From assembly GCA_963854835.1 (NCBI GenBank), contig OY978525.1:65711407-65775406 (forward strand): DNA of 64,000 nt, given 5' to 3'. Both the position numbers and the translations under genes were made by a program. Position 1 is the stretch's first letter, and every line of letters begins with the position of its first letter. The notes beneath the pieces were generated by a model. That model did no database searches. It was not told the origin of the DNA and saw only the letters and a list, made by a program, of their open reading frames with translations. The DNA comes from Megamerina dolium (Eukaryota > Arthropoda > Insecta > Diptera > Megamerinidae). Positions 1-64,000 of the stretch are shown here, in pieces.

Positions 1-954
1 TTAGGGGTTTTGTTTCAGGCTGAAGATCAATACGATATAACGGTATATTGCTCTTGTTAAGAATGTTGAATACTGTTTTGGCTTGAAACGCTTCTTCCTG
101 AAGGGCAAGTTTGATTTCGTTAATATCAACATTTGGTTCGAAGCCTTTGAGTACAACGATTAAGCACTTACTACTTTTTAGCTGATATGTGTAGTAATTC
201 TTTTTTCCAGCATCAAATTCCGCAATTACTTTGCGATAATGAGTTTCGCTGTAGATTTGCACTTTCGTTTCCTCAATTTGGCCTTTGCGAATAGGAACAA
301 CGTGGAAATTCTTTGGTTCTATCAACTTATCTGCGTTCTCTTAAGAAAATGGGTGGGGGTTTGAAATTTTTCTTGGAGATAATATTTTCGTCACTTTCAT
401 CACCTGAAAGCAGAGCGTATCTATTTTCCGAACTAATAGGGGCAGTGTTCTGCTTTTGAATTTTTGTTGAATTCATTTGTTTTAAATTTTGTGGACTTCT
501 TTTTCGCTTTACTACAGTAATGTAGCGATCAATTCCAGTTTGAACAGCAACTGGTTCTTTATTAGTCATCGCACTAGTTGCTTTAACTACTGGGTCATGC
601 ACTTCAGTAGAAAGGCCGTTATTTGTTTGCTTTGATGTTGTAGCTGTTGGTGTTACAGCAGGAGAAGCGCATTGTACACTCCACGGTATAGAGGGATTTA
701 GTATATCACGAGAGAACAAATTATTTTTTTGTCTGTATTTGTTGTTGTTGCAAAATTTGATGTAGTGTTAGAGTAAGGAATATGGGCAGGCAAAAGATTT
801 GCACTGTTACTTTCACTTGTGCAGTGTGTATCAACTGTTTTTTTTTTTATAATGCACTTATCGGGGGGGTTTGCGCAGATGATTGCAAATTATGGTTTAC
901 ACACACATCAACAGGTGATTGCCGTTGCCGGAGAGGAGAGCGCTGAACACTCAT
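1..954 (-). pseudogene. jockey-clade LINE, ORF1 (gag-like) 5' fragment
   Basis: This is the N-terminal half of a jockey-type ORF1, an RNA-binding Gag-like protein of a non-LTR retrotransposon, cut off by the window edge. It matches the intact ORF1 at 39317-40930 almost base for base on the same strand, including the start codon (complement of 952-954). Compared with that copy, it lacks about 22 bases near 330-340 and has smaller indels around 780-850, so the frame is broken. The open stretch 327-719 is the longest intact part. The 5' UTR probably extends to about 1070 or beyond. The relationship to the intact copy is seen directly; inactivity is inferred. Confidence 0.85.
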
Positions 955-1208
955 ATTACAAACAAAATGTTTGCAAACTATATTATTATTATTTTTTTTT
1001 CTTTGATTTTATTGTTCTTTCTGCTTATCTGTATAAGCAATAAACAACCACAGAAATAACTGCTTGAGTTTATTTAGCGTCCTTTCGCAATATATTTAAT
1101 TTTATAAACAAAATCAATCAATTTTTCGACTCTATCAAAGGAGAGATGCAAAACACGTCCACTTTTATTGGTGACTATCACTATAAGAGCCTTATAATAG
1201 TGCCGACT

Positions 1209-1524
1209 GGGTGCTGTAGCTCGTATAATAGTACTTTGTATTTTCAATCTGCGGTTGAAGCACAACTTTAATAGCGAAAACATTTTTCTTTCGAACGGTA
1301 CCCACCTGTTGGCAAGCAATTGTCAATTCTTAAGACAGTATCAATTTGCCATAGGAAACTTCTAAAAGAACTATATGACAAAGTTAAGAAAACGTGATTT
1401 CACTAGGGCCCTGCCGTTAGGAACCGTCTAAAATAACACTGTCCAAAATTTAACACGCAAAACAGAACTGAAAGAAAAGCTCAGTCAAAGAGCACTTTGG
1501 GCTTATAAGTACTACATATTAATT
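1209..1524 (+). repeat. old copy of tRNA-derived SINE
   Basis: A diverged copy of the SINE seen cleanly at 24998-25355 and 46368-46730. The head GGGTGCTGTAGCTC is recognisable but part of the tRNA-like region is deleted or scrambled. The body, with 'ggtacccacctgt', 'ggcaagcaattg', 'gaaccg' and 'tgtccaaaattt', follows in order. Many substitutions show it is older than the other copies. Confidence 0.75.
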
Positions 1525-2021
1525 CATTCATTCAAACTACTAAAACCACTACTCTGTCCAATGCTTTAACTTGTACAAACGTCAGGAAAGCAAATTAAGG
1601 GAAGGTTACTCATACGTCATATTGCCCTTATCGTCCGTTCCTATAATGTACATGTAATGTAAATCGCACTGCAGTGATTTTAAGTATGCTTTTGTTACAT
1701 TAAATTTTGACGAGATTGAAGTTGCTTATAACACTCTCGGCTTTATAACGTTCGGTATTTTGTGAATAACATAGAAATTCTATAAACAACATAAAACATG
1801 TAGCAATTTCTTCTGCATATTATTTGTCTGGAATTTACATAACCTTATTAGTTGAGTATTGAAATGAAATTAACCGCGCACGCAAGGCGGCCTTTAAATT
1901 TGTTCCAACTTATCATCGTTGTGTAAGTATCACAACCAAAATTTATTACGCCACGTTTAGGCATATGTAATTTGCAAGTTTTGTAGTTGGATCATTTCGC
2001 GCAGCTCTAATAATAACATAT
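1525..2021. other. no recognisable feature
   Basis: About 500 bases of AT-rich DNA. No open frame of note, repeat or recognisable protein similarity was seen on either strand. Confidence 0.5.
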
Positions 2022-2384
2022 TGTTACGTTTTTATTTATGAGCGTTTAATTCTATTTGAATCAACCTTGTTTGATCACTGGATTCTGTTAATAATAATTG
2101 CAATACTATTTTGTACAACTATATACAACAACAATTTATTTAATTAACTCTATTTACAATCAACTATTTACAATAACTCTTTAACGTGCTTGCAATTTTT
2201 GCCTCTGATACTGCACCAATGTTTGCGCGATCACTTTCGGGATTTAATTGAATTCATTTGTCAAAAACTGGCCCTTTTTATACTCTGTGGCAACACTCCA
2301 GAATCTTCTTTTATCGTAGTCGGGATTCTTCTCTTTCCTTCTCATTGGCTTGTTCTGGTTATCGCCTATTTCTTTATGTTGACA
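2022..2384 (-). repeat. putative LTR of the gypsy relic
   Basis: On the minus strand this stretch starts TGTCAAC and ends GTAACA, the TG...CA form of a retroviral-type LTR. It lies downstream of a gypsy integrase end on the same strand. It holds a TATA-like TATAAAAAGG and several AATAAA signals in the expected order. No second copy is in the window to confirm the borders. Confidence 0.5.
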
Positions 2385-2494
2385 TTCTTTTCGATGCCTC
2401 CAATATTCGTGTTACTCACAATAGTGATGAGTAACTAACCATCGATACTCGTTAAACTGCCCTCCTCTTAACCTTGTTCGTCTCGAACCAGTTT

Positions 2495-2995
2495 TTATAC
2501 TTCCTCCCGATATGGCGCAAGTCGCTCCAAGTGCACTACTTTAAACTTTGCTCTTTTATTCCAGGCACGTTGAATACAATACACTACGCCATTTATCTTT
2601 GTTATAATCACATATGGTCCTTCCCAATGAGTCTGTAGTTTAGGGGACAGACCTTTCTTTCGTTGTGGAGTGTGAAGCATTAAAAGCTCTCCTTCATAGA
2701 ACCGTTTTGAATTTGCTTTTAAGTCATACCTGGTCTTCATCTTATAGCTTATCATCTACGACCGCTCTCTGATAAACTGATGTACTTCAACCAACTGTTC
2801 AGGCTTTTCGCTGGTGTAGTTACCTTCGGTTGATCTCGTTCGTGTTGTAAATCCAAATTTTAAATCAGCTGGCAGGTGATTTAAAATTTGGGGTGTAGCA
2901 GTCGTCATATCATGTTGTGTGCATTGATATGCCATGAGGAACATTGGTATATGTAATTCCCAGTCTCTTTGGTATTTATCTTCGACTTTTATCAA
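2495..2995 (-). pseudogene. Ty3/gypsy integrase C-terminal fragment
   Basis: Two adjoining minus-strand frames encode the end of a Ty3/gypsy polyprotein. The first (2756-2995) resembles the core-to-C-terminal transition, with the motif HIPMFLMAYQ. The second (2495-2755) has the GPY/F-type module, with WEGPYVI and VVHLERLAPY near its end. They are separated by a stop and there is no reverse transcriptase upstream, so this is a truncated relic. The LTR candidate at 2022-2384 lies just downstream, as expected for the element's 3' end. About 110 bases between them (2385-2494) are gypsy-derived or unassigned. Confidence 0.8.
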
Positions 2996-3089
2996 ATATT
3001 AATTAATTAATTTATTTAGTTAATTTTGTTGGTGGACAAGACTAATTTTCCACATATTCGCAATTGTAAAAGCGCGAAAGAACTATAGG

Positions 3090-3704
3090 AATAGCTTGAT
3101 GGTGATTCAGAAGTTCTGCTCGACAAAATTGAAGGATTTCTCCACCGTCGGAGAATACGTTAATACAATCATCAACACAGCACATCAGCTGCAAGGTGCT
3201 GGTCTAAAGGTAGCTAGGAGTGGACAGGGTCCATGTTGCTGTCTGGACTACCCGAATCGTATAAGCCAATTATTATGGTTATACAAAGTTCAAGAGTAGG
3301 AACAACGCGCGACACGATCAAATTGAAACTGCTTCAAGATGTTGTGGTAGAAAAAGTGATAAGAACAACTCGAAGGGAACAAAAAGCCTCAATTGCAATA
3401 AGTTTGATCAAATTGCAACAAAAAGTCCTGAGAAGAGACAAAAACCGGTCAAAGGAACATTATACAGCAGAAAGAAGCCGATGTGGTAATTGCAAATAAT
3501 TCCAAAATGCATGTCAACCAGCAGGAATCAGAAACTGGAAGTGTATTTTCATGACGTTCTTCATGTTCCGGAATTGTGCAGCAATCTGTTATCTGTGGCA
3601 AAAATAGTTAATAAAGGCCATGAGATTACATTCAACAGGTTCGGTTGCAAAGTCATTAATGCAGATGGTGTCATCATTGCTACTGGAAAATTGGTAAATG
3701 ATAT
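3090..3704 (+). pseudogene. Ty1/copia element A: gag and protease-region fragment
   Basis: Overlapping frames at 3096-3299, 3233-3499 and 3490-3723 encode pieces of a copia-type Gag and the region around the protease. Recognisable strings are LKDFSTVGEYVNTI, SGLPESYKPIIMV and, further on, FHDVLHVPELCSNLLSVAKI, which precedes the integrase in copia polyproteins. Frameshifts join the frames and no long ORF survives. The coding sequence is cut by the solo LTR at 3705-4367 and resumes in register afterwards. Its 5' boundary is not visible. Confidence 0.8.
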
Positions 3705-4367
3705 TGTTCCGAGCAAAATATGAAATATGCACATATGCATATTTTGCCTCCCGACATATTTCCCGAAATTGGGAACTACATATTTATTCATATACATACC
3801 AACATTGCTCGAAACTGTGATATACACAATCCATACTAATATTACTTATAATTGTGGAATGCCAGAACATTGAGCACTTTCCCACACAATTCGTAGTTCT
3901 GCACTTACGTAAGCATACCTGTGTAAGCATACATGATAACTAAAATCACGCTGACTACTCATGTGTGTGAATATCAAAAAGTTGCTTTCTCACGTTATGG
4001 GTACCTAAATTCACGCATGTGGAGTACACTTAGTGAAGGCAGTCGCTTCTCAGTTGTAAGTCTTGCACCTAAGTGCTAGCGTTTAAGAAATTGTGAAATA
4101 CTGCCATCCTCCAGTATTGGTGTAAGAGTGTAAGAAATTGTAAATACTGCGGTCCTTACGAGGCCCTCCAGTATTAGTGTAAAAGTGCAAAATCGAAAAT
4201 AACACCGGCAATAAAAAACGAATACCCAAAACCGCAAGTATCATTGATAAAGTTTTATTTCAGCTAACTAGTGTGATAGACTTGAAGGATATTTAGGAGC
4301 TTAGTTCTAGGTGTTAATCCTGTTCGTTAGGTACTTAGTGAGTGTTGTGGAAAAATAGTACACAACA
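3705..4367 (+). repeat. solo LTR inserted in copia element A
   Basis: A 663-base block starting TGTTCC and ending ACAACA interrupts copia coding sequence. It is flanked by ATAT (3701-3704) and ATGT (4368-4371), a 4-base target duplication with one change. Removing the block and one flank rejoins the copia reading frame. There is no internal coding sequence, so it fits a solo LTR left by recombination. The strand is uncertain; AATAAA-like signals lie near 4210 on the plus strand. The family is not identified. Confidence 0.65.
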
Positions 4368-5567
4368 ATGTGCCGTCTCAATCAAGTGAAAAAGGAAGTA
4401 GCATATGTAACTCCCAAAAGCGCTGCAGATTTGATATGGCATAGACGAATTGGACATACAAGTAATCATGCTTTAAGAGGAAAAATGTTTCGACTTCCAT
4501 TTAAGGATATAGGTGTCAGGGCATCGACGATTTTGGAGGTCGTGCATTCAGACCTATGTGGTCCTATGGAACAAATGTCAATCGGCGGTTCGCGTTACAT
4601 ATTAACCTTCATTGACGACTTTTCCTGCAAGGTTTATGTGTACTCCATGAAACGTTAATGAGGGCAATGATGAAACAAATTCATAAATTTCAAAGTTTTT
4701 GTGGAGAAACAGTCGGGTCAACATGTGAAAGCGTTAAGGAGTGATAATGGAACTGAATACTGCAATTCCACTATGTCGAAGTTCCTCAACCAAAATGGAA
4801 TTTTTCGGCAGCACGGATTAGCTGAACGGATGAACAAAACCATCATCAAAATGACACGTCGTTTACTAATCGAAGCTAGATTAGAAGAAGTTCTGGGCTG
4901 AAGCTGCAGTATATTTGAAAAATTAAATGCCTTGGTAAAAAAAAACCATCTCTTCAGAATCTCACGGTATTTGGTTGTAAAGCAGTCATCCATGTACCAA
5001 AGGAAAGGCGTAAGAAAATGGACGACAAGGGTCAGGAAGTTACTTTTATTGGTTACTGTAATCATGTAAAAACATACCGTTTTTACAATCACTCAACAAA
5101 GAAAGTAATGGTAAGCAGAGATGCAGTATTCTTGGAAAATATGTTTCATCATTCCAAACGAACTTCTTACGACATTGAATACTATAACATTTTACCAGAC
5201 TGCGATTCAGTGGGGTAGATTGAAGATAAAACACTATTAGAAGACGTTGTGTCATCTGAAGGGTAAGATTTCTATTCCGGTAAATCCGAAGACTTGAACG
5301 ATGTTGATGAGTCTTCAAATACAGGAATCGCAATTGAGAATATGCGAGAATTAAAAATCAAGCAGCTAGAAAACACTATGTCTCGTGTGTCAGTATTGAA
5401 TCAAAATGTGTCAGTATTGATCCAAAATCGTAAAACGATGCTTTGAAAAGCATTAATAAGGTTGAGTGACTATGTGCAATGAAGGAAGAGCTTTGTGTAC
5501 TGATGGAAAATGACACCTGGCATATAGTAGACTTACTTCATGGAAATAAACCTATCGACTCGAAATG
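4368..5567 (+). pseudogene. copia element A: GAG-pre-integrase and integrase fragment
   Basis: Continuation of the copia polyprotein. It has the zinc-binding pre-integrase motif (LIWHRRIGHTSNHAL), then HSDLCGPM and YILTFIDDFS of the integrase core. Next come LRSDNGTEYCN with the second catalytic aspartate and the HGLAERMNKTI region, then the C-terminal 'FIGYCNHVKTYRFYN' region. Stops and frameshifts near 4658, 4900 and 5215 make it a relic. It ends at the TA (5568-5569) where a mariner-like element inserted. The strings follow the usual order of copia pol. Confidence 0.85.
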
Positions 5568-5569
5568 TA

Positions 5570-6540
5570 AAGGGTTATCCATTTCGCGGTTTCAAAAGTA
5601 TAGGGCTAGAATTCGACATCTGTCAAACTGAGTTGTTAAAATAATTTCTTTCTTTTTCAGTTCAAAGTCTGACATTTGCGAAAATGGATCGCTTAACTAT
5701 CGCACAACGCATTAAAATTGTAAAAACCTACTACAAAAATGGTGATTCTGCCACAGCCACATATAGTGCTTTAAGAGGAGATTATGGTCCAACTACGTCC
5801 AGCAATTGGCAAAATTGTGAAGAAATATGAAGAGACTGGATCGGTTACAGATATTGTAAGGCCTGTGCATCATCGTTTCGCTCGTACCACCGAAAATTTC
5901 GCTGCTGTAAGTGAAAGTGTTGCCGAAGACCCGAATGTGTCGATTCCTCGTCGTTCTCGTCGTATTTTGCATTTGGATCTACACCTACATCCATATAAAA
6001 TCCAGCTCACACAACAACTGAAGCCAGCTGACCATTCACAACGTCGTAGATACGTCGAATGGGTGCTTGAACAACAGGCGGTGGACGTCGATTTTTCGAA
6101 CAAAATTTTCTTCAGCGACGAAGCACATTAACAAACAAAATTGTCGTATTTGGGGTTCTGAGAATCCTCAAGTAATTGAAGAGAGGCCACTACATCCACA
6201 AAAAGTCACTGCTTGGTGCGCTCTTTGGTCCGGAGGTGTGATTGGACCTTACTTCTTCGAAAACGACGAATTCGGAGCGTTATGGTCATATGATAACCGA
6301 CTTTTTTTGCCTACTATTGAAGAATACGACTTAGAGAATATATGGTTTCAACAAGACGGTGCCACATGCCACACAACTCGAGCGAATATGGCTTTATTGC
6401 AAGAGAAATTTTCTGGCCGCGTAATTTCTCGTCGTGGCGATATCAAGTGGCCACCAAGATCATGCGATTTGACACCGCTTGACTTTTTTTTGTGGGTACT
6501 CGTCCAAAAGGCTGTTGTTAGGTTTGGCAGTAAAATTTGA
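5570..6540 (+). mobile_element. rosa-like (DD41D) mariner, 3' truncated, in copia A
   Basis: A Tc1/mariner superfamily DNA transposon. The left end AAGGGTTATCCATT, preceded by TA, resembles the terminal repeat of the copy at 62030. The transposase begins near 5684, with an N-terminal helix-turn-helix region. It runs through frameshifts past FFSDEAH (first catalytic Asp), KVTAWCALWSGGVIGPYFF and WFQQDGATCH (second Asp), to PPRSCDLTPLDFFLW. Exactly 41 residues lie between the second and third aspartates, the spacing of the rosa family first known from a tephritid. The gene and right terminal repeat are lost at about 6540, where copia coding resumes. It is non-autonomous today. Confidence 0.75.
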
Positions 6541-6902
6541 TTTATACATTGATCAGATGGACGTTGTACCAGCCACAAAGCGAATTAAATAAAGAAATTT
6601 ACATGAAGTGTCCTGAAGAATTTGCGACTGAGAAAGGAAAGGTGTGTAGACTCAAGAAATCACTGTACGGACTAAGGCAAGCTAGTAGAGTATGCAATAA
6701 GATGCTTGACAACACTTTAAAATCAGTTGGATTGATACAGTCAAAGGTCGATCCAAGTATTTACCATAGTTTAAAAGACGATGAAATTTCATATGTGGCA
6801 ATTTACGTAGACGACATCTTAATATTTACAAATAAAAAGAAAAATAAGATGAAAATCAAAAAGACTTGGGCGAAGCAAAGTACATACATACATATATACT
6901 AA
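6541..6902 (+). pseudogene. copia element A: reverse transcriptase fragment
   Basis: Copia reverse transcriptase resumes after the mariner. The strings CRLKKSLYGLRQASR and YVAIYVDDILIF (YVDD active-site motif) are diagnostic of Ty1/copia. Roughly a hundred codons expected between the integrase and this point are missing, suggesting a deletion with or after the mariner insertion. Decayed RNase H sequence may continue to about 7160. It ends near a (GATA)n tract at 7164-7180. Confidence 0.8.
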
Positions 6903-7352
6903 CTATCTAAGAACTGTTCAGTATTATAAACAAGGTTTTGTTGATGGAAGTCATATGTCTATGATAAAAGATAAGTTTGCCATTCTGGTATAGTTGATTA
7001 TTGTTGTTTAACAACCTTAAATACAAGGAAGTTTGCTTAGATATATACTCGACCATACGTTCAGCTCATAGAGGATTGGTTTTGGATGCTATGCACCATC
7101 TTACCTACAACAAAGAAATACTTGTAAAAGTAATGAAGAAATGGTATTATTTTGAATATGGTTGATAGATAGATAGATTGATTGTAGAGCGGAAACCTTG
7201 TCACCTTGTCACTGCAGCCAATATAGATCTATTGTGACATACTCTGAAAACTTACAAGTATTTCTTAAGTCTAGTATTCACTAGGAATTCAAAGACATCT
7301 TTAGGAGACTTGTCCGTTATGTCTGACGGTTCCAGGTCATAACTACGAATAA

Positions 7353-7880
7353 CTAACGAAGCTTGGTCCATATCAGACCATTACAGTGACAAAGTAGATG
7401 TTCAGCTGTTTCTTCGTCTTCGTTACATAACCTACAGAGGTAGTTTTGACTTATCCTCATATTGTGTAGGTGTTTCATAACTCTGCAATGTCCGGTCAGG
7501 AATCCCGTGACAATGCGGATACCAGTCCGAGTCAAGCTCAGTACTTCAGCAGTTCTTTTGTGAGAACGGTATGGCATAAAGGTTTTCGCAACTCTAATAT
7601 CTTTTGTTTCCATTCAATACTGGTGCGATTTTCTTTCTAACCCAGTATTAATTTTATATTTGGTGGAGCTCCAAGGCAGCCCGCAGAATGGTTCTGGTCT
7701 AATAAATTTACTGGCTGCCCCTTTTCTTGCAAGCCCATCTGCCTTTTCGTTTCCTAAATGTCCACTATGACCTGGCCCCCATATCAGATGAACTCTGTTA
7801 TTAGATGCTAGTTTTTTTAGAAGTATTAAACAATACCTAACTAATTTCGATTTAATTTCGAAAGCACTAAGCGCTAGCAA
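7353..7880 (-). pseudogene. LINE RNase H and C-terminal domain fragment
   Basis: Two adjacent minus frames (7614-7880 then 7353-7613). The first carries RNase H features, including VHLIWGPGHSGHLGNEKAD, the conserved His and last catalytic Asp region. The second has the LTRTGIRIVTGFLTGHC segment and CRLCNEDEETAEHLLCHC, a CCHC-like cysteine-histidine tail typical of RNase H-bearing LINEs and their Drosophila relatives. A stop between them breaks the frame. Both belong to the relic at 7170-11030. Confidence 0.8.
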
Positions 7881-9523
7881 TGCAGCGTTACTATCAGAGT
7901 GAATATAGATGTAACAATTTAATGTTCCTCTTTCTAATTCCTATCTTAAGCACAGCTCTATCGCATATATTTCGGCCTGAAAAACTGAATTCGCTTGACA
8001 AATGTACGCAAAAATACTCCTTATGGGTTTTTCTCCAAATACCCCTGCTTCAACACTTTCACCGGTTTTTGAGCCATCTGTGTACCGTACATGAGACATA
8101 GTTGCCGGTCGAGGTCAATTCTGTTCCCAATTAACCCTATCTGGGAGTGTGATCTTAAAATTACGTTCAAAGTTATACTGGGTTTTGCAGAAGTTATTAA
8201 GGGTAAAATTAAACCTACTCGTCACTATTTCTTCTTCTACCTTCCTCATTTCCAATGATCAGCTTTACTGCAAATTGCAAAGCATATTTCTTAAGGAAAA
8301 GATGAATGGAAGGTAAATTAATCAAGACCTCAAGAGCAGTAGTCGCAGTTGACTTCATTGCTCCTGTTACATAGACGCAGGCTAGTCTTGGAATTTTATT
8401 GATCTTAGCATGTGCTGTAACCTTGTCCAGCTTTTAGCACTAAATCGGTGCCGCATAGGCAATAGGGTCTTGTAATTGCTGTGATAGCCACAGTGACATT
8501 GTAGGATTTAGTCCCCAATTTTTTCCCAGAAAGTTTTTGCTTTGTTTATGGTCTTTGTTATGTGACTATTCCACAGAAATTTCTCGTCGAGTGTTATACC
8601 TAGGTATTTCACTTCACTAGAGAAAGGTATCGTCTCACCAAAATAGAAGGCTCTGAAGTTGTTCCTTACTCTTTTTCTAGTAAATATTACTATGCAGGTT
8701 TTCTTTGGGTTGCCGTTTAGTCTTACCTTCCTGCACCAGTTCGATACCTAGGTGAAAGCTCTCTGGAGTAAATGTGAGATTGTATCTTCAAATTTTCCTC
8801 TGATAAGTATGATAATGTCATCCGCATAGTTGTAGCAGCTCGTCAACAACGATGGACCATAAAAGTAGAGATAAGACTCCACCTTGAGGACACCCTTTAG
8901 TTGCTCGGACCTGCAGGTTTGTCGAACCTAAAGAAGAAGATTTGATTATTCTTCCCTTTAGGATATTTCCTATCCATCTACATGTTGTCTGATCGACACC
9001 TCAGTTGTGAGTAGAACAATTAATATGTGAGAAATCGATGTTATTGAAAGCTCACTCAATGTCTAGGAAACAACCAACTGCATACTCTTTATTCTCAAGT
9101 GAGTTATCAATCATCTGCGTGAGGTTTAAGAGAGTATGTGTGATGGATTTTCCTGGTTCATAGGCATATTGATTTCTGAGCTGAGGCTCCCATTTAAGAT
9201 ACCTTATCTCTTATATGTCTATTAACTAATGTTTTAAGGAGAAATAATGTCAATCTAATCGGTCTATACTGGGACTTTGTTAGGGAACTGTCTTTACCGT
9301 CCGCTTTAGGTATGTACCGATGGATTACCTCTCTCCATTTGCAGGGAACTGTTCCCCAGGCAAAACTAGCCCCAAAAATATTGATTAGATTATGTATTAT
9401 GCGAGGAGGCTCTTTTTGTAGGAGTGCTGGAATAATATTGTCTGCTCTGGGGGATTTATATGGATGAAATGTGCTTATTCCCTAATTTATTCTCTCTTCA
9501 CAGAATATTTCCCTGGCCCTGAT

Positions 9524-9979
9524 TCAGTCATGATTTGTAGGTTTGTGGTCAACAATCATTTCGGATTGTGCCTCGTCTAAAGCTAAGGAATCTGGGAAGT
9601 GAACATTAGCGAGAAGATTTAGGTTCTCAGCGCTATTATTCGTATAGGTTGCGTCAGGTTTCTTAAGAAGTCTAATATTATTAGTATGCATTTTCGAGAA
9701 AACTTTCTGAATTCTGGAACAACTGCTTAGTTCATTAAGCTCACCACAGAAATTCCTTCTCGATTCTCTCTTAGCTCTTCTAATTTCTCTATTATACTTA
9801 GTGAAGGATCCTATATATGTAAACCAGTCACCATTCTTTTTAGCTCTATTGATAAGTTTTCTGCTTTCTTTCCGCAATTTGTATAAATATGTATTCCACC
9901 AGGGAGTAATCCTATTGCCTGATTTTTCTTTTTCTGGACATGCTTGGTCGTAAGAGTTTACCAATGCAGTGCTTGTCAT
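9524..9979 (-). pseudogene. LINE endonuclease-RT linker fragment
   Basis: A 151-codon open stretch from the region between endonuclease and reverse transcriptase of the same relic. The string ITPWWNTYLYKLRKESRKLI followed by YNREIRRAKRESRRNFC is typical of this linker in LOA-like and related LINEs. No catalytic residues are in this piece. Confidence 0.75.
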
Positions 9980-11099
9980 TCCACTCGCAATTTCGAGTTC
10001 ATCAGGATTCTTAACCTAGCCACATCTGGTCATATAGTCTCATAATAGGCTCTGGAAAGTGTCCTAGTCAGTTAACTTAGGATTCCTATAAGTAGCAGTT
10101 ATTTTTATATCGGACTCAATGTCGAATCTTCTTCATCGGAAACTTTCCAATTCCTGATGAAATTCTTTAGGAATGTATTACATAGGGTCTAGGACTTTTC
10201 TCTAAAACTGTTCAAGAAGGTAGGTTTATTACCTATATTTAAAATCTCTAACCTATTACAGTTAATGAATTCAAATAAGCACTCAACTCTCTGATTAATG
10301 TTCGTGCTACCCCAAATCGTGTGGTGTGCATTTGCGTCACTGCAGATCACAAAATGGTTGTTGTTGCTGCTGTTGTGCTCAATTAGTCCCTTTAGTTGCA
10401 GAAGGGAGAGGTCATCTGAGTCTCCCGATATGTAGGTTTAGCAAAGGATGATCTCTGACCCACCTGCCAGTTCTAATTTTACCCATGTTATTTATTTGAT
10501 GGACTCTTTTTAAGTCCAGCCCGCATCCATTTTTGGCCCTTGCTAGAGTGCAGCTAGGTGATTGTGGGGCGGGGGGTGCATTCATCTAGGGGCGGCCTGA
10601 GTGCACCAGTCAGATGCTCCTGTTCTTACACCAACTTTAGGGGATGTACGAGATATCGGAACTGTCCCCTTTGGCTGTGTCAACGAAGTTGCCATTTTCG
10701 TTGTAGATGATGCCGCTCTTGAGGCTGCTGCACCAGAATTCGACGGAATGTCATCCTCGCTCCTGACTGCTTCATTTTAGGCCGCTTTGGCCCCAGTCTT
10801 CATTCTCATATGGATCTGCGAAAAGTTCAGGAATAATTTCCCTCCCTGTGACACAATTCTTTTCCTCGAACCTTGAGGATATAGTGACAAACAGTCCGAT
10901 ATTCTGCTTTGCCAATCGGCTCAGCAGTACAACAAATGTTACCGCACCTTCCGGTGGCAGACATGTTGTACATATGTACGTTTGGGGTATTTCAGCACCC
11001 TCGGTCAACCTTATGCTGGCATTTGGCTAGGGTTTTGTTTGGTTGTTGTGGCACGTAAGAGACAGCTACCCATCCCTAGTAATGCTGTTGACAAAGCCG

Positions 11100-11620
11100 A
11101 GATTATTGTTGAGATTTTCGGATTTATCTACCTCTGACAATATACTCTTCTTTATCAGTGAATGAACAATGAACATGCTAACTTAAACAAATTAAAATTC
11201 AATTCATATAAGTTGGCACAAATGTCTGTGAAATGGGAGGAATATTATGCGATTAAAAAGAAATACAAGCAATTGATCAAATTAAAAAAAGTAAAACATT
11301 TGGAACATTTGGAGTTAAACAGAAAGGATAGTAAAAGTGGACATTTTTAAAACAATCTACAAGGATGACAACAGAAAAATCCATATGGTCAAAGATTATT
11401 ATTGATAATAAACTGAGCGAAAAGGAGATTGCAAAGGGGTTAAATAGGGTTTTCGTGGTAGTAGTATAACTGATATCAGCAATGTGATAGAAAAAATTGG
11501 AGGGAATCTGAATATATTAATAAATGAGGAAAACAGATTTAAAATAAAGAACGTAAGTACTGCTGAAATAGAGAAGATTATAAGTCTATTTAAGTCACCC
11601 AGTACTTAAACAGATGAAAT
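11100..11620 (+). pseudogene. decayed non-LTR retrotransposon linker
   Basis: Short plus frames (11162-11350 and frames to about 11620) read like the lysine-rich linker and N-terminal RT region of a non-LTR element: WEEYYAIKKKYKQLIKL, then 'TAEIEKIISLFKSPST'. Frameshifts and stops are frequent. The clade cannot be told. The following 230 bases up to the SINE hold nothing recognisable. Confidence 0.4.
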
Positions 11621-11855
11621 CAGCCGTTAGATAGCACCCGTCGTATTGTTATTGTTTTGATCTGTTTTGCTACTGCTGATCGTTGATTATTCGTAATCAT
11701 CTGGTTTAAAGTGATTTAAAATAAAAAACAATATACAACATTCAACCAAGCACAATTTACCATAGAATATTAAATACATATTAAACACATTAAAATATTC
11801 ATTACATAAATTAAAAACGCTTCATTCAAATTATATATAACGTAAACATAAAGTG

Positions 11856-12154
11856 TGGGTGCCGTAGTTCAGTGGTTAGTACGTTGGCCTTCTGATTTGT
11901 AGGTCGTGGGTTCAATCCTCAGCTGAAGCATAACAAAATTTGATATCGAAAAGATTTTTCTTTGGAACGGTACCCACTTGCCGGCAAGAATTGGCAATTT
12001 TTCCGGCAGTAACAATTTGCCAAAAATGCTTCTTAAAAGAGCTCTGTGCCAAAAACTAAGTTAAAGTAATGTCACAAGGCTTCTGCCGTTAGGAACCGGC
12101 TAATATAAGAAGGTTTCTTCTAATGCTGTCCAAAATTAACATGCGCAACAGTAT
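11856..12154 (+). repeat. tRNA-derived SINE, 3' part displaced by RTE insertion
   Basis: Head with a Pol III A box (TAGTTCAGTGG) and B box (GGTTCAATCC), then the shared body. The copy stops at '...gcaacagta', where the RTE element begins, so about 55 bases of its tail are missing. The tail is not found after the RTE copy, whose far end is rearranged. Confidence 0.85.
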
Positions 12155-12503
12155 TGGTGGTCTGGTGGTGTTTTCGCAAGGTAACGTGTCTAACTGCCTC
12201 AACCAGGTGGGGCTAGCGCAATCCTTGTTGAACTCATCGCAAGTCAACTCACTGGCTGTCATGTAGTTTGATCTGAGCGCTATGTGATGATACCTTTATT
12301 TGTTAATGAGGGGTAGTCATATAGCTTGCTCTGCTTACTCTGTGATGGCGCTTTCATTATTATTAATGGGGGCCCTCCATGTGGCGACCACCGGGCAACG
12401 TCTTCCTGGCACTCGCTGGGAGGCGGCTGAAGTGAGTGGCGAAAATCTCCTCGGTTAGAGGTTGTGCGTTGGGTTTGGACCCGCCACATAAAAAACCCCC
12501 CCA

Positions 12504-14912
12504 ATGAAAAAAACAAATATGCCTCGGAGAAGGACTACCGTTTTTGTTGATGACCCCCGCAAACGAAAAAAGGACCACGATTTACGGATATGCACCTGGA
12601 ATGTCCGATCCCTTTATAGGGAGGGTGCCTCTATCCAGCTGGTTGATGTCCTCGAAAAATACAGAGCTGACATCACCGCTCTCCAGGAAATGCGATGGAC
12701 AGGACAGGGCTGCTCCAAAAGAGCGTCCTGTGACATCTACTACAGTTGCCATGCTGAAAGGCACGAATTAGGATGTGGATTTTTGGTCAGCAAGAGACTA
12801 CGACATCTTGTCTCGCAGTTCACGCCTGTGAATGAACGGCTGGCCACAATCCGCATCAAGGCAAAATTTTTCAACATCAGCCTTATATGTGCCCACGCTC
12901 CGACGGATGAGAAGGACAATGTGACCAAGGAGAGCTTCTTTCAGCGCCTCGAAGAAGCTTATGACCGCTGCCCCCGCCACGATATCAAAATCGTGCTTGG
13001 CGACTTTAATGCCAGGGTGGGCAAGGAAGGTACCTTTGGTCCAACTGTCGGAAAGTTCAGCCTCCACCAAAACACCTCCGATAACGGAATAAGGCTGATC
13101 GACTTCGCCGCAGCACGAAACATGGTAATTGGTGGTACCAGATACCAGCATCTCGACATCCACAAAGCGACATGGCTGTCTCCAGATCATCGTACAAGAA
13201 ACCAAATTGATCATGTGTTGATTGACGGAAGGCATGCTTCCAGTGTGATGGACGTGAAATCGATTCGTGGTGCCAACATCGACTCGGATCACTACCTTGT
13301 TGCAGCTAAGGTGCGCACACGCCTATGTGTCGCAAATAACAAGAGAAGTCCCACACAGAGAAAGCTCGACGTCAATAAGCTGCAATCACCAGAGACAGCA
13401 GATGCATTTTCAACTCGACTATCGGATCTGCTTATGCAGAACACTCCCCCACTTGATGATACATGCGCACGGTGGACACATATATCACACTCCATGACTA
13501 CTGCTGCCGAGGAGGTAATCGGTTACTACCGGCCTCTGAGGAATGAGTGGTATGATCAGGAGTGTCGCGACGCTACCGCAGAGAAAGACGCCGCCTACAG
13601 AAAAACCCTTCGTGCAGGCGTAACGCGAGCTGTTAAGGAGCGGTATAGAGAGAAAAGAGGTGCAGAGAGACGTCTTTTCAGGCGCAAGAAGAGGGAGTTG
13701 GAAAGACGCGAGTGTGAGGAGATAGAGATGTGTACCGACAAGAATGAGACTCGAAAATTCTTCGAAAAGATCAAGCGCCTGAGTGGAGGTTTAAATCCCG
13801 GAGCCTCTTCTTGTCGTGATGGAAATGGGAATCTGGTTACGGATGTCCAGAGTGTACTGAGCCTATGGAGGGAACACTTCTCCACGTTACTGAATGGCGA
13901 TGCTACGAACAATTCCGCCAGTGGAGGAGATTGCCCGATAACCCCAATTACAGATGATGGTGTTGATGTTCCACCACCCGACTATGACGAGGTTGAAACG
14001 GCCATTTTAAGGCTGAAGAACAACAAAGCTGCAGGTGCTGATGGCCTGCCTGCCGGGTTGTTTAAGAACGGAGGCGATGAGCTGCTCACCCGCATGCACC
14101 AGCCCATAAGCAGAATATGGTCAGATGAAAGCATGCCTGATGATTGGAGGCTCAGTGTTCTCTGTCCTGTACATAAAAAAGGAGACCCCACAATTTGCGC
14201 CAACTACCGTGGAATAAGTCTCCTGAGTATCGCATACAAGGTTCTATCGAGCGTACTGTCTGAAAGGTTGAAGCCTATGCTCAGCAACCTGATTGGACCG
14301 TATCAGTGTTTGTTCAGACCTGGTAAATCCACCATCGACCAGATTTTCACACTCCGCCAAATCCTGGAGAAGACCCAAGAAAAACAGATCGACACACACC
14401 ACCTATTTGTTGATTATAAAGCCGCTTTCGACAGTCCGGTAAGGGATTACCTCTACGCAACAATGTCTGAGTTCGGTATTCCTGCAAAGCTCATTCGACT
14501 TTGTAGAATGACACTGCATAACTCCCGTTGTGCAGTGAAAATTGGGAAGGACCTCTCCGCACCGTTTAATACCGAACGGGGTTTCAGACAAGGTGATTCG
14601 TTATCGTGCGACTTCTTCAATCTTATTATGGAGAAAATAATACGAGCTGCTGATCTACGACATAATGGCACTATCTTCAACAAAAGTGTCATGCTGTTAG
14701 CGTATGCCGACGATATTGACATAATCGGCATGAACACGCGAGCAGTCAGTGCAGCATTCTCAGAGTTGGAAAGAGAGTCGCGTCGGATGGGTCTCACGGT
14801 GAACGAGGGCAAGACGAAGTATCTAGTGTCAACAAACAAAGAGTCCCGGCGTCTTGGACAGCACGTCACTGTTGACAACTACGCTTTTGAAGTAGTAAGT
14901 TGTCAACAGTGA
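12504..14912 (+). pseudogene. RTE LINE endonuclease-reverse transcriptase, C-terminally cut
   Basis: An open frame of 802 codons. The apurinic-like endonuclease occupies about residues 25-270, with ICTWNVRSL, ALQEMRW (Glu), GDFNARVG and SDHYLV motifs. The linker is basic (about 340-420). The reverse transcriptase runs from about 470, with ANYRGISLLS, FVDYKAAFDS (catalytic Asp), GFRQGDSLSCDFF and LLAYADDIDIIG. The enzyme would nick target DNA and copy its RNA there. Only the first part of the thumb survives. The last few codons come from the inverted repeat, so the natural C-terminus (present, though interrupted, in copy B) is absent. No stop interrupts the remaining frame, suggesting a young copy. 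Confidence 0.9.
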
Positions 14913-15030
14913 CGTGCTGTCCAAGACGCCGGGACTCTTTGTTTGTTGACACTAGATACTTCGTATTGCCCTCGTTCACCGTGAGACCCATCCGACGCGA
15001 CTCTCTTTCCAACTCTGAGAATGCTGCACT
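14748..15030. repeat. 133-bp near-perfect inverted repeat (hairpin)
   Basis: Arms 14748-14880 and 14898-15030 are reverse complements with one mismatch seen (near 14811/14967), separated by 17 bases. Both arms are RTE coding sequence, so the second arm is an inverted copy of the first. Confidence 0.92.
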
Positions 15031-15440
15031 TATTATATATGAATTACAATTCATGGCCAGCCTGAAGCATTCTTCTCAGTATTCAATACCGTTAGTGTTA
15101 CAGTTCTACAAATAGTATTATGCCAGACACATGAATGTGTCTTATTCATGTTACTGTGCTGATTATATTTGGAACCAGAACCATGAATGTACCATAACGT
15201 GTTTTGGCTTAACTTGATGAGACTGAACTCTACATTCAAGTAATTTACTATCCTTGTACGCATGGCATTGTGGGTTTTGGTATAACATAGAACATCCAAG
15301 GGTTAATCAATTCAACCTATTAGGTCAAAATTGAAAAATTTGCACATTCATGCTGCTGGCATAAGGGGGACGATATATACATGTCTGTTTATTCGATTGT
15401 TTTCCTCTTTTCAATAAAGTATTCCATTCTGCCTTCGCAA
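15031..15440. other. no recognisable feature
   Basis: AT-rich sequence between the RTE hairpin and the second copia relic. Nothing coding or repeated was identified. It may include the copia leader. Confidence 0.4.
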
Positions 15441-15459
15441 AGGATGGAGTTTTCTAATT

Positions 15460-16090
15460 CACATTAAAATGGATAAAAACGCAGAACCAAATCACTTTGA
15501 GAAGCTCGTTGTATCAGATAATTGACTGTGGTGGAGCTTTGCTGTAAAGATCCAGTTACGCCTTCAAGAGCTGTGGCAGTTTGTCGACAGGTCTGCGGAA
15601 AGCAGTACTGCAGAACAGGAAGAGAAAATGAGATATCGCTTAATCAATTCGGTAGACGAGCCTAGACAAGAAGGATGTGTGGAAGTCGCTAAAGGATCTC
15701 ACTGAAGATTCAGGTTTAGGCAGGAAAGTTAGGTTTCTGCAGAAATTATATTCAATTCAACTACAGGACTGTAGTTCTATATATCATATCACAAATTATG
15801 ACTACGGCGCAGACGTTAGTTTCGATAGGATTACCACATTTATTGTCCGATGATAATGTCCCTTGTTAGTTCCGGTAAAAAATATAAGTGCAGATTCTAT
15901 TAAAATGAAGCTTCTGCAAGATGTTCGAATGAAGTCATCATCGCACGCTTTGTCAAACAAAAAGTCTTACGGTAAAAATGAAAGAATGCTGCAAATCATA
16001 AATGTTTCGCATGTGAGGTTTATGTTGAAAGTTGGCGGGGAACTATCGAGAGCTGGCACAAAAGTTTTGGTAACTTGCATCTGAACGGAG
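15460..16090 (+). pseudogene. copia element B: gag fragment
   Basis: A decayed copia Gag. From 15469 one can read MDKNAEPNHFEKLV, then WW-FAVKIQLR in the expected place, and near 15893 the string DSIKMKLLQDVR. The last resembles DTIKLKLLQDVV of element A (near 3320). Stops are frequent. The remainder of this element appears to lie at 18560-19190 and 21610-22330, split by BEL and jockey insertions. The nesting is inferred from order and strand. Confidence 0.65.
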
Positions 16091-16690
16091 TGTAAAAATT
16101 GAGATACAGTTTGTTCAAACTTCCACACTAAATTTTCTTGGATATGTGCCTGCCTAATGAGTGAATACATATATACACACATATATACAGGTGTACATAT
16201 GCTTACAAAATTTCGACTTTTGAACAGCTTTCAATTGCGACAACTAAGCATAATTCTTCTTGTTAGTTTTATCAATATTACGTCTGTTGAAGTTCATTGT
16301 ACCTATTTTCTTATGCAAGCAAAAATTACAACAATGAATTAAAGCAAAAAGAAAATCGCTTAATTATTATTATTATTTGTTGAACCTAATTGTTGTAAAA
16401 CAATATGTAAAATACATACTTACTTTTTTATGTATCCATTACAACCGAAAATCGATTTAATCCGATTTAGCATGCTTCGCCAGCCAGCTAGGAGCAGAAT
16501 TCGCTCATCAGTTATTCGCCATTGGACAAATAAAATAAGCAAACAAACTCCCAGTTTTGCAAAATACATTCTTCGGTTAGGTCATATCTGGAAAAATTGA
16601 CGACTAACAATTCACAGAACACGAACAAAATTTAGAAACAGAAATCGCTCGACTTTGGGAATTGGAGAAGTCAAAACCATCGGGAAACCG
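16091..16690. other. undetermined repeat-rich gap
   Basis: Low-complexity AT-rich DNA with a (TA/CA)n stretch near 16165-16195 and a (TTA)n run near 16362-16376. The last 150 bases may be degenerate BEL sequence. No gene was identified. Confidence 0.4.
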
Positions 16691-16699
16691 CTATCAATA

Positions 16700-18420
16700 G
16701 CAGAAAGACAATGTGAAGTTTATTTACGCAACACACCTTCAAGAATCATCAAAATCGATTTATAGTGAGAGTACCATTCCATCAAGGTCCCGATGGCTTA
16801 GACTTACTTAGACGTTCATTCCACATCGATGCGTCTGCCAAAACCTCATTAGGATATTCATTAAATGATCTGATGTATACAGGACCAACAGCGCAGAGTG
16901 AGTCATTTTCTATACTGCTAAGATTTCAACTGCCGAGATACATTTTCACCACTGATGTTGAAAAAATGTACAGGCAAACTTAATTTCTCCTGAAGATCGC
17001 CAGTTCCAACTTGTAATTTGGAGAAAGGACGCTTCAAAGTCAATATAATATTACCAACTCACTACTGTCACATACGGCACAAGAACTGCTCCATATTTGT
17101 TGACTAAATGTTTTGCTTGCCTCGCAATTTTTCCAAGAAAATTTCTACGTAAATGATGGCCTAGGCTGAGCAGATAGTCTAATAATTACAACACTTTTGG
17201 AAGAGCAACTCACACAGATCACAAAGGATAGCGGCATCAATTTACGGAAATGGTGCGCCAATCACCCATAATTGCTCCAAAATATCCCATAAGGACATCA
17301 AGAAGTAAATCTAGACTTCGAAAGCACAAAGATTGATTCAATAAAAACGTTAGTACTCATTTGGATTCCGAAGGATGACAAGCTGTGCGTAAAAGTTAAC
17401 AGTCATGTTGGTAAAAGGATAACAAAACGTCTTATCTTGCAAGACTTCTTGCTTCATTGTGAATCCTATCTTTCATTGTAGTAACAGCCAAAATTTTCAT
17501 TCAAGAACTTTGGGAATTAAAATTAGACTGGTATAAGTCTTCACCGGAGTTACTACACACCAAATGGACCACTTTCCTTTGCACTCTACACATTTATTAA
17601 TGCATCCGACAAAGCGTATGGAGCAGCTCAGCAGTGCATAGTGGATCAGTGTTCAAAAACACGCCTTCTTTGTGCTAAATCTCCAGCAGCCTCATTTAAA
17701 AGACAAACTATGCGCGGCAGCACTCGGAACACAATCAGCGACAAGAATCAAATCTGATATTCAATTGACGAACCCAGTCTGGTTCTGGACTGATTCAGAA
17801 ATTGTATTGCCTTGGATACATTCGTCATCAGCATCATTCAATATGTTTGTAGCCAATCGCATTTCAATCATTCAATATTAAACTCAGCCAGAGCAATGGC
17901 GCCACGTTAGCTCCAAATGAAATCCAGCAGATGTACTATCTCGTGGTATACCGCCAACAACCCTTAATGAATGTAATCTTCGGTTCCGCGGATCACTATT
18001 TCTACACGGCAAGAAAGAGGTCCGGCCACCCAAATTCAATCCAAATTTTGCCAACCCAAGAAATCTTAAAAGAAGAAGGAAAAAAAGATTCTCTAGCTGT
18101 GGCAACAGCAGAACTTGACTTCATCTATACCATCTACCACAAAAATTCATTTCGTTGACTACAGAGGATTATGGGATACGTTTTGCGTTTTATAACTCAC
18201 ACTAGGTGTAAAAAGGCACACCGTGAGTCTCAAAAATCATTAACAACATCCGAATTGGTGCAAGCGCTAATTCCGATCATCGCACAAATGCAGGCATAAG
18301 ATTTTAAAAAGGAAATCCAACAACTAAAACTATACTATGAATTACGGTTAGCAAGTAATTTATGTAATTTTTCACCATTTTTGGACAAAAATTAACTAAT
18401 TCGCGTTGGCGGTTGACTTG
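16700..18420 (+). pseudogene. BEL/Pao retrotransposon pol relic
   Basis: A decayed BEL/Pao polyprotein on the plus strand. The RT part has FHIDASAKTSLGYSLNDLMYTGP and FTTDVEKMYRQ (BEL-type catalytic region). It is followed, after frameshifts, by a string matching DRQFQLVIWRKDASKS and TYGTRTAPY. RNase H-like sequence follows at 17672-17881 (WFWTDSEIVLPWI) and then the ADVLSRG-type segment near 17928. Many stops and indels are present. It probably inserted into copia element B. Confidence 0.8.
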
Positions 18421-18559
18421 ACGCCTCAGCATTGTCATATGACATAAAGCACTAATGGTTCATACGAAATCATGGGAAATTTACCAGCTACTGCCTGCAT
18501 TGCAATATTCTGTTGTTTTGCTACGAATATATAAGTACATATGTCTGTTGGCTTTTTGT

Positions 18560-19190
18560 GAAGAGTGTGCTCAGGGAACACATGCTCGAGCGAGTTTCTC
18601 ATCTGATGGTGGTGTACTCTTTTGGTGGAAGCAGATTCTACGTGGTGTTCGCGGATGACACTATTGAGATATTCGTTTATTTAGTAAAAAGCAAAAAAAA
18701 TGTTTGATAATAATCTGGAGAAATTTTTAAATTTTGAGGAGCGATAATGACACAAAATACCCCCATAACGTATTTCAAAAGGCCTTGAAAACGTATGGAA
18801 TCATTCATCAAACATTGGTACTACATAACCGGAACAAAATGGTCTAGTGGAGCATGTTAATAAACATTGATTGTAAAACCAATCATGCTATATGAATCAA
18901 TTTGTTTAAAAATTTTTGGGCTGAAGCTGTTAATACTCATAAATTGTTAAAGTTGACCCCGGAGGAAATGTGGAATGGACACGAGCTTAATGTAAGTCAC
19001 ATGAAAATCTTCGGTTGTACAGCAATAATGTTTATACCATACTTAATCAAAGACGAAAGAAATAGGATGCGAAATCATAACGCGGAATTCTTGTAGGCAT
19101 GGGATATCGAGTATATGAATAAGGCCATTTAAGAATACTTATTCCTGAAGGAAAATGGAAAGGATTTTTATTTCCTCAAACTCTGGAAGA
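18560..19190 (+). pseudogene. copia element B: integrase fragment
   Basis: Pieces of a copia integrase. SSFGGSRFYVVFADD-like sequence lies at about 18600-18660, then an EQNGLVEHVNK-like string near 18830. The frame 18902-19096 carries FWAEAVNTHKLL, TPEEMWNGHELNVSHMKIFGC, the usual C-terminal part of the core. Several frameshifts are present. It ends where the minus-strand jockey copy begins. Confidence 0.75.
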
Positions 19191-19443
19191 GTCATGATAA
19201 CGTCCAATATTCTTATGAAGATTTGAAAAAAAAATTTTTTGTTTATTATACATTTTCTTTATTTATTGAATCTATTCCTAAAGAATCTAACAATAAGTTT
19301 TAAAATCTTAATCTAATTCAACAACAGTAGCTCCTTATTATCTAGAGCAATATTTTTAGTACGATGCTCTTCTTTTTATTGGAAGGCTGGCAGGTTCTTT
19401 CTTCGAAGGCGCGAATTATAGCAGGTATTGAGCAAGGTTATTG

Positions 19444-19755
19444 CTAGTGTCTTTGTAATCTTCTAGTATATTTTTGTCTAGTGTTTTTAACTTCATTTTC
19501 TACCATTGGGATATTTAACTCATTGTGTATACAATCATTTCTAATATACCATGGTGCACCAGTTATCATCCTTAACATTTTAGACTGAGATCTCTGTATG
19601 ATTTCAATATTGCTATTACTAGTGTTCCCCCATAATTGAATTCCGTAACTCCAAATTGGCTTTATTATGCTGTTGTACAGTAGGACCTTGTATTTCAAGT
19701 TTAATGGTGATCTGAAATTGATGAGCCAGTGCAGACAAGAAGCTTTTAATTTCAT
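19444..19755 (-). pseudogene. jockey C-terminal domain fragment
   Basis: The C-terminal part of the same jockey polyprotein after a frame break. It has INFRSPLNLKYKVLLYNSII, WSYGIQLWGNTSNSN and MLRMITGAPWYIRND, matching in order the tail of the intact jockey ORF2 at 36672-39320. Confidence 0.8.
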
Positions 19756-19905
19756 CGGAGTTCTTTTTGCTTCGATGTGCTTGCGCCATATAAGCCGTCT
19801 ATCTAAGTGTATCCCTAGGTAGGTGACTTCATTTGTATGAGTTATGGCGATATTATTTAGTGTAACTGTCGGGCATGTGCTTTTGTTAAGTGTGAACGTT
19901 ACATG

Positions 19906-21216
19906 TTAACATTTGGACTCATTAACTTTTATGCGCCAGTTAGATAACCATTCTTCAACAAGTACTAAATGCTCCCCTAAATCTGTGGATGCCTTAATTG
20001 GGTTTCGATTACGGCTTAGAAAAGCAGTATCGTCAGCAAATGTAGATGTCAACAACCCTGCATCTGTTGGTAGATCGGAAGTATATAATACATATAGAAT
20101 GGGGCCAAGAACGTTGCCCTGTGGAACTCCGGCTTTGATATTGAATTCTTCTGTGAAAAAGTCTTTATATTTTACAACAAAACGACGGTTATCTAGGTAT
20201 GATTCTAGTATTTGGTGGGAGCTAACTGGTAGAAGTTTTCTTATTTTATACTTTAGCCCTTCATGCCACACTCTATCAAATGCCTGAGCAACATCGAGGA
20301 ATATAGCTAAACTATACTCTTTGTATTCAAATGCTTTCCGTATCTCATTGGTAATTCTGTTGACCTGCTCGATCGTCCCATGTTTTTCGCGAAATCCAAA
20401 TTGGTGCTGAGGAATTATGTCACGTTCTTCAAGATGAGGTCTGAGTTTGGCTAACAGCAGTTTTTCAAATAATTTTGAGAGACATGGTAGCAAGCTTATG
20501 GGTCTGTAGGATGACGGCAATGTTTTAACTTTTCCTGGCTTTAGGATCATTGTTACTTGTGATTTTTTCCATTGGTTAGGAAAGTAGCCCAGTTTTAGCA
20601 TTGCATTACACAAAACCACTAAAAATAATACAGCTGCCGTTGGAATTTCAATTAGCATTTTTGGTGTGATGCCATCGAAACCAGGAGCTTTCTTTGGATT
20701 AAGCTGGTACTTAATAATCTCGTTGATTTCTTTGGATGATATTTTGAGGGGAGTGAAGCCACTAGTTGCAGTGCTATGTGGAGGGATTCGAAAGTCGTTT
20801 GCGGGCGGATTGGGCTGAAACACATTACATAAATGTACAGCAAATGTGTTGGCTTTTTCTTCTTCAGTGCGAGACCAATTTCCGACATGATTTCTGATTG
20901 GAAATTCTGCATCAAGTGGCGTTTTCAGCTTTTTGTAAGAGTTCCAAAGCGAATTTGTTTTGGTAGTCATAGGAGAAAGCTTTTCGATATACTTTAGCTG
21001 TTCAAATTCCTCATCCTGTTTTAATGCTTCTTTCAGAGCTCTTTCAGCACACGTAAGTCTTTGTTTTGATGCAGGTGACCGGCATGTCTGCCATTCTCTT
21101 CTACGCCGTCGCTTTTCATGAACGAGTTTTTCAATTTGGGTGTTGGTGGCTATACGAATATTCGTTTGTTTTTGGTAATCACGTGGGGTTGAAACTATTG
21201 CAGCAGTAGTGAGCAT
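19906..21216 (-). pseudogene. jockey reverse transcriptase fragment
   Basis: An open frame of 436 codons covering the basic linker (KLVHEKRRRRREW) and most of the reverse transcriptase. Motifs are NPKKAPGFDGIT, SSYRPISLLPCLSKLFEK, QHQFGFREKHGT, AIFLDVAQAFDRVW (catalytic Asp), GVPQGNVLGPILYVLYTSD and STFADDTAFLS (FADD). A stop after WLSNWRIKVNESKC ends it. The C-terminal domain continues in another frame (19444-19755, with YNSIIKPIWSYGIQLWG). Inactive because the 5' half is missing and the frame is broken. Confidence 0.85.
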
Positions 21217-21609
21217 GGTATTGATGATGTTTAGATTATCATCGATATCGATCTCAGACTGGATTACAGGACTGGTGTTGATATGACTACTTATATACTT
21301 TTTGTATTTCAGCCAATCTGTTTTTGGGATGTCAGCCTAAATGGTAGTTTTGACAATGGAGGGCGTTCATTTAGATAAAATAATACAGGAGAGTGATCTG
21401 AGGATAGTTCGTAACTTATTTCGGCAGTGACAATATTTCGATTTAGATTTCAAACGACTGCAAAATCAATCAAATCAGGAATTTTCGAGATGTCTGTTGG
21501 CCAATATGTTGGCTGGCCAGGAGACAAATATGACATCGATTTAAATTCATTGCCATTTATGTCTTTATCAGAAAATGGCTATGAAGTGTGGATTATTCGA
21601 GAAAGATTG

Positions 21610-22330
21610 GAAGATGAAGAAAGGTGCAGTGAGAGCATAGCAAAAAAGCAATGACTCGAGAATTTGGATAAATTGCAACTTTACCTGAAGATTGTAGTCG
21701 GTTATCCGTTATCCAGCGTTATCCGGTGTTATTCGGCGACAAGGCTACAAAGTGAAAGGATGCTATTTAGAGAAAAATGAATTTTGTGGAAGAAAACCAA
21801 ATGTGGATAATTATTCCAAAAACCTTTTAACTGTAATTTTATCAAGACGAAATAGGTCTCCATGATGACAGTATTCGTTTCAAGGCCATACTCTTAGTTA
21901 TAGGATATACACAACGTAAGTTGACAGGCTACGAAGAAACATTCTTACCTGTCGTACGCTATATATCGATACATTATCTTATAGCTTTAGTAGTACTCTA
22001 TATGAATTGCATATAGAGTAAATATATGCGGTAACTGCATTTTTACAAGGTGAATTTTCTAAATATATATATGTTGATCAACCATCAGGTATCAATGTTC
22101 CAGAATGACATGTTCTTAAATTAAAACGGGCGATCTTTAAATTGAAAAAGGCAAGTTAAATGCTGCTACACGAAAGGTATATTTCGAAAATATAATATGG
22201 AAAATTGAAGCCTGATATCAACTCCATTCGATTTGAATAAAAAATTTAACAAGGAAGATTCGATTGATTAGCCATCGCTTTATCAGAGAGAAGCATCAAC
22301 GAGATAATTTTCTGTGGCAATCAGTTTGAG
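21610..22330 (+). pseudogene. copia element B: reverse transcriptase fragment
   Basis: Degenerate copia RT in shifting frames. A VVIGYTQRKLTGYEETFLPV-like string lies near 21895-21950, then 'AVTAFLQGEFSKYIYVDQPSG' near 22030-22090 and LKRAIFKLKKA near 22120. The first string follows a copia-like stretch at 21550-21654. Stops occur throughout. This is the expected continuation of element B beyond the jockey insertion. Confidence 0.7.
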
Positions 22331-22860
22331 CTGACAAACATAAATATTTTCTAAACATTTAAGGTTTGTTCGTGTACTTCGAACTCCCTTTTAAAATGAT
22401 ATTTTACTTTAAAAAACTATGTTTTTTAGCTAAATTTTTTCAAAATTCAAAGGTCTGCCACGCAAGCAATTTATGTCCAATCGGAATAAAATTCACAGTA
22501 TGCCTTATCTATCTTTTTTAATTGCAATAAAATTAATTTAAAATTGGTCAAGTGTTAAAATTATTAGCGATGGGAATTTTAGTTTCATGCACAGAATCAA
22601 AATATATAGACTCCAAAAATCCGGCAGCATGTATTTATCCTATCTTCCCTAATATATTTTTTTTTTCTGGTGGAATCGCGCTCCTTGTCCATCATTGAAA
22701 ATTGCATGGTTTCAAATTTTTCTAGAAATTCTATAAGTAAATTAATTGTTTGGGCAGCAACCCATCCTAATACATAATATTATTTAAGATTTTATATATC
22801 TAAGTTTTGGTGAATCATTTCAATTTATTGATTATAGTTTGATTATTTTATTCATTAAAG
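22331..22860. other. AT-rich DNA, probably intron
   Basis: No repeat or coding signal was seen. The last bases (about 22840-22860) are a T-rich tract ending in AG, read as the acceptor of the exon that follows. Confidence 0.45.
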
Positions 22861-23006
22861 CTCTAATGAACGTACACCAGAGGAATTGGAAGTAGTTTTT
22901 GAGGAGCTTTTACACATTGCTGCATTGTCACATCTTTCAACAAGCATTAAGCGTGAATTATCATCAATTATTGTATTTGAATCACATACACAAGCGGGCG
23001 CTATAT
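22861..23006 (+). CDS. Epac: internal exon of an Epac-like Rap guanine exchange factor
   Basis: A 146-base exon bounded by a T-rich tract ending ATTAAAG and by the donor GTAAGT at 23007. It encodes ERTPEELEVVFEELLHIAAL followed by SHLSTSIKRELSSIIVFESH. This matches the start of the cyclic-nucleotide-binding domain of Epac proteins (cAMP-activated Rap1/2 exchange factors), where an EELLHI...ALSHLS...KRELA...FE-H pattern is conserved. Both exon ends fall inside codons. Upstream in-frame stops support the acceptor. No neighbouring exon was found in the window, so flanking introns are large and filled with transposons. The assignment is from recalled family patterns. PDZ-GEF-type paralogues are the main alternative. 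Confidence 0.72.
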
Positions 23007-23009
23007 GTA

Positions 23010-23330
23010 AGTTAATATATAACATCACCCGACACATGTTTGTACACATGAGCAAGATATTTTCTGAAAGTAGAGTTAAATAGAATTAAAATACCTCCCT
23101 CTGGCCAGCTTTATAGAATAATTCGTTTACGTTTTTAGACGCAAACTTATTTTTAATTAAAATTACTCATACCAGAGTTTTTTAATCAAACGAAATTTTT
23201 TCTGTATGAAAAATATATATAATGTACAAAACACATAATCTAAAATTTTCTTCTGAACCCAAATATGATTAAATTAAATTAGTAGAACTGTTTTAAAACA
23301 ACTCTTTTAGTTTGTTATAAATTTTGGACG
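23010..23330. other. no recognisable feature
   Basis: AT-rich sequence after the exon donor. No coding or repeat signal was seen. Confidence 0.4.
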
Positions 23331-23334
23331 CTAT

Positions 23335-23725
23335 TTCTGACGATTGACGGATTAAGGATTTGTAACGCGACCAACAGAACTCGGCGAGCATGTATCGAAT
23401 GACTTCTCCTTTATATCACGTCTCAAGTCTTTTGACATCTTCCTGAAGACGTTCTCCATGCCCGGTACAAAAATCACCAAAGTGGGAATAAATTCAAATG
23501 GTTCATTTTTAGTGACATGTAAATAACTTTCGCATGATACTCAAAAATCATTTCTTCGTTAATTTCTTTATAGTTTTCTGCCCTTTTATTGCCAAGGAAA
23601 TTTTGGACAACGGTAAGAAACCTTTCCATGCCCTTGTTTCTACTGCACTTAACAAGCTCAAGAACTTCAGCTCAGTCAACATTTTGTTTATTTGCGGTCC
23701 ATTGAAAACGCCTGTAAATTAAAAA
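23335..23725 (-). pseudogene. relic of a multicopy arthropod gene of unknown function
   Basis: On the minus strand one can read, with frame changes, NGPQINKMLTELKFLSLLSA, AWKGFLPL and, further on, CTGHGERLQEDVKRLETRYKG and MLAEFCWSRYKSL. The HGER...D...E.RYKG...MLA.-CW pattern recalls a large family of uncharacterised, repeat-like proteins in insects and other arthropods. I cannot name its function. Stops show it is dead. It lies between the host exon and unannotated DNA. Confidence 0.4.
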
Positions 23726-24984
23726 AAAAAACAATAATTTAAATAAAAAATTATGCATTTTTACTCATATTTTAGATGTAGGTTGGACCTTTTAGTAGTT
23801 TGTTTTAAATAATATGTTATTTTTACAGTGACAGCTGTTTTGAGAGAAAGTCAATATCTTATCTATAATATTAACAACGTTGAGAAACAATGCAAAATTA
23901 TTTCCAAATTCAATGTTGTGTTACCCAAACAGTGCATTTATTGAAAAGAAATTTCTTTTATCTTTTATGACGAAGCGTATTTTCATTTAGGCGGCTATGT
24001 TTACAAGCAAAACTGCCGCATCTATTTTTATTTTTAAAAAGAAACGTGTATATGACCCATCCTCTACACATACCTCGATTTTAGTTCTTAATATCTTAAA
24101 AGCTACGCTATTAGTATCTAGTGCTCGAACAAATTCCGGTCTTAATATTGGATGTTGTTCGGAACCTACTCTTGCATTAACTTATCTTCTTTATTTAATG
24201 ATACATATTTTGTTTTACTTATCTAACATAATACACTTATGTAAAAGAAAGTGAATGTGGAGCGTCTTTATTGAGAATGAAAAATTATACTATTTTGAAA
24301 TTATTTGAAATTATATTTATACATTAGTCAAGTAGATACATAGTGCAGATTGTAGGAGAATGTCTACGGTTATGAGCCAGTTGATTTGTTCTATTAAGTT
24401 AAAACATTGTATTGTAAAAGCAATACTCTTCATGACCTCATTTTTACTGTGTCATGACTGAGCAGACGTGTTGCTTCGCTTTAAAACAAATATCGTGCAA
24501 AAAACCGCAAGGTAGGTAATATTGAGCTTTTTCTAAAGCGACAAATTTTTTAGTAAATTGTTGAAAAAATGTAGATATTATTGCCAAATATATAGATTTG
24601 GACTTGTATGCTGTGTATTTAAAAACTGCTGCCCAGATCCGTTTATGAGCCATAGTATAAAATTAAAAATTTACAATTTTTATGGTGAAACATTGTCACT
24701 TTAATGGAATTCTAGCGTTTCCACTGCATTATATGGTATGTTGTATATTTCAGTGATAAAGAAAATTTGGTGACATCCAGCATGTTTCTGGCGAAGATAT
24801 TTAAAAACTAAATGTCAATTTAATAACCATTTTCTATTAAACATTGTTCGTACATTATTTACCAACATTTTCCTTAAAATTTTATTTATTTTTCATTTTA
24901 ATTAGTTTATTGAATTTATTTTCAGGTATTAACAGCTGAATTTTAAGAACAGGAAAAGAAGTTGAAATGAAATTTAAGTTTTGC
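23726..24984. other. AT-rich DNA without clear features
   Basis: Short open frames at 23997-24254 (+) and 24444-24653 (-) have no recognisable similarity and biased composition, and are not supported as genes. No repeat was identified. Confidence 0.4.
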
Positions 24985-24997
24985 TAAGTTGTTTTAA

Positions 24998-25355
24998 CCG
25001 TAGCTCAGTGGTTAGTGTGTTCGCCTTCTGATCTGTAGGTCGTGGTTCAATACCCGGCTGATGCATAACAAATTTAATATCGAAAAGATTTTTCTTTCGA
25101 ACCGTACCCACCTGTCGGCAAGCAATTGGCAATTCTTCCGACAGTAACAACTTGCCATGAAAAAGCTTCTAAAAAGAACTCTGTGACAAAGCTCAGAAAA
25201 AGTGATGTCACAAGTGTTCTGCCGTTCGGAACCGGCTAAAATAAGTAGGTCCATTCTAATACTGTCCAAAATTTAAGACGCACAACAGTAATGGAAGAGA
25301 AGCTCGGCCAATGAGCCCTTTGGGGCTTTAAGTGCCACATATTTATTTTTTTTTT
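24998..25355 (+). repeat. tRNA-derived SINE, complete copy
   Basis: A full SINE with target duplication TAAGTTGTTTTAA at 24985-24997 and 25356-25368. Box A (TAGCTCAGTGG) and box B (GGTTCAATACC) mark the Pol III promoter of a tRNA-related head. The body is shared with five other copies, and the end is a T-rich run after CCACATATTTATTT. The first few bases of the head are missing relative to 46368. Confidence 0.93.
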
Positions 25356-26216
25356 TAAGTTGTTTTAAATACATTGTTTTAATGCATTCTTAAATTTTGA
25401 ATTTGTGTTAATCTCACATTAAGTTTTTCGATTTTAAACTGATTTTCAGGCGTGGCTCACACCTGGGCACAACATTTTTTTGCAAAAAATAAAGACAAGA
25501 ATTTCCTCAACATTTTTTTAATTGTATTTTTCATTGAATCGACAGTCGCTTTGGTAAAAGTAGATTAAAAGAGTTAATTTTCGTGTGAGACAGCAAATAT
25601 CGAAAAATATTTAGCACATGCAATTTTATGTCGATTTACGATTTTAGCATGGGTCAAACTGGTTAGCATATAATTCGTACTCAATCAAAACAAAAATTTA
25701 TTATAAAACTGTTCTATAAATTTTATTTTATCATATTTGTATTCAGAAAGCAATTTTGCATTTTCTTATTTATATTTTTGACTCATAAGAACATTATTAA
25801 AAAAAAACGTAGTGTGGTCAATATTAATTAAAAATAAATTTGCGTCTAAAAACGTAAGTGAATTGATCTAGAACAACGGGCAGAGGGGTATCTTATTGTA
25901 GTCTTATTCAAGAAGAAGTTAATCTTGCTTATGTGTGAACTTTGGCGAACTGTATAATTACTCATTTTCACATATCATTAAATAATATTTCAATCATTGA
26001 TTTGCTTTAAATTCATAAACATTTTTCGCTTTAGTTACGTATTGATAAATATATAAAAACCTATCAATGTAAATTATTTAGGGGCATTTTTAAGAATTAG
26101 CCCAGTTTTTGTCAAGATCATATTACATGATTATAAATTAGTTTCTAAAATCTCACACGGGATTCATTGCTTGCAAAGCTCAGACACTTCTCAACAAATT
26201 TTATGCGAAAAAAAGT
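25356..26216. other. AT-rich DNA; source of a copied patch
   Basis: No gene was seen. The part 25249-25486 (SINE tail, its target duplication and following unique DNA) is duplicated at 26881-27118. The rest is AT-rich. Confidence 0.5.
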
Positions 26217-26880
26217 ATGGCTAACGAGTTTAGCAAATATTGGTCAACTCAAGCAGCAGATTCCAATTTCCCCCAAAACTTTCAAGATAAAAAGATAGAA
26301 GTTTTACAAAATTTAAGGGCTGTTACCCCATGCTCAAAAGCAAAAGTTATTGAAACGGTTATTAATCATATGGAACTAGACTCTGCTCTGTCAAGCTTAA
26401 TAGGAAAAACACCAGGGATAGATAGGATCTCCTATCCGATGATCAAATACTCCCCACTAATACTTAAAAACCGCCTACTTGGTTTATACAACAATATATT
26501 ACAAAACCAAATCCCCCAAAACTTTAAGTATAGCCTGGAAATACCAATTATAAAACCGAAAGCAGATAAAAACCTGGCTAATTCATATAGACCAATATCC
26601 CTTAACCCATGCTTCGCAAAAGTTCTCGATAAAATAATAGCCAACAGGTTGTGGTGGTTTGTTTCGGTAAACAAGCTGCTCAACAGCCAGCAAATGGGCT
26701 TTAAAAAAGGAAGGACTACAGCGGATACTCTAATTTATTTCGACTATCTAGCTGCGAACAGCCTTTCCTCACTTAACAATTATCGCACTAGACTTTGAAA
26801 AAGCATACGACAAAATAGGCATACATACAATAATCGACCAGCTAACCTCTTAGAAAGTAGGACCAAGAATGATCAAATAT
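26217..26880 (+). pseudogene. I-clade-like LINE: reverse transcriptase, first part
   Basis: Linker and reverse transcriptase N-terminal half of an I-factor-like LINE. Motifs are GKTPGIDRISYPMIK, NSYRPISLNPCFAKVLDK and QQMGFKKGRTTADTL. After a frameshift near 26795 comes LDFEKAYDKIG, the catalytic Asp motif. RNase H and a zinc-finger tail occur further on (30400-31270) and the 3' end is (TAA)n, both typical of the I clade. The element lacks the endonuclease and ORF1, so it is 5' truncated. It is interrupted here by a 238-bp patch copied from upstream. Confidence 0.8.
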
Positions 26881-27118
26881 GTCCATTCTAATACTGTCCA
26901 AAATTTAAGACGCACAACAGTAATGGAAGAGAAGCTCGGCCAATGAGCCCTTTGGGGCTTTAAGTGCCACATATTTATTTTTTTTTTTAAGTTGTTTTAA
27001 ATACATTGTTTTAATGCATTCTTAAATTTTGAATTTGTGTTAATCTCACATTAAGTTTTTCGATTTTAAACTGATTTTCAGGCGTGGCTCACACCTGGGC
27101 ACAACATTTTTTTGCAAA
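26881..27118 (+). repeat. 238-bp copy of 25249-25486
   Basis: Base-for-base identical, as far as I can see by eye, to 25249-25486, including a SINE tail, its target duplication and unique flanking DNA. It sits inside I-like RT coding sequence, which resumes at 27119 with a QNGIPQGSP-type motif. It replaces about 50 codons. Confidence 0.92.
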
Positions 27119-27154
27119 TAGCGTCCAGAACGGTATACCACAAGGTTCACCACT
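27119..27154 (+). pseudogene. I-like LINE: RT motif remnant and target site
   Basis: The short coding stretch SVQNGIPQGSPL resumes the RT frame. Its last 14 bases (27141-27154) are one copy of the target duplication of the RTE insertion that follows. Confidence 0.75.
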
Positions 27155-29578
27155 TACTTACTTACTTATGTGGCCATAACAACCGAATATCGATTTAGGC
27201 CGAAAATAACATGCCTCGCCAGCCATCTCTGTTCTTCGCTAGCTGGCTTCAGTTAGACATTCCAAGCGCCATCAGGTTCTCCAGTACTTGGTCTTTCCAC
27301 CGGAGGTTTGGTCTTCCTCTTCTGCGCCGTCCTCCAGCGGGTTCCGAATATAACACCTTCTTAGCTGGAGCGTGTTCTTCCATTCGCTCGACATGACCTA
27401 GCCAGCGCAGCCGCTAGACTTTGATGCGCTTTACTAAGTCAATATCGGCATATAGCTCGTACAGCTCATGGTTGTACCTTATTCGCTACTCGCCACCAAC
27501 GCAAATAGGTCCAAAGATCTTGCGTAGGAGTTTTCTCACGAAAAATCCAAGCATTCGCTCAACCGAGGTGGAAATTGTCCAGGCTTCAGCGCCATATGTT
27601 AGAACAGGCATGATGAGAGACTTGTAGAGTGTAGTTTTCGTTCTTCGAGAGAGGGCTCGACTTTTCAATTGCTTACTCAGCCCAAAGTAACACCTGTTAG
27701 CAAGAGTTATCCTACGCATGATCTCCAAGCTGACGTCATTACTGCTGTTAATACTGGTTCCAAGATAGACAAAGCCCCTTACTACTTCAAAAGCGTAGTT
27801 GTCAACAGTGACGTGCTGTCCAAGACGCCGGGACTCTTTGTTTGTTGACACTAGATACTTCGTCTTGCCCTCGTTCACCGTGAGACCCATCCGACGCGAC
27901 TCTCTTTCCAACTCTGAGAAAGCTGCACTGACTGCTCGCGTGCTCATGCCGATTATGTCAATATCGTCGGCATACGCTAACAGCATGACACTTTTGTTGA
28001 AGATAGTGCCATTATGTCGTAGATCAGCAGCTCGTATTATTTTCTCCATAATAAGATTGAAGAAGTCGCAGGATAACGAATCACCTTGTCTGAAACCCTC
28101 ACGTCTTTCCAACTCCCTCTTCTTGCGCCTGAAAAGACGTTTCTCTGCACTCCTTTTCTCTCTGTACCGCTCCTTAACAGCTCGCGTTACGCCTGCACGC
28201 AGGGTTCTTCTGTAGGCGGCGTCTTTCTCTGCGGTAGCGTCGCGACACTCCTGATCATACCACTCATTCCTCAGAGGCCGGTAGTAACCGATTACCTCCT
28301 CGGCAGCAGTAGTCATGGAGTGGGATATATGTGTCCACCGTGCGCATGTATCATCAAGTGGGGGAGTGTTCTGCATAAGCAGATCCGATAGTCGAGTGGA
28401 AAATGCATCTGCTGTCTCTGGTGATTGCAGCTTACTAACGTCGAACTTTCTCTGTGTGGGACTTCTCTTGTTATTTGCGACACATAAGCGTGTGCGCACC
28501 TTAGCTGCAACAAGGTAGTGATCCGAGTCGATGTTGGCACCACGGATTGATTTCACGTCCATCACACTGGAAGCATGCCTTCCGTCAATCACCAAATGAT
28601 CAATTTGGTTTCTTGTGCGATGATCTGGAGACAGCCATGTCGCTTTGTGGATGTCGAGATGCTGGAATCTGGTACCACCAATTACCATGTTTCGTGCTGC
28701 GGCGAAGTCGATCAGCCTCATTCCGTTATCGGAGGTGTTCTGGTGGAGGCTGAATTTTCCGACAGTTGGACCAAAGGTACCTTCCTTGCCCACCCTGGCA
28801 TTAAAGTCGCCAAACACGATTTTTATATCGTGGTGGGGGCAGCGGTCATAAGCTTCTTTGAGGCGCTGAAAAAAGCTCTCCTTGGTCACATTGTCCTTCT
28901 CATCAGTCGGAGCGTGGGCACATATAAGGCTGATGTTGAAAAATTTTGCCTTGATGCGGATTGTGGCCAGCCGTTTGTTCACAGTCGTGAACTGTGAGAC
29001 AAGATGTCGTAGTCTCTTGCTGACCAAAAATCCACATCCTAATTCGTGCCTTTCAGCATGGCAACTGTAGTAGATGTCACAGGACGCTCTTTTGGAGCAG
29101 CCCTGTCCTGTCCATCGCATTTCCTGGAGAGCGGTGATGTCAGCTCTGTATTTTTCGAGGACATCAACCTATCAACCCTATAAAGGGACCGGACATTCCA
29201 GGTGCATATCCGGCATATTTGTTTTTTGCATTGGGGGGTTTTTTATGTGGCGGGTCCCAAACCCAACGCACAACCTCTAACCGAGGAGATTTTCGCCACT
29301 CACTTCAGCCGCCTCCCAGCGGGTGCCATGAAGACGTTGCCCGGTGGTCGCCACATGGAGGGCCCCCATTAATAATAATGAAAGCGCCATCACAGAGTAA
29401 GCAGAGCAAGCTATATGACTACCCCTCATTAACAAATAAAGGTATCATCACATAGCGCTCAGATCAAACTACATGACAGCCAGTGAGTTGACTTGCGATG
29501 AGTTCAACAAGGATTGCGCTAGCCCCACCCAGTTGAGACAGTTAGACACCTTACCTTGCGAAAACACCACCAGACCAC
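27155..29578 (-). mobile_element. RTE-clade LINE copy B, internally deleted
   Basis: The same family as copy A at 12155 but inverted. It is flanked by CAAGGTTCACCACT (27141-27154) and CAAGGTTTACCACT (29579-29592), a 14-base target duplication with one change. On its own strand the 3' end is a short AAGT-type tandem repeat, as RTE elements usually have in place of poly(A). About 870 bases of RT coding are deleted compared with copy A. It inserted into the I-like LINE. Confidence 0.92.
27486..29120 (-). pseudogene. RTE endonuclease fused in frame to RT C-terminus
   Basis: 544 codons. Endonuclease from MRWTGQG through GDFNARVG and SDHYLV, then the basic linker, then a direct jump from KKRELERRE to GFRQGDSLSCDFF and YADDIDIIG. 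The deletion (equivalent to about 13714-14580 of copy A) is a multiple of three and removes the RT fingers and the first catalytic Asp. The start of the endonuclease lies upstream in another frame (29121-29220). After a stop near 27485 the C-terminal 'R.RWLGH' type region continues in other frames to about 27200. It is unlikely to work as a reverse transcriptase. Confidence 0.88.
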
Positions 29579-29592
29579 CAAGGTTTACCACT

Positions 29593-31465
29593 CTCTGTCA
29601 TAATATTCTTGATTGCATATAACAAGCTTTCTACTACAATAGCAACCCATAGAAATGTACAATTTTGTGCCTATGCAGATGACTTTCATCTAATAGTAAG
29701 GTCAAACAAAAGGAAAAACCCAAGCATAGATTTGAATGCAGTTTTGAGGACATCTCAAATTGGTGTAATTATTCAGTAGCAAGACTATCCCAAACAAAAT
29801 GCCAGTACATTCACATATGTCGTAAGTGGGAATGTCAGTGTAGAATCTCCTCAAACAATACACATCTTACAAAGAGGAACAAATTACGAATCTTACGAAT
29901 TATCATCGATAGTAGGTACAGATGGAAGGCCCACATTGATCAATTATGCATAGCAGTAAACCAACAATTAAACATCCAGTCCGAAATTCAACTGCAGTAC
30001 CTTGTCTCTTGTAAAACTGGTAAAGATCTTAATCATCTCTAAAATAAATTATGGGATATATATTTTTGAATATGCCCCGAAAACAATTGTAAACAAGCTA
30101 AAAACCACTTTGAACACTGCTTTGAGGACTGCACTTGGTTCTTTGCGATCAACACCTATTCCAAACGTCCTTTTTGAGGCAAATACATTAACCATAGAAA
30201 ACCAAAGAGATTATACAACAGTGACGCTCATAAAGTGTATTACTAACTCTAACGACAATCCTTTAAATAACATAGTTAAAAATATTTCCAAAAGAGCCAA
30301 AAGTCTAAAAATTACCTCCACAGTAGAAAGAATAATTACGTTATGCACGGATTTAAATTTACAGACCAAACCGTATAAAAAAACTAAGTGTTGCTATCCC
30401 CCTTGGGTCCTTAAGCCGGGGGCATAAATACTTCACTAAGATCTTACAGTAAAAATAACACCAGCCCCTTACAGTTTCAACAAAAGTTTCGGGAATTAAA
30501 AGATAGATACAAGGGCTATACCTTCCTATATACGGACGGTTCACTAATGAACGGTAATACCACGTACAGTGTAACGCATTCCAATCGGGTATTTAAAATT
30601 TCTAACCTTCCATGTTATTCAACGATATACACGGCTGAATTGATTGCTATCACTGAGGCCATAGAGAACATTAAGAACAGTAAAGGAAAATACGTAATCT
30701 GCTCAGATCCCTTATCAGCTATCGATGCCGTAGCAAACCCCAACAATAAAGCTCACTACGTAACTTCAATAAGAGATATTCTAATAAGAACAAATTAGAA
30801 AATTATCTTACTTTGGGTCCCTGGCCATGTCCAAATAGAACGAATTTGCTGACAGCGCCGCTAAAAGCGCTCATAATGCACCCCTCAAAACCACAGAAAA
30901 TCGTAGTTATCATGACATTAAAAAATATATTAAAAGCAGATCATATCAAAAACAAGTGCCAACCTGGAATCAAACCAGTGACTGGTATTAACAGTTAAAC
31001 TCAGAGAAAATTAACATTACACAGTTTTGGACAGAAAACCTTTACGAAATTAATAGATTAGACATAATTGAGTTTGAACGACTTCGACTAGGACATACTA
31101 AACTGACTCACGAACACTTAATGAACAACACTGAACAACCAGTATGTATTTGTGACAACCAATCTCCCATAACGATTTCTCACATCCTCAGAGATTGCCC
31201 ATGTTATTCACAGCAAAGAAATACAATCCTTAATAACCACAACCCAACAGCTCTACTCTCCAACCCATCCCTATAATCAATCAAACTCCTTTTAAAATTC
31301 CTTAAAGATTGCCAACTTTTCTATACAATTTAAAGCTATAATATTAAACCACTAGAAAAATCTTATGCTTAAGGCCCCGCTGCTATAGCATATAAACCTC
31401 TAGGTTAGCCTGTAAGTTAGTTATAAGCCTAATCTTAATAATAATAATAATAATAATAATAATAG
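29593..31465 (+). pseudogene. I-clade-like LINE: RT end, RNase H, 3' end with (TAA)n
   Basis: Continuation of the LINE at 26217. It holds QFCAYADDFHLIV (YADD) near 29660-29700, then the C-terminal RT domain (30002-30427, with LVKLVKILIISKINYGIYIF). RNase H follows (about 30520-30900: FLYTDGSLMNG, TAELIAITEAI, then a WVPGH-like motif), and then a cysteine-histidine tail near 31140-31200. It ends in (AAT)n at about 31437-31464, the 3' terminus typical of I factors. Several frameshifts show it is a relic. Confidence 0.82.
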
Positions 31466-31659
31466 TTTACTAAAAACTTGTAAATGTATGTCAGATAGAA
31501 CAAGATATGGCTAATATCTAATGTAAAGCAGCTTAATATGGGCTATGTGGATAATAGAAACCGCTATCGTAGGAAGTGATTTACAAACATGTCTGTATAA
31601 CGGAAAGGAATATAATTGTGTGTTGACAGCGATCAGCTGTAAACAGGCTCAAAGGATTG

Positions 31660-31801
31660 TTTTTTTTATTACAATCTATTTTCATAACATTCAGCAATAC
31701 TTAATTACTTAAAGTAAAAATAAACATAAGAATATGAATCACGTATAGATTACACCCAGTGGTGTAGGCATTTATTATTCTTCAACCATTAGAATTTGAC
31801 A
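31660..31801 (-). pseudogene. jockey relic 3' end, left of the Polinton
   Basis: On the minus strand, a stop after ILMVEE, about 120 bases of 3' UTR with AATAAA, and an eight-base A run at 31660-31667. Read together with 55992-56235 it is the 3' end of a jockey LINE into which the Polinton inserted. The six bases next to the Polinton are TTGACA. Confidence 0.65.
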
Positions 31802-32059
31802 AGTAGATATAATATGTAGGTTCTGGATCAGCTATCTAAACGTGTGTGTTAGAGTGAGACGGAAGATCGACATGTTTGAAGCTATCTTAGCTGTGTGTTA
31901 GAGGGAGACAGTAGATCGGCAGTGTGTGTGAGGGAGAGGGCATGTGTGTGTGTGAGGGAGGCGGCATGTGTGAAGCTATCTTCGCAGTGTGTAAGAGTGA
32001 GAAAGGCGTGGCACGGTGGCAGCTATCTTGATAGGTGTGTGAGGGGGAGATGGCATGAT

Positions 32060-32290
32060 GGGTGGGCGGAAGGGTGTGGAGGGGTGGCCTAGACGTGAGG
32101 AGTGGGGGCGTTGGGGTGGAGGGTGTGGAGGCGTGGCCTAGGTGTGAGGAGTGGGGGGCGTTGGGGCTGAGGGTGTGGAGGGGTGGCTTAGGTGTGAGGA
32201 GTGAGGGCGTTGGGACGGAGGGTCTGGTGGGGGTGGCTTAGGTGTGACGGCGTGGGTGGGCGGAGGGTGTGGCGGGGTGGCTTAGGGGTG
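32060..32290 (+). repeat. GC-rich minisatellite in left terminal repeat
   Basis: About four and a half tandem units of roughly 50 bases, each with GGTGGCCTAGGTGTGAGGAG and GCGTTGGGG-type parts. The mirror array lies at 55505-55740. Confidence 0.85.
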
Positions 32291-32382
32291 ATGATGATAT
32301 TGAATCGAGCTGTGCTACCAGGCTAGCATGATCGGTAGCAGGCAGATATGACTTGTAGCGGTTGATATAGTAAGTGCATATG

Positions 32383-32420
<38 letters not shown>

Positions 32421-32426
32421 TGTGTG

Positions 32427-33793
32427 TTTTTTATTTTTTTTTTTTTTGGATTCGAAGGGGGAATCTTTCTTAGATACCGTCCACCATAGACGGCATGTAC
32501 GATTCATACTGTCCGCTAAAGGTACACCTCATTCGGGACCACGCCCAGTCAGTAATATCTTACTATGCTGGACTTGCGAAACAGTACGCCTACGTACTAA
32601 ACCCTTAACTCCGACCTCTATAGCTTGTTTGTGTCCTGCGGGACCGCCGTTAAGCACTACTTCGCAGGACTAAGCTGAGCTAATATGCCTCTTCAAACAT
32701 CCCATACATGGCGTTCACACAGCTGCAGTTATATTTCTCCGCTGCCACTCCTTCTTCCTGAGCTCCTTGAGAGCTATTGCAGCCCATTCTTTCATCTTAA
32801 ACCACACTAAACTCGATCGCAGCATATGGCTCACAATGTTATCAGGTGTTATCCTTTCATTTATTATCTTCTCTATGGTCATTCTCTGCGTCTCAAATCT
32901 TAGGCAGAAGAAAAAGATATGCTGAGCGTTTTCGCCAACAGTGTTGCAGAATGAACATTCTGTCGCGTCATCATGACCGAATCTGTGGAGGTACTCTCTG
33001 AAACAACCATGGCCCGTCAAAAACTGCGTAAGGTAGAAGTCTGTCTCTCCGTGTCCTCTTTCGACCCAAGCTTGCACGTTTCTGATGAGCCTGTGGGTCC
33101 ACCTCCCTTTTCCTGCGGCGTCCCATTGACTTTGCCATTCATCTAGGCTCGTCTGTCTCTCCTCTTTCCGTTCGGTTGCCGTTAACCGCCTATTCAGGCT
33201 TTTGGTTCTGTTATATACTCTGCCCAACTCCGAGGCCATTATGTCCGGCGGCATAATGCCGGATATAATACCGGCACCTTCTTGTGACACTGTCCTAAAT
33301 GCACATGCAACTCTAATAGCGCTTAACCTGAAAACTATCTTCGCCTTCTTCGAGTATGTCTTTTGCCGCAGAGCTGCCCCCCATATAGGCGCCGCGTACA
33401 TCAATATTGATTGACTGACTTTAGCCAGGAGCGCTCTCCTACTCTGGCTGGGGCCACCAATGTTGGCCATGATTCTCGTCAGAGCCGCTGTCATTGTTGC
33501 CGCCTTCCCGCAGGCTTTTTCGATATGCGCCTTGAAGTTGAGCCTCGTATCAATCATTACACCTAGATATCTCAACGAAGGTTGCGTTGTAATGTTGTAG
33601 CCGTCAATGTTTAGGGTGATTTTTTCGAGTTTTTTCCTGCTCGTGATAAGTACAGCCTCTGTTTTCTGTACCGCAAGCTGGAGCTTTGTCGTCGTGAGCC
33701 AATCCTTAATTTTCGAAGCTGTCTCTCTGCAGATGCTCTGAACTTGGGAGAGCTCCTTCGCAACGATCGTCACGGCAATGTCGTCCGCGTAGC
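32427..33793 (-). mobile_element. R1-clade LINE (Waldo/Mino-like), 5' truncated, in (GT)n
   Basis: A non-LTR retrotransposon fragment flanked on both sides by (GT)n with TGTATG units. The A-rich tail is the complement of 32427-32447. The coding part starts at the RT active site (RYADDIAVTIV) and runs through the C-terminal domain to a cysteine-rich end. R1-clade families Waldo and Mino are known to insert into (ACAY)n or (AC)n repeats, which fits exactly. The mirror (AC)n tract in the right terminal repeat is uninterrupted, so the insertion came after the Polinton formed. Confidence 0.82.
32715..33793 (-). pseudogene. R1-type reverse transcriptase C-terminal part
   Basis: About 360 codons open from the RT catalytic motif YADD at the cut edge. 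Then come the thumb (SLRYLGVMIDTRLNFKAHIE), the conserved ILMYAAPIWGAAL segment and a C-terminal zinc-finger-like CSFCNTVGENAQHIFFFC. No fingers, no endonuclease and no ORF1. The reading frame continues into the microsatellite as an artefact (HTHTHT). Frame preservation over its whole length suggests a recent insertion. Confidence 0.85.
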
Positions 33794-34339
33794 GTGTGTG
33801 TGTGTGTGTATGTGTGTGTGCGTGTGTGTGTGTATGTATGATATGATATGATATTAGGTTGTAGCTAAATGCTTGACTCATATGTTGAATCGCTTAGGGT
33901 AGCTTATCAGCTATGCGAGCTATACGCTCAGTATAGCAAATACATGTACATGCGTTTGTGTATGGCTATAGCTTGTAGCTACATAGGCTACATATATTTT
34001 TTGTTGAAGTAGGTTTTTTTTTTCATTATTCATGTTGAATAGGTTAATGTATACAAATTATATTTGAATTACTTGTTTGCAATTGACTCATATGTTGAAT
34101 CGCTTAGGATAGCTTATCAGCTATGCGAGTTATGCGGTCGGTATAACCCACATATATATTAGACTATTTATAGCCTAATATATATGCAGCTAGCATGAGT
34201 ATCAAAAAATAATATGTTTTTTTTATTGAGGTAGGTTCTTCATATTTCTCATTATTCATGTTGAGGAGGTCAATGTATTCAAATTATATTTGAGTTACTT
34301 AATTGACAATTATTTTTTATTTCACACCTGACAATTGGA

Positions 34340-34719
34340 GTGTTAGGATGTTTTGGTGTCAAACGATTCGCGATAATGATAAATATTGCGTGTCATAGCG
34401 TATGGTCCCAATGCAAAATAGTTCGAGTGGATGCGAGGGAAAGAGTTATGGAGGTATTCGTAAAACCAGAGGATGGACTTCGATCTTTAATATTGCGTGT
34501 AACTCGAAATGAGGGTGTTTTATTACGAGATATGGAATTCAAATTTAAATCAGATCAACATGTTCAAATTGAAGTTTTAGGAGGTGAAATAGTGTTGGCG
34601 GATCAATCATATGATGGAGCTTATAGAAGCACCAATGTTTTCCAATATTTAGGGGACTGTCCATTCTCTGATGATGAGGGATGGGGTAGGCGCTTAAAGC
34701 GTGATGATGAAATTACTTA

Positions 34720-34750
<31 letters not shown>

Positions 34751-34819
34751 GGAAAGTCTTTCATTACAGATAATGATGATGATGTAAACGAAAATCATGA
34801 TATTGTTGAAGGAAATTAA
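34340..34819 (+). CDS. Polinton left-end accessory protein, unknown
   Basis: 159 codons, unknown. A hydrophobic/basic start is followed by VMEVFVKPEDGLRSLILRVT, which reads like a beta-rich domain (about residues 25-110). After it come a KRDDE cluster, a run of ten threonines encoded by (ACT)n (about 128-137) and a strongly acidic tail. Start codons at residues 1 and 13 are both possible. It is the first gene inside the left terminal repeat and is followed 23 bases later by another plus-strand frame. Terminal genes of Polintons are often lineage-specific accessory genes. No function is proposed. Confidence 0.6.
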
Positions 34820-34842
34820 CTCGAATTTCATTCAGTACCCTG

Positions 34843-35166
34843 ATGATTATTGAAGTGAAATTACTCTATAAAAGAATGGGTGAAATTAGTGATGCTATTC
34901 AATTTTTTTTAAATAAAAATGAGTATATCATCTCTGTGGAAGAAAAGCAAAATTTATTATATATTATGAATACTTTCAATGATTTCACAGTTACGGATTT
35001 TTGCGAAAATGACAATGTAATCCATAGTAAGGACTGTATGCGGAATAGACTCATTACGAATAATGAGTCATATACTTGCATCTGTCACATATATAGATCT
35101 ATATTCACCTATATCATACATTTAGCGAATAAATACAATATGACTCTGGGGCGAGAGAGAGAATAA
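34843..35166 (+). CDS. Polinton left-end accessory protein 2, unknown
   Basis: 107 codons, not recognised. It looks alpha-helical, with segments such as AIQFFLNKNEYI and EEKQNLLYIMNTFNDF and six cysteines in the C-terminal half. It lies 23 bases downstream of 34340-34819 on the same strand. An AATAAA and (AAT)n tract follow within 200 bases. It could be a second exon of the first gene rather than a separate protein. I see no acceptor strong enough to decide. Confidence 0.5.
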   Translation: MIIEVKLLYKRMGEISDAIQFFLNKNEYIISVEEKQNLLYIMNTFNDFTVTDFCENDNVIHSKDCMRNRLITNNESYTCICHIYRSIFTYIIHLANKYNMTLGRERE

Positions 35167-35412
35167 GATCGACAACCAACATACCTACCATCAATGAAGT
35201 TCCTATATTCCAACGTAAAAAATAATTTCAACTTTAAAAATATATTTTTTTAGTATAAGATTTTTATTTATTGAATATTAAATTTATAAAAATTATGTTC
35301 TACATTTATTATTTTATATAATATTAATAATAATAATAATAATAATAATAAAATACTTTTAATTTTTATAAATAAAATTCTTGCGCCTCATGGTGATTTA
35401 TTTTTACTATAT

Positions 35413-36053
35413 TTAAGTTATGACGAAACACAGTTCCCGGTGGGTTTTGACGCCTATAAATGGCGTAACACCAGCATTTATAAGCGCTTTTAATGGTTCG
35501 CTCATATTACTAAATCGGGGTGGTAAGAATACCACCCCGTCATTTAGACTTAACATAATTTTCGGCCCGTAGGCCGTTTGCTTCAATTCGCATTTGATTA
35601 TCTGATAGCCTTGATCGACTATCAGAGCATCAATGCGAATTATCGGGTTGCAGTTGTTTAATCTCTGTAATTCATTGGCCGCTTCCTGCGGCGTATATTT
35701 CACCCCCTCCTCCTCCTTTTCTTTCTGCTGCTGCTGCTGCTGCTGCTGTTGCTGATGCTGATGTTGTTGTTGTTGTTGTTGTTGCTGTTGCTGCTCTTCT
35801 TGTTGTTGCTGCTGCTGCTGCAGTTGTTGCTGTTGTTGTTGATGTTGCTGCTGCTGCTGCTGTTGTTGTTGCTGATGTTGTTGCTGCTGCGTGCCGCAGA
35901 TTATGTATCGCTGAGAGAAGGGTATCTCCTCATCATCTAAAATTTCCACAATGTTCTGTAATGAAAGTATATATAAATTATTAATATCATAAAACAATGA
36001 TTTTTTTTTTTTACAATAGAGAAATGTATACTTACATTATCGTTCCGGTTCAT
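35413..36053 (-). CDS. spliced polyglutamine protein of the Polinton, possible OB-fold
   Basis: Two exons. Exon 1 is 36036-36053 (MNRNDN) and exon 2 is 35413-35955. The 80-base intron (35956-36035) has GTAAGT and TTTCATTACAG. Splicing keeps the frame into NIVEILDDEEIPFSQRY. This choice replaces an unspliced start inside the intron at 35997. Next comes a glutamine-rich tract of about 60 residues coded by mixed CAG/CAA, a charged KEKEEEGV stretch and a C-terminal domain of about 105 residues. The last carries YQIIKCELKQTAYGPKIMLS and FLPPRFSNM. That strand-rich pattern resembles OB-fold nucleic-acid-binding proteins, which is an inference only. It is convergent with the two plus-strand genes on its left. 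Confidence 0.72.
35956..36035 (-). other. 80-bp spliceosomal intron
   Basis: On the minus strand the intron begins GTAAGT and ends CATTACAG after a T-rich tract. The joined exons stay in frame. A T run (about 36001-36012) precedes the acceptor region in the intron. Confidence 0.7.
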
Positions 36054-36506
36054 TCTGCTTCCTTCGAATAGTTGTCAATAATGATTTCTATTAGGATCGT
36101 ACACCGTCTATTTATTCAATTTTCAACTATATGAAGCATGTATACATGTATATGATAAATATTTTTATGTATACGGCTTACAATCGGCCCCTTGACCGCA
36201 ACATAATAGTTCACATAGTTAAAATCCCTAAACGTATTAGATATGAAAAGTGGGCCGCAGCAATAGACCACTAATTGTACTTCTGCTATGTGATAAGGTG
36301 CCGCAAATTGACAACATATAAAGATAAAGATTCAACACATTGACAAAATATTTTTTTTGGTCATATGGGGTGATAAGCTCATATACACTAATACACGCCC
36401 CACATTTACCAACATTATTACACGCCCCACATTTATTTAAATGGTTCATTTCATAGAATTAGTTGCAGTATAAAATTGCAGCGATTCGTAAAGAGTAGTT
36501 GAAAGA

Positions 36507-36508
<2 letters not shown>
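36054..36508. other. noncoding spacer of the Polinton
   Basis: AT-rich DNA upstream of the polyglutamine gene, presumably holding its promoter. A short direct repeat, ACACGCCCCACATTT, occurs twice near 36391-36435. No gene was identified. Confidence 0.5.
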
Positions 36509-36540
<32 letters not shown>

Positions 36541-36671
36541 CTTATTTTTTTTATTGAATCTTTCTTATACAAGAAACTAACAATAAGTATTAAAATCTTA
36601 CAAACTAAATAAAACTATGTGATATCCCCTACGTTCCATCACAATTTGGTGAGTCGCGAGATGTAGCAATT

Positions 36672-39320
36672 TTACAGCATATTCAGTGTGTCTTTTCTTT
36701 TTAATCGACGATGCCCCTTGCTCAGCAACAATTGCCTAGCAAGGGGATTCGGATGATTGTGTAATTTTTGAATGTAGCTTCTGCAGGACATTGCAACTTC
36801 CTCAGAAATTGTGGATACATTTAAATCTCGATGGATGTTAACGTTCCTCATATACCAAGGCGCATTTACAATAATTCGCAGACACTTGGATTGTATTCGC
36901 TGCAATTTTTCAATATTAGAGGGAGATGCGGTGCCCCAAAACTGAATACCATAAGTCCAGATTGGTTTCAGGATTGCTTTATATAATAGCACTTTGTATT
37001 CAAGATTCAACTTTGATCTTTTGTGTAACAGCCACCATAACTGATTCATTTTAAGCTTGATCTGAGTTTTCTTTGCCTCTATGTGATTTTTCCATGTCAG
37101 CCTTCTGTCGAGGTGAATACCCAAGTACTTTGTTGAGGAACATTGTGGAACTGATTGGCCATTAATTTTAAGTGGGGGACATGTATCTAGCCTTAGCGTG
37201 AAGGTTACATGTACGCTCTTTGATTCATTGACTTTTATACGCCATTTTGCTAGCCAGATTTCGAGAGAATCGACATGAGTCTGCAGGAGTTTAGTAGCTT
37301 CTATGGGGTTAGAGCGAGAGCACAATATTGCCGTATCATCAGCAAAGGTCGATATGAATGTATAGTTATTGTTGGGCATATCTGAAGTGTATAAGAGATA
37401 CAGTAAGGGACCCAAAACGCTTCCTTGAGGAACGCCAGCGTGAATATCCAATGGATTTGTTGTGTAATCCTTGTGATGTACGAGAAATTGTCTTTTCGTG
37501 AGGTAGCTACTAAGCAATGAGGAGACATTTGCAGGCAGTAATAGTTTGAGTTTGTAAATAAGGCCATCGTGCCATACTTTATCGAAAGCTTGAGTGATAT
37601 CAAGAAAGACAGCTGAGCAATACTTTTTTTCTTCAAAAGTGTTCCTTATCAGAGTTACAATGCGGTGGACTTGTTCTATTGTGCCGTGCTGTTTTCTAAA
37701 TCCAAACTGATGTTGAGGAATCAGTTGGTTGAGATTAATAAATGGAGTTATATTCATGACAAGTAGCTTTTCGAATACTTTAGAAAGTAGAGGCAGGAGG
37801 CTGATAGGTCTGTACGATGCAACTTTTGTAGGGTCTTTTCCTGGTTTTGCTATCATAATAATTTTTGAAGTTTTCCAGCATTTGGGATAGTGTTTAATAC
37901 GAAGGATAGCATTGAAAATGTGCATCAGATGAATTACTGAAGCCGGAGGTAGCTCTTTTATCATTTTACCGGTAATTTTATCTGGACCAGGTGATTTTTT
38001 TGGGTTTAAATCTTTATAAATTGCTTTGAATATGTCCTTTTTTTTAATTTTGAGCGTTATTGAGCAAGGTTGAGAAGTTAATATTGGTAATGAGGACTGT
38101 GAAGAGGGTGGATTGGGTGTAAACACACTTTTTAGGTGGTTTGCAAAAGCCAAACCCTTCTCACAGTTGCTTCTAGCCCAATTACCGTCACTCAAACGGA
38201 TGGGGGAATCAGTGAGAATTGGCCGATTTGATTTTTTTGCTGATTTCCACAAGGAGTAGTCTGACGCTTCACCAGGTGTTAATTTCGCTATGTGCTCTTC
38301 TAACTCTTTGTTGTTTTTATTTTTTAAGGCTTGCTTTAACTTTCGAGTGCAGTGCTGTAGCTGTGTTTTCAGATTCGGTGATCTGAATTCTTGCCATTGT
38401 CTTCGGAGTCTTCTTTTTTGTCTTACTAGCAATTCAATATCGGCTGGTGTGTATGGGCTATAGTTTGATTGCTTGCATACCTTTGTGCAGGTGGCTGAGC
38501 TGAGAGCTAATGAGAGCAGCTGGTTGAATTTTTCGAGTGCTGAGTCTACATCGTGTCCATTTCTTAATACAGTACTCAGAGGAAGATGGGAATTTATATA
38601 TTTCTTGAATTTTAACCAGTCTATTTTCTTTCTAACGCAATTGCTTTGGGGGCTTGGTGATTTTATAGATATTACCGTGGGTGAGTGGTCAGATGATAGA
38701 TCATAATTACACTCTGTGGAGATATTTTCCATCTGCAAACCTTTGGCGACTCCAAAGTCTATGAGATCGGGTATTTTCCTCTTGTCCGTCGGCCAATATG
38801 TCGGTTGACCATTTGAAATAACATCGTAGCCGTGGTTAGTGATGATTGAACATAGTCTTTTGCCTTTTGGAGTTATTAATCGGGAGCCCCAGTGAGTGTG
38901 TTTGGCGTTGAAATCGCCAGCAACCAAGAATTTGCTACCAAGAGTTGAGAAAAATTCTTTATATTGCTGTTCGGTAATACTGTATCTTGGGGGACAGTAT
39001 ATCGCAGATATTACTAGCTTAGAGATGTATTCTTCCAGACATATGGATGTTGCTTGCAAGTAGACGCTACTAAAATCTTCAAGAACATGATGTTTTATTC
39101 TGCTTTTTATCAATATGGCAGTTCCTCCGCGTGCCTTACCATGCGGATGATTTGTGGTGTACAGTTTGTAATATGGTATTTGGTAGCAATTTTTGTCAGT
39201 GAAATGGGTCTCAGATATCATCATTATGTCGATTTGGCTGGATTCAAGGAATTGAATTAGCTCCAAACGGTGCTGGCTTAAGCCGTTGGCGTTCCAGTGG
39301 CATATCTTGAGACAACTCAT
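36672..39320 (-). CDS. jockey ORF2: endonuclease and reverse transcriptase
   Basis: 882 residues, full length for jockey ORF2. The endonuclease (about 1-225) has ICHWNANGLS, ISETHF (Glu), VAGDFNAKHTHWGS and SSDHSPTV. The linker has RQKRRLRRQW. The reverse transcriptase (about 430-720) has SYRPISLLPLLSK, QHQFGFRKQHGT, AVFLDITQAFDKVW, GVPQGSVLGPLLYLLYTSD and FADDTAIL (catalytic Asp pair). The C-terminal domain has ILKPIWTYGIQFWG. The enzyme nicks chromosomal DNA and primes reverse transcription there. Its ATG overlaps the ORF1 stop (ATGA at 39317-39320), as in stop-and-restart translation. No disruption is seen, so this copy may be active. Confidence 0.95.
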   Translation of the reverse strand: MSCLKICHWNANGLSQHRLELIQFLESSQIDIMMISETHFTDKNCYQIPYYKLYTTNHPHGKARGGTAILIKSRIKHHVLEDFSSVYLQATSICLEEYISKLVISAIYCPPRYSITEQQYKEFFSTLGSKFLVAGDFNAKHTHWGSRLITPKGKRLCSIITNHGYDVISNGQPTYWPTDKRKIPDLIDFGVAKGLQMENISTECNYDLSSDHSPTVISIKSPSPQSNCVRKKIDWLKFKKYINSHLPLSTVLRNGHDVDSALEKFNQLLSLALSSATCTKVCKQSNYSPYTPADIELLVRQKRRLRRQWQEFRSPNLKTQLQHCTRKLKQALKNKNNKELEEHIAKLTPGEASDYSLWKSAKKSNRPILTDSPIRLSDGNWARSNCEKGLAFANHLKSVFTPNPPSSQSSLPILTSQPCSITLKIKKKDIFKAIYKDLNPKKSPGPDKITGKMIKELPPASVIHLMHIFNAILRIKHYPKCWKTSKIIMIAKPGKDPTKVASYRPISLLPLLSKVFEKLLVMNITPFINLNQLIPQHQFGFRKQHGTIEQVHRIVTLIRNTFEEKKYCSAVFLDITQAFDKVWHDGLIYKLKLLLPANVSSLLSSYLTKRQFLVHHKDYTTNPLDIHAGVPQGSVLGPLLYLLYTSDMPNNNYTFISTFADDTAILCSRSNPIEATKLLQTHVDSLEIWLAKWRIKVNESKSVHVTFTLRLDTCPPLKINGQSVPQCSSTKYLGIHLDRRLTWKNHIEAKKTQIKLKMNQLWWLLHKRSKLNLEYKVLLYKAILKPIWTYGIQFWGTASPSNIEKLQRIQSKCLRIIVNAPWYMRNVNIHRDLNVSTISEEVAMSCRSYIQKLHNHPNPLARQLLLSKGHRRLKRKDTLNML

Positions 39321-40930
39321 GGTCTGGATAGCAATGTTTGGAGTAACATCGATTGATTTTTCATCATTTCTTGCATCATTGTTTGCATTGAGTTCATGAA
39401 TTGGTTCATATTCTGAATCAATGTTTGAAGCAAATGTTCAAGGGTACTTGGCTGTTGGGTGGGCAGTGAGTGTTTCTGCTCATTATTTACATTGCTTTGT
39501 TGGTGTGGGTTTTGTTTTAACACGCTAGCGTATGAATTGGTTTGATTCTTGTTTGGGATTGCAGAGAAGAATTGTGTTGCATCAATATTTTGTCTCTTAC
39601 TTGAGTTGGCTATCTGAGTTTGCTCAACTGGTTTTAGAGGTTGATTGCTAGCGGAGAAATTTAGCTTTAGGGTTGTATATACTGGGCAACCTCTATAATT
39701 TGCGGTGTGATTACCTCCACAATTGCTGCATTTTTTCATGCTAGCATCGTCTTTAGATTTTGGGCATATGTTTGATTTATGGAGATCTCCACAAATCACA
39801 CAAACAGCTGGCAGGGTACAATATGTCTTAGTATGTCCATATTCTTGGCAGTTGCTGCACTGAGGAGGTCCAGTTCTCTTATGGGGTTCTTCGATTGTGA
39901 TTTTGCGATGCAATAAATATCGAATTTTATATATGGGGTGTACTTCACCTTTTTTTAGGGGTTTTGTTTCAGGCTGAAGCTCAATACGATATAACGGTTG
40001 AGGTATATTGCTCTTGTTGAGAATGTTGAATACTGTTTTGGCTTGAAACCCTTCTTCCTGGAGGGCAAGTTTGATTTCGTTAATATCAACGTTGGGTTCG
40101 ACGCCTTTGAGTACAACGATTAAGCCCTTACTACTTTTTAGCTGATATGTGTAGTAATTCTTTTTTACAGCATCAAATTCCGCTATTACTTTGCGATAAT
40201 GAGTTTCGCTGTAGATTTGCACTTTTGTTTCCTCAATTTGGCCTTTGCGAATAGGAACAACATGGAAATTCTTTGGTCCTATAAGACTTGTAATTCTAGA
40301 AATCAACTTATCTGAGTTGCGTTCTCTCAAGAAAATGGGTGGGGGTTTGAAATTTTTCTTGGAGATAATATTTTCGTCACTTTCATCACCTGAAAGCAGA
40401 GCGTATCTATTTTCCGAACTAATAGGGACAGTGTTCTGCTTTTGAATTTTTGTTGAATTCATTTGTTTTGAATTTTGCGGACTTCTCTTTCGCTTTACTA
40501 CAGTAATGTAGCGATCAATACCAGTTTGAACAGCAACTGGTTCTTTATTAGTCATCGCACTAGTTGCTTTAACTACTGGGTCATGCACTTCAGTAGAAGT
40601 GCCGTTATTTGATTGCTTTGATGTTGTAGCTGTTGGTGTTACAGCAGGAGAAGCACATTGTACACTCCACGGTATAGAGGGAGATAGTATATCACGATAG
40701 AACAAATTATTTTTTTTGTCTGTATTTATTGTTGTTGCAAAATTTGATGAATTTTTAATATGTGCAGGCAAAAGATTTGCACTGTTACTTTCACTTGTGC
40801 AGTGTGTATCAACTGTTTTATTTGATAATGCACTTATCGGGGGGGTTTGCGCGGGTGACTGCAAATTATTGTTTACACACACATTAACAGGCGATTGCCG
40901 TTGCCGGAGAGGAGAGCGCTGAACACTCAT
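39317..40930 (-). CDS. jockey ORF1: Gag-like RNA-binding protein
   Basis: 537 residues. A low-complexity N-terminus rich in Ser/Thr/Asn/Gln is followed by a KRKRSPQN basic patch. Then comes an RNA-recognition-like middle region (about 210-335, with 'KGLIVVLKGVEPNVDINEIK'). Three zinc knuckles lie at about 360-425: CSNCQEYGHTKTYC, CVICGDLHKSNIC and CSNCGGNHTANYRGC. The glutamine- and methionine-rich C-terminus (QNMNQFMNSMQTMMQEM) may be a coiled coil. It packages the element RNA. It is uninterrupted, unlike the fragment at 1-954. The start was chosen at the first ATG, conserved in both copies. Confidence 0.93.
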   Translation of the reverse strand: MSVQRSPLRQRQSPVNVCVNNNLQSPAQTPPISALSNKTVDTHCTSESNSANLLPAHIKNSSNFATTINTDKKNNLFYRDILSPSIPWSVQCASPAVTPTATTSKQSNNGTSTEVHDPVVKATSAMTNKEPVAVQTGIDRYITVVKRKRSPQNSKQMNSTKIQKQNTVPISSENRYALLSGDESDENIISKKNFKPPPIFLRERNSDKLISRITSLIGPKNFHVVPIRKGQIEETKVQIYSETHYRKVIAEFDAVKKNYYTYQLKSSKGLIVVLKGVEPNVDINEIKLALQEEGFQAKTVFNILNKSNIPQPLYRIELQPETKPLKKGEVHPIYKIRYLLHRKITIEEPHKRTGPPQCSNCQEYGHTKTYCTLPAVCVICGDLHKSNICPKSKDDASMKKCSNCGGNHTANYRGCPVYTTLKLNFSASNQPLKPVEQTQIANSSKRQNIDATQFFSAIPNKNQTNSYASVLKQNPHQQSNVNNEQKHSLPTQQPSTLEHLLQTLIQNMNQFMNSMQTMMQEMMKNQSMLLQTLLSRP

Positions 40931-41029
40931 ACTGTAAACAAAATGTTTGCAAATTATATTATTATTTTATTTGTTTTTTTTTTTTTTTTCTAAAAATCAA
41001 AATAAAGACGTCCACTCTTATTGGTGACT

Positions 41030-41560
41030 TTCGCGAACTGCGAACTCTTGAAATTATCTTTCCAATAAAATAATTTAATGAGTGAAATAAATGAAAAAAT
41101 AACTAAGTGAAGTGAATTATATATTCGTGCAGTGCAGTGATAACTTTTTGAATAAATAACTACTATAAATATATATATTTTCAAAAAACTGCACTCGAAA
41201 AAAATAAATCATTTAAATCGTGTATTCGAAAGTTTTTTAATTGTGGTAATAAGTTTTTGGATAATTATTATAAATACACATTCTAAAAATCTATACTCGA
41301 ATTCGTACTCATATGAATAAAAGTAAAAACTAATAAACAAAAATAGTGATATCTTACTCTAAGAGTAGCAGCAGCAGCAGTAGCAGAAATAAAAAATAGC
41401 AACTACATAATCATCACCATCATCATCATCATCATCAGCAACAATAGTAGCAACAACAGTAGCATCAGCAACAGCAGCAGCAGCAGTAGCAGCAGTAGCA
41501 GCAGCAGGAGCAATAATAATAGCAGTGAGAGCATCAGTAACAATTAAGTAATATTACCAA

Positions 41561-41606
<46 letters not shown>

Positions 41607-41638
41607 ATTATTATATCTATATTAAATTTTATTTAATA
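41030..41638 (+). promoter_or_regulatory. low-complexity leader upstream of Polinton polymerase
   Basis: Holds (AGC)n/(CAN)n trinucleotide runs at about 41366-41530, including (CAT)n near 41415, and (ATT)n at about 41561-41604, ending 35 bases before the polymerase ATG. Stops in all frames argue against coding. It presumably serves as leader or promoter DNA of the polymerase gene. The left part may include the 5' end of the jockey insertion. Confidence 0.5.
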
Positions 41639-44600
41639 ATGTCGAAACGTAAAACAGTGCACTCAGCTTTCTTTTGTGAGGAATGTGATACATTTTTCTC
41701 TGCAAAGAGAAATTTGCAAGCACACATTAAACGGGTTCATTCACAAAAAAAGAAAGAATCCAATACTACATATTGCGATTTTTGTAAAAAAGATGTGATA
41801 ACTCGTAATTGGAGTTATCACATACATACGAATATTCATAAAAGAAATGCTTGCGAAATCGTTGATGGTAATGTGAAAGTTATTCAGTCAGCATTTAAAA
41901 ATAGGATAAAGACCCTTCAATTTAATAATGATGATGAGGGTGATTTAATCCCCGAAAAATTTATAGGGAAAATTTCGAATTGTATAGTTAGCGTTTTGAA
42001 AGAGTCTTTACTAAGTAATGACCCTTTCAAATATAATTTCGAATTGTTTGGAGAGTATGTAAAACCACCTCACGATATAGTGGAGGTTAAATCTTTTCAA
42101 ACAAATATGATACCCATACACACTATACACGAACTGGAGAGCTCACTAAACGATCATGTTGAAAAGATCAAAAATCAAATGAGTGAATTCCAGGAACGAG
42201 ATAGTGGGTGGGCCCTTCTTAAATTACTTCATTTGGAGGTTAATGTGAATAAGCTCGACATGATAAAAGGAAGTAGTTTCATACCTCTTCCTAAAAAATT
42301 GATGGAGAAAAAAGCATGTGTCAATGTTGAAAATGATGACATGTATTGCTTTAAATGGTCTATTATTGCATCTTTTGTGGATTCACCAATTAATTCGAAC
42401 CGTTGTTCGAATTATAATGTGAATATAAATGATGCAATAATATTTGTGAATGATCTAGAGTTAAACTTTAGCGGTATGGAGTTTCCTCTAGACTATAATG
42501 ATATCCACATTTTCGATGAACAAAATGCAGACATCAGCATATCTGTCTTTGGGTATAATGATGAAATTGGTGATGCTTTTGGTCCAATTTACTGGACAAA
42601 GGATTCACATAGAAAATTTCATATAAATCTTCTATTTATCCAAGATGAGTTAGCGGATAATTTCCATTATGTATGGATTAAGAATGTGTCGCGACTTTTC
42701 AGGTCAACGCTAACTCGCAATGAAAATTCCATTCATTTTTGTAATGTATGTTTACAACATTTTTCAAACGATGAAAAATATAGTCAACATATATCCAGGG
42801 AATGTAATCTTATGGTTACCAGAATGCCTGCTGAAGATAATAAATTTCTCGAATTTAACGGTATACATCATCAGATGGATGTACCTTTTGTAGTATATGC
42901 AGACTTTGAATGTGTATTGAAATCATGTGATGAACAGGTTTCCGAAAAAGTAAGGAACATTCAGGAGCATCTCGCCTGTGCATTTTCATATCAGATCGTA
43001 TGCAATTATAATCCGATATTGAGTAAAATGCGAACATATGTGGGTATGGATTCGTCCAAAATGTTTATTGAGATGTTAGTTGATGATCTCATCAAAATTT
43101 TTGATGATTGCATTAATGTTAAGATTCCGATGAATCCTCTATCTAATGGAGAGCGAGATTTTCATTTTTCATCTCCTATATGCCATATTTGTGAGAGGAA
43201 ATTCATTGAGAATGAAGGGCGTATAATGGATCATTGCCATTTAACCGGGAAATATCGTGGCCCAGCGCATAATGAATGCAATTTGAAATATAAAGTTCCG
43301 AAATTTTTCCCGGTGTTTTTCCATAACCTCTCGGGGTATGACATACATTTATTTATCAGAGAGCTTCAATATAAAAGTGGTTATGTTGATGTAATTGCTG
43401 TAAATAAAGAGAAGTATATTTCTATATCATTTAAACGTAGAAAGGAAAATGGTATAATGGAGATAAGATTTTTAGACTCATTCAGATTTATGGCTTCAAG
43501 TTTGGAGAAATTAGCAAAAAATCTCGATCCCTCAGATTTCCACATGGTTAGAGCAGTGCACCCTAATAATGAAGAATTCGATCTAATTCGACGTAAGGGT
43601 GTATATCCATATAACTATATACAAACGGAGGAAGTTTTACATGAGAAAAGTCTTCCACCAAGAGAAAAATTTTTTAATACTTTAACCGGTTCTCCGTGTT
43701 CTGAAGAGGAATATAATCATGCTAAAAAAGTGTGGATAACATTTAGCTGTTCTTCCTTGAAAGACTACATGGAAATCTATTTGAAATGTGATGTGCTACT
43801 ACTAACTGATATATTTGAAAATTTCAGGAAAAAATGTAGGAATGTGTATAAGCTTGATCCATGTCAATATTATACGGCCCCCGGTTTATCATGGGATGCA
43901 ATGTTGAAGCATACATCTATTTCATTAGAGCTATTCACTTCACATTCAATGCATCATTTTGTGCAGAAGGGGATTCGTGGTGGGATTTGCCAAGTGAGTA
44001 AAAGACACTCGAAGGCAAACAATAAGTATATGAATGATTTCAATCCATTGAAACCATCTGAATATTTAGTATATTTAGACGCCAATAATCTATATGGTTG
44101 GGCAATGTCACAATATCTACCAACAGATGGATTTGAATGGGTTGAAGACATTAACATTAAAGACATATTAGATGCATCTAGTGAATCATCCGTTGGATAC
44201 TTTTTAGAGGTAGATTTGAATTACCCTCTCCAGATGCATGAGCTGCATAACGATTTACCATTTTGTGTTGAAAATATGAACCCTCCAAATAACAGCAAAG
44301 TAACAAAATTAATTACAAATTTAGACAATAAATACAATTATGTAATACACTATAGGTTTCTACAACAGGCAATACAAAATGGTTTAGAGTTATCTAAAGT
44401 TCATAGGGTGTTAAAATTTAATCAATCTCCTTGGTTAAATCAGTATATCGATTTAAACAATCAACATCGCACCTTAGCTACATGCGAATTTGAAAAAAAT
44501 CTTTTCAAATTAATGAACAATGCTGTTTACGGTAAAACAATGGAAAACGTTGAAAAACGTAATGACATTAAAATTTCATCATCTTGGGAGAGTGTTCGGA

Positions 44601-45334
44601 AGAGAAAAGGAGTTAGAGCCCTAATAGCTAGTCCGAATTTTCACAGCATATCAATTTTTGATGAGAATATGTGTGCCATTCAAATGAATAAAATGCGAGT
44701 ATTATATGACAAACCGATATATCTGGGATTTGCAATTTTGGAATTATCAAAACTTAAAATGTATGTCTTTCACTACCAATATATGATTCCAAAATTTAAG
44801 CAAAATTTATCGCTATGTTATATGGATACCGATTCTTTTATTTATAATATTCGCACCGATGATTTTTATCAGGATATCAAAGATGATATTGATAGCAGAT
44901 TTGATACATCGGGCTATGCTATTGATAACCCCTTCAACATACCGCTGAAAAATAAAAAAAAATTAGGTATGATGAAGGATGAGAATAATGGGGCAATTAT
45001 ACGTGAATTTATTGGCCTACGCCCTAAAATGTATTCATTAGATGTAGTTAATTATAATGTTCAGAATAAAGTGAAGGGTATCCCCAAAAATATTTCATCG
45101 CGGTTAACCATCAACGATTTCGCAAGCATTTTATATAGTGGGGATATACTAACTCGTCCTATACATACAATAAGATCTATTCATCATAATTTGTATACAC
45201 GTGAAATGAATAAAATTGTCTTAACTTCAAATGATGATAAAAGAGAAATTCTACCCGATAACATTCACAAAAATGCACATGGTTATTACAACCTCAGTGA
45301 ATTTGTTGAATTGCTTAATAATTCCGATGAGTGA
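41639..45334 (+). CDS. Polinton protein-primed DNA polymerase B
   Basis: 1231 residues. Two N-terminal C2H2 zinc fingers (C13/C16/H29/H34 and C46/C49/H61/H67) and a third near 368-390. The 3'-5' exonuclease has ADFE (D422, E424), FHNLSGYD (D568) and YLKCD (D718). An inserted CHICERKF...DHCH zinc module (about 515-550) resembles endonuclease VII-like folds. The polymerase has motif A YLDANNLYG (D814), motif B KLMNNAVYGKTMEN (from K957) and motif C CYMDTDSF (D1063, D1065). This enzyme replicates the element from a protein primer. All catalytic residues expected of the family are present and the frame is intact. It stands alone on the plus strand and is convergent with the gene at 45537. Confidence 0.96.
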   Translation: MSKRKTVHSAFFCEECDTFFSAKRNLQAHIKRVHSQKKKESNTTYCDFCKKDVITRNWSYHIHTNIHKRNACEIVDGNVKVIQSAFKNRIKTLQFNNDDEGDLIPEKFIGKISNCIVSVLKESLLSNDPFKYNFELFGEYVKPPHDIVEVKSFQTNMIPIHTIHELESSLNDHVEKIKNQMSEFQERDSGWALLKLLHLEVNVNKLDMIKGSSFIPLPKKLMEKKACVNVENDDMYCFKWSIIASFVDSPINSNRCSNYNVNINDAIIFVNDLELNFSGMEFPLDYNDIHIFDEQNADISISVFGYNDEIGDAFGPIYWTKDSHRKFHINLLFIQDELADNFHYVWIKNVSRLFRSTLTRNENSIHFCNVCLQHFSNDEKYSQHISRECNLMVTRMPAEDNKFLEFNGIHHQMDVPFVVYADFECVLKSCDEQVSEKVRNIQEHLACAFSYQIVCNYNPILSKMRTYVGMDSSKMFIEMLVDDLIKIFDDCINVKIPMNPLSNGERDFHFSSPICHICERKFIENEGRIMDHCHLTGKYRGPAHNECNLKYKVPKFFPVFFHNLSGYDIHLFIRELQYKSGYVDVIAVNKEKYISISFKRRKENGIMEIRFLDSFRFMASSLEKLAKNLDPSDFHMVRAVHPNNEEFDLIRRKGVYPYNYIQTEEVLHEKSLPPREKFFNTLTGSPCSEEEYNHAKKVWITFSCSSLKDYMEIYLKCDVLLLTDIFENFRKKCRNVYKLDPCQYYTAPGLSWDAMLKHTSISLELFTSHSMHHFVQKGIRGGICQVSKRHSKANNKYMNDFNPLKPSEYLVYLDANNLYGWAMSQYLPTDGFEWVEDINIKDILDASSESSVGYFLEVDLNYPLQMHELHNDLPFCVENMNPPNNSKVTKLITNLDNKYNYVIHYRFLQQAIQNGLELSKVHRVLKFNQSPWLNQYIDLNNQHRTLATCEFEKNLFKLMNNAVYGKTMENVEKRNDIKISSSWESVRKRKGVRALIASPNFHSISIFDENMCAIQMNKMRVLYDKPIYLGFAILELSKLKMYVFHYQYMIPKFKQNLSLCYMDTDSFIYNIRTDDFYQDIKDDIDSRFDTSGYAIDNPFNIPLKNKKKLGMMKDENNGAIIREFIGLRPKMYSLDVVNYNVQNKVKGIPKNISSRLTINDFASILYSGDILTRPIHTIRSIHHNLYTREMNKIVLTSNDDKREILPDNIHKNAHGYYNLSEFVELLNNSDE

Positions 45335-45536
45335 GAGAAAAAAGAACAAAGTTTTACGTTTTTTTTTTTTTTACTGTATTTCTTTACATAGTTTTTATTA
45401 ATTATTAATGTGAAAAAAATTAGATATTATACTTAGTATTAAGATTATTGTGAAACTAGAATAAACAATTCATGTCTAATATTAAGATTACTAAATAAGT
45501 ATATGAATATGAGTAAATAAATATAAAAAATATAAA

Positions 45537-46031
45537 TTAATATGTTTTCATTTCAAAATTCAAAAATTTTCTTAAGGCTCTAACATTGATTAAAGCGCAG
45601 TTTTGATTATGAATTATACAACCATCAAAATAACCGTATTTTTCTCTAATTTTTTTCATATTTTCACATCCATAATCATCTAAATTGAATATATTTGAAA
45701 GTTCAAACAATGACTCAAGCCATTTCTTCTTCTCATAACCCTTAACATAAATTTCACAATTAAATAAATTTTCCCGTATGAAATTTGATAAGCTCTGGAA
45801 TGTGATTGATCCTGTATCCCATTTAATGTTGTGATGTTTCGATGTAATCCAGCGTGCTTGTTTTTGATAGAATGGTGGAAGATCATTGAAGGGGAACGGT
45901 GGTTTTACAATGAAATGCATATCCTCATTAATGCTAAAGGATATTGCCAGATCCTTTAAAATAAATTGGTTTTCAGGCCCCTTAAATCCTTGAATATCAA
46001 CAACTACTTTTTGTATATAATTAGAATGCAT
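45537..46031 (-). CDS. DIQGF-motif protein of the Polinton, exonuclease-like?
   Basis: 164 residues. It starts with a strand and the motif VVVDIQGF (D12, Q14). It continues with FKPPFPFNDLPPFYQKQARW, a YVKGYEKKKWLESLF segment and a C-terminal CIIHNQNCALINV with C138, H141 and C145. I recall related proteins in insects and nematodes, often beside transposon genes, without a proven activity. The D-x-Q start and late histidine recall the DEDD exonuclease fold with altered catalytic residues. That is inference. It is the last gene of the minus-strand block, 85 bases after the capsid gene. Confidence 0.78.
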   Translation of the reverse strand: MHSNYIQKVVVDIQGFKGPENQFILKDLAISFSINEDMHFIVKPPFPFNDLPPFYQKQARWITSKHHNIKWDTGSITFQSLSNFIRENLFNCEIYVKGYEKKKWLESLFELSNIFNLDDYGCENMKKIREKYGYFDGCIIHNQNCALINVRALRKFLNFEMKTY

Positions 46032-46118
46032 TTTTATATATATCCTTTTGATATTTTAAATTGAAAATTCCGTAATAAATGTCTTCACTCTTTGAAGAAA
46101 AAGATCATACTGAATATA

Positions 46119-47707
46119 TTAAATAATTTTCTTAATTTCTCCAGTCATGGGGTTATAGCTAATAACCCGATCATGTATGAGAAGGGCATAAGCAGAAGTA
46201 TTGGCAGGAATGTTTTTCAATGTCTTGAAAATTACCTTCACATCAATTGGTCCACTTTTCATTGATTCATTTTGATGTGTTAAATCAATTATTATGATTG
46301 GAGCAATTGATTTAAATTTACTGGGGGTTAATAAAGGTTGCATATTTCTTAGGTAGTATTCCTTTTGTGGGTGCCGTAGCTCAGTGGTTAGTGTGTTCGC
46401 CTTCTGATCTGTAGGTCGTGGTTCAATACCCGGCTGATGCATAACAAATTTAATATCGAAAAGATTTTTCTTTCGAACGGTACCCACCTGTCGGCAAGCA
46501 ATTGGCAATTCTTCCGACAGTAACAACTTGCCATGAAAAAGCTTCTAAAAAGAACTCTGTGACAAAGCTCAGAAAAAGTGATGTCACAAGTGTTCTGCCG
46601 TTCGGAACCGGCTAAAATAAGTAGGTCCATTCTAATACTGTCCAAAATTTAGGACGCACAACAGTAATGGAAGAGAAGCTCGGCCAATGAGCCCTTTGGG
46701 GCTTTAAGTGCCACATATTTATTTTTTTTTTATTCCTTTTGAAATTTGCAATACATATCATATAGGAGTGCTAAACGACCATTTTCGATTTTAAGGTTCA
46801 ACTCATCATAGGGATAAACTTCAGAATTTAGATGAACTTTTACATCGGTGAGATCACAATGAACGAATTTTCTAGAGTTCTGAAATCCGATTAGCATGAA
46901 TCGTGGTCGTTCACTTTGTACAGCCAATTTAACATTCCATAGATGATTTGTAGTCTGTGATAGTGTTGGATTAAAATGCATATCCCAACAACGAAATGCC
47001 ATTGGTATAGACACTCCTCTTCGAATATTATTGTAAATATTTAATTTAGTTGAGTCTGCTAATTGAATATGTGGCATTTTCCATATTAAATTAACTATAG
47101 TTAACACAATTTTATCATTCTCAGCAGCTACAGAGGAGAAGGCTATACCTTCATCAGTTTTTGATCGAAGAAGTATTAGTTCATGCTTTGCATTTAATAT
47201 CACCTTATTATAATCTTCGGCAAAACCCAAAAGATGTTTTAAAGGTATGCAAAAATTAAATTGTCCATTGGTTATTTCAATGTCATCAGAAACACTCCAA
47301 CCAGCATTCATCATCACTGTACTCTCATTAGGTGAGAGAGAGGCAAAAGCCTTCATTGTAGTTGCAATCCCTAAATGTCGGGTTCGATCAATTTCAATCC
47401 CATTCATTTCATAACGAATTTCATCGAATAAATATGATACGCAGTTATTCCGCATTTTTATATTATGAGAGATAGTCTGTCCATTCAGTGTGGCAGTTCC
47501 TTCAATATAGATCATACTTTCCGAAGGTAGAATGTAGAGGTCTTGATTCTGAATAGGTATTCTAATTTCATCATTATTTTTATATGATTGTTGATACGCC
47601 GAATAACTGTGGTAATCCTTCTTAATGATGCTCTCATCATAAAGGGGTTGTTGCATAATATTAAGTACATCAGTTGACGTCATTTGAAACGTTTTTCCTT
47701 CTTGCAC
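46119..47707 (-). pseudogene. Polinton major capsid protein (double jelly-roll), split by SINE
   Basis: The hexon-like major capsid gene in two parts: 46731-47707 (about 325 codons) and 46119-46367 (about 83 codons), with a SINE between. Recognisable segments are YIEGTATLNG and LFDEIRYEMNGIEIDRT (first jelly roll), LNAKHELILLRS, LWNVKLAVQSERPRFMLIGF and CDLTDVKVHLNSEVYPYDELN (second roll). In the second part they are VIFKTLKNIPANTSAYALLI and a short C-terminus. The combined length, about 408, suits insect Polinton capsids. The two parts share a frame once the 374 inserted bases are discounted, so the SINE is the only visible lesion. As it stands the protein would end early, inside the SINE tail. 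Confidence 0.9.
46368..46730 (+). repeat. tRNA-derived SINE in the capsid gene
   Basis: A complete copy with the exact target duplication TATTCCTTTTG at 46357-46367 and 46731-46741. It begins TGGGTGCCGTAGCTCAGTGG (box A) with GGTTCAATACC (box B), and ends in a T run. It is nearly identical to the copy at 24998, so both are young. Confidence 0.95.
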
Positions 47708-47909
47708 TATCGTTTTTAATTTTAAATCCTAAGCTTTTTAAAAACTTTTTATTCAATGGTGATAAGATATTTTGCTTTCGATTAAAATATTTACCATCAA
47801 CTTTTGGAGATGTGTAGCGAGGTTTTTTTTGCGATATGTTTCTATCAGAGGTCAATCGTATATTGTTTGTAAATTGATTTCTGACTATATCTTTATTATA
47901 TATAATCAT
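47670..47909 (-). CDS. small basic Polinton protein
   Basis: 79 residues, strongly basic (many Lys/Arg/Asn), with LSPLNKKFLKSLGFKIK near its end. Its end overlaps the start of the capsid gene by 38 bases and its start abuts the penton-like gene (47911). I recall a LSP.N..FLKSLGFK motif in small frames beside insect Polinton capsid genes. No activity is established. The position inside the capsid operon and its charge suggest a virion or DNA-condensing protein, which is inference. Confidence 0.65.
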   Translation of the reverse strand: MIIYNKDIVRNQFTNNIRLTSDRNISQKKPRYTSPKVDGKYFNRKQNILSPLNKKFLKSLGFKIKNDSARRKNVSNDVN

Positions 47910-47910
47910 T

Positions 47911-48597
47911 CTAAAGAGCCGGCTTTAAGTGGAGTCTTAATGCAATTTGTTCCTTGCGAAAATTTACTAAGTTCCCGTCTTGATCAACAATTCTCACCAA
48001 GAGTTGACTTATCCGTCTAGTGTTAACAGGTAAATAAATTAATGGTTGCGGTCGCTCACTTATTTTATACCCTGGTAGAACCGATACAGAAAACTGATGA
48101 ATTGTATGAGCCGAATCATTGTTAATATATGACCCTGTAGTTATGTTGCACTCGATTCGTAAAACGTTTACTTTCGAAATATCAACTTGTACATCAGATT
48201 GATGGTATTTATTAGGTTTTAATTCACGTCTTCTGAACCCCAACAATCCACCAATTGTACGTTCACGATCAAAATAAATGGGGTCAGTAGTTGACAATAT
48301 CTCAATTTGCATTGTATTGTTATTAGGTTCAATTTTCAAAATATCCTTTATATTCACATCTTCATACTTTTCAACAACAAAGTCAATTATATCGTCAATT
48401 TCATATGATCCTATTGGAATTTCGATAACATGGTCACCAATGTGAAATAAATTATTTCCATAGTCCACATTAGGTATTGAGTGATAAGTGGTGAAATCAA
48501 CTAGAGCACAAACGTAATCATCATTCAACTCTATGGGTGGAAAAAAATCTGCTGTTAGCTCTGAGCTTCTTCCAACTAATTCTATTGTTCTGGACAT
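47911..48597 (-). CDS. Polinton minor capsid protein (penton-like, single jelly-roll)
   Basis: 228 residues from the ATG at 48595-48597 (MSRTIELVGRSSEL). The open frame extends upstream to 48678 and overlaps the integrase end, but the upstream 27 codons are hydrophobic and not typical, so the inner start is preferred. Typical segments are DYVCALVDFTTYHSIPNV, HVIEIPIGSYEIDDI, TIGGLLGFRR and IHQFSVSVLPGYKISERP, as in penton-base-like vertex proteins of Polintons. It would form the fivefold vertices of the particle. It is encoded between integrase and the capsid gene, and intact. Confidence 0.88.
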   Translation of the reverse strand: MSRTIELVGRSSELTADFFPPIELNDDYVCALVDFTTYHSIPNVDYGNNLFHIGDHVIEIPIGSYEIDDIIDFVVEKYEDVNIKDILKIEPNNNTMQIEILSTTDPIYFDRERTIGGLLGFRRRELKPNKYHQSDVQVDISKVNVLRIECNITTGSYINNDSAHTIHQFSVSVLPGYKISERPQPLIYLPVNTRRISQLLVRIVDQDGNLVNFRKEQIALRLHLKPAL

Positions 48598-48670
48598 CTT
48601 AACTATAAATAGGATTATGATTAAATAAAATACACCACATTTCGTTTTATATACTTTTTTATTTATAAAA

Positions 48671-49591
48671 TCATACAATATCGCTCTTATTTATCCATGA
48701 ATTATGCTCTTTAGAGAATCCGAGCCATTTAATATAGGCTTTATCACCTGTAGTTTTTATAATTTTCTCAATTAAATACATATCAGGGTATTTCGTCTTC
48801 ATAAGCTCATATTCATAAAACCCCCCTTTTATAGGATTTCCTTGATAGTCTTCCAGTATATATGTTGTTGGATTAGTTTTTTGAATTTGCTTAATTTTAA
48901 ATATCTCAGTAGTCCAATTCGGTGTATACCCCTTCTCAAAAGCATGCTTATATTTACTTATTCGAACATTTGACCCCACAGTGAATTTAGATCGATGAAA
49001 GACCTTCAAATGGTTATATACAGTTTCTAGAAGATCTTTCTCATTCGACGAATTTACATCAACCGGTGCCATTTTTATCGTTTTATGTATTTTATGATTA
49101 TATTCATCAACCAATTTTTGATAATTATTAATCCATCGATATGATCCATTATAGCTAAACTCCTTCCACATCATACCCTTTAATGTTCGATTAAAGCGTT
49201 CAACTATTGACGCCTTTAGCGGACTAAATGTTGAGTAATGATTAATGTTATGCTCATCCATCAATTTTTTAAAATGTTTATTGAAAAATTCTTTTCCATC
49301 ATCAGTTTGAAGATTTTTCGGTATTCGTCGATCATTCTCAAATATATTCTTCATGGCCTGTGTTACATGGTCGGCACTTTTTGTTTTAATCGCTATTGCC
49401 CAGGCGAATTTCGAGAAAGTGTCAATAATTGTTAGAAGGAATCGATATCCACGATTTAATGCTGTGTATGCACCCATTTTAACTAAATCCGCCTGCCACA
49501 AGTCATCAATACCTTTAGTAATTACTCGTCGGCGATTAAAATTTTTGCGAGCTTGTCGATGAAGCTCTTCAACTAAATCTCGTTTACTCAT
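48671..49591 (-). CDS. Polinton integrase with C-terminal chromodomain
   Basis: 306 residues of retroviral-type integrase. The catalytic triad is D35 in LWQADLVKMG, D97 in LQTDDGKEF and E131 in SIVERFNRTLKG. An IDTFSKFAWA strand lies between the first two. After the core come NVRISKYKHAFEKGYTPNWT and a chromodomain at about 272-306 (YIKWLGFSKEHNSWI), probably directing integration to marked chromatin. It inserts the element's ends, making short target duplications. Its start overlaps the preceding gene by four bases (ATGA at 49588-49591), a sign of one transcript. An N-terminal zinc-binding HHCC is only partly present. Intact. Confidence 0.95.
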   Translation of the reverse strand: MSKRDLVEELHRQARKNFNRRRVITKGIDDLWQADLVKMGAYTALNRGYRFLLTIIDTFSKFAWAIAIKTKSADHVTQAMKNIFENDRRIPKNLQTDDGKEFFNKHFKKLMDEHNINHYSTFSPLKASIVERFNRTLKGMMWKEFSYNGSYRWINNYQKLVDEYNHKIHKTIKMAPVDVNSSNEKDLLETVYNHLKVFHRSKFTVGSNVRISKYKHAFEKGYTPNWTTEIFKIKQIQKTNPTTYILEDYQGNPIKGGFYEYELMKTKYPDMYLIEKIIKTTGDKAYIKWLGFSKEHNSWINKSDIV

Positions 49592-50037
49592 TCTTTTTGC
49601 TTATTTTCTAGATTTTTCAATATATCATACATTTCCATAGTCTCGTCTGGTGATAATGAAGGTGTTTCCTTAAGTACATAGTATTTATATACATAGTGTT
49701 CGAGGTCTTCATGTAGAGAAGTTAGTCTAGCTTCTGTAGCTTTAATTTTCCCAAGTAGATCATTATTCAATGTTTCAATTTTAGAAATTAGAATCCTATT
49801 ATCAACTTCATTTTTTTCTAGTTTCGACATTATTTCATTGACACGTTCATCAACATATACCTTAGTGACTCCATCAGATTCATCAACTGGTACACCGACT
49901 TTTGTTAATCGATGATTTTGAAAGCTTATATATTTGGATGAAGCGTTTGTCTTTACACCTAAAATTTTGTTCACACCTCGACGTAACTCCCCCTTATTAA
50001 TACTCTCAGAATAACGACCAAACTTATCTACACTCAT
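49588..50037 (-). CDS. coiled-coil protein of the Polinton
   Basis: 149 residues, unknown. The N-terminal third (MSVDKFGRYSESINKG to HRLTKVGVPVDESDGVTK) looks like an extended arm. The rest is helical with heptad-like spacing (VNEIMSKLEKNEVDNRILIS, LNNDLLGKIKATEARLTSL). The pattern of a short DKFGR-type start followed by a coiled coil occurs in trimeric spike or fibre-like proteins, so an attachment or structural role is conceivable. It is located between the unknown at 50068 and integrase. Confidence 0.7.
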   Translation of the reverse strand: MSVDKFGRYSESINKGELRRGVNKILGVKTNASSKYISFQNHRLTKVGVPVDESDGVTKVYVDERVNEIMSKLEKNEVDNRILISKIETLNNDLLGKIKATEARLTSLHEDLEHYVYKYYVLKETPSLSPDETMEMYDILKNLENKQKE

Positions 50038-50067
50038 AGTGCTAGTGAATGATATAGAGTCTTGTTA

Positions 50068-51093
50068 TCATATTATAATCTTTGATTCTCGTAATTCCTC
50101 AATAATGGATACTATCTCATTGTTATGACTGGAATTTCCAGCAGCTTGTGATGCTATCAAGACACGAAGGCGATCAACCAACTCATTTGGATTATCCCAA
50201 TAGATATAATTCGATTTAGCCGTATTTAACTTCATCACATCATCATTGATGAACTGATTACGTTTCAGTCCTTGACCCTTTTTTGGAGTTGATTTAAATA
50301 AATCTTTTAGAATTTGATATTTATACGCTTTCGTAACTTTCACTCCACCTGATACCTCGAAATGTCGTTTATGCGCATTAGTTGATAAGAGAATTTCTTT
50401 ATAGTTATCCAAATCTATATTATTATATGCTTTCGGTACTTTATGAAAAAGTAATTGAAATAGACCTGGAGTTAAAGTCCAACTTTTTTCACCTATCTCA
50501 ATTTTATCATCTTCAAATTTCATTGACTTATTTCCGAACATGTAATTTCCATGAGCATCTTGATGAAATCCATATACCAAATCTAATTGCTTTTGCTGCT
50601 TTAAAAGTGAAATATTTGTTATTAATTGTGAAGATGATGGCGATTTTTCTAATGTTGATGAAATACTATCATGAGTAGTATCGACAAGAGTGTCACCGAA
50701 CATTTTTGAATAAAAAACATCATCATTAGTAGTGGTGCTAGTATTATTACGACTTTGTTTTGATGATGATACTCTCTTTGGTGTGCTGGTAGTAATTTTA
50801 GTCTTATCATATGGTAAAGGATTTTCAGATTTAAATAGTTCCCGATCACCTTTATATGGAGTATATTCATTTTTATAATCTTTAGGATGACCTTTAATAT
50901 TCAATTCATTAGTGTTTAATGTGCCAGCTTTATCAATCAAAGCTTTCAGAGGTGTTGTTATAGGATGAAAAGTTTTTTCCAATTGATTTTCCGTATCAAC
51001 TTCACCCAACTTGATACTTTTAAACTTTTGTTTTAGCGACTTTCGCGCCTTAACAATTTCTTTCAACATTTTTGGATCGACTTTCCGCAGCAT
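50068..51093 (-). CDS. widespread insect Polinton protein, unknown (DUF8207-like?)
   Basis: 341 residues. A basic N-terminal helix (LKEIVKARKSLKQKFKSIKL), then a long Ser/Thr/Asn-rich linker (about 95-165). A conserved C-terminal domain follows: YGFHQDAHGNYMFGNKSMKF, LTPGLFQLLFHKVP, YKEILLSTNAHKRHF, and finally YIYWDNPNELVDRLRVLIAS and NNEIVSIIEELRE. I recall the C-terminal pattern in very many uncharacterised insect, spider and hemipteran proteins, perhaps filed as DUF8207. Identification to that family needs a search. Constant linkage to capsid and ATPase genes suggests a virion or packaging role. Intact. Confidence 0.8.
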   Translation of the reverse strand: MLRKVDPKMLKEIVKARKSLKQKFKSIKLGEVDTENQLEKTFHPITTPLKALIDKAGTLNTNELNIKGHPKDYKNEYTPYKGDRELFKSENPLPYDKTKITTSTPKRVSSSKQSRNNTSTTTNDDVFYSKMFGDTLVDTTHDSISSTLEKSPSSSQLITNISLLKQQKQLDLVYGFHQDAHGNYMFGNKSMKFEDDKIEIGEKSWTLTPGLFQLLFHKVPKAYNNIDLDNYKEILLSTNAHKRHFEVSGGVKVTKAYKYQILKDLFKSTPKKGQGLKRNQFINDDVMKLNTAKSNYIYWDNPNELVDRLRVLIASQAAGNSSHNNEIVSIIEELRESKIII

Positions 51094-51166
51094 ATCTGCA
51101 TGCTAGTATAGAATTATCTTAAATGTCTATATATATTCGATTCATAGATTATATATAGCTAATATT

Positions 51167-51844
51167 TTATAAATATATCGAACCCTTCCTATAACGTCCA
51201 TCAGCAATTGGATCATCTTTAGATATTACGAGAAATCCATATTTATCACACCAGCATTCTTTACACATCTCATGAAACTGCTCATATGTAAGATCAGTTC
51301 CAACATGATCATTATACACATGCTTAATATTTAACTCATCTTGCTTAAACATTATTATTAAGTTAGCATTATCACGAATTAAATGCTTTGGAATGCGTGT
51401 ATATGTTTGACATAAATAGAAGCTATCAATTTTATTATGACGACCCATGCAGAAATATACTCGAATATTATTTTGTTTTTCACACGCGACATCATCAAAT
51501 ATCATAATGGAATTTTTTCTGGCTTCATTTGGTGGTATAACTTCCTCATTCTCTGAGAATGTGAAAAACCCCATCCCTTTTATGGGGGCGAGTAACTTCT
51601 TCAAATACTGATATTTCGGTTGATTAAGTGATTTCCCATAAATATAAATATTTTCAAATTTTAATCCATTCGGACTTTCAATTAAACTTATCATAACATT
51701 AGTTTTCCCACAATTCGATGGTCCGATAATTAAACATCTGATTGTATTCGGTAGTAGGAGTCCATGACGACGTTTTAAAGTATCATTTGTTTTAAAGTCT
51801 AAATTCCTGACAACAATTTTTTTATCCTGTCTTATGAACTTCAT
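51167..51844 (-). CDS. Polinton genome-packaging ATPase (FtsK/HerA, A32-like)
   Basis: 225 residues. Walker A GPSNCGKT (41-48) and Walker B SIMIFDD (112-118), followed by a QTYTRIPKHLIRDNANLII region with polar residues typical of this ATPase group. The enzyme pumps DNA into preformed capsids in related viruses. The gene heads the minus-strand late-type block and is divergent from the PLA2-domain gene 101 bases away, so 51845-51945 should hold promoters for both. Intact. Confidence 0.94.
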   Translation of the reverse strand: MKFIRQDKKIVVRNLDFKTNDTLKRRHGLLLPNTIRCLIIGPSNCGKTNVMISLIESPNGLKFENIYIYGKSLNQPKYQYLKKLLAPIKGMGFFTFSENEEVIPPNEARKNSIMIFDDVACEKQNNIRVYFCMGRHNKIDSFYLCQTYTRIPKHLIRDNANLIIMFKQDELNIKHVYNDHVGTDLTYEQFHEMCKECWCDKYGFLVISKDDPIADGRYRKGSIYL

Positions 51845-51945
51845 TTTAACAACTGAATTACATTATATAATAGCACATCCTCTTCAAATAATATTATTAG
51901 TATATTGTCATCATTTCATGTTGCAACAATAGATAACTATTAATA
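51845..51945. promoter_or_regulatory. divergent promoter region
   Basis: 101 bases between the ATPase gene (minus) and the PLA2-domain gene (plus). It is AT-rich, with a TTATATAATAG string at about 51864-51874. It is expected to carry start signals for both blocks. No defined motif is proven. Confidence 0.45.
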
Positions 51946-52779
51946 ATGGGTTTATTAATTAAAAAAGGTCTCAGTCATAAAAAACAACTTCATGGTGGTG
52001 GACTTGTTGATGGGATAATTAATTCTTTACCAATTGAATTACATTTACCTGGCTATCAATTTTGCGGTCCTGGTACTAAGCTTAAAAAGCGTTTAAATAG
52101 AGGTGATAAGGGTGTAAATCCATTAGATGCTGCTTGTAGAGAGCACGATATTGCATATTCACAAAACAAAGACTTAGATAGAAGACACATTGCTGATAAA
52201 CAACTTGTTGAAAGAGCTTGGCAAAGAGTAACTTCAAAGGATAGTAGCATCGGTGAGAAGGCAAGTGCTTGGCTTGTGACAAACGCGATGAAATCTAAAG
52301 TTAAATTCGGAATGGGTAATAACATTACGAAGACGAGACGGAAACGAAAATGTGTAAAAAGTAAATGTCCTAAAAAATTATTTACAACTGCCCTTGTGAA
52401 GGCGCGCAAAATTTTGAAACGTCAGATGCCTGATAGTGTTGAAAAAGCTGTGAAAATCGCACATAAAGTAATCAGTAATACATTTAGGGGGAATAAAGAG
52501 AATATCAATATTCCTAGAGTCATACAAATCCCCAAGGTTGGGGGATTTCTCCCCTTGGTACCAATCCTAACCGCATTGGGTGCACTTGGTGGTCTAGCAT
52601 CTGGAGGATCGGCTATCGTTAAGGCTGTGAACAGCGCTAAAGCAGCTAGAGAGCAGTTGGATGAAGCAAACCGTCATAATAAGACAATGGAAGCGATTGC
52701 TATGGGAAAAGGTTTATATTTGAAGCCATATCGGAAGGGGTACGGCTTCTTTTATCGGCCACAAGCAAAAAACTTTTAA
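51946..52779 (+). CDS. Polinton virion protein with PLA2 domain and pVI-like tail
   Basis: 277 residues. The N-terminal domain has the parvovirus-type phospholipase A2 signature: calcium loop YQFCGPG (37-43) and catalytic helix DAACREHDIAY with H67 and D68. After a basic middle (KTRRKRKCVKSKC) comes a C-terminal part with a hydrophobic LVPILTALGALGGLASGGSA, a helix, RHNKTME and the closing GKGLYLKPYRKGYGF. That layout recalls adenovirus-type minor core or membrane-active proteins. A role in crossing membranes during entry is inferred from the families. It is followed after two bases by the protease gene. Intact. Confidence 0.88.
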   Translation: MGLLIKKGLSHKKQLHGGGLVDGIINSLPIELHLPGYQFCGPGTKLKKRLNRGDKGVNPLDAACREHDIAYSQNKDLDRRHIADKQLVERAWQRVTSKDSSIGEKASAWLVTNAMKSKVKFGMGNNITKTRRKRKCVKSKCPKKLFTTALVKARKILKRQMPDSVEKAVKIAHKVISNTFRGNKENINIPRVIQIPKVGGFLPLVPILTALGALGGLASGGSAIVKAVNSAKAAREQLDEANRHNKTMEAIAMGKGLYLKPYRKGYGFFYRPQAKNF

Positions 52780-52781
52780 GT

Positions 52782-53138
52782 ATGCTACCCAAGAGAGCGC
52801 TCACCGATGTTGACATTATAAAATTCGCGAAATATATACCACACTTTCGCGGAGTATTCATGCGTGATACTCTTCCACGAAAACCTCATGTGATCGAGTG
52901 CGGAATTGTGAACCTTGATAGTATACAAATCAGTGGAACACATTGGGTAGCATACTATAAAAATAAAAGTCATATTGAATATTATGATAGCTTCGGAAAT
53001 TTACCTCCACCAAAAGAACTGATAAAATATTTGGGGACAAACATCAACTATAATTATAAACGTTATCAGAAATTCAATACATACACTTGTGGTCATCTAT
53101 GTCTAAAAATTTTATATCAACTTTCTCACACTTTTTAA
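52782..53138 (+). CDS. adenain-like cysteine protease of the Polinton
   Basis: 118 residues of Ulp1/adenain-type protease. The catalytic set is H54 (SGTHWVAYY), D69 (EYYDSFG), Q96 (KRYQ) and C103 (YTCGHLCLK), in the usual order and spacing. It processes virion precursors in adenoviruses and relatives. The protein is short compared with adenain, as is common in Polintons. The start lies two bases after the stop of the PLA2-domain gene, suggesting one transcript. Intact. Confidence 0.92.
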   Translation: MLPKRALTDVDIIKFAKYIPHFRGVFMRDTLPRKPHVIECGIVNLDSIQISGTHWVAYYKNKSHIEYYDSFGNLPPPKELIKYLGTNINYNYKRYQKFNTYTCGHLCLKILYQLSHTF

Positions 53139-53195
53139 ATAAATGAAATAAAAAACAATATATTTTTTTCACACCTCAACAAGCGAACAATAATT
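53138..53195. terminator. shared polyadenylation region between convergent genes
   Basis: AATAAA at 53138-53143 and 53147-53152 serves the plus-strand protease transcript. On the minus strand, AATAAA copies (complement of TTTATT runs at about 53194-53208) lie at the end of the CARD gene. The two transcripts converge here. Confidence 0.65.
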
Positions 53196-53534
53196 TTATT
53201 TATTTATTTTTATATAAGTAGTTGCATTATCTAAAACATTTAGAGCTTCGGTATATTTTAATTCTTTAAAAATAAATTGCAATTTTTCAAAGGCATCAGG
53301 TCCTCGATGGGTTATCTTTGTGAATAGTTCCGCATGAAGCCTGCTTTCTCTATTATATTTGTCAACATCATCATCATCAAAGATGTTGGGAGATAATCTA
53401 TATTGTATTATATCTAGCATGCGCTGTGTTATGAGGTTGTTTTCCACACATTTATTCGAAAGTTCTTTATAATTTGTTAGCCGGATTAATTGTCCAATAT
53501 TTCTTAAAATGATCTCTCGGTGTATATCGTCCAT
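53196..53534 (-). CDS. CARD-only protein resembling the Dronc caspase CARD
   Basis: 112 residues, almost entirely one caspase recruitment domain (about 5-101). Visible signatures are HREIILRNIGQL, LTNYKELSNKCV, LITQRML and FTKITHRGPDAF, then helices to NVLD. They match the CARD of the insect initiator caspase Dronc position by position in my memory, notably HRE, TNY..L...CV, L.T..ML and KIT.RGP.A. No caspase catalytic domain follows; the stop is 11 codons after the domain. CARDs pair with like domains; in flies the Dronc CARD binds Dark. A free CARD could act as a decoy against apoptosis, by analogy with mammalian CARD-only proteins. That role is inference. It lies in the accessory right end, convergent with the protease gene, and intact. 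Codons are as AT-rich as its neighbours. Confidence 0.85.
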   Translation of the reverse strand: MDDIHREIILRNIGQLIRLTNYKELSNKCVENNLITQRMLDIIQYRLSPNIFDDDDVDKYNRESRLHAELFTKITHRGPDAFEKLQFIFKELKYTEALNVLDNATTYIKINK

Positions 53535-53591
53535 GATTATTTTATTGAAGTTTGCTTGATGTGAGCTTCACTCTATGACTAACTCCGATTA

Positions 53592-53792
53592 CTAATTCTT
53601 CAATCTTTTATACGGAACATTTGATGTACTATACTTTTCTGCATCCTCTTCCTCAGTGTTTAGCTCCTTCGAATTTGACTGGACTTCATACTGCTTTCTC
53701 TTCGCAGCAGTATCTTCCTTTTTTATGTGGCCATATTTATTACTACCACCGCTACTATTACTATCGAATGAAGTATTTAGATTAGAATCCAT
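53592..53792 (-). CDS. short Ser/Asn/Glu-rich protein, unknown
   Basis: 66 residues of low-complexity composition: a Ser/Asn-rich start, KKEDTAAKRKQY, an acidic NTEEEDAEK and a basic end VPYKRLKN that could be a nuclear localisation signal. It lies 57 bases upstream of the CARD gene on the same strand. No family was recognised. It could be an N-terminal exon or a separate accessory protein. Moderate doubt that it is a real gene. Confidence 0.45.
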   Translation of the reverse strand: MDSNLNTSFDSNSSGGSNKYGHIKKEDTAAKRKQYEVQSNSKELNTEEEDAEKYSTSNVPYKRLKN

Positions 53793-54077
53793 TGTCCTCT
53801 ACGTCAAACTTTATCAAAGACTAATGAGAACTTCAAATCGATATACTCAATTTATATCAAAAAATTATTGATACTTTTACTTACTCAACAGTGAAGTTTA
53901 AAAATATAATATAAACAAAATGTATCGATTATTAGCATACGAAGTCTGAGTGTAAACAATAAACAAACATAATAAATAAATGTTTTGAAACTCTTTATTA
54001 TCACCAAGTATTATATTACATGCTATATTAGTAAAAAATTCATGAATGAACATGAATGATTGCATCATATAATTAAA

Positions 54078-54692
54078 TTAGAATATTGACATTGTATACA
54101 GATGTTCAATAGGTTGCACATTTAAGATTTCAATATCAGATCTATAGTTTTCATCAGAATAACGAACTAATGCAACTTCACCATCAATAAGCTGTTCAGT
54201 TACTTCACGATATTCACTACATCGAATACTCATACTTCGTTTCTCGTAGTTTGAATCATAGGTGCATCGAATTGTTATGTATGTACCGGAATCATAAAGT
54301 AGTTTAAAATGTCTGTAGAAAGGACGCTCACTTTGAATTATACCATTAATTTCTTGCTCTTTATGTATCAAATCTTGCCTGAATGCTTCAATAGCTTCAG
54401 TCACGGTGAAAAAATGTTTTGTCACCCCCTCCGTACTTGAAATTGATGGTGTCGTTTTAGTAGGTTCATCGCTAAATACTCTATCCTCATTTTTCGCAGT
54501 ACTAAGCATAGAAAAAGCTATGTCGATGTCGACCACCTCATCATTTGGTAGAGTCAAACGAAATCCATATTTTCCCTTTCTTCCACCATCTGATGTAGAC
54601 ACCAAATTTATTGGTATTCGCTCTGCTGAAAGTATTTGCTTATACATTAAAGCAAATAAACTCAGCCAGGTGTATATCTTCATAAATCTCAT
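54078..54692 (-). CDS. secreted or membrane-lumenal accessory protein, unknown
   Basis: 204 residues with a clear N-terminal signal peptide (about 1-23: basic MRFMK start, hydrophobic IYTWLSLFALM, likely cleavage after ILSA). The mature part is strand-rich, with KYGFRLTLPNDEVVDIDIAF, a Ser/Thr-rich hinge near 75-90, and HFKLLYDSGTYITIRCTYDS with two conserved-looking cysteines (about 141 and 155). No transmembrane helix follows. The family is not recognised. It is the outermost gene at the right end, next to the CARD gene, so a host-interaction role is a reasonable guess only. Confidence 0.7.
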   Translation of the reverse strand: MRFMKIYTWLSLFALMYKQILSAERIPINLVSTSDGGRKGKYGFRLTLPNDEVVDIDIAFSMLSTAKNEDRVFSDEPTKTTPSISSTEGVTKHFFTVTEAIEAFRQDLIHKEQEINGIIQSERPFYRHFKLLYDSGTYITIRCTYDSNYEKRSMSIRCSEYREVTEQLIDGEVALVRYSDENYRSDIEILNVQPIEHLYTMSIF

Positions 54693-55043
<351 letters not shown>

Positions 55044-55214
55044 ATTATCTATTATTATGCTACCCACCCCCTAAATAAAACTCATATAATTTTTTGGTGA
55101 TCATGCTAGCTACATATATATTGCGCTATAAATATTCTAATATATAGCCTATGTAACTATAAGCTATAACCATATACACATGCTTGTACATGCGTTTATT
55201 ATACCGACCGCATA

Positions 55215-55363
55215 CTGTGTGGCTACAAGCTATAGCCATACACAAACGCATGTACATGTATTTGCTATACTGAGCGTATAGCTCGCATAGCTGATAAGCT
55301 ACCCCAAGCGATTCAACATATGAGTCAAGCATTTAGCTACAACTTAATATCATATCATATCAT

Positions 55364-55422
<59 letters not shown>

Positions 55423-55991
55423 TATGCACTTACTATATCAACCGCTACAAGTCATATCTGCCTGCTACCGATCATGCTAGCCTGGTAGCACAGCTCGATT
55501 CAATATCATCATCACGCCTAAGCCACCCCGCCACACCCTCCGCCCACCCACGCCGTCACACCTAAGCCACCCCCACCAGACCCTCCGTCCCAACGCCCTC
55601 ACTCCTCACACCTAAGCCACCCCTCCACACCCTCAGCCCCAACGCCCCCCACTCCTCACACCTAGGCCACGCCTCCACACCCTCCGCCCCAACGCCCCCA
55701 CTCCTCACATCTAGGCCACCCTTCCGCCCACCCATCATGCCATCTCCCCCTCACACACCTATCAAGATAGCTGCCACCGTGCCACGCCTTTCTCACTCTT
55801 ACACACTGCGAAGATAGCTTCACACATGCCGCCTCCCTCACACACACACATGCCCTCTCCCTCACACACACTGCCGATCTACTGTCTCCCTCTAACACAC
55901 AGCTAAGATAGCTTCAAACATGTCGATCTTCCGTCTCACTCTAACACACACGTTTAGATAGCTGATCCAGAACCTACATATTATATCTACT
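55215..55991 (-). repeat. right terminal inverted repeat of the Polinton
   Basis: Complement of the left terminal repeat, ending ...TTATATCTACT. It contains an uninterrupted (AC)n tract at about 55366-55424, the counterpart of the tract holding the R1-type insertion on the left, and the minisatellite at 55505-55740. One nine-base difference and scattered changes separate the two ends. Inward of 55215 (to about 55090), similarity to the left end continues in rearranged order. Confidence 0.92.
55505..55740 (-). repeat. GC-rich minisatellite in right terminal repeat
   Basis: Mirror of 32060-32290, with about four and a half units of roughly 50 bases. The open frames across it are composition artefacts. 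Confidence 0.85.
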
Positions 55992-56235
55992 TTGCTTTTT
56001 GATTATTTCAGCAACCGTTGGGACTTTCAAATCACGATGGAATTGGTTGTTTGTGACATAATATGGGGCATTTGCAATCATACGTGACATTGGATGTTGC
56101 CGCAGTATCCCACAGCTGTGTGCTATATGTGCATATTTGTTTAAGGACAGCTGAGTAGAATAAGAGTGCACTCTCGAGTGAGACTTGGAAATTTCGATTT
56201 AGCAACCAGTGCAAATTTCTGAGTTTGATGCCAGA
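55992..56235 (-). pseudogene. jockey relic, RT C-terminal domain, right of the Polinton
   Basis: In shifting minus frames: LRNLHWLLNRNFQVSLESAL, LFYSAVLKQICTYSTQLWDT, MIANAPYYVTNNQFHRDLKV and VAEIIKKQ, the usual end of a jockey polyprotein. The frame runs to the Polinton border. On the far side (31795 downwards) it would continue for six codons to a stop and a 3' UTR. It is more diverged than the other jockey copies. Confidence 0.8.
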
Positions 56236-56860
56236 AGAAGACTGCTTACCAAAAGTGTTCGAAAATTTGTTGGGCAACAGAAACAAAGAACACTCCACCG
56301 CTACTTTTGTGCCAGCTCACAAATGCATAGATAATCAATGCTACATAATAGCTACAAAAAAGGATTGTTTTGATCAGTTGATTGAACAATACGGTTGGTG
56401 TTTTAGTTTCAATATTTTCAACCCGCAATTATATGATGAAAAAAAAACCAAGGTGATATTGTCGGAGTGATATTTGACACAATTTTGACATCTTGACAAT
56501 TTTGGCAGCCTTACTGGCAGTGATGTTCTCTTTACAAAATTCGATAAAAAAGATACGAAAATACTTCTTTCGTGTTTTTCTTTACAACACAAAGCATTTT
56601 CACCTTTCGCTTGTTTTCTTATTGGTTTAACGAAAATAATTTAAAATTTAAATAGAATAAGCAAGAACTTAAAAACATGGCAAAATTATTGAAATTTCAT
56701 GTTGAAGTAAATAAACGAGTCGTAAATTTAGTAATACGACGATTTGAATATACAATTTACTGTTTTCACTCATTTATTCTTTTATTGCGTAGAATATACC
56801 TAATGCTCCTTGTGCCTTATGGCACAGAACGTGGACAAGCTAAAGTGAACGATTTTATAT
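56236..56860. other. no recognisable gene
   Basis: Short plus frames at 56225-56470 and 56677-56862 are open but have no recognisable similarity. AT-rich. Confidence 0.35.
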
Positions 56861-56869
56861 AGTACACAA

Positions 56870-57026
56870 AGATGAAATAAGAAAGAGAAAAAGTTTGGAT
56901 GCATGTTGTGTAGGATTACGCATCAGTTCCAAAATCTGTCAACTACATTTTGATGCCAATGACTTTGAAGCTGATGTTGCAGGGCAGCGTAAGCGTAAGC
57001 GTGTCGAAATTTTGCCTTTGAGATGA
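56870..57026 (+). pseudogene. possible THAP zinc-finger fragment
   Basis: A plus frame reads about KKSLDACCVGLRISSKICQL followed by HFDANDFEADVAG and a basic KRKRVEILPLR, then a stop. The C..HF..DF pattern is the C-terminal half of a THAP domain (C2CH DNA-binding finger of P-element transposases and host factors). The first cysteine pair is not visible upstream, so it is partial. It could be a P-element relic or a stray exon. Confidence 0.4.
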
Positions 57027-57564
57027 GTCGATGGTAATAATTAATAACAAAAAGAACTCTTCAAGACAGAGTATACCTTTATTTTAAATTTTACGTTCTA
57101 TTTGTTGTAAAACAACAACAACAAAAACAGCAGCTTTCAGTTCGAAAATAACAGGTTAACAATAAAAGTGTAGGAGTTGGTTGACTGAAATAGTTAACTT
57201 GAAATTGAGTTTGGAGAAATTTAAATCGTACCGACTCGGTTTAAATAACATTTTTACGGTGAACCAAATAAAAAAGATGGAGGTGTCGCTAAAAGACTTT
57301 TAAATATTTTAAACGTTATGATCAAAATAAAAAATTTAAAAAAATTTTTTCGAAAATAATCACTCTATAATAAATTTAGAACCATATTCAAGGCCAAACA
57401 ATTACTTTTTCAATGGTATATAAAACATATTTTTAGAAAATGCTTATATATTTTTAATATTTTTTTTTATTCATATGTCATGAACTTTTTTCAATATGGA
57501 TGGCTTCCGATAGAATTACCTACCTCTGAAGACATAAATTTAGTTTCGCGACCATCAGTTTTTT
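57027..57564. other. no recognisable feature
   Basis: AT-rich DNA with (ACA)n near 57110-57125. No gene or repeat was identified. Confidence 0.4.
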
Positions 57565-57658
57565 CGGATAAAAGTCTTTCTTGATAGCCGTCCTTCGGCC
57601 GGGCGCAAACAAAATAACCCTTAGAGGCCCGACGCCGGCTTCACGACTATCAATACTT
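57565..57658 (-). repeat. single inverted monomer of the 94-bp satellite
   Basis: On the minus strand it matches one unit of the array at 58913-59372 with about a dozen differences, including the GGGCCTCTAAGGGTTATTTT and GCGCCCGGCCGAAGG parts. Confidence 0.85.
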
Positions 57659-58062
57659 CACAAACAAGTATTTTCAGTATGTAAACATTTTTTTTTATTC
57701 TACTTCAATTTTATATTTTTCTACATTTGTAAATTTAACAACAGATGGCTCTAGCGGATTATATAACACTCCAGCCACTTGAAAAAGTGCTTAAGAACAT
57801 CAATATTGCTATGCTTCCAATATAGATGCATTAATTTTCCCAAATACCCATCGAAGTTGAGCTTACGTGATATTGGGGTATGGAATGCTTCACATGTCTC
57901 CATACCCCTTAAATTGTGTTGGTGTGCTGCATAGATTCGGCTTCTCTGAAGTTTTTGGAGTGGTTCCCTTTGAAATGTACAAAACGCTCCTCCGATAAAC
58001 AGTCGTAAGCCTTAAATATAAAACTGTTGATTAAGGGAGAAATTTAATTTAAACATACTTAC
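57659..58062. other. unassigned DNA
   Basis: A minus-strand frame across about 57745-57990 reads like coding sequence for some 80 codons (for example LQKLQRSRIYAAHQHNLRGM), but no family was recognised and it has no clear start. Confidence 0.3.
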
Positions 58063-58366
58063 TGGGTGCCGTAGCTCAGTGCTTAGTGTGTTCGCCTTCT
58101 GATCTGTAGGTCGTGGTTCAATCCTCGGCAATAACAAATTTAATATCGATAAGATTTTTCTTTCGAATGGTACCCACCTGTCGGCAAGCAATTGGCAATT
58201 CTTCCGACAGTAACAACTTGCCATGAAAAAGCTTCTTAAAGAACTCTGTGACAAAGCTCAGAAAAAGTGATGTCACAAGTGTTCTGCCATTCGGAACCGG
58301 CTAAAATAAGTAGATCCCATCTAATACTGTCCAATTTTAAGACGCACAACAGTAATGGAAGAGAAG
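58063..58366 (+). repeat. tRNA-derived SINE, 3' truncated
   Basis: Head with box A (TAGCTCAGTGC) and box B (GGTTCAATCC), then the standard body to ...GTAATGGAAGAGAAG, where similarity stops about 60 bases short of the usual end. It is close in sequence to the young copies. Confidence 0.88.
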
Positions 58367-58912
58367 GGCATAAGTGCAGAATACGGACTCAGAAGGAAAA
58401 AAAAATAAAAAATTGCATCGGATAGAGCTTCGTTTTGTGAATATAGAAAATAAAAAATTTGTCTCCGCAAATGCCCATACAAGGCGTGGTTCACGCTCAA
58501 AGTTCAAAATTGAGGTCGAGATTACTGGAGAGACAAGCAAATTTGTTCTATAATATGGGTATCAAAACACAGGTAATTTTAATACCTTTTTACAGGTATA
58601 TAATATTTTATATGAATTTTTAACTTTTTAAATGTTATGAAGAAAATTATAAATTTTTTATAAAAGTTTTGTAAAAACAGATTTTTTTTCGAAAAAGTTC
58701 CCCATTAATCTATCAAAAATTATATACTATTTCAAAAGAATTAAGGAAAAATAGGATGAAATAGTATAATTAACTAATTCTTTTATTAATCTAATAATGA
58801 CCACATTATTAGAGCCCTATGTTGTAGATTATCCTGATGGTGAATACAATATTCAAACAAATGAATAAAATTTCAATACTAAAAATTACAAAGAGATTTC
58901 AATGCTAAAACT
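58367..58912. other. no recognisable feature
   Basis: AT-rich DNA. No coding or repeat signal was seen. Confidence 0.4.
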
Positions 58913-59372
58913 TTTGTTGCGAAGCTGGCGTCGGGCCTGTAAGGGTTATTTTTTTGTGCCCGGCCGATGGCCGACTATCAAAAAAGCTTTTATCCTAAAA
59001 TACTGTTGGTCGCGAAGCCGGCGTCGGGCCTATAAGGGTTATTTTTTTTGCGCCCGGCCAAAGGCCGGCTATCAAAAAAGCTTTTGTCATAAAATACTGT
59101 TGGTCGCGAAGCCGGCGTCGGGCCTATAAGGGTTATTTTTTTTGCGCCCGGCCGAAGGCTGGCTATCAAAAAAGCTTTTGTCATAAAATCTGTTGGTCGC
59201 GAAGCCGGCGTAGGGCCTATAAGAGTTATTTTTTTTGCGCCCGGCCAAAGTCCGGCTATCAAAAAAGCTTTTATCCTAAAATACTGCTGGTCGCGAAGCC
59301 GGCGTCGGGCCTATAAGGGTTATTTTTGTTGCGCCCGGCCGAAGGCCGGCTATCAAAAAAGCTTTTGTAATG
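58913..59372 (+). repeat. tandem satellite, five units of 93-94 bp
   Basis: Five head-to-tail units, judged from the AAAAAAGCTTTT positions at 58987, 59080, 59174, 59267 and 59361 (spacing 93, 94, 93, 94). Each has CGCGAAGCCGGCGTCGGGCC, a GGGTTATTTT run, and the near-palindrome CCGGCCGAAGGCCGG. Because the period is close to 31 codons, open frames give false protein repeats. Confidence 0.95.
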
Positions 59373-59439
59373 AATATAATGAATTGACTATTTGTTATCA
59401 ACATAATTCATTAGATAAAAATAATTCAAATTGTGTACG

Positions 59440-59900
59440 ACGACAGATTCTGACCTTCAGTACAAGAGCTTTTCCAAGGAACAATCCTTTTAAATCAATT
59501 CAAAGGGTTTATTGGAATTTCAGAAAATAAATCATACCAACTTACGGGAACATATCTTATCCAGTTTCACAATGAAACAATAACTATAGACAACAGAACT
59601 TATATTTCAAAGGAGCTTTCAACCTTTAAACCACTTCCAGTTGTATTGCAGCTGCCAGCAAAAGAATCCCATGTTGAAGAAATTCTTTCCTTGGAAATGA
59701 TGAAAGACCTTCTTATAAACAATATTGAAGAAATAAATTCAATATCTACTAAAGAGAATTTAACATTTTCATTTAATTTAGAGCTGTCCGTACAGCTTTT
59801 CGGCGTTTCCATAATATTTTACAAGCTAAGGACCAAAGCTAAATCAGGTGTCAGCATAACGACCATTATCAACGAAGAAAAAATGCGAATTACGCAGTAA
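59440..59900 (+). pseudogene. errantivirus-type envelope gene fragment (LTR retroelement env)
   Basis: Frames from about 59480 read as a C-terminal part of an insect retroelement envelope-like protein (about 140 codons; the clearest open part is 59646-59900). It has a strand-rich start and a SHVEEI...IEEI region, and ends 53 bases before a purine run. The identification rests on its position just before a polypurine tract and LTR-like start, as in gypsy-group elements with env. The sequence match alone is weak. It is truncated at the left and not functional. Confidence 0.45.
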
Positions 59901-59942
59901 CAATGACTTACCAGCTTATTAGCAATCGGGACGATTGCTCTT

Positions 59943-60235
59943 AGAAAGGGGGGAGTTAAGGTATCAGGTTACATTCGCAATGTATTTTGCCGTTCGCTAC
60001 ACACAGAAAAGTCATTCCCACGAATTTTGCCGACATTGCGTCTAGCAAACTAAACTGAAAAACAAATTTTCGGTTCCACAACGTGACTGCATTCTTTACT
60101 TAAATGCAACGTAACCCAAAATTTACCTAATGCTTCTTGCTGGATTTAGAAGTCAGTCTTGTCGAAAGTGATAACGTGTAATAGTTAACGAATCATAAGA
60201 AAAAATGTAATTGTGATTGTGAATGAAATACTCGT
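59943..60235 (+). repeat. polypurine tract and putative LTR start
   Basis: AGAAAGGGGGG at 59943-59953, directly followed by AGTTAAGG. A run of purines next to AGTTAA is the arrangement at the 3' LTR of gypsy-group errantiviruses. The LTR end is not certain; it is placed before the different repeat at 60240. Confidence 0.45.
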
Positions 60236-60239
60236 AAAA

Positions 60240-61389
60240 ATAAAAAAATATTTTTATACCCTGCATAATGCAATATGCAAGGTATATTCATTTTGGTTAG
60301 ATGTTTGTAACTACTTGAAGGAAACTCGTGATCAGCGTCGCTTAAATTTTCGATTTAACGATGTCCGTCCGTCCGTCCGTCTGTCCGTCACCTGGCTGGT
60401 TCGCACGATAACTTGTGCAAATATTGATCTATTGTAACGAAATTTGGCATAAGTAACCTATAATCCAAGAGTAAGGAGGGGATTGATATTGGGCATGATC
60501 GGACAATAGCCACGCCCACACCAAGCATTCAAATTCAAAATTTTCAAAATTTTTAACTTGCTATAACTCACTTAATATACCATTTGAGACATCAATATTT
60601 AGCACATAGCGTTACATTATACTGCTACATAACCTTGCTAGGAATGGGCGAGCCACGCCTAATTTTTATAGTAGCTGTCTTTCAAATTCAAACAGCTGTA
60701 ACTTCTACAATCTTCTGTCTAGAATAACCATAACTGACACTTAAAATAACATCGGAAATAATATGGCAAAAAATTACCGTGCTACGCCCACTTCTTATTG
60801 GGGCTCCCATACAAAGTCGAGGGAGTTAAACTCAAACTTTTAAGATCCATAATTTACAAACCATTTAGCGTAGAACAACGAGATTTAAGGTATGGATTAG
60901 TATTGTAAGAGCAACTAGGCTCACAGGAAATGGGCGCGCCATAACCACTGCTTATTGTAGCCCCCATACAAAATGACTGAAATTCTTTTAAATTGAAACA
61001 GCCGTAACTTCGAAATCTTTTGTCTAGAATATCCATAATTAGCACTTAGATTATTAATATGGTAGTCGAAAATAATCTGGCAAAAAATCAGCGTGCCACG
61101 CCCGCTTCTTACTGGGGCTACCATAGAAAGTTGCGAAAATTAAAAAAAAATTAAACCGCTATTAATTACGAACTATTCAACGTAGGACAACCAAATTTAA
61201 GGTGTGGATTAATATTGAAAAATTAATTGGATTTATAAGAAAGAGGTAAACCACGCCCACTTTTAATATAGCTCCCATACTAACCCTCGGAATTATCTTA
61301 AAAATCTCCTTTAAATTATCCCTTTTAGAACCCTCATAACATACAAATTACTTTGTCAAAGACAACCATATTTCGGGTGTAAAGTAGTA
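60240..61389 (+). repeat. fly dispersed repeat with ATACCCTGCA and GTCCGTCC motifs
   Basis: Starts near TTTTATACCCTGCATAATG, followed by (GTCC)n at 60363-60382. Then come diverged internal units with CCACGCCCAC, 'gctcccata', 'aactt...aaatctttTGTCTAGAATA' at about 60690-60730 and 60995-61040. Blocks with these motifs are common in fly genomes, often as parts of LTR elements. The units of about 300 bases here repeat loosely three times. No coding sequence. The family is not identified. Confidence 0.6.
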
Positions 61390-61471
61390 AAGGGTTTTCC
61401 ATTAGGGACATAACAATTTTATCTATTATTAAAACACAGAAATATTTGAGATATTGTGTTCAAATTTATTG
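61390..61471 (+). repeat. rosa-like mariner left end, isolated
   Basis: Matches the first 82 bases or so of the element at 62030 (AAGGGTTTTCCATTAGGGAC onward), preceded by TA at 61388-61389. No transposase follows; BEL sequence starts instead. Confidence 0.85.
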
Positions 61472-62027
61472 AAGTTGTTGAGAAGTAACCAAAACCTTCC
61501 GTCGCCGTTCTGTAAATCAGTTAAAAAATCGATGATATTCGGCCAAACTGAGTGCTTTTTTGATAAAAATGGTGGACCATTGTTCCAAAGTTTAGAATTT
61601 AGTAGTTCATTCGGAGTGCATCCCCTCGAAAGGATGTCGGCCGGGTTCAAAGAAGTAGGCACATGATGCCAAGTCATACCTTGAGTTAGCGTTTGAATCT
61701 GGCTCACTCTATTTGATATAATAATGTTGAAATTTGATGGTTGTTCGCGAAGCCAAGATAGAGTGACCATTGAATCTGACCAGATGTGAACGGTGTGAGG
61801 ATCTTGCACCAATACCGCAAGCAGCAACGTTGCACACAATTTCAATTTAGGTATAGTTGAACTCTTCAGAGGCGAGATTTTCGACTTTGCACAAAGTAAG
61901 CATGATTTTAAGAAACCATCACATTCCGAACGAACGTAGACGCATGCGCCAAACGCTGCCAAGCTTGCTTCACAGAATGCATGGATCTCCCAACTAGAAT
62001 GAGGTGCCAATACAAAACGAGGAAATT
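61472..62027 (-). pseudogene. BEL/Pao RNase H-region fragment
   Basis: One open minus frame covers about 180 codons. It shows PHSSWEIHAFCEASLAAFGA and VYVRSECDGF, then SKISPLKSSTIPKLKL, HIWSDSMVTLSWL, WHHVPTSLNPADILSRG and LWNNGPPFLS. These are the RNase H-like and following part of a BEL/Pao polyprotein. The rest of the element is absent. It is not the same copy as 16700-18420, which is more decayed. It lies between two mariner ends. Confidence 0.88.
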
Positions 62028-62029
62028 TA

Positions 62030-62914
62030 AAGGGTTTCCATTAGGGACATAACAACTTTTTCTATTAATAAAATACAGAAAAACACATATTTGAGATATT
62101 GAGTTCAAATTTATTGTGGATATATTGCAAGCATTACGTTTTATGAATGAAATTCGATTTCGGTCATATGACCACCATGAGCCCGTTTACAGCGGTCGAT
62201 TCTTTTGACCCAATTTTCCACCACTCTAGCACACATTTCGACCGGAACGTTGGCAATTTCGCGTTGGATGTTGTCTTTTAGCTCATCTAAAGTTGCTGGC
62301 TTATTGGTATAGACCAGTGACTTGATAAAGCCCTATAAAAACAAATCCAATAGTGTTAGATCGCATGAACGAGACAGCCATTCGACCGGACCATTTCTCG
62401 AGATAAAAGGTTACCGAATTTGCCTTGCAATAAATCGATTGTTACGTGGGCTGTGTACTGTGTGAAGTTCATCCAATTCTGACCACAAATAATCTTCCAA
62501 CATAGCACGATAGCGCTCTCCATTGACGGTAACATGACGGTCGTTTTCATCCACGAAAAAATACGGCCCAATCACACCTCCGGCATGAAAACCGCACCAA
62601 ACAGTAACATTTTTGCGGGTGCAACGGTACCTCAAGAAGCACTTGCTTATGCATATTTTGCTTATTGACAAAGCCATTGAGCCAGAAATGAGCTTCATCG
62701 CTGAAGATGATTTTTCGCTCTTAAAGTTGCGACCACCGACTCAGAATTTCGGTAGTAATTTTTAATAATTTCCAAACGGTGCTGGTACGTGAACTTTACC
62801 ATGATGAAAATGTTGACTTTAACTAACGTTTTGACATTGAAAGTTGATTAAAAAAGTTTAAGGGTGCGTTCATATAAAGATACGAAATTGTTATGTCCCT
62901 AATGGAAACCCCTT
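62030..62914 (-). mobile_element. rosa-like mariner, internally deleted, with both terminal repeats
   Basis: 885 bases bounded by TA at 62028-62029 and 62915-62916. Terminal inverted repeats read AAGG(G)GTTTCCATTAGGG followed by ACATAACAA. The minus strand encodes a broken transposase: a region with KVTVWCGFHAGGVIGPYFF-like sequence (62411-62698), then frameshifted C-terminal pieces down to about 62150. The QQDGAT segment with the second catalytic Asp is destroyed. The family is the same type as the copy at 5570. Confidence 0.88.
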
Positions 62915-62929
62915 TACTTACTTACATTT

Positions 62930-63660
62930 CAAGATGATTTTTCCAAAGTTTTTATTTGTGTAGCTATACCAGATGCTGAAGCTAGCACGGTAGCACAAGC
63001 GTTTTACAACGAAGTTATTGCGCGATATAACATACCAAATATGTTAGTGACTGATAATGGTACAATTTTCAATTCGAAATTGTTTTCCAATACATGCAAG
63101 ATGCTGGGTGATAAAAAATTACATATATCACCGTACCATCCACAAGCAAATGGTTCTTTAGAAAGGAGCCACAGACCTTTAGCAGAATATCTTAGGAGTT
63201 TTGTTAAAGAAGATGGGTCAAATTGGGACCAATGGTTAGCATCAGTGATGCACGTACACGATAACACCATACATACTTCGACAAAACGTACACCATTCAG
63301 TGTCCTATACGGTTTCAATATCGATATGCCGACAAACCTAAAAACAAAAGATCACCTCTGTACAATACAGATGATGAAAATAAAGTATTAAAATACCAAC
63401 TACAAAGGTCACACGAGTTAGTAAGGGAAATTCAGGAAAAAGCAAAGAAATCAGCTAAAATTCAACACGACAAAGGGATCCACCCTATAATTTTTAAAAT
63501 AGGTGATAAAGTATTACTGAGAAATCAGACTAGGAAAAATAAATTTTGTCCCATCTGGACTGGACCATACGAAGTGGTACATGTGGACAAAATGGTAAAA
63601 AGTGCCATAAAACTTACTAAAACATTTTTATCAATAAATAATAGTAGTTTAACAAAGTAA
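62930..63660 (+). pseudogene. Ty3/gypsy integrase fragment
   Basis: Plus-strand integrase core and tail. The sequence before 63041 reads FSKVFICVAIPDAEASTVAQ-like. Next come LVTDNGTIFNSKLF (second catalytic Asp), SPYHPQANGSLERSHRPLAE (catalytic Glu) and a WDQWLASVMHVHDNTIH region. After a frameshift near 63390 comes a C-terminal part with GDKVLLRN and IWTGPYEVV (GPY/F-like module). It is of the insect gypsy 412/mdg1-like type. Only the integrase is present, so it is truncated on the left by the mariner region. Confidence 0.85.
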
Positions 63661-64000
63661 TAGTATTTGTGGTAGAAAAAAATAAAAAAAAAAAATAAAA
63701 TTCAGTTAGGATATAAAATACAATAGTGCAAAGTAAGAACTATTAGTTAAGCTTCACACAATAATTTAATAAAACTTTTCCACCCAAACTTAGATTAATA
63801 TTAAATTCGATTATCTAAAACTCTACAATAACATAATACCGAGTATGCACAAAATTACGTCCAAAAAAAAAAAAAAATAAATAAAATTAATATTACGTTG
63901 ACCATATTAAGTAAAATGCATAACAATGCATTAACCTGTACAATAACGTGAGAACGACACTCAAAATAATATCGCATATAGATATAAAAAAAGATATATA
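63661..64000. other. AT-rich end of window
   Basis: A-rich sequence with no recognisable gene. It may include the end of the gypsy element. Confidence 0.4.

What the first reader, a model, noticed from the sequence alone, without database searches (positions are those of the whole stretch)
53196..53534. A Polinton encodes a CARD-only protein resembling the initiator caspase Dronc
The 112-residue product is one caspase recruitment domain with the fly Dronc pattern (HRE, TNY..L...CV, L.T..ML, KIT.RGP.A) and no protease domain. It sits inside a Polinton, between the adenain-like protease and a signal-peptide gene. The simplest reading is capture of a host exon, giving a decoy that could interfere with Dark-Dronc apoptosome assembly, like mammalian CARD-only proteins. 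I know of no described CARD gene in a Polinton. The homology is seen by eye against remembered Dronc; the role is inference.
Basis: partly seen in the sequence, partly recalled or inferred. Interest (0 to 1): 0.92.

Follow-up and report, generated by a model that had tools for sequence, protein, structure and literature searches.

The report
Fly Polinton carrying Dronc-like CARD gene
A virus-like mobile element in a fly genome carries a small gene resembling the recruitment domain of the fly's own cell-death enzyme Dronc, kept by selection in part of the element family, which suggests that these elements interfere with host cell suicide.

The parts
53196..53534 (-). CARD-only gene, 112 aa, Dronc-like
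   Evidence: Dronc CARD hits in PDB; six-helix model, Dronc CARD among the tied best matches; selection
31801..55992 (.). Polinton element bounded by terminal inverted repeats
   Evidence: inverted repeats 31801-32427 against 55376-55992 (97.4%) and 33794-33986 against 55215-55407 (96.9%)
52782..53138 (+). adenain-like protease gene, convergent with the CARD gene, 57 bp apart
   Evidence: weak Pfam Peptidase_C48/C5, both under the cut-offs; beside the CARD in 20 of the 20 best copies
54078..54692 (-). gene with hydrophobic N-terminus, upstream neighbour of the CARD gene
   Evidence: frame; relatives beyond the protease in 5 of 10 loci of CARD-less lineages
53592..53792 (-). small frame of 66 aa between the CARD gene and the 54078-54692 gene
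   Evidence: frame read, coordinates; function not tested
51946..52779 (+). phospholipase A2-like virion-type protein
   Evidence: Pfam Phospholip_A2_4 1.3e-15
51167..51844 (-). packaging-type ATPase
   Evidence: Pfam Pox_A32 1.4e-6
48671..49591 (-). retrovirus-like integrase with chromodomain-like end
   Evidence: Pfam rve 2.6e-14; Chromo 0.0073, under its cut-off
46119..47707 (-). double-jelly-roll capsid gene, in two separate frames in this copy
   Evidence: Pfam DJR-like_dom 1.7e-95 for 46730-47707 and 2.3e-22 for 46119-46526
41639..45334 (+). large frame of 1231 aa, PolB by position and by motifs read by eye
   Evidence: no Pfam polymerase hit; Endonuclease_7 and zinc finger only

Best explanation
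The gene is a captured CARD from the initiator caspase Dronc of a fly. It entered a Polinton lineage, between the protease gene and the 54078-54692 gene, and stayed because it helped the element. Shown here: CARD fold and Dronc kinship; location in the element; presence in lineages A and B and no trace in the loci of more distant lineages that I fetched; purifying selection while active. Inferred: a single gain, and that the protein blocks or dampens assembly of the Dark-Dronc apoptosome, so that the infected or replicating cell does not die early. It would do so by joining Dark (or Dronc) CARDs without bringing a protease. Because helix 4 has lost two arginines that both available Dronc CARDs carry, I favour a capping decoy that binds with one face and cannot continue the CARD assembly, over a simple full mimic.
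Against: No binding, expression or cell-death data. Two arginines conserved in both Dronc CARDs (R73, R74 of D. melanogaster Dronc) are Ala and Glu in nearly all Polinton copies (Ala in 41/42 A and 12/13 B/L029; Glu in 39/42 and 12/13). In caspase-9 a helix-4 arginine, Arg56, is needed for Apaf-1 binding (PMC11755718, passages read); that it corresponds to one of the two is my own alignment from recall. The Gln81 position, needed for the Dark contact in D. melanogaster, is His here (and Arg in host Dronc). The selection test rests on 38 fixed sites, with groups and thresholds set by me, and constraint is moderate (omega about 0.4). Many copies carry stops. Absence in other lineages could be loss.
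Confidence: 0.55

Rival explanations
1. The CARD has been turned to another partner: it no longer engages Dark-Dronc but binds some other death-fold or Dronc-CARD-binding protein and serves another step of the element's life.
For: The Arg-Arg to Ala-Glu change in helix 4 is shared by both lineages, so it is old and kept. 23 of 49 residues conserved between the two Dronc CARDs are lost. The Dronc CARD also binds non-apoptotic partners such as Crinkled (PMC4792956, passages read).
Against: 26 of 49 Dronc-conserved residues are kept, including the Lys78 equivalent and the RGP.A motif. No search that I ran points to another partner.
Confidence: 0.22
2. The protein promotes Dronc activation or cell death (for example by seeding Dark-Dronc assembly), perhaps for release of particles.
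For: A Dronc CARD can in principle seed as well as cap; nothing in the sequence decides between them.
Against: It has no protease domain. The viral CARD-only protein whose abstract I read is inhibitory.
Confidence: 0.08
3. A passenger: a captured host fragment that never mattered and is carried along by a successful element.
For: Changes among copies at the tips are neutral, many copies carry stops, and the CARD is less constrained than the neighbouring protease.
Against: Fixed differences between lineages show constraint, p 0.0014; younger against older A copies show 5 syn/2 non. Dronc-shared residues are better kept than others. The 20 best copies are without stops.
Confidence: 0.1
4. The CARD is older than lineages A and B: it was present in the ancestor of all these Polintons and was lost in the others.
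For: The CARD-less loci form two groups on a protease tree that is rooted only by midpoint, and only 5 of the 10 give the whole interval.
Against: C-lineage loci keep the protease and the neighbour gene in the same arrangement with a shorter gap (642 bases in L066 against 939 in the window) and no CARD trace.
Confidence: 0.15

Closest known systems
Dronc (fly initiator caspase, CARD prodomain)
   Same: CARD sequence and fold; N-terminal Met-Asp-Asp..Arg-Glu of host Dronc; Lys78 equivalent; RGP.A motif
   Different: no caspase domain; helix-4 Arg-Arg is Ala-Glu; Asp-rich helix 3-4 loop of varying length; carried by a mobile element
Viral CARD-only proteins of ranaviruses (GIV-CARD)
   Same: a free-standing viral CARD of about 100 aa; GIV-CARD is reported to inhibit apoptosis (PMC4457926, abstract)
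   Different: that abstract compares GIV-CARD with human ICEBERG; this one is Dronc-like and sits in an insect Polinton; no BFVD match at E <= 0.001
Equine herpesvirus 2 E10 (CARD protein)
   Same: a virus-encoded CARD protein, top of the BFVD list
   Different: 311 aa, so longer than a lone CARD; weak match, E 0.65
Adintoviruses / Polintons with anti-apoptotic genes
   Same: virus-like elements with integrase; [quoted passage not shown]
   Different: no CARD is mentioned there (0 occurrences of words beginning with card in the main text)
Mammalian CARD-only proteins (COPs)
   Same: single CARD without effector domain
   Different: encoded by the host; by their titles and abstract starts the listed reviews treat them as inflammasome regulators (PMC7555848 and PMC3775265, search listing only)

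Membership tests
CARD domain (death fold) | six-helix bundle of the death fold | tested here: met
CARD domain (death fold) | sequence similarity to a solved CARD beyond chance | tested here: met
   Dronc CARD E 3.5e-9
CARD domain (death fold) | score above the Pfam CARD cut-off (a library threshold) | tested here: inconclusive
   13.3 bits against 23.9; the true host Dronc CARD also falls below it, 21.3 bits
Dronc caspase | CARD of the Dronc type | tested here: met
Dronc caspase | caspase protease domain behind the CARD | tested here: not met
   frame ends a few residues after the CARD; host Dronc has the caspase domain, Pfam 4.2e-35
CARD-only proteins | single CARD, no other domain | tested here: met
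   112 aa; the CARD match spans model residues 3-106
CARD-only proteins | inhibits assembly or activation of a caspase platform | not testable with these tools
   needs a binding or cell assay
Polinton/Maverick | long terminal inverted repeats | tested here: met
Polinton/Maverick | retrovirus-like integrase, DJR capsid, packaging ATPase | tested here: met
   second capsid piece
[quoted passage not shown]
   1231-aa frame with polymerase-like motifs by eye; no Pfam polymerase match
Polinton/Maverick | adenain-like cysteine protease | tested here: inconclusive
   Peptidase_C48 17.2 and C5 15.1 bits, both below the cut-offs
Polinton/Maverick | 6-bp target site duplication | tested here: inconclusive
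   flanks printed; no exact 6-bp duplication by eye in this copy; other copies not examined
Ranavirus CARD family | close relationship to viral CARDs | tested here: inconclusive
   BFVD search, none at E <= 0.001; Lymphocystis disease virus 3 CARD at E 1.9

The most novel reading that the evidence does not exclude
Fly Polintons that are, or recently were, infectious captured the CARD of the host initiator caspase and reshaped it into a capping inhibitor of the Dark apoptosome. It would be an insect counterpart of mammalian and viral CARD-only proteins, and direct evidence that a Polinton counters host cell death.
Probability: 0.4. Interest if true: 0.87.

Novelty: new variant of a known kind. 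Interest (0 to 1): 0.73.

Why it matters
[quoted passage not shown] A captured, selectively kept cell-death gene is what a virus would carry and a pure transposon would hardly need. It gives a testable link between Polintons and the fly apoptosome, and it may offer a natural CARD that uses only part of the Dronc surface. Searches of the held papers for Polinton with CARD and apoptosis (7 papers), Polinton with caspase (4 papers), adintovirus with apoptosis (1 paper), and any two of Maverick, caspase recruitment domain, Dronc and adintovirus (20 of 51 listed) or of Polinton, Maverick, CARD domain, death-fold and Dronc (40 of 219 listed) showed no listed title or abstract start that describes a CARD in a Polinton. 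Two of those lists are cut, and most subscription papers, among them the adintovirus paper that I sought by its DOI, are not held.

Tried and rejected
Chance or artefact: rejected. A host gene near a Polinton rather than a Polinton gene: rejected, because the CARD lies beside the protease in copies on several contigs. A Dark CARD instead of a Dronc CARD: the only CARD entries among PDB sequence hits up to E 10 are Dronc. The host Dark gene was not found with NB-ARC or the CARD family; the second CARD-family hit, L064, is a mariner-like transposase frame by eye. Constraint over all copies: the disjoint tip pairs show none; only between-lineage differences do, and I report both. Groups A, A1, A3 and B were set by me from the tree, and I chose the thresholds for 'fixed'. 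The overlapping comparison of A1 with the middle A copies gave 3 syn/0 non. Dropped before those counts: L029 (outside both groups), L062 (part of L025), loci with fewer than 70 of 103 comparable codons (L022, L033, L044, L061), and codons 51-59 of the Asp-rich loop.

Relatives elsewhere: no free-standing CARD relative in the protein collection, by the single protein or the alignment A1. That search only takes proteins of 0.55-1.75 times the query's length, so full-length caspases were out of reach, and small frames of mobile elements are often not annotated. IMG/VR scans with the CARD, capsid, integrase and alignment A1 gave no relative. Named relatives of the capsid are mostly calliphorid and muscid flies among the 120 of 1457 listed (also a moth, Hermetia, Glossina and Drosophila), so the host is perhaps a calyptrate fly; the species is not known to me. 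Foldseek alone gave no E <= 0.001 match in PDB or BFVD. A literature search on Polinton with apoptosis genes in insects was too broad to help (15 of 376 listed).

A comparison of copies in other fly species, transcript evidence and a broad Dronc/Dark tree could not be done here.

Mended: absence in other lineages (whole interval seen in 5 of 10 loci, not 10), the tie in structural Z, the Pfam value for host Dronc, the small frame's coordinates, and the odds of the loss rival (from 0.12 to 0.15, because of the first point).

Full report
What is there. It lies in an element bounded by inverted repeats at 31801-32427 plus 33794-33986 and 55215-55992. The element encodes an integrase, a double-jelly-roll capsid, a packaging-type ATPase and a phospholipase A2-like virion protein by Pfam. 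The protease (Pfam below the cut-offs) and the polymerase (motifs by eye only, no Pfam polymerase hit) rest on weaker evidence. Retroelement frames lie inside the element: a LINE with reverse transcriptase at 36672-39320 and a gag-like frame by eye up to 40930, and a reverse-transcriptase-like frame by eye across the left repeat at 32715-33881.

The donor. The CARD search of the same genome found one Dronc gene, with the CARD at G000:C4:26891280-26891582, followed by a caspase frame with the motif PFCRG that Pfam names a caspase domain, E 4.2e-35. Its CARD hits PDB Dronc at 6.6e-20. Polinton CARD and host Dronc share 41 of 107 aligned residues, Polinton and D. melanogaster 34 of 107, host and D. 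melanogaster 49 of 110. Thirteen residues are shared only with the host and eight only with D. melanogaster; this leans to the host's side but does not decide. The matching part runs from the first Met-Asp-Asp to the linker after the CARD, all within one open frame of the host gene. The host is perhaps a calyptrate fly: named relatives of the capsid listed include Calliphora, Lucilia, Stomoxys, Haematobia and Musca, but also a moth, Hermetia, Glossina and Drosophila.

Distribution in the genome. The CARD has 94 matching stretches in 500 Mb, including host Dronc and with some copies giving two or more; 69 of them, by my count of the rows, are on contig C6. The search scores only its best candidates, so this is a lower bound. 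Twenty-eight stretches cover at least 105 residues without a stop. In all 20 best copies the protease is next to it; at least part of the phospholipase-like gene is within the fetched flank in 19 of 20 and at least part of the 54078-54692 gene in 15 of 20. Of 39 further distinct loci (L023-L062, L062 being part of L025), 34 show at least a piece of the protease, many with flanks of only 150-350 bases; in L025 that piece lies within the CARD match, so that copy is rearranged. L022 keeps only the end of the CARD beside a protease. Two lineages carry the gene: A, like the window, and B, older and decayed.

Gain. A search with the protease gives 136 matches, among them families with about 58-67% identity. 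I fetched ten such loci. None has a CARD by a profile made from Polinton and Dronc CARDs; the best score there is 5.0 bits, E 1.6, over 16 residues, while two decayed B-lineage copies that were not in the profile score 90 and 101 bits. In five of the ten (L065-L067, which are near-copies of each other, and L069, L070) a relative of the 54078-54692 gene follows the protease, so the interval where the CARD would lie was seen whole. In the other five that neighbour was not seen, and L072-L074 have retroelement frames by eye in the stretch, so they say less. In L066 the interval is 642 bases, against 939 in the window. The protease tree separates CARD-bearing from CARD-less loci with support 0.995, but its root is by midpoint. 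A single gain on the A+B branch is the simplest history; loss elsewhere is not excluded.

Selection. Among 23 disjoint pairs of copies, changes are 89.5 synonymous and 254.5 non-synonymous, against 83.7 synonymous expected under neutrality, p 0.23: individual copies drift after insertion. Nucleotide differences fixed between A (34 distinct sequences) and B (12) are 17 synonymous and 21 non-synonymous, while changes seen in one copy only are 56 synonymous, 213 non-synonymous and 17 to stop; Fisher p 0.0014, omega about 0.4. Between the youngest A group and older A copies it is 5 synonymous and 2 non-synonymous. This is the pattern of a gene needed while the element is active. Single-pair comparisons of the window with B copies give omega 0.35-0.70 for the CARD; for the protease six B copies (L023, L024, L026, L027, L030, L045) and L029 give 0.16-0.53, so the CARD is less constrained than the protease. 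B copies plus L029 keep the window residue at 259 of 299 Dronc-shared positions and 499 of 835 others; alignments are anchored on conserved residues, which may widen this gap a little.

Residues that bear on function. D. melanogaster Dronc Lys78 is mono-ubiquitylated, which hinders entry into the apoptosome, and it bonds to Gln81, a residue needed for the contact with Dark (PMC5313150, passages). The equivalent lysine, residue 73 here, is kept in 43 of 43 A and 11 of 12 B/L029 copies; the Gln81 position is His in the Polinton and Arg in host Dronc. Two arginines of helix 4 that both Dronc CARDs share (Arg73-Arg74) are Ala-Glu in nearly all Polinton copies. In human caspase-9, mutation of Arg13 or Arg56 prevents binding to the Apaf-1 CARD (PMC11755718, passages). 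That Arg56 lies at the place of the Dronc arginine pair is my own alignment from recall, not a computed result. The loop between helices 3 and 4 is an aspartate run whose length varies among copies.

Mechanism. Most likely the protein is a CARD-only decoy of the Dronc-Dark platform. The changed helix 4 suggests a domain that joins with one face and blocks further assembly, rather than an exact mimic. Every step from binding onwards is inference. Rivals are a new partner, a death-promoting role, or a passenger; the last is made unlikely by the selection pattern.

Known kinds. Viral CARD-only proteins exist: the grouper iridovirus CARD protein inhibits apoptosis (PMC4457926, abstract), and E10 of equine herpesvirus 2 heads the BFVD list. 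[quoted passage not shown] A CARD in a Polinton, or a Dronc-derived viral CARD, was not seen in the listings of my searches of held papers, two of which are cut lists. I class it as a new variant of a known kind: it is a CARD-only viral protein in what it looks like, it is not a Dronc since the protease domain is missing, and its inhibitory role is untested.

Noticed in passing
window 46119-47707: The capsid gene of this copy lies in two frames, both matching the DJR capsid model; the start of the second frame holds residues that look, by eye, like another repeat's reading frame. This copy's capsid is probably interrupted.
   Followed up: partly
window 54078-54692; L065-L067, L069, L070: The gene with a hydrophobic N-terminus is kept beyond the protease in CARD-less lineages at about 33-47% identity, so it belongs to the wider family; no Pfam family above cut-off and no PHROGs family explains it.
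   Followed up: partly
contig C6 of the genome (63 Mb): 69 of 94 CARD-matching stretches lie on this one contig, about 13% of the assembly, many decayed. It may be a sex or heterochromatin-rich chromosome.
   Followed up: no
window 53364-53378 and other copies: The Asp-rich loop between helices 3 and 4 is a GAT-repeat stretch whose length varies among copies.
   Followed up: partly
window 31795-31800 and 55993-55998: No exact 6-bp target site duplication is visible at the ends of this copy (flanks printed), which could mean recombination between copies.
   Followed up: no
window 35710-35828 and 41392-41510: CTG/CAG-type repeat runs on both sides of the LINE insertion are inverted to each other, 72% complementary over 119 bases.
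   Followed up: no
window 58919-59368: Tandem array of a 94-bp unit, nearly 5 copies, outside the Polinton, with an inverted relative at 57571-57658.
   Followed up: no
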